A stretch of 42,112 bases of DNA. Origin: Mogibacterium sp. Its GTDB lineage: Bacteria; Bacillota; Clostridia; Peptostreptococcales; Anaerovoracaceae. Each line of letters starts with the position of its first letter. Positions within the stretch are counted from its first letter, which is position 1. A model generated the notes under the pieces. That model saw only the letters and a program-made list of their open reading frames with translations, was not told the DNA's origin and searched no databases. This document shows positions 1 through 42,112 of this stretch, one piece after another. The position numbers were made by a program, and so were the translations under genes. The stretch spans positions 146,478-188,589 of the forward strand of contig JAFWMD010000049.1 in NCBI GenBank assembly GCA_017510725.1, given 5' to 3'.

Positions 1-280
1 CAAGCTTTTTGCAGGCCGTCAGCTTGTCCATGTCGTACTGCGGAACAGCCGCGTCAACATACTTGATGCTGCGGACTATCTCTATTCTGTCCTCGAAAGG
101 TATCATAGCCTGCTTTCCCTTATATGCCACGAGCTCATCAACCGTTACGCCTACTATCAGCTTGTCGCACATTCCTTTGGCGTTCTTCAGCAGATTGAGA
201 TGCCCAATGTGGAACAGATCATACACGCCCGTGGTATAGCCGATCACCAGATCCTTTTCGTTATCCTTATTGTTTACCAT
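1..280 (-). CDS. Cytidylyltransferase, TagD/phosphocholine-type (partial, C-terminus outside window)
   Basis: This is the last gene of the polysaccharide operon seen here and it runs off the left edge, leaving about 93 N-terminal residues. It shows the nucleotidyltransferase signature TTGVYDLFHIGHL near residues 16-28, with the HxGH nucleotide-binding motif, followed by LIVGVTVDELV and an EDRIEIVRSIKYVD segment. These are typical of small cytidylyltransferases that make CDP-glycerol, CDP-ethanolamine or CDP-choline from the phosphorylated alcohol. The ATG at 278-280 follows a GGAGAGG ribosome site and lies 23 bases after the upstream ATP-grasp gene. A CDP-glycerol-type phosphotransferase (16371-17582) and a LicD protein (7263-9365) in the same operon are plausible users of its product. 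Family assignment is firm; the substrate (glycerol-3-P or a phospho-alcohol of the choline type) is not decided by this fragment. Confidence 0.85.
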   Translation of the reverse strand, partial: MVNNKDNEKDLVIGYTTGVYDLFHIGHLNLLKNAKGMCDKLIVGVTVDELVAYKGKQAMIPFEDRIEIVRSIKYVDAAVPQYDMDKLTACKKL

Positions 281-303
281 ATACCTCTCCGTTCTCTGTA
301 TCG

Positions 304-1698
304 TTACAGAAATTGTTCAAATCTTTCCCTCAGGCCCGTATCATCAAGCGAATATGGTGTCTGTATCGCCTTTGTTCCGAAAGACTGGTTCCCTTCAATG
401 AGTACTACCCTGCTGTCTTTCAGTACAGCAGCGTCCCAACCGACAAAAGGTGTATCAGGGCACTGTTTTGCTGCTTCACAGCAGCATCTGGCAACTTTGT
501 CCCACTCAGGAATCACTGCACCCTTGAATGTCTTACCACTCACCGGATGCTCTTTGTATCGTTCGCCGTGATAATCGGCTCCATCAGTCTCTATCAAACC
601 GGTCTCAACATTGATGCCTGCAGAGATCCCGCCCTGCGACCAGTTATCTGTGTTTCCATAGCGTCCCGTTCTCAATGCAGCGATCACCACACTAGCTTCA
701 CCATTCTTAATGGCGGTAATCACCCGCATGGTATTGACCGATCCCGGATAAAAGGCTGCGATATCAGGATGCTGATAAAGAAACTCTTCGACTATGCCGG
801 GCTCCAGGCAGCAAAGGTGTTCATATATTTCCCTGTTCTTCTGCGCACTTTCGTTCACGCGCAGCTTTTCCATGCCTATTCCCTTATCTCCCTCTTCAGG
901 CTTGTATACTATATATTCAAGACCATTGATCTTTGCTTCAAAATCCTCAAATGATAAGCCTCTGTTTGGAAAGACTGTCCGGTTTACGAACTCTCCGAGA
1001 TCTTCACTGAAGCGAATCTTATTGCGAAGTTTCATGCCGCTTTCATATGTTGTTGCATTCAGCAGCCATGCCTTGTGCTTTATCTCAGCAGTGAGCAGTT
1101 TTCTTGCTTCTTCAGGAGACCGGTTCCAGACCCTGAACTGGATGAATTCATCAGCAGCACAGCCACAGTTGTTTCGTGCCTTCAGCTGCTCAAGAGAATA
1201 TTTAGCCCTGCTCCAATGATTTCTCTCTGAAACCTCTTTTCTGATTTCCGCAAACCTCTTTTTCTTTTCCTTTTGCCATTCGTCTTCAGCTTCAGAAATG
1301 CGTATATTCTTTCTTGCTTTTATCTCATCATCGGAAAGCATAAATATACCGTCTGCCAGGAACCAGAACTCTTCATATCCGTACTCAGAAGCAAGTCTGT
1401 ACTTTCTTCTTACATCCTCAGCATCAATTCCGAATTTGCGGGAAATATGCTCACATACATCCTGTTCTCTTTTTTTTGTATATTCCGCTCTGCTGTCAAG
1501 CGCAGCTTTCAGCTCAAGACATTCCTCATCACTGAGCTCCCACGCACGGTAAGGTTTGAAGAACTGTGCATCAAGACCCAGTTCTTCAAAGTGCCGCAAC
1601 TGCTCAGCTGTTCCTTTCTGCTCACGCGAAGCCCGGCCGCCGCCGGCGGCCGATTTTAGGAATCGAACTGCTTTGGTGAGAACTGATTTCTTTTTCAT
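304..1698 (-). CDS. Sugar-transfer-associated ATP-grasp protein (third of three)
   Basis: A 464-residue cytosolic protein. The C-terminal half (about residues 220-464) is an ATP-grasp fold of the sugar-transfer-associated type (Pfam ATPgrasp_ST). It has IVYKPEEGDKGIG for the ATP-binding lysine and glycine loop, GSVNTMRVITA, and the metal/ATP site GWDAAV...LIEGNQ. The N-terminal half is charged and helical. It carries three loose copies of an aromatic motif (FFKPYRAWELSDEE, FWFLADGIFMLSDDE, FIQFRVWNRSPEE) that also occurs before the ATP-grasp domains of its two neighbours. The ATG at 1698 overlaps the preceding stop as TGATG; an in-frame GTG one codon earlier is possible. ATP-grasp enzymes join a carboxylate to an amine or similar nucleophile through an acyl-phosphate. 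Members of this family sit in capsule loci, but the substrate is unknown, and I infer decoration of the polymer or its precursor. Confidence 0.88.
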   Translation of the reverse strand: MKKKSVLTKAVRFLKSAAGGGRASREQKGTAEQLRHFEELGLDAQFFKPYRAWELSDEECLELKAALDSRAEYTKKREQDVCEHISRKFGIDAEDVRRKYRLASEYGYEEFWFLADGIFMLSDDEIKARKNIRISEAEDEWQKEKKKRFAEIRKEVSERNHWSRAKYSLEQLKARNNCGCAADEFIQFRVWNRSPEEARKLLTAEIKHKAWLLNATTYESGMKLRNKIRFSEDLGEFVNRTVFPNRGLSFEDFEAKINGLEYIVYKPEEGDKGIGMEKLRVNESAQKNREIYEHLCCLEPGIVEEFLYQHPDIAAFYPGSVNTMRVITAIKNGEASVVIAALRTGRYGNTDNWSQGGISAGINVETGLIETDGADYHGERYKEHPVSGKTFKGAVIPEWDKVARCCCEAAKQCPDTPFVGWDAAVLKDSRVVLIEGNQSFGTKAIQTPYSLDDTGLRERFEQFL

Positions 1699-4538
1699 CA
1701 CTTATCGCCTTTGTAATAACTGCGGAGCTTGTCATAACCGCCCAGGACTTTAGCGAATGAATCCATCGTTCCGATTCCGGACGCAGCCTGTTGACCAAGG
1801 AACTGCGTACGTGCATTCCCCTCCACAATGATCCATCTGCAGTCTTCCGTATAAGTGAGATCCCAGCCGATATAGCCCATCTCCGGAACTGCAGCAGATG
1901 CCTTTTTCGCTATTTCGAGAGCTTTGTCCCACTCAGGGAATGCATAGCCTTTAAAGACCGTTCCGTTGTCCGGATGAGCCGTGTAACGAGTTCCTGATTC
2001 GTCAACTCCATCACTATCCACAACACCAGTATTTATATCTATGTGTGCAAAAATACCACCGGCTCCGCCATTGTCTACAAATGACCCTTCTCTGCCGATC
2101 TTTGCAAAGCTGTCATGAATCACAACGGTTCCGTTATCATTATAGGTACAGATCCTTACAGTGTTTACCGAAGTGGAATTCAGTTTTCTGATCGACTCAT
2201 GTGCAGCGATCAGCTCCTCTACCATAAAATCTCCGCCGGATTCATAATGCTCATCAGCTAATTTTTCTATTTCACGCTGTTTTTCCGTATCATCCAGAGG
2301 CAGTCGGATAAGTTTTACGCCCTTACCCATGGAGTCGTAAAGAGACTTTATAACAATAGAGTCTTTTCCTTTTACGAACTCTTTAAGTTCCTCAAGATTG
2401 GTTCCGTCGTACAGGACAGCTTCTCTGCCGAACAGCACTCCAAGGCGCTTGTATGTGAGGTATTTGTTATTAAGCAGGTCGCATGCTTCCGGTGGATTTA
2501 TCTCATTGATAACATCATTCTTAAGAGCTGTTGAAACGAATTTCAGACGTTCAGCCATTGTCTTGTCTTCGAATCTGAACATATTATATTCATCAGGAGT
2601 GTATCCCCACACCTGCTGCATTATATGAATATCGATCGCGGTCTCCTTTGGAACCCTGTTGCCGGAAGCATCAGCAGGCACTGATTCAGCCATTTCGGCG
2701 ATCCGCTCTTCAGACAGACTCTCTCTCATTAATTCATAGATTCTGTCTATGTCTGCCTGTATCTCCGGAGAAATTGTGTTCCCGGCATAGGTGTTTTTTC
2801 TTACCCTTTCAATAAGCTCTTGTATCTCTGAAATCGCCTGCTTTCTTTTTTTAAGCTCTTCTCCGGAGAGATCATATATCCCGTAGTGATAGTACTGATA
2901 GGTTTTTACTCCCTTAGCCTTTTTGTCATTTTCCAGCTCTTCCCTGGTTTGCCCGGTGTGTGAGCACACGATTTCTCTTATGTCATTCAGTCTGTCAGCT
3001 GCCCTTTTCAGCCTTTTTGCCTCAAGTACGGCTCCTACCTTGGACAGCCTGTACAGTTTTCTCCTGTAATAAAGTTCCGGGTCTATGTTCGAATGCCTGC
3101 ATACATCCCTGAGTTTATTCATTACAGAATCAGTCCTGTCCCCGGTCTCAACAGAAATCAGCCACGCTATATTGTATTTTTCGGAGCTCTCCCTGATCAG
3201 ACCTGCTTCTCTGAGGGCGTCTTCGTATGGCATCCTGTACAGACCGTATTTGTAATATGCACCAGGCTCTATTCCCGTCCCGGTACAAAAGTCTTCCAGT
3301 TCTTTAAGTGCGGCCTTATGGTCGATCCACTTTTCGCTTCCAATAAGATATGCAATATAGTATTTATCTTCCTTCTGTCCTATTCCGGTAAGTTTTTTAT
3401 CCTTCTCTATATAATTTCTCTTCTCTTCAGGCTTTTGTGTCATATGCCTGAAGTATGGGAGAAGTCTGTTCATGGCGATCAGATTGAGCACATCCCCTGC
3501 TTTCTGATATTCACGGTAATAGATAGATCCGAACATTTCGTCCTTGTTTTCTTCTTTGCGCTTATCTACCAGGGAAATATATTTCTGCTCTTCTTTCCAT
3601 AAATCGTTATATCCGGCATCGGTGATCTCACGGAAAGTATCCGGAATTTCTCCTTTAAGTGCTCTTTCTGTATCTCTGTCGATATTTATGCCTGCTGTTT
3701 CAAAGCTTATGCCATCATCCGAAAATGCCAGCCTTAGGAGAAGCCCTTTATCCGTCCCTTCCTGCGAACGCTGGTAATCTGTATCGAACATGAAATTGCC
3801 AAGCGAGTAGAACACCGGCTTGGAGCCAAACATTTCATAACCCTGTACTACATGAGGATGATGTGATACGATCGCATCACAGCCCATATCCAGGAAGCTT
3901 TTCAGTAGTTTCCGTTTGTCAGGATCTGGTATTCTTAGAAATTCTGCTCCGCCATGATATACCAAAACAGCGTAGTCAGCTTTTTCTCTGATTTCATCGA
4001 TGGTTTTTTTGATGTCTCCGGTCATGGTATCAAGTCCCGGCCCTATGAAGGATCTTTCTTTATTTTTCTTGAAATCCTTATATTCAACAGCAAAAATTCC
4101 TACTTTGATTTCTTCACCGACTATTTCATATTTAAATGCTTCTTTTTTATTCCTGCCGATGCCTATGAACTTCACGCCATATTTTTCGGAATTCTCAATC
4201 GAATCGATGATACCAATATCGCTCATGTCGTTCATGTGATTGTTTGCAAAGCTCAGGATTGGGTTTTTGAATGCAGTTTTGAAATATCCGAGCACTTCAG
4301 GATCTGACCTGTGGCAGATGCGTCGCATCAGACCGGTCTTTTTACTCCTAATGTCCCTGTATGAGGTTACCGGGCTTTCCTGATTGATTACTGCTGCATC
4401 AGCGGTGTTCAGAAAGTCAAGCAGAGCCTGTTCGATTGGCTCCTCAGCAAGATACTGCTTCTGTAGTTTCGAACTGAATGACAGATCGCCCGAAAACCCT
4501 ATGACTGTTTCTTTTCTTTTCGTCTTATTGCTTTCCAT
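1698..4538 (-). CDS. CapA-like metallophosphatase fused to ATP-grasp (bifunctional)
   Basis: A 946-residue fusion. Residues about 11-290 match the CapA/PgsA family (calcineurin-like, linked to poly-gamma-glutamate capsules): FSGDLS at 15-20, NNH at 99-101, HGG at 195-197, SHHPHV at 225-230 and SLGN at 245-248 supply the metal ligands. Residues about 630-930 are an ATPgrasp_ST domain: IVIKSLYDSMGKGVKL, NTVRICTY, GWDLTY at 891-896 and EGN at 906-908. Between them, at about 390-570, three repeats of some 60-70 residues each contain an aromatic YY.....LYR-like motif. There is no signal peptide or membrane segment, although CapA proteins are usually membrane-anchored and extracytoplasmic, so this domain probably acts inside the cell. 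It overlaps the preceding gene by 14 bases and the following one by a single base, implying coupled translation. Both domains look intact. The fusion suggests a ligase plus a phosphoester- or amide-processing activity; the exact reaction is unknown. Confidence 0.88.
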   Translation of the reverse strand: MESNKTKRKETVIGFSGDLSFSSKLQKQYLAEEPIEQALLDFLNTADAAVINQESPVTSYRDIRSKKTGLMRRICHRSDPEVLGYFKTAFKNPILSFANNHMNDMSDIGIIDSIENSEKYGVKFIGIGRNKKEAFKYEIVGEEIKVGIFAVEYKDFKKNKERSFIGPGLDTMTGDIKKTIDEIREKADYAVLVYHGGAEFLRIPDPDKRKLLKSFLDMGCDAIVSHHPHVVQGYEMFGSKPVFYSLGNFMFDTDYQRSQEGTDKGLLLRLAFSDDGISFETAGINIDRDTERALKGEIPDTFREITDAGYNDLWKEEQKYISLVDKRKEENKDEMFGSIYYREYQKAGDVLNLIAMNRLLPYFRHMTQKPEEKRNYIEKDKKLTGIGQKEDKYYIAYLIGSEKWIDHKAALKELEDFCTGTGIEPGAYYKYGLYRMPYEDALREAGLIRESSEKYNIAWLISVETGDRTDSVMNKLRDVCRHSNIDPELYYRRKLYRLSKVGAVLEAKRLKRAADRLNDIREIVCSHTGQTREELENDKKAKGVKTYQYYHYGIYDLSGEELKKRKQAISEIQELIERVRKNTYAGNTISPEIQADIDRIYELMRESLSEERIAEMAESVPADASGNRVPKETAIDIHIMQQVWGYTPDEYNMFRFEDKTMAERLKFVSTALKNDVINEINPPEACDLLNNKYLTYKRLGVLFGREAVLYDGTNLEELKEFVKGKDSIVIKSLYDSMGKGVKLIRLPLDDTEKQREIEKLADEHYESGGDFMVEELIAAHESIRKLNSTSVNTVRICTYNDNGTVVIHDSFAKIGREGSFVDNGGAGGIFAHIDINTGVVDSDGVDESGTRYTAHPDNGTVFKGYAFPEWDKALEIAKKASAAVPEMGYIGWDLTYTEDCRWIIVEGNARTQFLGQQAASGIGTMDSFAKVLGGYDKLRSYYKGDK

Positions 4539-5703
4539 TTTTTTCTGCCTTCATTTCTTCCATCATGTTATCCAAAAGATAAAGCTTTCCATTATAGCTC
4601 GAAATCTGTGCGGACACGCACTGAGGACGCGAATTACCCTCTATGAGGATCCACCCTTTTTTTGAATATGCGAGATCCCAGCCGACAAGTCTTAGCTCAG
4701 GTATTACGTTCGAGACTTTTTTCAGCAGCTCCATGGCTTTATCCCACTCCGGCATTTTAAAGCCCATCAGCTGTACACCTGTATCAGGATGAGTCATATG
4801 TACATCGCCCTTCCAGTCCCTGCCTATTGAGCAGATGATCCCGGTCTCAGGATCTATCATCGCAGACAGGCCACCGCTGCTCGCGTTATCAGTATGGCTG
4901 CTTCCCATACCCATCCTGAGGAAGCACCACTGGATCTCCGGTTCATTGTTGCTGTTCAGATAAGTCACCGCCCTGACTGTATTGACCGATTCAGGATGGA
5001 ACTGTGCAAGAGCATCTCCCTGCTCGATCAGCTCCTCTACGATACCTGCTCCCTGTGAAGTCAGGATGTTAAAAGTATCATTTATGCCGGTTGTCTTTTC
5101 AGAATCAATGATCGTTATTCCTTTGCCGCCGTAATCATCTGATGGTTTGTAAATAAATACAGGGTGTTTTTTTACAAACTCAATAAATGCTTCCCTATCT
5201 GTTTCATCATAGAGCGGCAAAGCATCCCTGCCGTAGAATTCACTGAACTTCTTATACATCTCTGTCTTTTTATTGAGATATAGATTGTAGTTCTGGTTGT
5301 TCAGCTTTGAATAATAGCCGCGTTTATTTCTTGTAGTTACAAATGTTTTGCGGCCGGCATGTGACAGCTTTTCGAGCTCATAGGTGAAGTACTCCTGCGG
5401 ACTGAATCCATATACTTTATTACAGAAGAGAATGTCTTCACGCACCCTCCTCATTCTGTCTTTATCCGCTAACTCGCTTTCAGAGAAGCCTGCCTTCATC
5501 GCTTCATCGATAGCATCATTAAGCCTCGCAAGGCTCTGGCTCAGTCCCGGGATGGCGCCCATAAGGCCAAAAGCCGACTTTACATATCTTAAGTCTCCCT
5601 GAGATATGCATTCTTTTGATGCCATTGCTTCACATTTTCTTTTGATGCTGCCGCCGACTTTTCGTGCTAACATCCTTTTAAGTTGTTTCAGCATTCCAGT
5701 CAT
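4525..5703 (-). CDS. Sugar-transfer-associated ATP-grasp protein (first of three)
   Basis: A 392-residue cytosolic protein. Residues about 140-385 form an ATPgrasp_ST domain with FIYKPSDDYGGKGITII (ATP-binding lysine and glycine loop), ESVNTVRAVTY, and GWDLAY...LIEGNSRPQ near the C-terminus for the metal/ATP site. The first 100 residues are helical and charged, and carry the segment YGFSPQEYFTYELEKLS, which resembles the aromatic motif ahead of the other two ATP-grasp domains. The ATG at 5703 follows GAAAGGTAG; the methionine at codon 4 is an alternative start. Its stop lies inside the next gene, giving a 14-base overlap, so this trio is expected to be made together. The reaction is expected to be carboxylate-amine type ligation, but the substrate cannot be read from the sequence. 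Confidence 0.88.
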   Translation of the reverse strand: MTGMLKQLKRMLARKVGGSIKRKCEAMASKECISQGDLRYVKSAFGLMGAIPGLSQSLARLNDAIDEAMKAGFSESELADKDRMRRVREDILFCNKVYGFSPQEYFTYELEKLSHAGRKTFVTTRNKRGYYSKLNNQNYNLYLNKKTEMYKKFSEFYGRDALPLYDETDREAFIEFVKKHPVFIYKPSDDYGGKGITIIDSEKTTGINDTFNILTSQGAGIVEELIEQGDALAQFHPESVNTVRAVTYLNSNNEPEIQWCFLRMGMGSSHTDNASSGGLSAMIDPETGIICSIGRDWKGDVHMTHPDTGVQLMGFKMPEWDKAMELLKKVSNVIPELRLVGWDLAYSKKGWILIEGNSRPQCVSAQISSYNGKLYLLDNMMEEMKAEKNGKQ

Positions 5704-5731
5704 CTACCTTTCTATATTCTATGTTCATATG

Positions 5732-7246
5732 TCAGCGTGTTTTGACGCTCCTTTTTTTGCTCCATGGAGAGTATGTTCTGCTGCTGCCTGACCCTTTGAA
5801 GGTTCTGACCCTTACATAATATTTCTTCCTGGCTTTTAGTTTTTTGATCGTTCTTGATACGGTTGTTTTCTTTGAGATAGTAACTATCTTTCCATCACTG
5901 AAGTTACTCTTTCTTCCGTACTGTATCTGATATCCGCTGATTCCGCCTGATACCTTTTTCCACTTGACGGTAAATCGTTTTTTACCGCCTTTAACGGACA
6001 TGACAGACGTTGACTTTGGCGCCGCCGTGCTTACAGATATGCATTTCTGAGAAACAAAGCCTGTTGTTCCTTTATACACCACATAAGCCCACAAACCTCT
6101 TCTGTCAGTATATTTCAGGGTAAGAGCACTCCCCTTTTCAATTGTTTTTTTCACTGTGGATGTATCGCTGGCTGCAGCTCTTAGCTTTGTATTTGCTGTT
6201 GCTGTCAAGGTTATGTCAGCTGCAGCTGTACTGTCCGGTATAACCCGTACTATGCCGACTACCTGACTGCGGCTATTTTCATATCTTGAAATTACCACAC
6301 CACCGTATTTTGCTTTGCGTATATAACTGCCAACAGTGGAATTAAGGGATCCCCATCCATTGGTGCAGTGTATATAGTCGCCATATCCGAGATATATTCC
6401 CATATGGGTTGCATATCCGGCGTTCGTCTTATCAAACATTATAAGGTCGCCTGCTTGCATAGTGTTTTCATTCACCCTGGTTATTTTGAAGGCATTTTTG
6501 TACCCTTTGTTGAATATGTATTCACCGCTGTTCATGGATGCATAGAACTCCTTTGATGACGGCGGAAGATCATATGTAGGGACGTACTTTTTTATCTCAG
6601 TTTCAAGCATACTGCGGACAAATCCTGTACAGTCAAAATACGTTGCTTTGTCAGGAGTGAACTGTCCCATGTATTCGTTGGAATCCTTCCTTTTATAGCA
6701 GGTATTGGTAACGCCTTTATTGTATTTCAGAGCATTGTTTATTATCGTCTGCCGCAGGCCTGTCCTCGCAGTATAAACAGGCATATCTGCCCTCAGGTTT
6801 TCCAGGGAAATGACGTAGTACTGTCCTGCTGACTGAATAAGAGCCTGATTACTGGACGAGAAAATATCAACTATCTTTACCTTTTCAAGATAGAATGCAT
6901 AGTCAGGCAATGAATCTGAATTACCTCCTTCACGCGTATATATTTGTATTGCATCAGCCCCGTGTGTGTCGACATATGCGGTATCACCCGGAGAGAAAAT
7001 CGGCTCTGCTACTGGCTCATCCTCCACCGAGAACTCTTCAGGCTCCACCTGATACTCAGTATTTTCTGGTTCTTCTCCAGTGAACTCCGAATATTCTATT
7101 CCTTCTTCTTGCGACTGTCCCTGTTCTTCGGTCATTACATTATTGGCAATACCTGTATCATCTTCAGCATTTAGTATAGACACCGACAAAGGTGAAAGGA
7201 CTATCAAACAAGCTGTAATAAGTATCGTTATTATTTTTTTCATCAT
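5732..7246 (-). CDS. Secreted NlpC/P60 peptidase with SH3b and Fn3 domains
   Basis: A 504-residue exported protein. Residues 1-27 form a signal peptide, followed by a Glu-rich low-complexity stretch to about residue 85. Residues about 160-335 are an NlpC/P60 cysteine peptidase domain with Cys206 in YFDCTGF, His281 in THMGIYLG and a third polar residue, His293, in YIHCTN. These enzymes cut gamma-D-Glu-diamino acid or similar bonds in cell-wall peptides. Residues about 345-405 look like a bacterial SH3 (SH3b) domain, and 410-504 are a basic fibronectin-III-like tail ending in VKTR. That tail is closely similar to the tail of the interrupted CAP protein at 34058-37390. The ATG pair at 7241-7246 follows AGAGGACATC. 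Its place inside the capsule operon, between LicD and the ATP-grasp trio, suggests it processes either peptidoglycan at the attachment site or a peptide substituent of the polymer; this is inference. Confidence 0.88.
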   Translation of the reverse strand: MMKKIITILITACLIVLSPLSVSILNAEDDTGIANNVMTEEQGQSQEEGIEYSEFTGEEPENTEYQVEPEEFSVEDEPVAEPIFSPGDTAYVDTHGADAIQIYTREGGNSDSLPDYAFYLEKVKIVDIFSSSNQALIQSAGQYYVISLENLRADMPVYTARTGLRQTIINNALKYNKGVTNTCYKRKDSNEYMGQFTPDKATYFDCTGFVRSMLETEIKKYVPTYDLPPSSKEFYASMNSGEYIFNKGYKNAFKITRVNENTMQAGDLIMFDKTNAGYATHMGIYLGYGDYIHCTNGWGSLNSTVGSYIRKAKYGGVVISRYENSRSQVVGIVRVIPDSTAAADITLTATANTKLRAAASDTSTVKKTIEKGSALTLKYTDRRGLWAYVVYKGTTGFVSQKCISVSTAAPKSTSVMSVKGGKKRFTVKWKKVSGGISGYQIQYGRKSNFSDGKIVTISKKTTVSRTIKKLKARKKYYVRVRTFKGSGSSRTYSPWSKKRSVKTR

Positions 7247-7262
7247 GATGTCCTCTTACAGT

Positions 7263-9365
7263 CTATTGTGCGTTTCTGGACATGAATTCCCGGAATTCCC
7301 TGCTGTACTGATTATACTGGTTGTTGATCTCATTATAATCTTCTCTGATCCACTTTCTGTATTCCGCAAACTTTGCAGCATTGCGTTCGTTTAGCAGACC
7401 TTCTTTCTCCGCACGGATGAGGTATTCTTCTGCATCGAGGTTGTCCGCAAACAGCGCTGTTTTCTTTAGCTCTGTGCGAGACTCACCGGCCTCACACTTA
7501 TGCCAATATGTTCTGGATTTTATATCGCTGTTCTTCTTTTTCAGGACACTCCAGACAGAAGATGCAATGCCCACATCATTATAAGCAACAATATACTCAT
7601 CTGCTCCGCTGCCCCTGACTTCTGCGCTGCCTGCTTTTTCAAGCTCACGCTTCTTTTCGCTGTAATCATGCTCCTCAAGGTAGCAGTGCGTAACTCCAGA
7701 TCCACCCGCAGGCTCATCTTCAGCATCGTCATCTTTATCCTCGGTGTGGATAATGTCGAAACCCTCATCGATTATCTCCTGCAAAATGAAAGCGTTCACT
7801 ATATTGCCGACATCCATTCTGAACAGGGCTTCTGATGTCACGTCTTTCTGCCAGCTGCCCAGCTGTTCCAGCTCCTTAACTGCAAAAGCCTTGAGTATTC
7901 TGAGCTCACTTCTCTCGCCATAAATCTGCATGTTGGAATCAACCAGTTTTATTATCTCTTCTGCGAGCGCTTTTCTCTCTTCTTCCCTGGCTGAGGACCT
8001 CATCCTTTTCAGCATCAGACGGCCCCTGGCTTCAGGAATGCTAAGATTGAGCACATTCTCATTCTGCTTTATGAGTTTCTCCTTAGACTCAAGCTCATCC
8101 GGATAAACGTAAATCGCGTACAGCAGCTCTCTCGAGAGCTCTATCTGCTTTTTCAGTTCGTCCACGCAGTCAATCCTGTTTTTATCGACTATGTTCAGTA
8201 TGTTGACAGCCTTTGCAAAGTCGCCCATAGATACAAGCGTTTTCAACGCCTTTGAGAGAATCTCGGCAGGCAGCGGTACCTCGAGAGAATACCATCTGTT
8301 TGATTTGCTGATCTGCCCCTTATAATAAGGTCTGAACAATTCAAACAGTTCCGGGAGTGATAACTCACCCGCTTTTTCACGATAGCTTTTTTCGACCGAC
8401 ATGCCTAGCGCAAGATTTTTTAGACGCTCTCTTAAAACAATAGCATCCTTGAATCTCACCTGCTCTTCAAGCTTCAGCTTTTTTCTTTTACGCTGTACAT
8501 CAAGAATTGTATCAAGATCGAAGCTGTCGCCTATCGCCGCCATATATTCGTTGAAAGGCCTGTTTATATCTGCTGCCCAGGTGTGATGAGGTTTAGATAT
8601 ATTACCAGGTATCTGATACCACGACTCGTCATAGCTTTCCAGATTGTAATAAAGGCCATTCGCTGCAGCAAGCACCTTGTGCCCTTCAAATTTGATTTCT
8701 TTTATATTGTTTATCTCGGCCGCAGAGAAGAAATGTGAGTTTCCCAGCATACCCGAAAAGAACACATACTGCTCCGGTTTTTTGAATCTCCTCGTGTATT
8801 TATACTTAAGCTCCGGAAGTCTCTTCCTGACATACGCGTCCCTGCCCAGCCTTTCAAAAAGTCTTTTTTCTTTCTCATAATATGGGAAGAATTCTTCAGG
8901 CCTTCTGTATATCATTGATACATTATCAGCGAGCACTTCGTTGAATGCCAATATCTCGAGCTGATGTTTTTTTGCCTTCCTCTCGTTATGATGAGTCGGA
9001 ACACAGAAGAATACATCTATCTTTACCCCCGGGTCACTGCCACCAAAAATAGTATGTCTCTGCAACGCTGTCGTCGTTAAATCCACATATCTTCCATAAC
9101 AAAACGGATATTCAGTTGACAGCTCAAGCGCGTTAATACTCCGGCCTTCAGGCAGACCTTTGCGGGCAAGTTCAATAAACTTATCGTAATTTTCGAGCGA
9201 CATCATGATGTCAATGTCGTCATCCCAAGGTATCATGCCGTGATGTCTGTCCACGCCAAGCTGTGAACCAGCATAAAGCATATAGGATATATTGTTTTCC
9301 CTGAGCAACCCATCGAGTTCTACTAACAGCTCAGTCATTTTGTGTTGTAAATCACTGAATAGCAT
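7263..9365 (-). CDS. LicD-family phosphotransferase with long helical C-terminal extension
   Basis: A 700-residue protein. Residues 1 to about 250 match the LicD/fukutin nucleotidyltransferase-fold family: YAGSQLGVDRHHG near 31-43 and the metal-binding WDDDIDI at 47-53. LicD enzymes move phosphocholine, or in related members another phospho-alcohol or phospho-sugar, from a CDP carrier onto cell-surface glycans. The family is usually about 270 residues. The remaining 450 residues here are mostly helical and TPR-like (about 330-530), then an acidic linker (EDKDDDAEDE), then a final unrecognised domain of about 110 residues containing EYIVAYNDVG. No membrane segments are visible. The ATG at 9365 has only a weak ribosome site and lies 15 bases after the previous stop. 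A cytidylyltransferase at the end of the operon could supply its donor. The family call is firm; donor and acceptor are inferred. Confidence 0.85.
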   Translation of the reverse strand: MLFSDLQHKMTELLVELDGLLRENNISYMLYAGSQLGVDRHHGMIPWDDDIDIMMSLENYDKFIELARKGLPEGRSINALELSTEYPFCYGRYVDLTTTALQRHTIFGGSDPGVKIDVFFCVPTHHNERKAKKHQLEILAFNEVLADNVSMIYRRPEEFFPYYEKEKRLFERLGRDAYVRKRLPELKYKYTRRFKKPEQYVFFSGMLGNSHFFSAAEINNIKEIKFEGHKVLAAANGLYYNLESYDESWYQIPGNISKPHHTWAADINRPFNEYMAAIGDSFDLDTILDVQRKRKKLKLEEQVRFKDAIVLRERLKNLALGMSVEKSYREKAGELSLPELFELFRPYYKGQISKSNRWYSLEVPLPAEILSKALKTLVSMGDFAKAVNILNIVDKNRIDCVDELKKQIELSRELLYAIYVYPDELESKEKLIKQNENVLNLSIPEARGRLMLKRMRSSAREEERKALAEEIIKLVDSNMQIYGERSELRILKAFAVKELEQLGSWQKDVTSEALFRMDVGNIVNAFILQEIIDEGFDIIHTEDKDDDAEDEPAGGSGVTHCYLEEHDYSEKKRELEKAGSAEVRGSGADEYIVAYNDVGIASSVWSVLKKKNSDIKSRTYWHKCEAGESRTELKKTALFADNLDAEEYLIRAEKEGLLNERNAAKFAEYRKWIREDYNEINNQYNQYSREFREFMSRNAQ

Positions 9366-9380
9366 TTTAAATTCTCTTTA

Positions 9381-10802
9381 TTAATCTTTGCGCATATGAC
9401 GCGGTGCAGCAAATTCTTCCGCATTCCTTCCAAATACAGTTATAAGCGCCATATAGAAAAAGAACGGCGCGTGTCTCTCAAATGGCAAGGTTGCAATGTC
9501 GAACATCGACTCAACCGCATAACAAATCATAAATATTATCGCAAATAAGTAGTATGGCTCCCTGTATCTCTTTCCGAACAAAAATATTACGCAGATGATG
9601 CCTGCATACAACTCGAGCAGAATATGAATACATGCGACCAGGATTCCGCATCTATATCCCAGCTCCAGAAAATTGTTGTGAGCATGAACGATAACACTTC
9701 CGGTGATTTCATGGATCTTTTTTCTGTCGAAGGAATTGCCCCACATATTCAGATGAGCTGCATAACTTTTCCAGATGGTGATCCTTCCTGCAGTATACGC
9801 ATTTGCATCCATGCCCGTTGTATCAAATCTGTCTGCAACGGATACTGTATCATCTGCAGGTTTCTGACTATTGTCCTGCGCTTCAGCCACAGCACTGCCG
9901 GAAGATGTAGCAGCTGATTCCTCAATCGGTCTGTTATTGATACTTAGCATTAATGAGCCGGCAGCAATCGAAACAATCATAGAGATTACAACAATTGCTA
10001 TCTTTGACACAGTCCCGAACCTTCCGCGTTCTTCCATTGTATCAATACGCGTTTTTATGCCAAATATGATAAACGAAAATATACCGCCTGCACCCACCAG
10101 TATCGAAAGCCTTGAGACTCCCAGAAGAATGATTTCCCAACCGATGGAAAATGATACCGCACTAAAAATGAACCATGGTACGCTTTTTTTATTGACGGTG
10201 AACATGTACAGAGATGCACATACCATTACCATTCCTATCATACTGAACATGTTCGCATTGCGAAGGAATCCGTCTACCCTGCCAAACAGGGAATGCAGTT
10301 CTCTATTAGCCGCCAGTCTCATACAATAAATAAAAAACAACAGGCCTACAAAACATGTCGCAAATGATAACCTCTTATATAAGGTGTCATAATCTCCCCT
10401 GTTATTCCACACATAATACAGGCATGGAAACCCAACCATCATCATGAGCCCAAACGCCCTGTACCCTTTGCCGACCGGGTGCAGAAAACTGATTGCTACT
10501 ATACCTAATCCTGCGATAAAGAAAAGGTAAAACAGAATTGGATCCCATCTGACTTTCTTCAACGGAGCTTTGATGCTGCAGATCACTAAAATGACAAGCA
10601 CAAAACCACAAATCAAACTGTTCCTGGTGTGATCCATATAAAATCCACACCTGTTGTCAGCATCATAATATGCTACAAAAAATCCTGTCAGAAAAATGCA
10701 GCACAAAGTTATGACTGCATTTCGAACCCTTTCATCCAGTTTCTCTGTAACCTTAAATATTTGATTTAACACCAGGGAATACAACCCCTGTAATTGATAC
10801 AT
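9381..10802 (-). CDS. O-antigen ligase/polymerase family membrane protein
   Basis: A 473-residue polytopic membrane protein with roughly ten to twelve hydrophobic segments. One large extracytoplasmic loop (about residues 300-380) is rich in Ser, Ala and Asp and ends in VIVHAHNNFLELGYRCGI. The H-x-H-N-x-F/L-E pattern followed by a G-I membrane segment is the hallmark of the O-antigen ligase/Wzy family (Wzy_C). Such proteins use undecaprenyl-diphosphate-linked glycans, either polymerising repeat units or transferring the chain to an acceptor. A second member lies at 21406-22638, so one may be the polymerase and the other a ligase or side-chain enzyme. It starts with ATG at 10802, 13 bases after AGAAGG, and lies 27 bases downstream of rfbA. 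Confidence 0.85.
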   Translation of the reverse strand: MYQLQGLYSLVLNQIFKVTEKLDERVRNAVITLCCIFLTGFFVAYYDADNRCGFYMDHTRNSLICGFVLVILVICSIKAPLKKVRWDPILFYLFFIAGLGIVAISFLHPVGKGYRAFGLMMMVGFPCLYYVWNNRGDYDTLYKRLSFATCFVGLLFFIYCMRLAANRELHSLFGRVDGFLRNANMFSMIGMVMVCASLYMFTVNKKSVPWFIFSAVSFSIGWEIILLGVSRLSILVGAGGIFSFIIFGIKTRIDTMEERGRFGTVSKIAIVVISMIVSIAAGSLMLSINNRPIEESAATSSGSAVAEAQDNSQKPADDTVSVADRFDTTGMDANAYTAGRITIWKSYAAHLNMWGNSFDRKKIHEITGSVIVHAHNNFLELGYRCGILVACIHILLELYAGIICVIFLFGKRYREPYYLFAIIFMICYAVESMFDIATLPFERHAPFFFYMALITVFGRNAEEFAAPRHMRKD

Positions 10803-10829
10803 ATTTTTTATATTCCTTCTGAATAGTAT

Positions 10830-11717
10830 TTAATACCTCAGCTTACCATCTGCCACAGCCTTAAGATGCAGGCCGTATGGACTTTTGCCATATGCCTTTG
10901 CAGATTCGAGCAGGTGATCTTTATCGATCCATCCCTGTGCATATGCTATCTCCTCAGGAGCACTGATCTTGATACCTTGTCTCTTTTCTACCATCTGAAC
11001 GAACTCGGCTGCTTCAAGCAGGCTATCCATCGTACCGGTATCGAGCCATGCAAATCCTCTCCCCAGCAGCTTGACATCAAGCAGCCCATCATGCAGGTAC
11101 ATCTCGTTCAGAGTTGTTATCTCAAGTTCCCCTCTTGCTGAAGGTTTCACATTGTTGGCACGTTTACTTACATCCTTAGGATAGAAGTACAGTCCGGTTA
11201 CTGCGTAATTGCTCTTTGGATGTGCCGGCTTCTCTTCAATGCTGGTGGCATGCCATTCATCGTCAAAAGCTACTACACCAAAACGTTCAGGATCCGGTAC
11301 GTAGTATCCGAATACGGTAGCCCTGCTGTTCTCTTCTGCATTGGCAACTGCATCCTTGAGCAGCTTGCTGAAACCCCTGCCGTAAAAAATGTTATCTCCG
11401 AGCACCATTGCTCCCGGCTCACCGTTCAGGAACTCTTCACCAAGTATAAATGCCTGTGCCAGACCATCCGGTGACGGCTGCACTTTATATGAGAAAGATA
11501 CTCCAAACTGCGATCCGTCACCCATTAAAGCTTCGAACCTCGGTGTGTCTTCAGGCGTAGAAATGATCAGTATATCTTTTATTCCAGCCAGCATCAGTGT
11601 GCTAAGCGGATAATAGATCATAGGCTTGTCATATATCGGCAGAAGCTGCTTGGATGTAACCTTTGTAAGCGGGTATAGTCTTGTGCCGGCTCCTCCAGCT
11701 AAAATGATTCCTTTCAT
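10830..11717 (-). CDS. rfbA: Glucose-1-phosphate thymidylyltransferase (RmlA)
   Basis: A 295-residue enzyme of full family length that makes dTDP-glucose from glucose-1-phosphate and dTTP, the first step to dTDP-L-rhamnose. The nucleotide-binding signature [11 protein letters not shown] is at residues 8-18, with [18 protein letters not shown] following. Further family motifs are VLGDNIFYG and [15 protein letters not shown] near the C-terminus. The ATG at 11717 has a GAGG ribosome site about 10 bases upstream, and the gene follows rfbC after a 65-base gap. With rfbC and rfbD it gives three of the four rhamnose genes; rfbB is not in the window. Confidence 0.97.
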
Positions 11718-11782
11718 GTTTATGAACCTCTTTCCTGTGTCTCTAAAGCAGTATCAACTTTGAATCTTTCCTAATGCATATT

Positions 11783-12394
11783 TTACCTGAATACAAAAGT
11801 GTCCTTCAGCGGCAGCCATTTCTGGTCTTTGTCGCTTAAGACGAGCGGCGAGCCATCTTTAAGTCTGTAGCCGTCAGCAACTGCATTTCCTGCATATTCA
11901 CCTATTACTTCCGGCCATTCGATGCCTATCTCCGGATCGTTCCACGCGAGACCGCCCTCATCATTCGGATGATAAAAATCATCACACTTGTAGCAGAACT
12001 CTGCTATATCTGACAGTACCAGGAATCCGTGTGCGAATCCCCTTGGAATCAGATACTGTCTCCTGTTGTCTTCGGTAAGAATCACTCCGTAATACTTACC
12101 AAAGGTCGGTGATCCGGCCCGCAGGTCAACTGCCACATCATATACGGTTCCTTTTATGACCCTGACAAGCTTGGTCTGCGGGAATTTTTTCTGGAAGTGC
12201 AGCCCTCGAAGAACTCCTTTTGTGCTCATACTCTGGTTGTCCTGCACGAACGAGAAATAAAGTCCTGCCTCATACATGTCCTTCTGGCTGAAAGTTTCCA
12301 TGAAATACCCTCTTGAATCACCATGTACAGTTGATTCGATCAGGCAAAGTCCCTCTATCCCCCCAAGATTGTACGTTACGCTTATCTGGCCCAT
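11783..12394 (-). CDS. rfbC: dTDP-4-dehydrorhamnose 3,5-epimerase (RmlC)
   Basis: A 203-residue cupin enzyme that epimerises dTDP-4-keto-6-deoxyglucose at C3 and C5. Recognisable family segments are ESTVHGDSRGYFMETF, FVQDNQSMSTKGVLRGLHFQ with the catalytic histidine, VYDVAVDLRAGSPTFGKY, and IPRGFAHGFLVLSD with the second conserved histidine. An AGGAGG ribosome site precedes the ATG, whose first base is the last base of the rfbD stop (TAATG arrangement), so the two are translationally coupled. Length is somewhat over the usual 180-190 residues, with the surplus at the C-terminus. Confidence 0.97.
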   Translation of the reverse strand: MGQISVTYNLGGIEGLCLIESTVHGDSRGYFMETFSQKDMYEAGLYFSFVQDNQSMSTKGVLRGLHFQKKFPQTKLVRVIKGTVYDVAVDLRAGSPTFGKYYGVILTEDNRRQYLIPRGFAHGFLVLSDIAEFCYKCDDFYHPNDEGGLAWNDPEIGIEWPEVIGEYAGNAVADGYRLKDGSPLVLSDKDQKWLPLKDTFVFR

Positions 12395-13308
12395 TATAGA
12401 TCTGCCTCCTTTAGATATCTTGCTACTGCATCCTTCCAGTCCGGAAGCGATGTAAATCCGGCTTCCTTGAGTTTGCTCTTGTCGAGCCGTGAGTTGAATG
12501 GCCTGGCTGCTACACTCAGTCCATATTCCTCGGTTGTAACAGGAATTACCTTTGTGTCCATTCCTGCCTGTTTATATATCTCCTTGGTAAAATCATACCA
12601 GCTTATATATCCGCCTTCATTGGTTGCGTGATAATATCCATATTTATCAGTTTCTGCCATGTCAACAAGAAGTCTTGCGAGATCATAGCAGTATGTAGGT
12701 GTACCAATCTGATCATTGACTACACGCACCGTGTCATGTGTCTTTCCCACATTAACCATTGTTTTTATAAAGTTCTTACCATTCAGGCCGAACACCCATG
12801 CGATACGCACAATGAAGTACTTATCTACAGTCTCTGAGATAGCCAGCTCACCCTCGAGCTTGGTCTGCCCATAGTAATTAAGAGGCGCGTAATTTTTATC
12901 ATCAGGCTGCCATGGCCTTTCGCCCTGCCCGTCAAACACATAGTCAGTTGAAAGATAAATGATCTTTGCATCCACAGCCTTTGCGGCATCTGCCATGTTC
13001 TGTGTTCCTTCAACATTTATCTTATGCACGAGAGGCTGTTTTACGGGATCTTCCGCGCCGTCTACATTAGTCCATGCAGCACAGTGCACTATAACATCAG
13101 GGGCCGACTCTTCTACAGCTGCCAGTACTGCGTCCTTATCAGTTATATCCAGTCCTATATAAGGCATAGCGGTCACTGCACTTCCATCCTGAATACCCGA
13201 GTATACCGGATGTATATCCGAGCCTATGCCCTCATAACCTCTGCGTGACAACTCATTCATAACATCATGACCCAGCTGGCCACCAACGCCGGTTACAAAT
13301 ACCTTCAT
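12394..13308 (-). CDS. rfbD: dTDP-4-dehydrorhamnose reductase (RmlD)
   Basis: A 304-residue extended SDR that performs the last step of dTDP-L-rhamnose synthesis with NAD(P)H. The dinucleotide-binding loop TGVGGQLGHDV is at the N-terminus. The STDYVFDG segment and the catalytic YYGQTKLEGE (YxxxK) follow in the expected order, and the end has the family's RPFNSRLDKSKL motif. The ATG at 13308 follows a GGGGG-containing ribosome site. It is the first of the rfbD-rfbC-rfbA run and overlaps rfbC by one base. Confidence 0.97.
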   Translation of the reverse strand: MKVFVTGVGGQLGHDVMNELSRRGYEGIGSDIHPVYSGIQDGSAVTAMPYIGLDITDKDAVLAAVEESAPDVIVHCAAWTNVDGAEDPVKQPLVHKINVEGTQNMADAAKAVDAKIIYLSTDYVFDGQGERPWQPDDKNYAPLNYYGQTKLEGELAISETVDKYFIVRIAWVFGLNGKNFIKTMVNVGKTHDTVRVVNDQIGTPTYCYDLARLLVDMAETDKYGYYHATNEGGYISWYDFTKEIYKQAGMDTKVIPVTTEEYGLSVAARPFNSRLDKSKLKEAGFTSLPDWKDAVARYLKEADL

Positions 13309-13336
13309 TTACAGACCCCCAAAATTATATATATAT

Positions 13337-14407
13337 TTAAAAAACAAATTTTCTCTGTATATAGTAACTTGCAATAAACAACAGCGAATCTATCACGATT
13401 TTTATCACTACTTCAGGCAGCATTTTGAATATCCATATGCCAAACGTCACAAGTGCAGCACTTAATGTCATCTGACAAATCGCCAACGCTATATACCTGA
13501 TTGCCGACGAGCCTACCTTCTGCTTACTCTGAAAAACCAGCTTATAATTAAGTGTAAAATTGTAAGTTGCAGAAATCACTCTCGCAATCACGGTAGATGC
13601 AAATGCATATGACATCGGGTATGCCGGCTTAAGGAAATGACAAAAAACCGAAAATAATACTAAATCAATAACGCATGATGAAAGTGATGAAAAAGTGTAT
13701 TTTATAAAACTCGCAAACAGAATTTTGTAAATACGGAATGAGTCTTTCCATGGATCGAAATGAGTACTGTGGTTTTCCTTTGAATCATATATTGTATTTA
13801 TAGGAACCTCAACAATCTCGACCTTGTCCTTTGTTCTGAGCAGCATTTCTGTTTCGAACTCAAACCTGTCACTCTTTATGGAAAGAAGTTCGGAAAAGAA
13901 TGATGCCGGAATCCCTCTCAAGCCGGTCTGAGTATCGCTTACTTTCACCCCGCAAAGATACTTCATAACAGCAAGTGTAATCGTATTTCCCGCATAGCTT
14001 TTCCACGGGATCCCATCAATATTAAAGTCTCTTACGCCCAGTATCAATGCGTCCTGCGATTCTGAAAGGGCTTCCATTACAGCTCTGATACTGTCAACGT
14101 CATGCTGCCCGTCTGAGTCTGCTGTGATAATTCCCTTCACATCAGTTTCGTTCTCAATAATATATTTAATGGCTGTTTTTATGGCCGCGCCTTTTCCTCT
14201 GTTGATATCGTGCCGTAGCAGAACTCCGTTCAGAAAGTGGAGTTTTGACTCTGCCTCAGCAAAGATATTATCATAGGCTTCGCTGCTTCCATCATTAACC
14301 ACTATTACATTCTTCAGAGATGCCGCACAAAAGGAATCCAGCAGCTCCAGAAGTCTCGTGTCTGGCTCATAAGAGGGAATAACAATTATAATATGTTCAT
14401 TTTTCAT
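13337..14407 (-). CDS. GtrB-like glycosyltransferase fused to GtrA-like flippase
   Basis: A 356-residue fusion. Residues 1 to about 225 are a family-2 glycosyltransferase of the dolichol-phosphate-mannose/GtrB type: IIIVIPSYEPD, VVNDGSSE, and TADSDGQHDVD with the metal-binding DxD. Residues about 230-356 are a GtrA domain with four membrane helices. GtrB proteins load a sugar onto undecaprenyl phosphate and GtrA proteins are thought to help flip it; here both are one chain. I chose the ATG at 14405-14407, which starts one base after the TAG of the upstream gene and puts the enzyme fold at residue 3. A more upstream ATG at 14434 would overlap that gene by 26 bases and add nine non-conserved residues. 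The adjacent multi-pass protein (14409-16340) is a candidate partner that transfers the flipped sugar to the polymer. Confidence 0.9.
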   Translation of the reverse strand: MKNEHIIIVIPSYEPDTRLLELLDSFCAASLKNVIVVNDGSSEAYDNIFAEAESKLHFLNGVLLRHDINRGKGAAIKTAIKYIIENETDVKGIITADSDGQHDVDSIRAVMEALSESQDALILGVRDFNIDGIPWKSYAGNTITLAVMKYLCGVKVSDTQTGLRGIPASFFSELLSIKSDRFEFETEMLLRTKDKVEIVEVPINTIYDSKENHSTHFDPWKDSFRIYKILFASFIKYTFSSLSSCVIDLVLFSVFCHFLKPAYPMSYAFASTVIARVISATYNFTLNYKLVFQSKQKVGSSAIRYIALAICQMTLSAALVTFGIWIFKMLPEVVIKIVIDSLLFIASYYIQRKFVF

Positions 14408-14408
14408 T

Positions 14409-16340
14409 CTATAATCCCAGGAGAATAAATCCATCCTGCTCCGAAAGCTGACTGTAGCCTGCTTTTACTAGCTGCCCAATATGTTTTTTGTTCTTTTTGT
14501 TTATTATAATATAGTCAATGGTTTCTGTTAAAATCGCTTCTCTGACATCTTCCATTTCATAATCATCTGTCTGTACATACCGGAACAGTTCTAAATACCT
14601 GTTTCCGCGCTCCTCTTCGCCCCGGTATATCAATAAATCTTTTACATATTGCTCTCTTGAAGCGATAAGTCGTACTCCGGTAAATTCCTGTGTAAGTGTA
14701 GAGGAAATACTGCCATCAGCCAATACGGTTGGTCTGTCAGTATCGTCATTTATTTGTGCTCCAAAAGAAAGTGTCGCTTCCGGCAATTTTTCCACATTAG
14801 TTGCTTTAACAAACCTGATTCCATTAAAATCCGCGCTGAACATCCACTTTCCTGTGAAAGATATCACCAGAATACTGAGGATTAATAAAAGACTTTTGTA
14901 TCGCTCAGCTGTTATCCTGCTTGCAATTACAACTACAGCATATGAAATCCCAACCACTGTCGGAACCAGCCAGTAAACTCTCCAGTAGGCAGGTGCCTTT
15001 GTAACAAATCTGGCAATATATGTTCCGCTGATTGGATTCCATACGAAAACCAGCAGCAAAAGGCTGTTAACAATAAAGTAGTATACCGCCTTTCTTTCTC
15101 TCTCTTTAAGTATTAACACGAGAGCTGCAGCAAACAGGATGTTCCATAATGCCTGGCCATGAAAGAAGGTCTTCATGGTCTCAACTATAAACTCCGGATC
15201 CGCATTGCTTGCTGCCTCTATTTGTCCTGAATAGTCCCGTGTTCTGTACCATATCTGAAAAGTAAATATGGCAGCAAACCCCAGTGCAGGCAATAATTGC
15301 GGCAAATAATTGCGCCTTTTTATCGCCATCAGGGATATGATGAGGAACATTGTCTGAAACCCCACAGTATATAATCCTGTAGGATTCAGACCTACTGCTG
15401 CAGCAATACACAGCAGTGCTTTGATCCATATTTTTTTATCCGCTTCTTCTTTTCCGGCTGAATCAACCATGAAACCGGACAAAACAGGGAGTATTATCAG
15501 AAGGCTTGCAGCCTTCCCTTGCCATATGCGCCCAAGCAGAAAAGCACCTTCAGAGTATCCTGAGCTCCCACTGAACAGATGGAATACCGAAACAAGCGAT
15601 AAAAACAGAAACGCCTTGTCTGAATCTCTGTCAAAAAAAGCCATTCCCAGCCTGTAAAAGGCAGATGCTGATAACAATATCAGAACCGGCAAAATTGCTG
15701 TATGGCATAATGCAGGCGCAGAAATGCCAAATACTTTTCCCAATACTGCCAGAAATGATTCCCATATCTGAAAATCATACATCGGAACCGTTCCAAGCGA
15801 TGGGTCTCCCAGACTGCTGTCATATGGATTAAGGTGCTCACTCGCCATGAAGAGATTGACATTGCTTACATAAAATGAGTCATCTGCATCAGCGTGATAC
15901 AAAATCCAGGTGAAAGCGATCTGGACAATTATTAACATTAACGCAAAAGCTGCATGTCTGTTGAAGTGTTTTTTTTGTTTTTCTATCGATAATTGAATCT
16001 GATCTCCCGAATACCTGAGCAAAAACAGCGCAGCAAGGAATATCAGAATAATCAACAGTATCGTTAAGATGAAAAACCCTGCGAATCGCATTCTGTATGC
16101 AACCATATACCAGCTGCATAATTCAAGAATAGCAATAAGGCCCATAAACCCTACTGCCGGTCTTTCACAGGCTGAGTAGCGTTCTCCAAGTAGTTTCTCA
16201 ACAACTATCGAGCAGGATGTACATACTATAATACCGCACGCTGTCAAAGCAACAGTCGATAAAAGGAATGAAAAAGATAGTCCGCTTATTATTGACAAAA
16301 AAACCTCCGTTGGTACTTTGCTTAACGTATGGGAAACCAT
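14409..16340 (-). CDS. Polytopic membrane protein, putative GT-C-type glycosyltransferase
   Basis: A 643-residue integral membrane protein with about a dozen hydrophobic segments spread along its first 500 residues and a soluble C-terminal domain of about 130 residues. The first large extracytoplasmic loop carries the acidic motif YHADADDSFYVSN at residues 148-160. Acidic D-x-D-type motifs in that loop are characteristic of GT-C enzymes, which use polyprenyl-phosphate sugars on the outer face. I do not recognise it as a characterised enzyme; it resembles uncharacterised Clostridia membrane proteins, possibly the DUF6077 group from memory. Lying directly upstream of the GtrB-GtrA fusion (one base between stop and next start) fits a GtrC-like role. 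The ATG at 16340 lacks a strong ribosome site. Confidence 0.7.
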   Translation of the reverse strand: MVSHTLSKVPTEVFLSIISGLSFSFLLSTVALTACGIIVCTSCSIVVEKLLGERYSACERPAVGFMGLIAILELCSWYMVAYRMRFAGFFILTILLIILIFLAALFLLRYSGDQIQLSIEKQKKHFNRHAAFALMLIIVQIAFTWILYHADADDSFYVSNVNLFMASEHLNPYDSSLGDPSLGTVPMYDFQIWESFLAVLGKVFGISAPALCHTAILPVLILLSASAFYRLGMAFFDRDSDKAFLFLSLVSVFHLFSGSSGYSEGAFLLGRIWQGKAASLLIILPVLSGFMVDSAGKEEADKKIWIKALLCIAAAVGLNPTGLYTVGFQTMFLIISLMAIKRRNYLPQLLPALGFAAIFTFQIWYRTRDYSGQIEAASNADPEFIVETMKTFFHGQALWNILFAAALVLILKERERKAVYYFIVNSLLLLVFVWNPISGTYIARFVTKAPAYWRVYWLVPTVVGISYAVVVIASRITAERYKSLLLILSILVISFTGKWMFSADFNGIRFVKATNVEKLPEATLSFGAQINDDTDRPTVLADGSISSTLTQEFTGVRLIASREQYVKDLLIYRGEEERGNRYLELFRYVQTDDYEMEDVREAILTETIDYIIINKKNKKHIGQLVKAGYSQLSEQDGFILLGL

Positions 16341-16370
16341 CTGCCGATATATGTGTCAATCCTTACTGTG

Positions 16371-17582
16371 TTACCTTAGCCCAGCGGCTGCACGAACCAC
16401 ATCAGTGATGATACGGCAGCAGTCTTTGCTGTCATAGATAATATGTTTTTTTCTCATCCGGTCTCTTAATGCTCTGTTTTTATCAGGATTTTCAAGATTC
16501 TCAACTATGGAATCCCGCAATTGGTCAACATTTGCAGCTATATCTCCGCAGGCTGCTTCTTCGCAGGTATAGTATAGCCCCCTGTCTTTATTTGCGTAGT
16601 AATCATAATCATACAGGAAATGTATGATAGGTCTGTCGAGTATCAGGAAATCGAAAAAACAGCTTGAATAGTCTGTAATGAGAATATCACTTGCAGCCAG
16701 GAGCTCCTGAGAAGCATACTCATCCAGGTAAAGGATACGGTCTAGATCATCCTTGAGTTTTTCCCTGGAATCCCTCTTCTGCGAAACGTAATGTGCTTTC
16801 TGTAACAATACGGCATTATGCATCCTGAGACAATCATTCAACTGCCGGCTTATGTCTGTACTCTTCAGATCAACTATTTTTTCATTTCGGTCTCTGAACG
16901 TCGGCATATATGTTATGATTTTTGTTTCGTCATCAATGCCGCCATACCTGTCGTCAAGAAATGATATGAGCTGCTTTCTGCATGCTGCGGTCTCTTTCGG
17001 GTCGTAAAACAGCGAGTTCCTCGGAAGGCCGGAACGAATCAGCTTATCAGAGTCCTTGATCAGAAAGGCTGATTTAAGCGCATTCGAGCATACTTCTGAA
17101 GATGTTACCACGTATGAATACGACTGAAGGGACAGCACAAGCTTAGAATACAGTTTGCCTGCCACACCGGAATAGGAATCCATACCGATCTTCTTCCACG
17201 GAACTCCATGCCACAGGTTTACTATAACCGCTCCGGATGAGTAGTTCAGAAAATCGCCCGAAAGATCTTGTACGCCCTCATTGACGAATGCCGCGCCTGC
17301 CCTGGAAAGGATCTGTTTTGCTTCCGCAGAGTCCATTTCGACCACTTTGATTCTTGGGTCAAGCAATTCTGTACCAGAGCAGTTTTTCTTTGCGATCCAG
17401 TAGATACTTATCTCCGGTTCGTTCTTCGCAACGTAATTTGCCAGATAGAAGGAATTGTCATTGCATCTGTCTCCGAACCACTCACCAAAGGCCCAGCAAT
17501 TTTTATCCCTTTTGCTGTGTTTATACTTATAATTTATTGCTATTCTCTTTAGCATCAGCGATGCCTTTGCTAATTTAGCCAT
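16371..17582 (-). CDS. CDP-glycerol glycerophosphotransferase family protein (TagB/TagF-like)
   Basis: A 403-residue protein matching the CDP-glycerol:poly(glycerophosphate) glycerophosphotransferase family. NLWHGVPWKKIG at 122-133 contains the conserved WHG histidine. IITYMPTFRDR at about 222-232 and ILITDYSSCFFDF at 300-312 are the other two family motifs that form the active site. Such enzymes add glycerol-phosphate or ribitol-phosphate units from CDP carriers to a lipid-linked sugar at the inner membrane face. The ATG at 17582 has AGGAGAAG upstream. In this operon it most likely puts a phosphodiester-linked polyol into the repeat unit, with the donor supplied by the cytidylyltransferase at 1-280; the substrate is inferred. 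Confidence 0.9.
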   Translation of the reverse strand: MAKLAKASLMLKRIAINYKYKHSKRDKNCWAFGEWFGDRCNDNSFYLANYVAKNEPEISIYWIAKKNCSGTELLDPRIKVVEMDSAEAKQILSRAGAAFVNEGVQDLSGDFLNYSSGAVIVNLWHGVPWKKIGMDSYSGVAGKLYSKLVLSLQSYSYVVTSSEVCSNALKSAFLIKDSDKLIRSGLPRNSLFYDPKETAACRKQLISFLDDRYGGIDDETKIITYMPTFRDRNEKIVDLKSTDISRQLNDCLRMHNAVLLQKAHYVSQKRDSREKLKDDLDRILYLDEYASQELLAASDILITDYSSCFFDFLILDRPIIHFLYDYDYYANKDRGLYYTCEEAACGDIAANVDQLRDSIVENLENPDKNRALRDRMRKKHIIYDSKDCCRIITDVVRAAAGLR

Positions 17583-17597
17583 TCGCTTCTCCTGTAA

Positions 17598-19022
17598 TTA
17601 TTTTCTGATGCGTTTTCTTATAATGCCAAAGTGCTTTTCTTCCAGCATAAGCACAACGCTCCCTATGCAGAGAATAGCAGCATATCTTATCAACGCATGA
17701 TCGACCAGTCTGAGTGACAGGAAGTTGTTTGCTATAACAGCAACAGACGCCAGAAGAACTGTCCTCACGTCAAACAGCATCCTTCCCTCAATTCTGTATG
17801 CAAGTATCATATGTACAGTATAGTACAGGATGTAGGTAACCAGCGTTGTATATGCAGCTGCAACATATCCATACTTCAGAATAAAGAAATAATTCAGAAC
17901 TATGTTGATGACTGCTGCAAAAGCAGTGGCTAAAGCTATGCCGCCTGTTTTTTCATTGTAGTATTCCACTGCTGCCGGAATATTATACGAAAAGGCAAAA
18001 AAGCCTGATGTAACGATTGGAATGACGCAGTATACTGCTTCCTTGTATTTTGCGCCTCCGAGAATCAGTATCAGTTCCGGACTTGCCAATGCTACAAGTA
18101 CACACATCGCCAGCAGCAGCAGCATGTAATAACTCGATACTCTTTTTATTGCTTTAAAGTTATCTTCATTCCTTCGTTCAAAGAACCACGGAGACCAGAC
18201 ATTGTCGATAGATGTAGCAGTAACCGTGATGATCATATAAACGTTGTAGGCGAATGAATATACACCTGCGACAGCAGAATTAATCATATGCATGATCATA
18301 ATTCTGTCGAACTGATTCAGCACGATCTGGCTCAGGCCATGAGGTATGATCGGAAGAGAGTACCTAAGTCCCCACTTTATTGGTTTAGTGGATTTCTGCG
18401 GTCTGGCCTTACTGAAGTAGCTCAGGAAAAGGAATGCCGCTACAAAGACATAAGGTGCAGTGCATCCTACTATTCGGCCCATATATCTTTCATCATTGAA
18501 TACTGTAAAAATCAGTACAATAGACAGGATTATGCTGCTGATTGCGTTAAAAAATGAAACCGCCAGAAACTTCCCGTATTCATATCTGATGCCGACATCA
18601 GTATTAAAGCATGTTATGATCGCAGATGCGGCGCTGAACAGTACGAGAAGCGGAAGGCACTTTGTGTCGAGACCCAGCAGTCTGCTAAGCGGTTTGCTGA
18701 ATACTACAGACAGCACGAACCACACGCACGTACTGAGCAGAATTAAAATGAAAGTAGATGTAACATAACTGTTGTATTCTGATCTGTCGCTGCTCCCCTC
18801 ATGCTGAAACTTATAATAAGCATTCTTGTAACTTGAATGGATTGCAAAACCGATTATGACAAAAAGCATGGTTTCGTATGTTGCAAATATGCTGTATTGT
18901 CCATAATCAGCCTTAGTGAGGATACGTGCAAAGATAGGTAATGTCAGAAAAGTCATGCCTTTCAGAAGAAAATTACCCAATGTATATCCTATTCCTGCTT
19001 TTAAATACTTATTACCGGACAT
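17598..19022 (-). CDS. Wzx-type polysaccharide flippase
   Basis: A 474-residue integral membrane protein with about fourteen hydrophobic segments and no large soluble domain, beginning YTLGNFLLKGMTFLTLPIFARILTK, shown here only as a start pattern (LKGMTFLTLPIFARIL) typical of the polysaccharide/oligosaccharide flippase (MATE-like) superfamily. It also has the family's LRYSLPIIPHGLSQIVLNQFD segment mid-protein (key residues SLPIIPHGLS). It is expected to flip the undecaprenyl-diphosphate-linked repeat unit to the outer face for the Wzy polymerase. Its start overlaps the end of the preceding glycosyltransferase by 11 bases and there is little ribosome-site sequence, suggesting translational coupling. 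It is the only flippase of this type in the window. Confidence 0.93.
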   Translation of the reverse strand: MSGNKYLKAGIGYTLGNFLLKGMTFLTLPIFARILTKADYGQYSIFATYETMLFVIIGFAIHSSYKNAYYKFQHEGSSDRSEYNSYVTSTFILILLSTCVWFVLSVVFSKPLSRLLGLDTKCLPLLVLFSAASAIITCFNTDVGIRYEYGKFLAVSFFNAISSIILSIVLIFTVFNDERYMGRIVGCTAPYVFVAAFLFLSYFSKARPQKSTKPIKWGLRYSLPIIPHGLSQIVLNQFDRIMIMHMINSAVAGVYSFAYNVYMIITVTATSIDNVWSPWFFERRNEDNFKAIKRVSSYYMLLLLAMCVLVALASPELILILGGAKYKEAVYCVIPIVTSGFFAFSYNIPAAVEYYNEKTGGIALATAFAAVINIVLNYFFILKYGYVAAAYTTLVTYILYYTVHMILAYRIEGRMLFDVRTVLLASVAVIANNFLSLRLVDHALIRYAAILCIGSVVLMLEEKHFGIIRKRIRK

Positions 19023-19737
19023 TCTTTTTTATAAATCTGCGTGCGACCAGATGGCGGGCCAGATTGAATCTGGCTGAAATGATCACCTTCATCGGCCTCT
19101 TACTCGTAGGAGTAACGTTATAGTCGTGGAGGCGGTGCATAATAAGGTCTTCATCCAGAAAAACCAGCTTCCCCAGCACTTCTCCCGTCATGCCAAGCCA
19201 ATGGTCATATGCGCCTACGTCTCTCGGTATAGGAAGGATTACTCTTTTAAATTCTTTTGTAAACGCTGTGCAGCAGCCGCTGTATCTTGGCTTTGCAAAA
19301 TTTCTGATCAGATTGTTACCGATATTGTAAAGGGCAAAAAAGGACTCCGAAATAATCTCATTGTTTTTGTCGATATGCTTCCCGCTGTGGATCACCATGT
19401 CCGCTCCGGTCTTCCTGAAGCATTCCACGACCGTCTCAATTTTCCTGGGATCCCAGATGTCGTCCTGATCCGAAATGAATATATAATCCTTGGAACAGTG
19501 GCTGATTGCATTCTCAAAATTACCGAAAACACCCGGGTCACTGTTTAATACCACTTTCACATTAGGGCACTCTGATTCATACTCACGGATGATCTCCAAC
19601 GTATTATCGTTTGAATTATCATATGAAATCACGAGTTCATCATTTTCATTAAGTTGTACCAGAATGGAGTCTATTTGCTGTCTGATGAAATGTTCTCCAT
19701 TGTATACCGCCATTGCTACGGACACACTGCTGTTCAT
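19012..19737 (-). CDS. Family-2 glycosyltransferase (rhamnosyltransferase-like)
   Basis: A 241-residue cytosolic glycosyltransferase of GT-A fold. It begins VSVAMAVYNGEHFIRQQIDSI, read as the usual first strand and helix (AMAVYNGE), and has the acceptor/donor motif FISDQDDIWDPRK at about residues 88-100. The DQDD motif is common among bacterial rhamnosyltransferases and related enzymes. The rfb genes in the operon would supply dTDP-rhamnose, so a rhamnosyltransferase is a reasonable but unproven call. The ATG at 19737 follows CAGGTG, and the 3' end overlaps the flippase gene by 11 bases. At 241 residues it is shorter than the 280-300 of many relatives, missing only variable C-terminal sequence. 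Confidence 0.9.
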   Translation of the reverse strand: MNSSVSVAMAVYNGEHFIRQQIDSILVQLNENDELVISYDNSNDNTLEIIREYESECPNVKVVLNSDPGVFGNFENAISHCSKDYIFISDQDDIWDPRKIETVVECFRKTGADMVIHSGKHIDKNNEIISESFFALYNIGNNLIRNFAKPRYSGCCTAFTKEFKRVILPIPRDVGAYDHWLGMTGEVLGKLVFLDEDLIMHRLHDYNVTPTSKRPMKVIISARFNLARHLVARRFIKKNVR

Positions 19738-19749
19738 AGTTTCACCTGT

Positions 19750-20583
19750 TTATTTCTTTGCTTTTGACTCTATGAGTTTGATCTTGCTGTCATCTCCCCA
19801 TATGGCCTTTGAGTCATATGGACGATCCGGATACTGGTTATAGCCCAGTCTGATTGAATAACCGTTCTCTGAAATGAATCTTTCAACCCGATCACCCAGC
19901 TTCTCCGGTCTGCCCGAACATATATTGATGATTCCTGCAGTTTCAGCCTGTTCAACAGAATGAGCAACATACTTGCAGAAATCTTCGTAGTCCAGGAAAT
20001 CATATTGGTTGAGACCGGAAGTGAACGGGAAAACATCTTTACCGTCTTTTTCAGCAGCTGCAATTTTGGAGAAAATTGAACTTCCGTCCAGAGTATTCCC
20101 TACTATATAAAAACCTCTCAACCATTGGAAGCAGCAGTTTGCAGTCTTGCATTTCAGCTGAGTCATCTGCCTTAAAGCATTCTTGCTTATGCCATACAGG
20201 CTCTGCGGATTGCAAGGTGTTTCCTCATCTATGCTTCCTTCGTAAAAACCAATCTCATGCATACTCCCCATAACAGCAATACGCGTGAGGCCGGCATCTA
20301 TCATTTTGCAGATAAATTCATAGTGTGCAGGAAGATCTGTCACGTGGGTCAATGAATTGTGAACAAACCCGTTTCTCCAGGCAAGATGAAGCAAAACATC
20401 CGGTTTATCAAAATATGAATACGGATCTTCAAGACTGAAAAGGTCATCTACGACAACTTTTGCCCTGCGATCAATGTTGTTGTCTTTCACATCTGTTGCA
20501 ATCACTTCCGTTCCATCATCAAGTAATTGCTTGACGATTCCCTTTCCGAGATAGCCGTTTGCCCCGGTAACTAAAACTTTCAT
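19750..20583 (-). CDS. NAD(P)-dependent sugar epimerase/reductase (extended SDR)
   Basis: A 277-residue extended short-chain dehydrogenase. The cofactor loop TGANGYLGKG is at residues 7-16, LLHLAWRNGF marks the central sheet, and the active site is GSMHEIGFYEG followed by YGISKNAL (YxxxK). The C-terminal part contains DFLDYEDFCKYV and a NICSGRPEKLG segment usual for sugar-nucleotide-modifying SDRs. It is shorter than typical 4,6-dehydratases and closest in plan to 4-keto reductases, so it probably reduces or epimerises a keto-sugar nucleotide. It could act on the dTDP- or UDP-4-keto-6-deoxy intermediates made by this operon. AGGAGG lies just before the ATG at 20583. It sits between two glycosyltransferase genes; the specific sugar is unknown. 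Confidence 0.85.
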   Translation of the reverse strand: MKVLVTGANGYLGKGIVKQLLDDGTEVIATDVKDNNIDRRAKVVVDDLFSLEDPYSYFDKPDVLLHLAWRNGFVHNSLTHVTDLPAHYEFICKMIDAGLTRIAVMGSMHEIGFYEGSIDEETPCNPQSLYGISKNALRQMTQLKCKTANCCFQWLRGFYIVGNTLDGSSIFSKIAAAEKDGKDVFPFTSGLNQYDFLDYEDFCKYVAHSVEQAETAGIINICSGRPEKLGDRVERFISENGYSIRLGYNQYPDRPYDSKAIWGDDSKIKLIESKAKK

Positions 20584-20617
20584 ATTGCCTCCTACTGAAT
20601 AATTAGCACAGATTATA

Positions 20618-21409
20618 TTATCTGGATTTTATTAGAATGCTGGCATATCTTTTTGCAATGATGCCATATTTGTAAATAAAGCTCTTTCCTGTCAGATCAC
20701 AATATCTCAGGAAGTCTTTTTTATAGATATTGAACCTTCTTTTCAGCGCCTCTTTGCTGCTCTTTTCTGTGCCCGAGAACTGCTGCAGAATATCCCCTTC
20801 TACAATCTCTATCCTGTTTTCGTCTTTCTCTGTCAGCTTATCCATAAGCCAGTAATCGATCATATCAAGGAAAAGGCTTTCGTCAAACCCTCCAATTTCA
20901 TTTATCACTGAGCTATGGATAAACAAGCCGCTGTTGATGCAATAGATATCGGAATACTTACCCGCAGTACTGATAAAGTCCTTAGCCTTTGGTCGGATAG
21001 AATTGCACCTTAATGGAGACAGTACTCCTGCTTCGGATGTTTTTACTATTCCGCTGATCACCTTACTGCTGAAATTCATAGCATTGTTATATGCGTTTTC
21101 GAGATATTCCATGGAGAACAAGGTGTCGTCATCGGAAAGCATTATCCAGAATGCCGCGTCTTCTATATTGGAAAAAGCCTTGTTGTATGCTTTGCTCAGG
21201 CCTTTATTTCCGTCATTATCGATATATATCAGGCCTTCTGCGCATTCCTGTGACTGCTGTTTTACATAAGCAGATTCAGAATTATCGACCACAACTATTT
21301 TAACGTTCGGGTGCTTTGCTTTAATTTCCTTAAAGTTGGATAACGACTCAATGTTATCGACTGTGTTGTTGTACAGCACACATATAATGTATAAGTTCTC
21401 AATCATCAT
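20618..21409 (-). CDS. Family-2 glycosyltransferase
   Basis: A 263-residue cytosolic GT-A fold glycosyltransferase. It has the usual opening strand YIICVLYNNTVDN, VVVDNSES at about residues 40-47, NKGLSKAYNKAF (a glycine-lysine nucleotide contact) and the metal-binding MLSDDDTLFS near residue 92. Its layout resembles bacterial rhamnosyl/galactofuranosyl transferases, but the sugar cannot be assigned. The ATG at 21409 overlaps the stop of the upstream polymerase gene as ATGA, with AAAGGTG as ribosome site. A second in-frame ATG follows directly. It probably adds one of the middle sugars of the repeat unit. Confidence 0.9.
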   Translation of the reverse strand: MMIENLYIICVLYNNTVDNIESLSNFKEIKAKHPNVKIVVVDNSESAYVKQQSQECAEGLIYIDNDGNKGLSKAYNKAFSNIEDAAFWIMLSDDDTLFSMEYLENAYNNAMNFSSKVISGIVKTSEAGVLSPLRCNSIRPKAKDFISTAGKYSDIYCINSGLFIHSSVINEIGGFDESLFLDMIDYWLMDKLTEKDENRIEIVEGDILQQFSGTEKSSKEALKRRFNIYKKDFLRYCDLTGKSFIYKYGIIAKRYASILIKSR

Positions 21410-22638
21410 GCAGCACCTTTTTCATCATTGATACTCCTGCACGGAGAAAACGCTGCGCCTACACATATTGCATAATACAGCAGCCCGATTGCATTATTCA
21501 TAAATGGATTGGTAAACGATACCAGACAAAACATCATCAGCCCGCACGCCAATGACATATATATCGTATTTCCTGAATTGATGTACTGTAAATGCAGCTG
21601 ATAAAACGTCAGCAGAACATGGCCCGCAAATAACGCAAAACCGACTATGCCTGTATCCAGCAGCAGCTGAAGCCACATTATTTCAAATGAATATGCAGTA
21701 ACAACCGTATAGCCGTAATCAATCGTTATAGGATAACCGAATCCATATCCGAAAACAGGTCTTTTTGCAACCTCTTCAAGGACTCTCTTGAACTGGGTCC
21801 CTTTATAGCTGAAATCATAGTCTCCCGAGAAGCGCTGAGCAAAGATACTGAATATGCCCGCTTTATACATTATCAATGCGCCAATCAGACAAATCAGGAC
21901 CAGTAATATCAGTGCGTATACAAAATGCTTTCTCCCATAGTAATGGTAAAAAACAAACAGCAATATAACGGCTGTAAAAGCATAGAATGAGGTTGTAAAG
22001 GTCACTGCTATCGCTGCCAGGTACAGGCAGGAGACTATTAAGTATTTGATTTTGCGCTGTTCCAGATAGTCCGTGACTGCGAAAAACAGCGCACAGCAAA
22101 CAAAAATTGATCCTTTTAAAAACAGCCTTGGTATCGGACCGACATAAGCGAGGGCTCCATATTGAAATTGCCGCAGAAATGAATAAGCGGTTCCTACACT
22201 GACGATGCAGAACAGCCACAATGCGATCGTTATAAAGCTAAGTAATATTGTGCAGACATAGATCGCTTTTCTGAGCACAGGCAGAAAATCTTTATTTCTG
22301 CTGGAAAAGTAAATGAAAGCCGGACATACTGAGATAACGAGATAGCCTGTAAACGAATTAATGGCATCGGCCCTGTTATTGATAACAATGCTGTAGCACA
22401 ATATACATGCAAAGTAAAACAGCAGAATTATCAGCACCACATTGCTGCTGTTAGCTTTGATTTTCTTTTCGATCAGCAGTACAAAATCGAAAGCAAGCAA
22501 ACAGGCCAGAATCAATATCCTAAGGCTCAGCGGACCAAGCATAATAAGCCGTCCGGATCCACCCAGTATTAATTCTGCAATGACAAATAATACAAAGACT
22601 TTTTCGATCTGTATCCTGTCGATCTTGATGGATTTCAT
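21406..22638 (-). CDS. Wzy-type O-antigen/capsule polymerase
   Basis: A 410-residue integral membrane protein with about eleven hydrophobic segments. A loop includes RPVFGYGFGYP and then SFEIMWLQLLLDTGIVGF. That arrangement (G-x-G-F, then a conserved acidic/aromatic helix ending D-x-G-I-V-G) is typical of the Wzy_C/O-antigen polymerase family. It would join flipped repeat units on the outer membrane face, with chain length set by the Wzz domain of the protein encoded just upstream. The ATG at 22638 has a poor ribosome site and lies 12 bases after that gene. The stop overlaps the next start by four bases. A second member of the superfamily is at 9381-10802; this copy sits next to wzz and is the better candidate for the polymerase. 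Confidence 0.87.
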   Translation of the reverse strand: MKSIKIDRIQIEKVFVLFVIAELILGGSGRLIMLGPLSLRILILACLLAFDFVLLIEKKIKANSSNVVLIILLFYFACILCYSIVINNRADAINSFTGYLVISVCPAFIYFSSRNKDFLPVLRKAIYVCTILLSFITIALWLFCIVSVGTAYSFLRQFQYGALAYVGPIPRLFLKGSIFVCCALFFAVTDYLEQRKIKYLIVSCLYLAAIAVTFTTSFYAFTAVILLFVFYHYYGRKHFVYALILLVLICLIGALIMYKAGIFSIFAQRFSGDYDFSYKGTQFKRVLEEVAKRPVFGYGFGYPITIDYGYTVVTAYSFEIMWLQLLLDTGIVGFALFAGHVLLTFYQLHLQYINSGNTIYMSLACGLMMFCLVSFTNPFMNNAIGLLYYAICVGAAFSPCRSINDEKGAA

Positions 22639-22650
22639 TAGTGATATTTA

Positions 22651-23901
22651 TTATTCGTACAAAACTACTCCAAGGACATTATCCGCCTTATGTTTCAGTA
22701 AGTCATAAGTCTTTTCAAGAGATTCAAAAGTTGTAGATTCTGTCTGAGCAACAATTACTGTATTAGCCAGGTATGCGTAAAGAACTGCATTGGCATCGCC
22801 TTCTGTATTTCCTGCATTAATGAAAACCCAATGATACCTAAAAGCAACCTGGCTGAGCATATCCGATATCTTTTCTACTCTAACAAGCCTGACGCCAGAA
22901 CCCGTTCCCTTTGGTATCAGCGATAAAGTCTGTCCTGCCTGACTGACCTCAACAGTGCCACTTTCAAGGTCGCATTCACCCCTGAAGAAGTCTGCCAGAC
23001 CTGCACCTCCCGCATTGAAGAGTTCTGACAAAGCTGATTCATCACCAGCAGCATCGATAACAAGTACACTTTCGCCTGTTCTGGCAAAAAGTGCAGCCGT
23101 ATTGATGCACGCGTTATCCCTGCATGAATCTGCATTGCAGCTTACAAAGGCAATGATGTTTTTCCTAGTCTTATCCATCTCAAGCTCCAGACAGTTCTTC
23201 AGATAGACATATTCATTGCCTGGGTTTTCATCAGAGGCAGCACCTTTGCCTGCATTTGGCAGCGTAGCGATAACAGGAAGGCCTGCTATCAGCTTGATAT
23301 CATCGCGCTCTCTGATCTTGGATGAAAGCAGTCCGTGGATAATAACAGCAAGAACGGATAGAAGTAATCCGAATATTCCTCCCAGAATTCCGAAGATTAT
23401 CCTTTTATTATTATCTGCAACGGTTACCGGTTCACCAATGAACACTATGGTATATCGGCCGGAGAGTTCCTTTACAGTCTCTTCAAGTTCCTTTCCCAGG
23501 CTCGCAAGCATCTTTTCTGCTTTTTCCGCATCATTTGATTCTACAGTGATCTCGACAACTATACCCTGCTTCTTTTCGGTTGAAACATTGAATTCCTGGT
23601 TGGCAAAGCCGGCTTCCATTGCCGCTTTATTTATAACGCTTTCGGTGTTAAGTATGGAGAGGCAGGTCTCCTGCATCGATTTCATCTCCTCATTTACACC
23701 TGTACTCAAGCCTATCTCACTGTCTGCAGCCGTATTGTTTGCAACAGCGAATTTGATAAATGAAGAGTACGTAGTTCCGCCTATAAATCCACCAATGAAA
23801 TAGAATGCTATTCCCAGAACCAATACGCTCAGAATAATCCACTTAAAGTACTTCCTAAAATCCTTGCAGATCCTTTTTAAATCAACAGCCCTCTCTTTCA
23901 C
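22651..23901 (-). CDS. Wzz chain-length protein fused to degenerate BY-kinase domain
   Basis: A 416-residue membrane protein. Residues 1-190 are a Wzz/CpsC domain with membrane helices at about 21-40 and 168-190 flanking an extracytoplasmic region. Residues 200-416 have the length and layout of a bacterial tyrosine kinase (CpsD/Wzc) domain, but its nucleotide-binding residues are gone. The Walker A position reads VSCNADSCRDNACINTA (253-269) without GK[ST]. Walker A' reads VLVIDAAGD. The Walker B position reads WVFINAGN in place of hhIIDTPP. The C-terminal tyrosine cluster is absent, the chain ending VLGVVLYE. It should therefore set chain length but not phosphorylate. The start is GTG at 23901 with GAGGAGG nine bases upstream; no ATG fits. 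No separate kinase or CpsB-type phosphatase is in the window. Confidence 0.88.
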   Translation of the reverse strand: MKERAVDLKRICKDFRKYFKWIILSVLVLGIAFYFIGGFIGGTTYSSFIKFAVANNTAADSEIGLSTGVNEEMKSMQETCLSILNTESVINKAAMEAGFANQEFNVSTEKKQGIVVEITVESNDAEKAEKMLASLGKELEETVKELSGRYTIVFIGEPVTVADNNKRIIFGILGGIFGLLLSVLAVIIHGLLSSKIRERDDIKLIAGLPVIATLPNAGKGAASDENPGNEYVYLKNCLELEMDKTRKNIIAFVSCNADSCRDNACINTAALFARTGESVLVIDAAGDESALSELFNAGGAGLADFFRGECDLESGTVEVSQAGQTLSLIPKGTGSGVRLVRVEKISDMLSQVAFRYHWVFINAGNTEGDANAVLYAYLANTVIVAQTESTTFESLEKTYDLLKHKADNVLGVVLYE

Positions 23902-23937
23902 AGACAGTTCCCTCCTCTATTAGTATGCATTATCTGA

Positions 23938-24519
23938 TTATTTTACCCTGATCCAGCTGTTAACTGCAGCGTCCCATTCTTTTATTACCTTTGCCGGAGA
24001 TCCGGCTATTATGGTATTGTCTCTGAACTCACCCGACACTACAGAATTCGCACCTATTATACAGCCATTACCGATTTTGCTCCCGGCGAGTATTACTGCG
24101 TTCTCCCCTATCCAGACCCGGTCTCCAATTACTACGGGTTTTGTATATAGTGCTCTGTCATTTGGTTTAGTATCCGGAGAACTCTGTTTATCGCTGCTGT
24201 ATGATCCATGGTTGGTATCACTTATAAAGCATTTTGACGCAATCAGCACGTCATCGCCTATACTGACCCTTTCGTAGGCCACAATATGGGTCATGTCGCC
24301 CATTTCACACCGATCCCCGATATGAAGCGTGCTTTTCTCTCCTTCCAGATCGAATCTGCAGAATCTGCCCGTTGTAAGGCCTTTACAGCCTGATAACGAC
24401 TTGCGCCCGCGTATGTAGACCGGTCTTCTTATTAGCCGGGCCTGTTTCATGGCAATCTTTGTAATACATAAGGAACATGCATTATCAAGAGCTTCTGACA
24501 AACTATACTTTGCTCTCAT
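23938..24519 (-). CDS. Hexapeptide-repeat acyltransferase
   Basis: A 193-residue left-handed beta-helix acyltransferase of the WbbJ/maltose O-acetyltransferase type. Hexapeptide turns are visible in IGDRCEMGDMTHI, VSIGDDVLIASKC and VVIGDRVWIGENAVILAGSK. The active-site segment is FISDTNHG, with the conserved histidine, and the domain closes with VVSGEFRDNTIIAGSPAKVIK. It probably transfers an acetyl group from acetyl-CoA to a sugar hydroxyl of the repeat unit or precursor; an N-acetyltransferase on an amino sugar cannot be excluded. The ATG at 24519 follows AAAAGGAAAG. It lies between the triple-fusion gene and the Wzz gene. Confidence 0.9.
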   Translation of the reverse strand: MRAKYSLSEALDNACSLCITKIAMKQARLIRRPVYIRGRKSLSGCKGLTTGRFCRFDLEGEKSTLHIGDRCEMGDMTHIVAYERVSIGDDVLIASKCFISDTNHGSYSSDKQSSPDTKPNDRALYTKPVVIGDRVWIGENAVILAGSKIGNGCIIGANSVVSGEFRDNTIIAGSPAKVIKEWDAAVNSWIRVK

Positions 24520-24542
24520 GGTCTTTCCTTTTCAGTTTAATG

Positions 24543-27404
24543 CTACGACAGTACATTGAATATCCAGTTGCTGAGAGAATACTTTTTGTAGATCTCTTCA
24601 GGCAGCATCTTATACGGCTTATCAAAGAATGAATCATCAACGACCGGTTTGTCGCGATCGATCACCATTATATTATTCGGATCATAGAAATCGTAATTGA
24701 CTATATCCTTATTGGTTGTTATAAGCTTCCTTCTGAGTCCGACTATTTCGATACTGCGCATGGTGAGTCCGTGCTGACCTGAATTTTCCACATCAATAAT
24801 GCACTTGGAGTCGGAGTATATCTTATACAGATCCTCAAAAGGCATCAGTTCAAAATGGACATCGTCGATTGTTACATTTTCAAAATCTTCATTAAGCAAT
24901 TTATTTCTAATGTAAATCGCTATATGTGGAAGGAAGAAGTACGCAAAGCACTTTCTGTTATTCTGTTCACACGTCTTCATTACATTTTTAACGATTTTTA
25001 TCCTGTCCTGATGCCCTGTCCCGATGAAACTCAAATCGTATTTCGCCTCACCCTGTTCCTTGAAAGAATCCGGCAGGTAGTCTTCGTAGTAAAACAACGG
25101 CAGGAAGTGCAGGTTATCCTTGTCAGCCATATAATCGACGCGATCAAAAGTGAACACCTTATCATAGTATTTCCACTTTTTATCAATATTCCTTGTATTG
25201 AGCTTGTGCAGCCCGTCCCACATATATAAGACCATCCTTGCATCAGGATATCTGGTTCTCAGCTCTTTCAACGTATCGATCGGCGTATACTCTCCTCTGA
25301 TGACTAAAATATAATCATACTGGCCATCAGTCTTTGCCAGCATCGATGAATAATAGCTGCTGATCCTCTTCTGATATGCTTTTATCTGTATCCTTCCAAG
25401 CGTCTTGCACAGGAAGCCTTCATTTGGTTTGTCATTTATCACATCAACTTCGGCTCCGAGCTTTCTCATCTGCTCGGCAATCCCCTTTGAATAGCCCGTT
25501 ACTGATATCAGAAGGATTCTTTTGCCTTCGATGCTCTCTATTTTTTCCGCTGCTTTCCTGTTGAGAAAGGATGTGTCTTCAGTCTTTCTGATGCTTTCTC
25601 CCAGACTTATCCCGGCATAGTCGAAAGTATACTTACTTAGACTCTGATCATAGCTGAGATTTCCAAAAGCCTTGTTTGTCAGCTCTCCGATTTTCCCGGG
25701 TACTCTTGCTGCTACTGAAACAGCCGGATTGAAAAGCTTACTGACAACGATCCGATGATCGCTTGTTTTTGCTATCTCTCCTACCATATCACTGGTGCGG
25801 GTATACTCTGCGTTCTGCGGGAAGTAAATACCGCCTTCGCCTGTCAAAATCAGTTTGCAGACGAATTCGCATAGATTCTCAATATAGAGCATTGATCTCT
25901 TATTATCTACGCACGGGAACAGTGGCAGCTTCCTGGCCATCTTTGCCAGGGTCGGATAATTTCCCTTGCTGCCTTTGCCATATATCATCGGAGGCCTGAG
26001 AACCGCTACTTTGAAACTGTCATCGGCGAGAGCTCTGACGCCTCTGTCGGCCTGCCATTTGGAATCACCATAGAAATTCGCAGGAGAAGGTTTGGTATTA
26101 CGGTCTATCATCCGCGCTTTTCCATAAGGAGCAGATTCTCCATAAATGATCATGGAGCTCATGAAAATGAACTGCTTTACCTTTTCTGCTTTTGCCTTTC
26201 GCGCCACTTCGATCGCCAGGTCTGTATTGACAGCGTAATACTTCTCCTTGACTTTATCAGAAACATTACCTACGTCTGCATGAGCGATACCTGCAACATG
26301 GTATACACAGTCATAAAGGCCAAAATCGCATTCTCTCCAGGAAGGATCGAGCATATCAACAGTGTCGACCTTAAGGTTCGGATAGTGTTCGGCTGCATAC
26401 ATCCTGACAGATTCACCTATATAGCTGCCCGCGCCTGTTATGAGTACATGAAGTTCAGAAATCTCATCTATCTGTAAATCAAGATCGCATCCCAGAACTG
26501 TCTCTGGATCCTCATGCGGCACTCCCGACCTGAAAGCATCATGCATGGCGCCTGTGCCGCCTTCAACTACACCTTCACTGCGCGCTACAGAGAAAATTGT
26601 ATCTACGAAGCATTTACAGTCAAAAGCAAATGCCTTTAAGCCTCCTTCGTTCATCCGGTTTGCATATTCACCATCGAACCTTGCCTTTTCCTCTAATTCA
26701 AGCTCATCGCGTCCATTGATCTGCGCCCAGCCTGTGAGTCCCGGTTTGAGCTCGTTAGCACCATACTTCTCACGCTCAGCAGTCAGTACATCTTGATTCC
26801 AGAGAGCTGGTCTTGGGCCAATTACTGACATATTACCAATGAATATGTCCCAGATCTGAGGCAATTCATCAAGGCTGTGAGCGCGAAGGAATCTGCCCAC
26901 TTTAGTTATATACTGATCGGGATCGCCAAGCATGTGTGTCGGCACATCGTGAGGTGTAGACATCTTCATTGATCTGAATTTATGCAGTTTGAAGTACTGT
27001 TTATTCTGTCCGATCCTCTTCTGCGTGAAAAACACCGGTCCCGGGTCGTCGATTTTTATCGCAATAGCTGTGGCTCCAATGACTGGTCCCAAAGCAATAA
27101 GCCCCCCGAAACTGAGAGCTATATCAATTCCCCGTTTTACATATTTTTGATAAACCCCGGCTTTCTGAACAGCAGCGCCTACGTCCTCCAGATGTCCTTT
27201 CACACCGTCCGCGTTCTCAGGATCACTTTCATTTTCCATAAAAATGACCTTCCTGCCTTCAAGGCTATTTTTTTGTTCAGGTTCATTCTCATAAATGCTG
27301 TCTGCTTTTTTAAGTCCGGCAATGGCATTTAAAGCGACAAACGCACCGCCCGTAAGTGCCAGTGTGGATTTTATGACTGTCTTTACCATTCTCTTCATAA
27401 GCAT
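24543..27404 (-). CDS. Phosphoglycosyl transferase / sugar 4-reductase / glycosyltransferase triple fusion
   Basis: A 953-residue three-part enzyme. Residues 85-275 are a WcaJ/PglC-type initiating sugar transferase: GPVFFTQKRIG, LHKFRSMK, the catalytic dyad in SLDELPQIWDI (177-187) and GPRPAL; an extra hydrophobic segment lies at 14-29. Residues 318-605 are an extended SDR with TGAGSYIG, catalytic FYGDSKW (YxxxK, 444-450), LRPPMIYGKG and NKRSMLYIENL. It resembles WbpV-type reductases, which turn UDP-4-keto-6-deoxy-HexNAc into QuiNAc or FucNAc. Residues 628-953 look like a GT-B-type (CgeB-like) glycosyltransferase with YMWDGLHK, SFIGTGHQDR and DVENSGQHGLTMR. The gene follows the 4,6-dehydratase gene that would feed it. 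One chain could thus reduce the sugar, place it on undecaprenyl phosphate and add sugar two. Order and substrates are inferred. It starts with ATG at 27404 and has a weak ribosome site. Confidence 0.87.
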   Translation of the reverse strand: MLMKRMVKTVIKSTLALTGGAFVALNAIAGLKKADSIYENEPEQKNSLEGRKVIFMENESDPENADGVKGHLEDVGAAVQKAGVYQKYVKRGIDIALSFGGLIALGPVIGATAIAIKIDDPGPVFFTQKRIGQNKQYFKLHKFRSMKMSTPHDVPTHMLGDPDQYITKVGRFLRAHSLDELPQIWDIFIGNMSVIGPRPALWNQDVLTAEREKYGANELKPGLTGWAQINGRDELELEEKARFDGEYANRMNEGGLKAFAFDCKCFVDTIFSVARSEGVVEGGTGAMHDAFRSGVPHEDPETVLGCDLDLQIDEISELHVLITGAGSYIGESVRMYAAEHYPNLKVDTVDMLDPSWRECDFGLYDCVYHVAGIAHADVGNVSDKVKEKYYAVNTDLAIEVARKAKAEKVKQFIFMSSMIIYGESAPYGKARMIDRNTKPSPANFYGDSKWQADRGVRALADDSFKVAVLRPPMIYGKGSKGNYPTLAKMARKLPLFPCVDNKRSMLYIENLCEFVCKLILTGEGGIYFPQNAEYTRTSDMVGEIAKTSDHRIVVSKLFNPAVSVAARVPGKIGELTNKAFGNLSYDQSLSKYTFDYAGISLGESIRKTEDTSFLNRKAAEKIESIEGKRILLISVTGYSKGIAEQMRKLGAEVDVINDKPNEGFLCKTLGRIQIKAYQKRISSYYSSMLAKTDGQYDYILVIRGEYTPIDTLKELRTRYPDARMVLYMWDGLHKLNTRNIDKKWKYYDKVFTFDRVDYMADKDNLHFLPLFYYEDYLPDSFKEQGEAKYDLSFIGTGHQDRIKIVKNVMKTCEQNNRKCFAYFFLPHIAIYIRNKLLNEDFENVTIDDVHFELMPFEDLYKIYSDSKCIIDVENSGQHGLTMRSIEIVGLRRKLITTNKDIVNYDFYDPNNIMVIDRDKPVVDDSFFDKPYKMLPEEIYKKYSLSNWIFNVLS

Positions 27405-27416
27405 AAACCGTATTTT

Positions 27417-29261
27417 CTAAACTCTTGGCTGATAAGTTGGGCATATATCCATTATATCCTTTCGGATATCCGCCATATTATCTTCAGCTTTATCGATCAG
27501 TCTGTCGAGCTTTGAAAGGAACACCTCTTCATCAAGCTCAATTGGCTTACCGATATGTATCTTTTTGTTGCTGGTCTCCTGCAATCCTTCCTCTGCCATA
27601 AGGAGCTCTTCGTAAAGCTTTTCTCCCGGTCTGAGTCCGACTACCTCGATCTTGATATCCTTTTCAGGCTCATAACCTTTCATTTTGATGAGGTTGCATG
27701 CCAAATCATATATCTTTACCGGCTCTCCCATGTCTAGAATGAATATCTCCCCGCCTTTTGCCAGCAATCCTGCTGTCAGTACCAGTGATACCGCTTCAGG
27801 AATAGTCATGAAAAATCTCGTTATTTCCCTGTGTGTGAGCGTTACAGGCCCACCTTCCTCTATCTGCTTCAGGAATAGCGGTATTACCGATCCGTTCGAT
27901 CCGAGAACATTTCCGAACCTTACTGCAACGAATTCAGTGCTTGATCTGTTATTGTATGTCTGCACTATCATCTCGCAGATACGCTTGGACGCACCCATAA
28001 CGTTTGTTGGGCGCACAGCCTTATCCGTCGATATCATCACGAAGCGCTTAACACTGTACTTGTCTGAAAGTTTTGCCAGATTAAGGGTGCCAAGACAATT
28101 ATTTTTGATAGCCTCATTAGGTGATGTCTCCATAAGAGGAACATGTTTATGCGCAGCTGCATGATAAACAACATCAGGTTTATATTTCGCAAAAATTGTA
28201 TCTAGTCTGTCATAATCCCTGACAGATGCAATAAGCACTTCGAACTGTGCATTAGGATAAAATCTCCTGAGCTCCATTTCGAGTTCATAAGTTGAGTTCT
28301 CATAAATATCGACTATTACAAGCTTTTTCGGTTCGTTCGCGATTATCTGCCTGCAAAGCTCTGATCCTATCGATCCGCCGCCGCCTGTGACCATTACAAC
28401 CTTGTCGTGCAAAAAGTCATGCAGTTCAGGATTCTTGATTATCACCGATTCTCTGCCGAGCAGGTCCTCATAATTGACGTCACGTACGGCAGAACTAAGC
28501 GAATCTGTAATAGTACTCGCTATAGCCGGTAGCCTTCTGACTCTGGCACTTGTCTCCTGGCAGATCTGTATTATATCTTTTATTTCTGCAGGTGATGCGG
28601 AAGGAATGGCAATAACTATTTCATCAACACTATATCTTTCAGCAGCATCCACGATAAGTTCTCTGCCTCCTATGATCGGGATGTCGTTTAGCCGTTTTCC
28701 CTTCTTCTCCGGATTATCATCTATGATGCAGCATACATTGATTCGTCTGTTGCTCAGCTGATACTCTTTTATGAGCATGGTAGCAGCAGCACCGCCTCCA
28801 ATGATCATTACATTGCGTGTATCACCCTTTTTATTCTTTCTCTTCTCGATGCCGCGTATTACCCTGATGGATATCCTTGATAATCCGAGCAGCATGCCCA
28901 TTATCAGGAAGTTAAAAGGATAATAGCTGCGGAACATATTAATTCCCAAAAGCATCTTGTAAGCCATATAAATAGCTTCAGTGATTACCGCCGCTTTGGC
29001 ACAGTCATACATCTCGCCTACACTTGCATAGGTCCACACTCTATTATAGAGTCTCAGTACAGTATTGACAGCCATGAAAATTAATATATCGAGAGGAAGC
29101 CATTTCATCGCCACAAGGAAAAACCTTTCAGCAATCCCTGTGTTGAATGAAAAAATACCAAATCTGAAGACAAATGGCATGATAGTGCTAAATATAGCGA
29201 TCATTATGTCTATCAAGATAAAAATAGCTGTGCTGTATCTTTTCTTTAGTTTCATATGCAT
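27417..29261 (-). CDS. Membrane UDP-N-acetylglucosamine 4,6-dehydratase (CapD/PglF/EpsC family)
   Basis: A 614-residue nucleotide-sugar dehydratase with four N-terminal membrane helices. A first Rossmann region has VMIIGGGAAATMLI near residue 145. The catalytic SDR domain has VVMVTGGGGSIGSELCRQI (TGGGGSIG) and AAAHKHVPLME. Its active site is STDKAVRPTNVMGASKR, in which the usual tyrosine is Met (MxxxK), as in this family. It converts UDP-GlcNAc to UDP-4-keto-6-deoxy-HexNAc. I chose the ATG at 29259-29261 because GAGGTG lies eight bases before it. An upstream in-frame start at 29300 would add 13 unlikely residues, and a second ATG lies two codons on. It is the first gene of the roughly 29 kb operon, behind the promoter at 29369-29397. 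Confidence 0.94.
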   Translation of the reverse strand: MHMKLKKRYSTAIFILIDIMIAIFSTIMPFVFRFGIFSFNTGIAERFFLVAMKWLPLDILIFMAVNTVLRLYNRVWTYASVGEMYDCAKAAVITEAIYMAYKMLLGINMFRSYYPFNFLIMGMLLGLSRISIRVIRGIEKRKNKKGDTRNVMIIGGGAAATMLIKEYQLSNRRINVCCIIDDNPEKKGKRLNDIPIIGGRELIVDAAERYSVDEIVIAIPSASPAEIKDIIQICQETSARVRRLPAIASTITDSLSSAVRDVNYEDLLGRESVIIKNPELHDFLHDKVVMVTGGGGSIGSELCRQIIANEPKKLVIVDIYENSTYELEMELRRFYPNAQFEVLIASVRDYDRLDTIFAKYKPDVVYHAAAHKHVPLMETSPNEAIKNNCLGTLNLAKLSDKYSVKRFVMISTDKAVRPTNVMGASKRICEMIVQTYNNRSSTEFVAVRFGNVLGSNGSVIPLFLKQIEEGGPVTLTHREITRFFMTIPEAVSLVLTAGLLAKGGEIFILDMGEPVKIYDLACNLIKMKGYEPEKDIKIEVVGLRPGEKLYEELLMAEEGLQETSNKKIHIGKPIELDEEVFLSKLDRLIDKAEDNMADIRKDIMDICPTYQPRV

Positions 29262-29368
29262 TATTTGGCACCTCAAAAGCCGGGCGCACCGTCCGTTCAA
29301 AAATAAAGAATAGCGCCTTTACTTTTTATTCTGTATCGGCACTAATGCTCCTTTCCTTAATTGGTTTA

Positions 29369-29397
29369 ATTCTAAAGGAAACCCGGCTCTTATTCAA
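29369..29397 (-). promoter_or_regulatory. Putative sigma-A promoter of the polysaccharide operon
   Basis: Read on the minus strand, TTGAAT (29392-29397) and TAGAAT (29369-29374) are separated by exactly 17 bases, matching a -35/-10 pair with 4/6 and 5/6 consensus bases. Transcription would begin near 29361, giving a leader of about 100 bases to the ATG at 29261. No other convincing promoter is seen before the left end of the window, and all downstream gaps are 65 bases or less. Confidence 0.5.
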
Positions 29398-29443
29398 GGT
29401 GTTCACAGTTTCTTCAATATCTTTAAAGAATGAGTATAATAAA

Positions 29444-29476
29444 TGATGGGATCAGCTCTTTGATCTGATCCCATCA
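29444..29476 (-). terminator. Intrinsic terminator after the repeat-protein gene
   Basis: A perfect 12-base inverted repeat (TGATGGGATCAG and its complement, arms 29444-29455 and 29465-29476) with a 9-base loop. On the minus strand it is followed by a T/A-rich run (TTTATTATAC). It lies about 40 bases past the TAG at 29516 and separates that gene from the polysaccharide operon promoter. Confidence 0.85.
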
Positions 29477-29515
29477 ATATTTGCCGTATAAGCCAGACTA
29501 GTTATCATTGATATA

Positions 29516-31429
29516 CTAGTTGTCCGTTTCCGCTGCAGGCTTCTCATTCGGGAATACCTTCCAGTAATCCTCGAGAGAAATGATACCGGTTCTCGAGTTA
29601 GGTGTGATCTTGATTTTCTTGTATGTGAATGTTTTCTTTACGATCGCACCTTTGCTGTCAGTATAGTAATGATTATCATTCAATGTGACAAACTCATTTT
29701 TTGCCATGGCTCCGCCGCTCTTTACGAAGTACTGAACCTTTTTGAATGTATAGATACCTTCCTTCGTGTAGATAGCACCCTTGTCGTTAGTCAGATAATT
29801 TTTGCCGTTCCAGGTGAGATATCCATACTGAATCTTGGCATCTTTATTTGCAATATACTTATTTCCACCAGCAGAGAAGAGCGTGTTCTTATAGAGTTTG
29901 CCGCCACTTCTCGAGTAATATCTGTTTCCATCATACTTGAACAATCCGGCTTTTGTCCTCAGAACAGCTTTGCTGTTTGCAAAGTACTTGTTCTTCTTCC
30001 AGGTGAAAATGCCTTTGTAGAGAACGCCGTTCTTCTTTGCGATATAATACTTGCCTCTGAATTTTACCTTCTTATTGGTAGTAATTTTTCCGCCCTTCTT
30101 GACATGGTAGTAATTGTTGTTCCACTTAACTACACCAGCTGTTTTCCGGAGTGATCCAGAGCTTAACGAGTAATAATAATAACCGTTTTTCCACTTGTGT
30201 GCGCCTACAGCCATGGCACCAGTCGATGTTGCATGGTAGCTCTTTTCGTCGACCTTAAATGACACATTGACTTTAAGTATTCCGTCGCTGTTTTTGACGT
30301 AATACTTCTTTCCTGCAGCTGTGTAGAAACCAACAGCTGTATGAATCGAACCGTCAGGCTCAGCAACATAATAGTTGCCTCCGAAGCCGATAGGGCCTGC
30401 CTTCTTGCTTATTGCGCCTCCGGCATTGACAAGATATTTCTTTCCGCTTACTGTTATGAATCCTGCAGCAGTCTGTACTGTACCGTCTGCATTTACATAG
30501 TACTGATAGCTGCTGTCAGGATACAGACCTGCTGTTTTAGGAATCTCACCGCCTGATTTTGTGTAATACACCTTGCCATCGTTAGCCGTGAACTTGCCCT
30601 GAGCTATACGCAGCTTACCAGTTGTATCATTGACATAGTACTTCTTATCAGGTGTTAAGCCTACTGTCTTTTGGATTTCGCCGCCGCTCTTTACATAGTA
30701 CTTGTTTCCCTTATAAGCCTGAGGACCGGCAGTTGTCCTGACAGTTCCGTTGCTCTGAATATAATATGTCTTTCCATTGAGATCTTTAATATCTTCCTGC
30801 CAGTATACAAAGAAGCCGTTCTTATATCCTGAATGATAAGTGACCAGATATTTATAGCTGCCTTCAGAATATTTCCATGCCTCTCCTTCGTTGTCCTTCT
30901 CGTGGATATAGTTCTTTCCGTCAACAAGTTTCTCCTCGTGAGCTACATTTCCGTTTGAGTCAGCATAGAAAAGGCTTGTGCCGTCAGGGGTTGTCTCCCC
31001 TGTCTTATATCTTTTTGCCTTGAAAACGCCTTTCGCATACTCTTTTTCACCTTGTCCGTTGAGCTTATAGGCTTTGGTATAAGTCTCATCTTCCCATTCA
31101 TAGGTATCCAAATCATCGCTTCCTGGAGCTGCCTTGAGGTATACTTCCTGCACTTCTTCAGTATCGGCATCCTCTGCAACCGGTACAGCAGGTTCTGCTT
31201 TCTCGATTTCTACAACCTCTTTCTCTGAAGCCGGAGCTGTTTCTTTAACTTCTTCGGCATCTTCTGCCGGCGCTGTTTCTTCAGGAACTTCTGAATCCTG
31301 ATCCTGCATTTCTTCTGCAGGAACCTGACCCTGGCCCTCATCTCCTACGGGGTCTCCTTCACCCGCAAACGCTGTTACCGGACTGAGTACCATCATCAGC
31401 ATCAGTAAATAAATAACCAATTTCTTCAT
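29516..31429 (-). CDS. Secreted protein with about 18 choline-binding-like cell-wall repeats
   Basis: A 637-residue exported protein. Residues 1-21 form a signal peptide (LVIYLLMLMM core, ending AFAG). An acidic low-complexity segment rich in Glu, Ala and Pro follows to about residue 95. The rest is mainly about 18 imperfect units of roughly 20-25 residues, with a core like KYYVKSGGEIQKTAG, resembling the cell-wall/choline-binding repeat family (CW_binding). The repeats are Tyr- and Lys-rich and poor in Trp, unlike classical pneumococcal choline-binding modules. No catalytic domain is visible. I chose the ATG at 31427-31429 because AGGAG lies nine bases upstream and it starts the signal peptide; a start at 31480 would add 17 polar residues. 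It has its own promoter and terminator. It may bind the glycopolymer made by the neighbouring operon, which is inference. Confidence 0.87.
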   Translation of the reverse strand: MKKLVIYLLMLMMVLSPVTAFAGEGDPVGDEGQGQVPAEEMQDQDSEVPEETAPAEDAEEVKETAPASEKEVVEIEKAEPAVPVAEDADTEEVQEVYLKAAPGSDDLDTYEWEDETYTKAYKLNGQGEKEYAKGVFKAKRYKTGETTPDGTSLFYADSNGNVAHEEKLVDGKNYIHEKDNEGEAWKYSEGSYKYLVTYHSGYKNGFFVYWQEDIKDLNGKTYYIQSNGTVRTTAGPQAYKGNKYYVKSGGEIQKTVGLTPDKKYYVNDTTGKLRIAQGKFTANDGKVYYTKSGGEIPKTAGLYPDSSYQYYVNADGTVQTAAGFITVSGKKYLVNAGGAISKKAGPIGFGGNYYVAEPDGSIHTAVGFYTAAGKKYYVKNSDGILKVNVSFKVDEKSYHATSTGAMAVGAHKWKNGYYYYSLSSGSLRKTAGVVKWNNNYYHVKKGGKITTNKKVKFRGKYYIAKKNGVLYKGIFTWKKNKYFANSKAVLRTKAGLFKYDGNRYYSRSGGKLYKNTLFSAGGNKYIANKDAKIQYGYLTWNGKNYLTNDKGAIYTKEGIYTFKKVQYFVKSGGAMAKNEFVTLNDNHYYTDSKGAIVKKTFTYKKIKITPNSRTGIISLEDYWKVFPNEKPAAETDN

Positions 31430-31489
31430 TAACCAGTTCTCCTTTCCTGTGCCGTCCAAATTAGGCACATCAACACACATACCACAGAG

Positions 31490-31524
31490 ATTTTATCATA
31501 TACGATATTCATAAAGAAGGTAAA
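31490..31524 (-). promoter_or_regulatory. Putative promoter of the repeat-protein gene
   Basis: On the minus strand TTTACC (31519-31524) and TATGAT (31495-31500) are 18 bases apart. An overlapping extended -10 reading, TGA followed by TAAAAT (31490-31498), is equally good. Either places the transcription start near 31483-31488, about 55-60 bases before the ATG at 31429. The rest of the 195-base gap up to 31624 shows no clear terminator for the upstream SDR gene. Confidence 0.4.
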
Positions 31525-31624
31525 CAATCTATCAAAAGCCTACTTTGTTTGGCAGTCATTGGTGGTTTGTGGCAGATTGTTGCTGATTATGTACGTTTGT
31601 TATTATGTTATTGAGCCATACTTC

Positions 31625-32677
31625 TCAGACTTTTAAAATGTCTATTGTTCTTTCCAGTCCTTCCCTTATATCATATAGTGCGTTCCAGCCAAGTTCCTTA
31701 AGTTTACTGCCATCAAGCCTTGCCTTTGTTGCCTTACTGTACCCGGCGGCTTCCACAGCATCAGGCATTTCGAATACAACTTTCTTGCCTGCTATATCTG
31801 CGATGATCGCAGCGAGATCTTTCAGCATGATATCTGAACGCTCATCTGCTATATTGTAAGCCTCGCCGTTCTCACCCTTCAGCAGAACGTACAGCAATCC
31901 GCTCACTGCATCCGCAACATATGTATAGCTATAGTATTGAGTCCCGGCTGATTTCAAGATGATATCTTCTGCAGCAATTCCCTTTCTGATGAACTGGCTG
32001 ATCGCCTTTGTATCGGACATCAGCATGGTAGGTCCGTAAGTTCTTGTCAGACGCGGTATGACTACATCTATACCCTTCTGTGCCTTATATGCCTGACACA
32101 GAGCCTCTCCGCAGCGCTTGCTCTCAGGGTAACCTGCGCGCATCGTGTTGGAGTTGATGTAACCGCAGTAATCCTCTTTGAACAGCTCCACATCCCCGCG
32201 GTTTTCACCGTAGATTTCGTTTGAAGAAGCAAAAGCAAAGCGTTCGGCATTATGTTCTACAGCAAAGTCCAGCATGTTCTGTACACCGATGATATTTGTG
32301 GTGATCGTGCCGATCGGATCTGTTGAATACTGCATCGGGTGGGTATTGGATGCCATGTGAAGAACAAAATCGACAGTTCCAAGATCGTCGCGCACAAAAG
32401 GCTTGTTGATGTCATATGAAATGAACTGAAGAAGCGGGCTGCCGCTCCATTTAGAGAACCTGTCCTGCGCTTTCTGTGCGTTGCGGCTGAGCGCATATAC
32501 AGTGCAGCCCAGGCCGCCGGCATTTTTCGTCATCAGCACATCGACCAGGAACTTGCCCACCAGGCCAGTAGCTCCCGAAATCAATATGCTTTTGCCCTGC
32601 AGCTTTTCCCATGGCAGGTCCATCGCTGCTACAGTTGCCAGATCCTGACAATATACTTTATTGCTATATAGATCCAT
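31625..32677 (-). CDS. NAD-dependent epimerase/dehydratase (extended SDR) paired with a cytidylyltransferase
   Basis: A 350-residue extended SDR. The cofactor loop is SGATGLVGKF near residue 33, followed by VDFVLHMASNTHP and SSNEIYGE. The catalytic pair is in AGYPESKRCGE (YxxxK), and SYTYVADAVSGLLYVL and YNIADE appear later, as in NDP-sugar epimerases and dehydratases. It follows the IspD/TarI-like gene by 25 bases with GAAAGG before the ATG at 32677, so the two are probably one operon acting on the same CDP-linked compound. From memory, pneumococcal loci for NDP-mannitol contain a similar nucleotidyltransferase/SDR pair (mnp1-mnp2), but I cannot confirm the correspondence. It is not an RmlB substitute by motif. 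Substrate unknown. Confidence 0.87.
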   Translation of the reverse strand: MDLYSNKVYCQDLATVAAMDLPWEKLQGKSILISGATGLVGKFLVDVLMTKNAGGLGCTVYALSRNAQKAQDRFSKWSGSPLLQFISYDINKPFVRDDLGTVDFVLHMASNTHPMQYSTDPIGTITTNIIGVQNMLDFAVEHNAERFAFASSNEIYGENRGDVELFKEDYCGYINSNTMRAGYPESKRCGEALCQAYKAQKGIDVVIPRLTRTYGPTMLMSDTKAISQFIRKGIAAEDIILKSAGTQYYSYTYVADAVSGLLYVLLKGENGEAYNIADERSDIMLKDLAAIIADIAGKKVVFEMPDAVEAAGYSKATKARLDGSKLKELGWNALYDIREGLERTIDILKV

Positions 32678-32702
32678 ATATAATCCTTTCCTGTGGTCCT
32701 GA

Positions 32703-33419
32703 CTATTTAAGCCAGTTGTCCTTATCAGATTTCAGATACGCCTTGAACATCTCCAGATCGTCTTTAGTCGTAAGCTTGATGTTTTTATCAGAGCCTGCAG
32801 CAAAGTACAGTCTTACACCCAGCTCAACCATCATGGTATTCGTGTAATGCGACCCGTAAATGCCTATCTCCTTCTCAAAGGCCTCATGATATTTGGAATC
32901 CAGCAGATCGAATCTGTATGCCTGTGGTGTGGATACCCTGCGCAGAGTTTCACGAGGGATGAACTTTGTAGTGCTGATTTCATCATCTATTACAAATATC
33001 TGTTCATTGTAAGGAAGAGATGTGACAGCGTTGCCGTATTTCTGAGCCTTTAAGATAACATCAGTCAGAACCGTCTCATCTACAAGAGGTCTGATACCGT
33101 CGTGAATGATTATGATATCATCATCGCTCGCCTTTCCCTCAAGGTTATAGACTCCGTTTCTTATGGATTCCTGCCCGGACTTTCCGCCGGAAACGACCCA
33201 TTTCAGCTTAGTGATGCCAAACTGCTTGGCATAAGCCCAAAGTACATCATGCCAGCCATCGATGCATACTACTTCTATCGCATCGATCTGCGGGTGCTTC
33301 TGAAAACCTTCAAGTGTATAAATCAAAACCGGTTTGTCATACACATTGATAAACTGTTTAGGTATATCCTGTCCCATCCTGCTGCCGGATCCGCCAGCTA
33401 TTATTATCGCTGTTGTCAT
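32703..33419 (-). CDS. IspD/TarI-like cytidylyltransferase
   Basis: A 238-residue enzyme of the IspD/TarI family, which loads CTP onto 2-C-methylerythritol-4-phosphate (IspD) or ribitol-5-phosphate (TarI). The nucleotide loop IIAGGSGSRMGQDIPKQF is at residues 6-23 (AGGSGSRMG and PKQF). HDGIRPLVDE is the conserved metal-site segment, and RRVSTPQAYRFDLL and IKLTTKDDLEMF are family motifs. The companion SDR gene and the nearby capsule genes favour a polyol- or sugar-phosphate substrate over isoprenoid synthesis, but IspD cannot be ruled out by eye. The ATG at 33419 follows GAAAGG. No strong promoter is visible in the 77-base gap upstream, where TATAAAAT-like sequence is present. Confidence 0.88.
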   Translation of the reverse strand: MTTAIIIAGGSGSRMGQDIPKQFINVYDKPVLIYTLEGFQKHPQIDAIEVVCIDGWHDVLWAYAKQFGITKLKWVVSGGKSGQESIRNGVYNLEGKASDDDIIIIHDGIRPLVDETVLTDVILKAQKYGNAVTSLPYNEQIFVIDDEISTTKFIPRETLRRVSTPQAYRFDLLDSKYHEAFEKEIGIYGSHYTNTMMVELGVRLYFAAGSDKNIKLTTKDDLEMFKAYLKSDKDNWLK

Positions 33420-33496
33420 TTGTTAACCTTTCTGCGCCGTTAAAGATCTCAAATCAAATATATTTTATAAAGAAAGCCTGAGAGTTTCACGACACG

Positions 33497-34042
33497 CTAC
33501 TGCTTATAGCATATCGCCCTTTTGATCTGCTCTGTCATACCGGAGCCGACCAGTATGTTCACAAGCTCGAATGCAAAATCGAACGATGCACCGAGCCCCT
33601 GGCCTGTAATGATGTTACCGTCAACGACCACGCTTGTGCCGGTCAGCTTAGCTCCGGCCATGTGGCCTTCAAAATCAGGATGGCATGTAGCCTCTTTGCC
33701 CTCAAGCAGGCCCAGAGATGCCAGAAGAGACGGAGCAGCGCAGATCGCTGCAAGATGCTTGCTTTCCGCAAACTCCCTGCACTTCTCAACCACGATCTTA
33801 TTGGCTCCGAGGTTTTCGGTGCCAAGGCGTCCTCCCGGCAGAACGATCAGGTCGACAGTATCAAAGTCGACATCAGCAGCCATAACATCTGCCATCACCT
33901 TTATATGTCTCGAGGAATCTATCAGCAGCTCATCCATGGCCGACGCCATGACAGTTTCAACTCCTGCTCTCCTCAGAATGTCTACGACTATCAGGCCTTC
34001 ACATTCTTCGAATCCATCAGCCAGAAAAACAATTGCCTTCAT
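33497..34042 (-). CDS. DJ-1/PfpI family protein
   Basis: A 181-residue protein of the DJ-1/ThiJ/PfpI superfamily at normal length for the YajL/DJ-1 branch. The conserved acid is in ADGFEECE near residue 14, and the nucleophile elbow is AAICAAPSLLA with the reactive cysteine near residue 100. VLPGGRLGTENL and ITGQGLGASFDFAFELV are also typical. Members act as glyoxalase III-like or protein/nucleotide deglycase-type stress proteins. The start follows GGGAGGG, and the gene lies 15 bases after the interrupted CAP gene, so it may be co-transcribed with it. Nothing links it to polysaccharide synthesis beyond position. Confidence 0.93.
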   Translation of the reverse strand: MKAIVFLADGFEECEGLIVVDILRRAGVETVMASAMDELLIDSSRHIKVMADVMAADVDFDTVDLIVLPGGRLGTENLGANKIVVEKCREFAESKHLAAICAAPSLLASLGLLEGKEATCHPDFEGHMAGAKLTGTSVVVDGNIITGQGLGASFDFAFELVNILVGSGMTEQIKRAICYKQ

Positions 34043-34057
34043 TATTAATCCCTCCCT

Positions 34058-37000
34058 TTACCTGGTCTTGACTTTCTTTTTAGCGCTCCATGCGGAGTAG
34101 TATGTCTGTGCTCCGACCTTTCTGTATGTACGTATCCTTACGTAATAGGTCTTCTTTGCCTTTAACTTCTTTATGGTCAGATTGGTCTTTCCGGCACCGG
34201 CGGTCTTTACCTTTGCCCCTTTGAAGCTGGACCTGGTGCCGTACTGGATCTGATAACCGGTGATCTGAGCAGCCTGCTTATTCCACTTAACAGTGAATTT
34301 CTTTTTTGCGCCCTTCACGCTCCTGAGCTTTGTCGGCTTAGGCAGGATGGTGAAATAAGCCGTCTTTGTACCGGTATAATCATCTTTTCCCGTGATAATT
34401 ACACTTGCCATGCCTACATTTACGTTGTTCCTGTACGAGACCGTGTAATCCACACCTTCCGTAAGGTATTTGCCCGCCAGGGAAACCGCGAGCGAGCTCT
34501 GCCTTATGGCACCTCCGCTGTAGACAGCATTTTTTATGCCAGTGACTGCAGCATCTTTAAGACTTATCGCTGAGCTCTTCACGCTTAATACCTCTCCCGA
34601 GATGCCGAGCTCTTTCAGTTCTGTGATCCTGTAACCATAATAACTGACACTGTCATCGGAAGTCATTCTTATTGCGAATTTGTTTCCTTTTAAAGTGATA
34701 GTCTTGCCTGCGAGACTTGTTCCGCTGTACTGGCCTGCAAGCTTACCCGCAGCATTATATATGTAAATAAAATCGTATCCATCCTCAGTTTCCGTCTTAT
34801 CTGAGAATCTTATCTGTATGGATCTCGTACCGGAATCGACTGCATTGTAATACCAGTACTCATCGATGCTACTGCCATAGTCATGGGCAGATTCCAGCTT
34901 TTCGAATTTAACTTTATTATGTCTCTCTGTTGCGCCCTCAGGATTATACGGATCGAATGTGCCGCTCGGGTCATCCGGATCGTCGGGATTATCAGGGTCA
35001 TCCGGATTGTCCGGGTTGTCCGGATCATCCGGGTCGACCGGAGTATTGCCGGAAACCGTGATCGGGATGCTTATCGCGCTGCCTTTGATCGGGTATGTCA
35101 CGTTCCGCGTGATATTAGTTGAACCCGCCGCCTTTGCCACGATCTTCCCTCCGGAGATCTCAGCTATCGATGGGTCTTCGATTACCCACGCTTTTTTATT
35201 CTCCAGCGGAATGCCGCCGTCGCTGAAGTCCATCTGCATCGTCAGGACCTCTCTGCAGTCCGGAATTTCGGCAGTTTCACCCGGCTTCAGAGTGATGCTT
35301 TCCGTATCCGAATACAGGGTATCATGCGCCATGATGAATGGAATCACCTTGACGTTCCGCACAGTGTCTCCATCAAAGGCTTCAGCAGCGGTGCCCACGC
35401 TTCCGCTCTGACCAAGCTCGAGCACCCAGAAGTGATGTCCGTTGCGGATCGCATGCCCTATACCGGCATATTCCGCATCCTTGTTAAGCACGAATCTGCG
35501 CTCGTACTGGTCCTCATATGTTGTCTCATTTTCTTCCCACCATTCGGACAGTATCTCCTCTGCATTGTCACAGTCGCAAAGGAACAATTCGCCCAGAGGA
35601 TATCCTGTTCCCTGGACCTCATCGAACGCGGTTGAGTAGTTGGTGTCATCAGGTCTCGGATGATTATCAGAACGGCTCTGTATATAGTGAATGGAAACTT
35701 CCGCCGCTCTCTGCATCGCTACTTCCTCGAGGGCATAGCTGTATTTGAGTTTGCTCCGGCCGCTGTAGTCCTCCATCTCAGTAGAATCTTCATTCCAGCA
35801 CTCAGGTGTAATGCCGTTGCTGCCGGTACGTCTGGCATTAAGCTCCTCGAAGACCTGACGTGCTTCGGTCTGTCCGTATGTCAGCGGGACCGGAATAGTG
35901 ACAGTGGTAAAGTAACCTATAGGATCGTCCGGGTCATCAGGATCGTCAGGAATTGTCGGGCCCTCAGGGCTCCCTTCGTTGATCGTTACCGGTATTTCCA
36001 GCTGATCACCGCCATACGTGGCCGGATGCACTATCTCAGTCTGCCCTACAATATTGCCTACTATCAGATCACTTGATATACGAGCAATGTCGGGATCTCT
36101 GACATACCAGTAGAGAGTGTTTTCAACTGTCACATCGTCAGCATATGTATCATTAAGCCTTATCTTCTCGGTGACCTCCGGCAGGGGAACTCCATAATCG
36201 ACGTATGTGCTGAGCGATGAGTCAGACGCACTAAGCACATCGGAAGTGAGCTTGGAGCTATCGAATTTAATTTTGAACCTTTTGCTGTCATTATCAGGCT
36301 CGGTATATTCCGTGCTGCCTGGAGAATCAGAAAACTCCTGGACCCAGTAATGCGTGCCGTCAATTACTACATGACCGATGCCGACAGCTGTGAAATCTCT
36401 GTTGAGAATATTGCGCCTGTGCCCCTGGCCGCTGTAGTTTTCATTCTCTTCCCACCAGTCATTGAGCACTGCGGACCAGGTTTTCTGTCCTAACGCAATG
36501 TTCTCCCCCTGCGCGAAACAGGAATATGAGAATTCCGTATATGCGCTGCTGCAGCTCTCCCCGTCAGGTCTGGTGTGGGCATACTAGAGAGCAAGCTCTG
36601 CAGCTCTCTGAGTCGCGATTTTCTCGAGATCATAGTCATACACGAGCTCATTAAGCCCGCTGTACTCAACCTTCTCCGTATTGTCTTTATTCCAGCACCA
36701 TGGGACCGTTCCGTTGCTGCCGGTACGCCTTGCATTCATTTCATTGAGCATTGCACGCCCGGCTGACTGGCCGCAATTCGCGGTAATGACAGCCGTACGG
36801 ATGCCTGTGTCTTCTCCTCCGCCGCTGCCGTCAAAGCTGTTCAGAACAGAAATGATCGAAGAAGCAGACACAGCCCTTGTAGTCATCTTACGTATGTTGT
36901 CATTCTCATCTATATAGAAAATAACCGGATACACCACGGATGAAGTGCTTCCCTGCCAGGAATACATATAATTCCACATCAGCTGGCTTCCAAAGTCATT

Positions 37001-37390
37001 CGATGTAGCACAGACGGTCATGTAATCACTGCAGTATGTATCGACAAATTCTGCCATTGCCTCATCGGTCGCAGTACCTTCCTCGATGAACATCACCTCA
37101 TAGCCGGAATCAGCCATATAGCTGCTGTTTGAAAGGCTCCGCATAGTAGACTGTGTATTAGGGCATGCAACCCGCCCGAAAATCACCACCTTCGCTTTGG
37201 CTCCGCTGTTGGTGGTAGAAACAGTTTTGCCGGTGTAATAATCTATCAGAGTATAAGACGGGTTCGGCACTCGTGTGTCACCGGAAGAACCTTCTCCATC
37301 ATCAGCAAAAACCGGCCCTGCGGCAGCGAAGCCCGACAGAACCATTACAAACGCCAGAAAAATGGCTAAAAATCCGCTGCTTCTTTTCAT
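34058..37390 (-). pseudogene. Secreted thioredoxin-like/CAP/CUB/Fn3 protein, interrupted by an in-frame TAG
   Basis: One open frame of 1,110 codons, broken only by TAG at 36584-36586 (codon 269). The ATG at 37390 follows GGAGGGG and opens a signal peptide ending PVFADD. Domains in order are: a thioredoxin-like region with VIFGRVACPNT (a single cysteine in place of CxxC) and a YPVIFYID strand; CAP domain 1, with the stop falling directly before YAHTRPDG and with GENIALGQ and GHRRNILN intact beyond it; an Ig-like region and a DDPDDP linker; CAP domain 2, in which the GENIA and GHRRN positions are lost; another Ig-like region and an Asp-Pro-Asn linker; a CUB-like domain (YDFIYIYN); an Ig-like module; and an Fn3-like tail ending KKVKTR. 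The frame is open and domain-matched on both sides, so this is a recent nonsense change, natural read-through or a sequencing error. Confidence 0.85.
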
Positions 37391-37409
37391 AACTTTCCCC
37401 TCCGGAAAG

Positions 37410-37418
37410 ATTATATCA
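37410..37418 (-). promoter_or_regulatory. Extended -10 promoter of the CAP gene
   Basis: On the minus strand TGA followed directly by a perfect TATAAT gives an extended -10 (TGnTATAAT). No good -35 sits 17 bases upstream, where the T-tail of the terminator repeat lies. The start would be about 10-12 bases upstream of the GGAGGGG ribosome site's region, giving a short leader to the ATG at 37390. Confidence 0.55.
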
Positions 37419-37432
37419 TATACAAAATGCAA

Positions 37433-37451
37433 AAAGGGGACAGTCCCCTTT
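37433..37451 (-). terminator. Palindromic-repeat terminator after the histidine phosphatase gene
   Basis: A perfect 19-base palindrome around one central base (AAAGGGGAC, A, GTCCCCTTT). On the minus strand it starts three bases after the TAG of the upstream gene and ends in TTTTTGC, as an intrinsic terminator should. It is a copy of the GGGGACTGTCCCC repeat also seen at 38313, 38647 and 41734. Confidence 0.75.
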
Positions 37452-37453
37452 CC

Positions 37454-38203
37454 CTAGTCATGCCTTGTATCATCTTCAAAGCATTCGCAGAATCTGGCTG
37501 CGAATGACGGCTCCTCATCATGAACATACAGGTGTGCCGTATCCCCGAACGCCAGCATCCTGATCGAGGCAATTCCCTTGCGCCTTTCCTCGGTCACAAG
37601 CGTAGTCACCGTCGAAGGCTGCGCACAGAATCCATGCCACACCGGCATTGGCGACACTCCGAAGATGTGACTCAGGAGCACGCTCTCAACCCCAAAATGG
37701 CAGAACAGCACGATGGTATCATGGTTTGCTCGCTCCACGCGGTAATATCTTCCATCGCGCTTGTAACCGTGCTTTGCCAGCAGGGCATCGAACTGCTCAG
37801 TCACCTTGCGGAACTCTTCGCCGACATTGCCTGTGGCCATCCGCTCATTCTCAAACCAGTGATCTTCCTGGAACAAACGCGGGTCCTGCATCCAGTCCTC
37901 CGGCAGCCAGTCCCACGGAATGCGCTTTCTGGTCGTATCATCCGGCCTGTCTATAAATACGTCAAATTCCCTGAGCCACGGAAGCACCTCAGCCATGCGG
38001 TCCAGCTTCTGCAGCGTAATCGAAGCGGTATCTTTAGCCCTTCCGTAAGGCGACATGTAAAAGTGCACATGTCCGTTCTTCGTCTCCTCTCCCAGCTGCC
38101 TGACGAGCATTTCCGAGAGGTATTCTGCCTCGCGCCAGCCCTTCTCCGTCAGTGAATCTATCGTGTAATCCGGTTCACCGTGTCTTATGATCAGAATCTT
38201 CAT
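37454..38203 (-). CDS. Histidine phosphatase family protein (phosphoglycerate-mutase-like)
   Basis: A 249-residue cytosolic enzyme with the catalytic signature IIRHGEPDY at residues 4-12 and the second conserved histidine in CHFGVESVLLSH. SPYGRAKDTA supplies the second arginine region. Such proteins remove phosphate from sugars, nucleotides or other small molecules via a phosphohistidine. Substrate cannot be told from sequence. The ATG at 38203 has only a weak AAGAAGT ribosome site. The gene is flanked by terminators and has a putative extended -10 promoter, so it appears to be a single-gene unit. Confidence 0.92.
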   Translation of the reverse strand: MKILIIRHGEPDYTIDSLTEKGWREAEYLSEMLVRQLGEETKNGHVHFYMSPYGRAKDTASITLQKLDRMAEVLPWLREFDVFIDRPDDTTRKRIPWDWLPEDWMQDPRLFQEDHWFENERMATGNVGEEFRKVTEQFDALLAKHGYKRDGRYYRVERANHDTIVLFCHFGVESVLLSHIFGVSPMPVWHGFCAQPSTVTTLVTEERRKGIASIRMLAFGDTAHLYVHDEEPSFAARFCECFEDDTRHD

Positions 38204-38275
38204 ATTTCTTACTTCTTACTTATTTCACTTCTTTCGTGCAGGAGAGTCCCTGTATTTATCTTACTGTTAATTGAA

Positions 38276-38284
38276 ATTGTATCA
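38276..38284 (-). promoter_or_regulatory. Putative extended -10 promoter of the histidine phosphatase gene
   Basis: On the minus strand TGA plus TACAAT (5/6) forms an extended -10 element about 70 bases before the ATG at 38203. No convincing -35 is present at 16-18 bases. The gap 38204-38312 otherwise shows nothing I recognise. Confidence 0.35.
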
Positions 38285-38312
38285 GAAGCGCAGCAAACAA
38301 GCGAATGAAAAA

Positions 38313-38329
38313 GGGGGCAGTCCCCGTTA
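38313..38329 (-). repeat. GGGGACTGTCCCC-type repeat copy (variant)
   Basis: A variant copy, GGGGGCAGTCCCCGTTA on the plus strand. On the minus strand it reads as a short GGGG/CCCC hairpin followed by TTTTT, so it may be a backup terminator. It lies just beyond the main hairpin at 38334-38366. Confidence 0.6.
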
Positions 38330-38333
38330 GAAA

Positions 38334-38366
38334 AAGGTGCCAGAGGGTTTGGCCCTCTGACACCTT
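38334..38366 (-). terminator. Intrinsic terminator after the 60-residue ORF
   Basis: Inverted repeat with 14-base arms (AAGGTGCCAGAGGG at 38334-38347; CCCTCTGACACCTT at 38353-38366), one C/T difference and a 5-base loop. On the minus strand it is followed by TTTTT and lies about 20 bases past the TAA of the small ORF. It is a strong rho-independent terminator. Confidence 0.88.
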
Positions 38367-38385
38367 GCAGGATCTTTCAGTCTAT

Positions 38386-38568
38386 TTATTTTGTCAGTCC
38401 CTCTGCGATCTCGATTCCCTTGGTGAAAATATCCCAGAAGTCGATCGGCAGCTTTACAGGGATGTTCATTGTCAGATTTCCCAGTATAGGCAGACCGTTT
38501 TTATTCATGTATGCGACTGTTCCGGCAACTCCGCCGATGATAGCTGTGCAAGCAAGAAATTTCTTCAT
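38386..38568 (-). CDS. Small single-span membrane or exported peptide (60 residues)
   Basis: A 60-residue ORF with a hydrophobic N-terminal segment (residues 2-22, MKKFLACTAIIGGVAGTVAYM start) followed by a mixed tail ending IEIAEGLTK. The ATG at 38568 has a strong GGAGGGAG ribosome site eight bases upstream. A 17-base-spaced promoter (38615-38643) precedes it and an intrinsic terminator follows it, so it is a complete transcription unit despite its size. The hydrophobic stretch could be a lipoprotein-like or single-pass anchor, but the cysteine context (LACTA) is not a good lipobox. I do not recognise a family and assign no function. Confidence 0.7.
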   Translation of the reverse strand: MKKFLACTAIIGGVAGTVAYMNKNGLPILGNLTMNIPVKLPIDFWDIFTKGIEIAEGLTK

Positions 38569-38614
38569 TTCTAAATCTCCCTCCATTCAGAATACTAAAT
38601 GCACTGATATAGTT

Positions 38615-38643
38615 TTTATACCACTCATTGCTGAATAATACAA
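38615..38643 (-). promoter_or_regulatory. Putative promoter of the 60-residue ORF
   Basis: On the minus strand TTGTAT (38638-38643) and TATAAA (38615-38620) are 17 bases apart, and TGG directly precedes TATAAA (extended -10). Transcription would start about 40 bases before the ATG at 38568. It begins right after the terminator repeat at 38647. Confidence 0.5.
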
Positions 38644-38646
38644 GAA

Positions 38647-38659
38647 GGGGACAGTCCCC
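38647..38659 (-). terminator. Palindromic-repeat terminator after the transglutaminase-like gene
   Basis: GGGGAC, A, GTCCCC: a perfect 13-base palindrome about one base. On the minus strand it lies eight bases past the TGA at 38667 and is followed by TTCTTG. It belongs to the same repeat family as 37433 and 41734; the T-tail is weaker than theirs. Confidence 0.6.
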
Positions 38660-38666
38660 GTTAATA

Positions 38667-41600
38667 TCACTTAACCTTCACCCTGAACGTCACGGTCTTC
38701 CATGCTGACGGCTTGTATTTTGAATTGCCTGCCGCCATTACCCTGACTGTAACCTTGTAGGTTCCTTTTTTAAGCTTCTTCTTTACGGTCACTTTGCCTG
38801 TTGCGGCATTGATCTTGAAGTACTTTTTAAATGACTTCTTGCCCTTTTTAGCGGAAGTCAGCGAATATTTCATCGTGCCTTCGCCTTTCTTTGTAAAACT
38901 GATCACCTTGGTGACCGCAAGGTACTGCGTCTTTTTCTTCAGCTTTTTGTATTTTACACTTGCCGTCCTGCCGGCTATAGCAAGCGGATTATTGGCCTTC
39001 ACGATCTGAGGCTGAGGTTCCGGATCCGGATCCGTACCAGGATCCGGGTCAGTGCCAGGATCTGTGCCTGGATCCGGTTTGTCCACCTTGAAGCTGCCGG
39101 CTGTAAGGTCTGTGCTGCTTCCATAGTAACGTGTCATATTATGGCTTGTATCTTCTGCACTGATGGAATATATCTTATATTCCCCGAGCGGACTCCTGTT
39201 GTCGATCGTCAGAACAAACTGATAACAGCCGCTTAAAGAATTGTATGTCATTGAGCGTCCGATATTGCCTCCATCTGGTGTGTCTACGACGATATAAACA
39301 CTGCTGAGCTCTACATCGTCAGTCGCCTTTACCGACAAACTAACAGTATCTCCCGCTTCAGCGTAATCCTTTCCGCCTGATATCTCTGCAGCAAGCGTTG
39401 ACAGATCGATTACCGGAGGAACAGTATCGGCACCATCATTCTCCACGGTGAAACTTCCTGCTGTAAGATCCGCGTTGTTTTCAGTAAGAGTTTTCTGATT
39501 GTAACTGGTATCCGTTGCCGTTATGGATTTTATAGTGTACTCACCCGGATGGGTCTTGCTGTCGATCTTATATGCAAGTTCGTAGCACCCGCTAGCTCCG
39601 TTATATGACATCGGACTGACTAGGCTGCCGCTGCCAGGCATGTTAATCGTGATCCTGACACTGCTGAGTTCAACGTTATCCGACGCCCTGATCGAAATGG
39701 TAACTGTATCGCCTACGTCCGCATGATCCTTTCCGCCCGATATGGTCATGCTGAGCGAATCCGCGTCTATCTCCGGCTCCACCAGATCTGCATCATCATT
39801 CTTTACTGTAAATTTGCCGGCTGTAAGATCCGTTTGGCTTCCGTAGTAACGGATCAGGTTCCCCCTCAGGTCTTCCGCCTGGATGGAATATATTTTGTAA
39901 TCTCCCGGCAAGTTGGTTTTTTCGATCTTATATGCAAGCTCGTAGTATCCGCTCTCTTCGTTGTATGACATTAACCTGCCGAAGTTGCCGCCGTTCGGCG
40001 TGTCTACTACCATGTAGACCTCCTTGACGGCTAAATCATCCGTGACTCCGACTGATATCGTAACCGTATCGCCCGGTTCAGCGATATCTTTCACGCTTCC
40101 CTCTTCGTCAGTTATTGTCGCAGCAAGCGTTGACAGGTCGATTTCCGGCTTTGTCACATCCTCTATCTCAGTGAACGCAGCGCACAGCACCACATCCTTT
40201 CTGGCAGTAAAGCGTGCTGCCGGATTTGTATCGCCGACCTCACCGACAGGCCTTACCATAAGATTGTCGCCTCCAACAACAACGCCCTCGTACCAGCCTG
40301 CAAACTCATATCCCTTAGCCGGAGCCGCCACCAGCTCTACCTGACTGCCTGTTTCAACGATATGCTTGCCGGAGGTATGAGTCATGTCTTCCGCATTGAA
40401 AGTATATGTGCCGCCCCGGCTGCACACATTTTTCGTCTGGTCATAGACACCAATGGTGACCGTTACGGTCTCTGTGTATGTCTTGTCGTAATCCGAATCC
40501 GCCAGCTCCAGGTCTCCGGAATCGAAGATCATCAGGGTATCATTATCGTATTTATATAAAACGGTTCCCCTGTCACAGGCTATCGAATACCGGGATGATA
40601 CAGAACCCGAGGCTCCCCTTAGGAACAGCTGGTCAGGTGCGCCGAAAGCGCCTTCATCACAGTTCGTCACATCGACAAGATAGTTCTTTCCGTCGTTCAT
40701 CGTGACGACATTCCACATGTGATTGCCGGCTCCGGTCCCTCCGGACATGATTCCGGAAACAGATGAGCATGTTATCCTGTCACTCGTAAAATCAGTCAGG
40801 TCGCAAAGGTACTGGAATGCCTTCGCGTATCCTTCGCAGACTACGTTTGTCTTGTCATCTCCGTCGAAGACCGAAACGATCTGCCATGGATCGCCATATG
40901 GAGTGCTGTCATCCTCAGCTGCATATCGGTCATAGTCGACCAGACCGCATATCTCCTGTCTGTATGAATCCAGCTTTTCAAAGTCAGTCGCTGCAGCGTG
41001 GTTCGAAACTATTGCATTTGCTTTCGCTACGGCACTCTGCACCCTCTGGCCTTTTGAAGTATCCACAGTATAATCACCGGCAGAATATCCCTCCGCAACC
41101 GGGAAAGATAAAATGAATCCGCCAACCAGTTCTATGTACTCTTCTGATCCATATGACCAGTACGCTACTCTGGGACCGGCTAAATCAGTCCTTGCGGTCT
41201 TGTCATGCCAGTACAGATCATAAGGACAGTTTGCAAGCAGATTGTTGTACACTTTTTCAAAATCAAAGCCTATTGCCTCGTTGACGGCAGTGAAAGCCTC
41301 ATCTGACAGAGAATCGCCATCATATATCGTTTCCAGTCCAAGCTCAGAGGCAGTCCATTCTGTCTTTTCAAGACCCAGAGCATCTAAAGGGATCTCAAAG
41401 ACCGTGCCTGAAGACTCGCCTGCAGCCACCTTGCGGATGTCCTCTTTCAGTAAGTTGTAAACAGCAAGATTGGCATCTGTGAGGCTTGCCGTTTTTGATC
41501 TGAGCATCGCCTTCTGAGGCGCCTTATTGATATTCAACTGCTGCTCGATGTAGCCTCTGAACAGTTCATCATTATCTGCGTCTGCTCCCGCCTTATCTTC

Positions 41601-41675
41601 GGCAAAACCGAAAACCGGTACGAGCACGAAGCAAAAAGTCAGCAGCAGTATCCTCAAATAAAACTTCTTTTTCAT
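38667..41675 (-). CDS. Secreted transglutaminase-like protein with three Ig-like repeats
   Basis: A 1,002-residue exported protein with a signal peptide (residues 1-25, ending FGFAED). Residues about 210-345 form a transglutaminase/cysteine-protease-like core: Cys280 in NVVCEGYAKAF, His319 in GNHMWNVV and Asp335 in YLVDVTN make a complete triad. A region with GYEFAGWYEG follows. Three repeats of roughly 115-120 residues come next, each opening with a P-x-I-D-x-x-(S)LxxxI phrase and containing EPGDTVTIS- or EAGDTVSLS-like strands (DNA about 39070-40165). Then come an Asp-Pro-Gly-Thr linker and a Lys-rich C-terminal Ig-like domain. The ATG at 41675 follows GGAGGTG. Surface-protein cross-linking or peptidase activity is possible; the actual substrate is not known. 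It has its own promoter and terminator. Confidence 0.88.
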   Translation of the reverse strand: MKKKFYLRILLLTFCFVLVPVFGFAEDKAGADADNDELFRGYIEQQLNINKAPQKAMLRSKTASLTDANLAVYNLLKEDIRKVAAGESSGTVFEIPLDALGLEKTEWTASELGLETIYDGDSLSDEAFTAVNEAIGFDFEKVYNNLLANCPYDLYWHDKTARTDLAGPRVAYWSYGSEEYIELVGGFILSFPVAEGYSAGDYTVDTSKGQRVQSAVAKANAIVSNHAAATDFEKLDSYRQEICGLVDYDRYAAEDDSTPYGDPWQIVSVFDGDDKTNVVCEGYAKAFQYLCDLTDFTSDRITCSSVSGIMSGGTGAGNHMWNVVTMNDGKNYLVDVTNCDEGAFGAPDQLFLRGASGSVSSRYSIACDRGTVLYKYDNDTLMIFDSGDLELADSDYDKTYTETVTVTIGVYDQTKNVCSRGGTYTFNAEDMTHTSGKHIVETGSQVELVAAPAKGYEFAGWYEGVVVGGDNLMVRPVGEVGDTNPAARFTARKDVVLCAAFTEIEDVTKPEIDLSTLAATITDEEGSVKDIAEPGDTVTISVGVTDDLAVKEVYMVVDTPNGGNFGRLMSYNEESGYYELAYKIEKTNLPGDYKIYSIQAEDLRGNLIRYYGSQTDLTAGKFTVKNDDADLVEPEIDADSLSMTISGGKDHADVGDTVTISIRASDNVELSSVRITINMPGSGSLVSPMSYNGASGCYELAYKIDSKTHPGEYTIKSITATDTSYNQKTLTENNADLTAGSFTVENDGADTVPPVIDLSTLAAEISGGKDYAEAGDTVSLSVKATDDVELSSVYIVVDTPDGGNIGRSMTYNSLSGCYQFVLTIDNRSPLGEYKIYSISAEDTSHNMTRYYGSSTDLTAGSFKVDKPDPGTDPGTDPDPGTDPDPEPQPQIVKANNPLAIAGRTASVKYKKLKKKTQYLAVTKVISFTKKGEGTMKYSLTSAKKGKKSFKKYFKINAATGKVTVKKKLKKGTYKVTVRVMAAGNSKYKPSAWKTVTFRVKVK

Positions 41676-41713
41676 AAAGCACCTCCGGCTTATGCTGTGA
41701 ATGCGTTTGATGA

Positions 41714-41722
41714 ATTATACCA
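41714..41722 (-). promoter_or_regulatory. Extended -10 promoter of the transglutaminase-like gene
   Basis: On the minus strand TGG followed by a perfect TATAAT forms an extended -10, with transcription expected about 30 bases before the ATG at 41675. The -35 position falls at the edge of the terminator repeat and is poor. Confidence 0.55.
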
Positions 41723-41730
41723 TAAACAAA

Positions 41731-41774
41731 AGGGGGACAGTCCCCGTTAATCAGTTCTAACGGGGACTGTCCCT
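41731..41774 (-). terminator. Double-palindrome terminator (two inverted repeat copies)
   Basis: Two copies of the GGGGACTGTCCCC repeat face each other: 16-base arms at 41734-41749 and 41758-41773 are perfect complements around an 8-base loop, and each arm is itself nearly palindromic. On the minus strand it begins 14 bases after the TAG at 41788 and ends CCCCCTTTTG. It could end transcription on both strands. Confidence 0.75.
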
Positions 41775-41787
41775 CTTACTACTCTTA

Positions 41788-42112
41788 CTATTTAGTTTTA
41801 ATGTTCTTTGTCTTGGACCACTTGCTTATGTTCTTTACACCATTGATGGTCTTGATCGTGCGCACCTTGATGTAGTATCTCGTCTTTGCCTTGAGGCCCT
41901 TGACCTTGTATGAAGACTTGCCCTTGCTGACTGTCTTGATGACTGTGTCCTTAGGGCCGAATGCCTTGTTAGGGCATACCCAGATCTCTATCTTCTGTGC
42001 CTTCTTCTTTTTAGCTGATGTCAGCTTCTTCCACTTGACCGTGATCGCCTTCTTGGCTGCTGCAGGCTTAGAGATCGTCAGCTTTGGCAGCGTTGTGTTC
42101 AGCTTGCCCTGG
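41788..42112 (-). CDS. C-terminus of a secreted fibronectin-III-like protein (partial)
   Basis: The last 107 codons of a gene that enters from the right edge, ending in TAG at 41788-41790. The translation is Lys-rich and shows an Fn3-like unit: ITVKWKKLTSAKKKKAQKIE, read by its key pieces VKWKKL, IEIWVCPN, YKVKGLKAKTRYYIKVRT and ISKWSKTKNIKTK. It is the same module type, with the K-x-YY-x-(K/R)VRT core, as the tails of the NlpC/P60 and interrupted CAP proteins. The start and upstream domains lie outside the window, so the protein's function is unknown; a surface or secreted location is inferred from the module. Confidence 0.8.
   Translation of the reverse strand, partial: QGKLNTTLPKLTISKPAAAKKAITVKWKKLTSAKKKKAQKIEIWVCPNKAFGPKDTVIKTVSKGKSSYKVKGLKAKTRYYIKVRTIKTINGVKNISKWSKTKNIKTK

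Follow-up and report, generated by a model that had tools for sequence, protein, structure and literature searches.

The window, the whole 42,112-nucleotide stretch of Mogibacterium sp. DNA analysed here, contains three consecutive, overlapping genes that encode ATP-grasp ligases (AG1, AG2 and AG3), the second of which is fused to a CapA domain. The three open reading frames (4525–5703, 1698–4538 and 304–1701) all lie on the minus strand, with the following features and neighbours:

1..280, minus strand: 5' part of a TagD-type cytidylyltransferase gene, which continues past the window (C25:146293-146757)
304..1701, minus strand: AG3, ATPgrasp_ST ligase (PF14397) of 465 aa from a GTG start or 464 aa from ATG 1698; domain at about 313–957
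1698..4538, minus strand: CapA-AG2 fusion of 946 aa in one open frame (PF09587, 160.7 bits; PF14397, 162.0 bits)
1746..2519, minus strand: AG2 ATP-grasp domain, residues 674–931 (PF14397, conserved residues, own tree branch)
2853..3344, minus strand: linker with three 44-aa repeats (residues 399–440, 461–500 and 524–562; local profile)
3783..4502, minus strand: soluble CapA (calcineurin-like) domain, residues 13–252 (PF09587, ligands, tree, likeness to MslH)
4525..5703, minus strand: AG1, ATPgrasp_ST ligase of 392 aa (PF14397); domain at about 4588–5325
5732..7246, minus strand: NlpC/P60 protein with SH3_3 and fn3 domains (Pfam), directly upstream of AG1
7263..9365, minus strand: LicD-family phosphotransferase (PF04991, 100.5 bits)
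10830..13308, minus strand: RmlA, RmlC and RmlD for dTDP-rhamnose supply (profile matches)
16371..17582, minus strand: TagF/TarF-type glycerophosphotransferase (PF04464, 218.7 bits)
17598..29300, minus strand: Wzx, glycosyltransferases, Wzy-like and weakly Wzz-like proteins, an initiating sugar-phosphate transferase and enzymes of sugar modification, all in the same polymer cluster
32703..33419, minus strand: IspD/TarI-like cytidylyltransferase (profile matches)

The Pfam profile search identifies the C-terminal domains as ATP-grasp, with PF14397 scores of 165.6, 162.0 and 140.4 bits for AG1, AG2 and AG3 against a curated cut-off of 31.4, and the CapA score compares with a cut-off of 27; the domain calls of the first-pass annotation are thereby confirmed. 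The lysine/glycine loop, WD motif and EGN motif that it had read as intact are kept, and all three ligases have K, GxG, NTxR, DN, GG, WD and EGN, and with them the ATP/Mg residues K, GxG, R, DN, WD and ExN. The first-pass annotation had also given gene overlaps of 14 bases and 1 base. The 14-nt overlap between the AG1 and CapA-AG2 genes stands; the 1-nt overlap between CapA-AG2 and AG3 (TGATG) applies to the AG3 start at ATG 1698, and it is 4 nt if the GTG at 1701 is the start. The ligases fall on three different branches of the ligase-domain tree (domains shorter than 170 aa omitted), that of AG3 being long, and share pairwise identities of 28–33%, which excludes a recent tandem duplication. 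These separate branches, together with the active-looking residues, agree with three distinct enzymes. Three copies of the 44-aa repeat also precede the ATP-grasp domain of AG3, and the repeat scan found none in AG1. A local profile detects the repeat in 34 ORFs out of 495, and all of these but one (33) are ATP-grasp proteins.

The CapA-AG2 fusion is not an ORF artefact, as the frame is open and each half has separate relatives; in G130, CapA and ATP-grasp genes are adjacent in the same frame with a stop codon between them. Among the matches listed, the fusion occurs only in the window, and in the titles and abstract openings covered by the literature search we recognised no paper on a CapA-ATP-grasp fusion. 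That search also found no paper naming the ATPgrasp_ST family, and a profile of 29 ATPgrasp_ST relatives matched no solved structure at E 0.01. The peak 19-residue hydropathy mean across the three proteins is 1.14, which indicates no signal peptide or membrane helix.

The ligase genes lie in the midst of a wall-polymer operon with Tag-type genes, so the glycopolymer setting proposed earlier holds. They had been placed at the end of that operon, which is incorrect: the TagD gene begins 23 bp after the AG3 gene and is followed beyond the window, on the same strand, by AsnB-like, LicD, TagF, TagG and TagH genes. The operon therefore has all the gene types of teichoic acid synthesis and export (TagD, TagF, TagGH), which are assigned to type only because their scores lie below the NCBIfam equivalog cut-offs. 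It differs from teichoic acid systems in adding Wzx/Wzy-type genes and the three ligases. The window CapA also shares the family PF09587 with PgsA/CapA of poly-gamma-glutamate capsules. PgsA-type CapA proteins are membrane-anchored, whereas the window CapA is soluble and has no Mur ligase on its contig. A poly-gamma-glutamate capsule locus is excluded, as no Mur-ligase-type synthetase lies beside CapA or elsewhere on the contig; the five PF08245 proteins of the source genome (84.5% complete) are all encoded on other contigs. Mur-type ligases do occur in the loci of relatives G130, G072, G443, G162 and G042.

The CapA ligands, D18, E54, N100, H101, D104, H195, H227 and H229, are all intact in the window protein, in line with the earlier reading of a metal-binding CapA on the chain of the second ligase. 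The hydropathy maximum of residues 1–70 is 0.59, compared with at least 1.99 in 13 anchored CapA rows of the same bacterial family, which supports the claim that the domain has neither signal peptide nor membrane anchor. This solubility had been regarded as unusual. Within the family it is not, since 14 of the 31 treed CapA rows (ORFs longer than 300 aa, without the L046 CapA-Mur protein) form a single soluble group. One branch of this group lies beside ATP-grasp genes (support 98/95 with five rows, 91/94 with six once G1203 is added), and its sister branch lies mostly beside peptide-related genes.

To our knowledge, the function of CapA is unsettled even for well-studied capsules. In profile comparisons, both the nearest solved and the nearest curated named relative of the window CapA is MslH, although the domain scores 55.5 bits with the model of MslH-type epimerases (NF038314), whose curated cut-off is 700. 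MslH is a lasso-peptide epimerase that works on the peptide C-terminus, and its functional positions comprise two His/Asp pairs and the metal ligands Glu44, Asn87, His259 and His261 (excerpts of PMC10406935). Seven of these eight positions, including both His/Asp pairs, are kept in the window CapA; D18 lies beyond the alignment as printed and was equated with Asp11 by its GD motif. The eighth, His261, corresponds to Gly197 and is non-His in 27 of 27 sequences. Unlike MslH, the window CapA retains the H-x-H pair (H227, H229) typical of two-metal phosphoesterases and is fused to a ligase, and no lasso peptide genes are found among the annotated window genes. According to the same excerpts, YmdB, a calcineurin-like phosphoesterase of the two-metal type, uses Asp8, Glu39, Asn67, His150, His175 and His177, plus His68/Asp71 (PMC10406935); this two-metal set is present as D18, E54, N100, H195, H227, H229, H101 and D104, with H227 equated to His175 by motif reading.

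The relatives of the CapA part suggest that it acts on amino acids or peptides. In the sister branch, peptide transporter, NlpC/P60 or dipeptidase genes are found at 7 of 9 loci: Opp together with NlpC/P60 at four, and M20 dipeptidase at five, where the one M20 protein tested is PepV-like. In murein-peptide utilisation by B. subtilis, the dipeptide epimerase YkfB occupies a comparable gene setting. Several of the sister loci follow the YkfB/YkfC plan of peptide transporter, NlpC/P60 peptidase and dipeptide processing, but these loci, which belong to the sister branch and not to the window, hold CapA instead of an enolase-type epimerase. An empty enolase-epimerase slot fails as proof of replacement. 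The profile search of five sister-branch genomes gave enolase-type (MR_MLE) matches above 100 bits in G106 and G128, one of 37 bits in G189, one below the cut-off in G067 and none in G044. In G128 the gene is encoded upstream of the operon, on the other strand. Among the ligase-linked genomes tested, strong matches occur in G403 and in the genome of the window, and none in G130, G072 and G443. The epimerase role is therefore not vacant everywhere.

AG1 adjoins CapA in all three members of the AG1 branch within the set analysed (window, G403 and G1203), the ligase being directly upstream of CapA in G403 and G1203. This pair and the fusion of CapA to AG2 bear out the coupling of CapA to ligation that the first-pass annotation had assumed. 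Five multi-ligase loci from the same genus were read. In the window, G409, G396 and G1203, TagD is directly followed by an AsnB-like gene, and TagG, TagH and LicD are present as well; the fifth, G1216, has two neighbouring ligases and no Tag genes. Across all loci with stretches above 9 kb (L055, L056 and L076 outside the table), 5 of 16 multi-ligase loci lack a Tag gene within the stretch read, and 10 of 13 single-ligase loci, including that of L008, a lone ligase from the source genome of the window, have no Tag, LicD or AsnB gene; such gene associations are biased upward because resemblance to the window protein decided which loci were chosen. The ligase arrays of several relatives also include a D-Ala-D-Ala ligase and MurF-like ligases, so that peptide-making enzymes accompany the ATP-grasp ligases. 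One supposed Mur ligase (L075:2-3859) turned out to be an LRR/Big protein.

Two other ligase systems resemble this arrangement. In Campylobacter jejuni, Cj1438, whose C-terminal domain is a TupA-like ATP-grasp amidoligase, amidates a capsule sugar, with glucuronic acid as substrate, and the HAD phosphatase Cj1435 acts after it (excerpts of PMC11800379). The likeness lies in an ATP-grasp enzyme within a surface-polymer cluster and in ligation followed by product processing; one ligase and a separate phosphatase are used there, three ligases and a CapA fusion here. The TupA family gave no match in AG1, AG2 or AG3 among Pfam hits to E 0.05. Animal proteins of the C7orf58 type, predicted to modify cell-surface polymers (excerpts of PMC2824669), likewise fuse a predicted amino-acid ligase to a surface-polymer processing enzyme, but they join a tubulin-tyrosine-ligase-type ATP-grasp to an esterase instead of ATPgrasp_ST to CapA.

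We consider it likely, from domains and context, that AG1, AG2 and AG3 catalyse amide-bond formation, acting on this polymer or on its precursor. The best overall explanation, which we advance tentatively, is an amide-forming section of a teichoic-acid-type cluster, with processing by CapA and extension by AG2 and AG3. On our best reading, amino-acid or peptide substituents would be assembled in the cytosol on a wall-polymer precursor, and CapA would invert the added residue or otherwise remove a phosphate. In the order that we infer, AG1 would activate a carboxylate with ATP and join it to an amine on the polymer precursor or side chain. CapA would process this product, most likely by an MslH-like inversion at the alpha-carbon of the residue just added, whose carboxylate is free. 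AG2 (on the CapA chain) and AG3 would then lengthen the substituent or cap it. The growing chain is probably held by the 44-aa repeats in these two ligases, and the finished product would leave through the TagG/TagH-like transporter. The epimerase function is a possible assignment of CapA that we make with reserve. If the reading is right, peptide decoration with stereochemical editing is an addition to what teichoic-acid-like polymers are known to carry, and CapA gains a chemical function.

With the ligase module unchanged, CapA could instead be a phosphatase or phosphodiesterase. A phosphorylated amine, such as serinol phosphate, ethanolamine phosphate or a glycerol-phosphate derivative, would be attached and its phosphate then removed, as by Cj1435 after Cj1438. 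The retained H227-P-H229 pair and the change of His261 to Gly197 favour this chemistry, as do the presence of all eight compared YmdB-type residues, the phospho-alcohols available from the TagD/LicD/TagF context and the Campylobacter precedent. It is nevertheless somewhat unlikely, as most of the sister branch lies beside peptide-utilisation genes, the residue after E54 is Ser where YmdB has Asn40, and the nearest solved relative is an epimerase, with 5'-nucleotidases matching no better than E 0.004.

That CapA serves mainly to bind or tether, keeping the ligases attached to the polymer or to its precursor while its own chemistry is dispensable, appears improbable. G1203, of the same genus, counts against an obligatory CapA reaction, since it keeps the AG1-CapA pair although its CapA has lost E54, N100 and E199. 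CapA-like regions also lie N-terminal to Mur-type ligases in L046 (2.3e-39), L043 (8.6e-9) and L044 (5.4e-6), the last two matching in part only, and the L046 region lacks the ligands in the alignment. CapA may thus be able to serve without metal chemistry, as the G1203 and L046 losses imply. However, the eight metal and catalytic residues do not vary among the 14 soluble CapA proteins compared, window included (L062, L086, L087 and L088 left aside), and are complete in 14 of 15 once the later-found G1203 is counted, which would be unexpected for a mere tether. Equally little weight falls on ligases that merely share the operon and make a separate amide product, an ester bond or a peptidoglycan modification: most single-ligase loci, L008 included, stand apart from polymer genes, and a link to murein peptides is suggested by the MurF-like and NlpC/P60 genes, but the overlapping ligase genes sit in the middle of the polymer operon, and TagD and AsnB lie near the ligases in most same-genus multi-ligase loci.

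An extension of the epimerase reading is that the CapA family consists of metal-dependent epimerases of peptide ends, which in this bacterial family would serve two pathways: murein-dipeptide recycling in the place of YkfB and, when joined to ATP-grasp ligases by fusion or pairing, the supply of D-residues in the peptide side chains of a wall polymer of teichoic-acid-like type. We regard this generalisation as doubtful; if true, the same chemistry would explain CapA in poly-gamma-glutamate capsules. The job of CapA is testable in this system, as the soluble domain, fused to one ligase and paired with a second, could be purified and assayed with the ligase product, and the sister CapA loci point to a simple candidate substrate, L-Ala-D-Glu.

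The window lies on contig C25 of a 2.4 Mb assembly that is 84.5% complete and 5.7% contaminated; gene content and named relatives indicate a member of the Bacillota. The three ligases are encoded in the window by an overlapping gene set:

4525–5703, minus strand, AG1, a ligase of 392 aa
1698–4538, minus strand, CapA-AG2, a CapA domain fused to the ligase AG2, 946 aa
304–1701, minus strand, AG3, a ligase of 465 aa

The ATP-grasp and CapA assignments made in the first-pass annotation are borne out by Pfam, which places PF14397 (ATPgrasp_ST) in all three proteins and PF09587 (CapA) at residues 13–252 of CapA-AG2, far above the cut-off. The alignment revealed that the ATP-grasp residues are all intact in AG1, AG2 and AG3; across all 70 aligned domains there is no variation at one R, two D, two G, one E and one N. 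Hydropathy indicates no membrane helix anywhere in the three proteins. The CapA-AG2 linker and AG3 each contain three copies of a 44-residue repeat (window 2853–3344 and 1105–1611), which was undetected in AG1 by the same scan. The terminal part of its consensus is TGWSREEAKAKIKKAKEKYGISYKDYYKYGLYKLSDEEL, and no Pfam family above the cut-off overlaps the window copies. The repeat is present in 34 of 495 scanned ORFs, 33 of which are ATPgrasp_ST ligases; it is also found in a 1412-aa unannotated protein (L059:11437–15675). In two long ligases (L045:3562–5886 and L058:10313–12787) the ATPgrasp_ST domain is C-terminal, and weak matches in their N-terminal half perhaps represent a second, degenerate copy.

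In a tree of the 70 domains, AG1 and AG2 occupy separate branches within one 19-row group (100/99), and AG3 is a long branch in another group. When two G1203 domains are added, AG1 clusters with proteins of the relatives G403 and G1203 (100/99), and in all three genomes the next gene downstream of the AG1-branch ligase is a CapA gene. With the 946-aa protein as query, matches were obtained in 84/197 genomes of the family (E 1e-10), 28/393 of the order (1e-35) and 21/398 of the phylum (1e-25); within the genus, 31 of 47 genomes carry PF14397. Among the matches listed, an uninterrupted frame across both domains is seen in the window alone, and further fusions may exist beyond the matches listed for the family. 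A short-peptide scan of the genome contigs yielded three loci, each matching the ligase part alone, and in G130 the CapA and ATP-grasp genes lie side by side in the same frame, separated by a stop codon.

The ligases had been placed at the end of a glycopolymer operon, but that end is the edge of the window; the same-strand genes run on past AG3. A TagD-type cytidylyltransferase gene begins 23 bp beyond AG3, with its first 280 bases still within the window, followed on the same strand by genes for an AsnB-like enzyme (no glutaminase domain match), LicD, TagF, a TagG/KpsM-like permease and a TagH-like ATPase. Upstream of the ligases are NlpC/P60, LicD, a weak Wzy-like gene, RmlA/C/D, glycosyltransferases and TagF, together with Wzx, a Wzy-like gene, a weak Wzz-like gene, an initiating transferase and a more distant IspD/TarI-like gene. 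We read the cluster as one for phosphodiester-type wall glycopolymer synthesis. At 24543–27404 a 953-aa protein combines an initiating sugar-phosphate transferase, an epimerase/RmlD-like domain and a WaaS/CpsH-type glycosyltransferase. The N-terminus of the GTG-initiated ORF at 34058–36469 falls within a CAP domain (residues 2–46 against profile 72–117), which may mean a truncated gene or one shifted upstream. Past the exporter genes, L007:637–8572 holds three FHA or zinc-ribbon genes and a 1679-aa FHA-FtsK/SpoIIIE protein, which we take to resemble a type VII secretion ATPase.

In four of the five multi-ligase loci read from the genus (window, G409, G396 and G1203), the AsnB-like gene comes directly after TagD, and TagG, TagH and LicD are present as well; the fifth, G1216, shows neither this gene pair nor TagG, TagH or LicD. 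The AsnB-like protein is 82–85% identical across these four, whereas identity between AG1 and the corresponding G1203 protein is 45%; on these identities, the ligases resemble a cassette that changes fast while the core it surrounds is conserved, in the manner of a serotype locus. TagF, TagG, TagH or TagD lies in the stretch read at 11 of 16 multi-ligase loci, counting the window and excluding G1216, of which one ligase alone passed. None of the four is present in the stretches read of L011, L045, L058, L061 and L062; L045 runs on into L046, which has TagD and LicD. Ten of 13 single-ligase loci (L008, L010, L012, L048, L060, L077, L079, L118, L119, which is G1216, and L120) lack TagF, TagG, TagH, TagD, LicD and AsnB in the stretch read, and the other three (L044, L046 and L116) have Tag, LicD or AsnB genes. 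The arrays of several family members also include a D-Ala-D-Ala ligase and Mur-type ligases with LRR_5 tails (MurF-like where tested); such a tail would not be expected on a Mur ligase. An N-terminal CapA-like region is strong in the Mur-type ligase at L046:4095–7373 and weak in those at L043:16372–19347, L044:1414–4371 and L047:638–2839. The L043 enzyme, the one tested, is MurF-like with a C-terminal LRR_5 tail; other Mur-type ligases in these loci have tails too.

Iyer and colleagues reportedly predicted ATP-grasp ligases in capsule loci. Surface-sugar amidation by an ATP-grasp enzyme is already known from Cj1438, followed by the phosphatase Cj1435 (excerpts of PMC11800379); teichuronopeptide, in which poly-glutamate and polyglucuronic acid make up a wall polymer, is an older case (excerpts of PMC8153356), and an animal ATP-grasp-esterase fusion is a predicted modifier of cell-surface polymers (excerpts of PMC2824669). 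Among the open-access papers searched, and for part of the searches among the matches listed, none turned up that deals with the function of PF14397 or with a fusion of CapA and ATP-grasp.

Of 31 CapA rows in the tree, 14 are soluble proteins of the same bacterial family that form a single group (94/88), and thirteen others from this family are membrane-anchored. L062 (same family) and L086 (another family) also lack a hydrophobic start, yet fall outside the soluble group. This group splits into five ligase-linked rows (98/95; 91/94 after the diverged G1203 CapA is added) and nine others (99/99). The ligase is fused, adjacent or one gene away in 5/5 of the former, and no ligase gene was seen in the stretches read of the nine sister loci, of which L055 and L056 are short. 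The sister loci instead contain Opp-type transporter and NlpC/P60 genes (4/9; L049, L050, L051 and L053), M20 dipeptidase genes (5/9; L049, L052, L053, L055 and L057) or alanine dehydrogenase (2/9; L050 and L051), and the one M20 protein tested is similar to PepV-type dipeptidases. L054 and L056 have neither Opp/NlpC/P60 nor M20 genes in the stretch read; the CapA of L050 is on the strand opposite to the transporter genes, and an opposite-strand gene separates CapA from the M20 gene in L052. In L049, L050, L051 and L053 (G106 and G128), the Opp-type run and NlpC/P60 are followed by M20 dipeptidases or by MmgE/PrpD and alanine dehydrogenase, a layout like that of murein-peptide utilisation operons with a soluble CapA alongside. 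In Bacillus subtilis, the Dpp transporter genes adjoin ykfA-D, including the NlpC/P60 protein YkfC and the epimerase YkfB (excerpts of PMC2954226). By analogy, the sister-branch CapA may take the place of YkfB; strong enolase-type matches in two of five sister-branch genomes, and in the window's own genome, count against an empty epimerase place.

The closest solved relative of the CapA domain is MslH, a lasso-peptide epimerase that acts on the C-terminal residue of the peptide (excerpts of PMC10406935). The window CapA retains seven of the eight active-site positions of MslH, with Gly in place of His261. The H-x-H pair of two-metal phosphoesterases is also retained, as H227-P-H229, with which phosphatase chemistry would be possible; the active-site residues by themselves do not decide between the chemistries. 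The genes that accompany CapA (ligases, MurF-like enzymes and dipeptidases) suggest that it deals with amino acids and peptides, and we therefore rank inversion first, ahead of the phosphate removal that the histidine pair favors. A binding role is ranked third, and is favored in some relatives by the G1203 CapA, which lacks E54 and N100, and by the CapA-like regions carried by Mur-type ligases. The CapA at L115:7259–8476, from the same genus and adjoining a relative of AG1, has substitutions at E54, N100 and E199 and is possibly inactive though kept in place.
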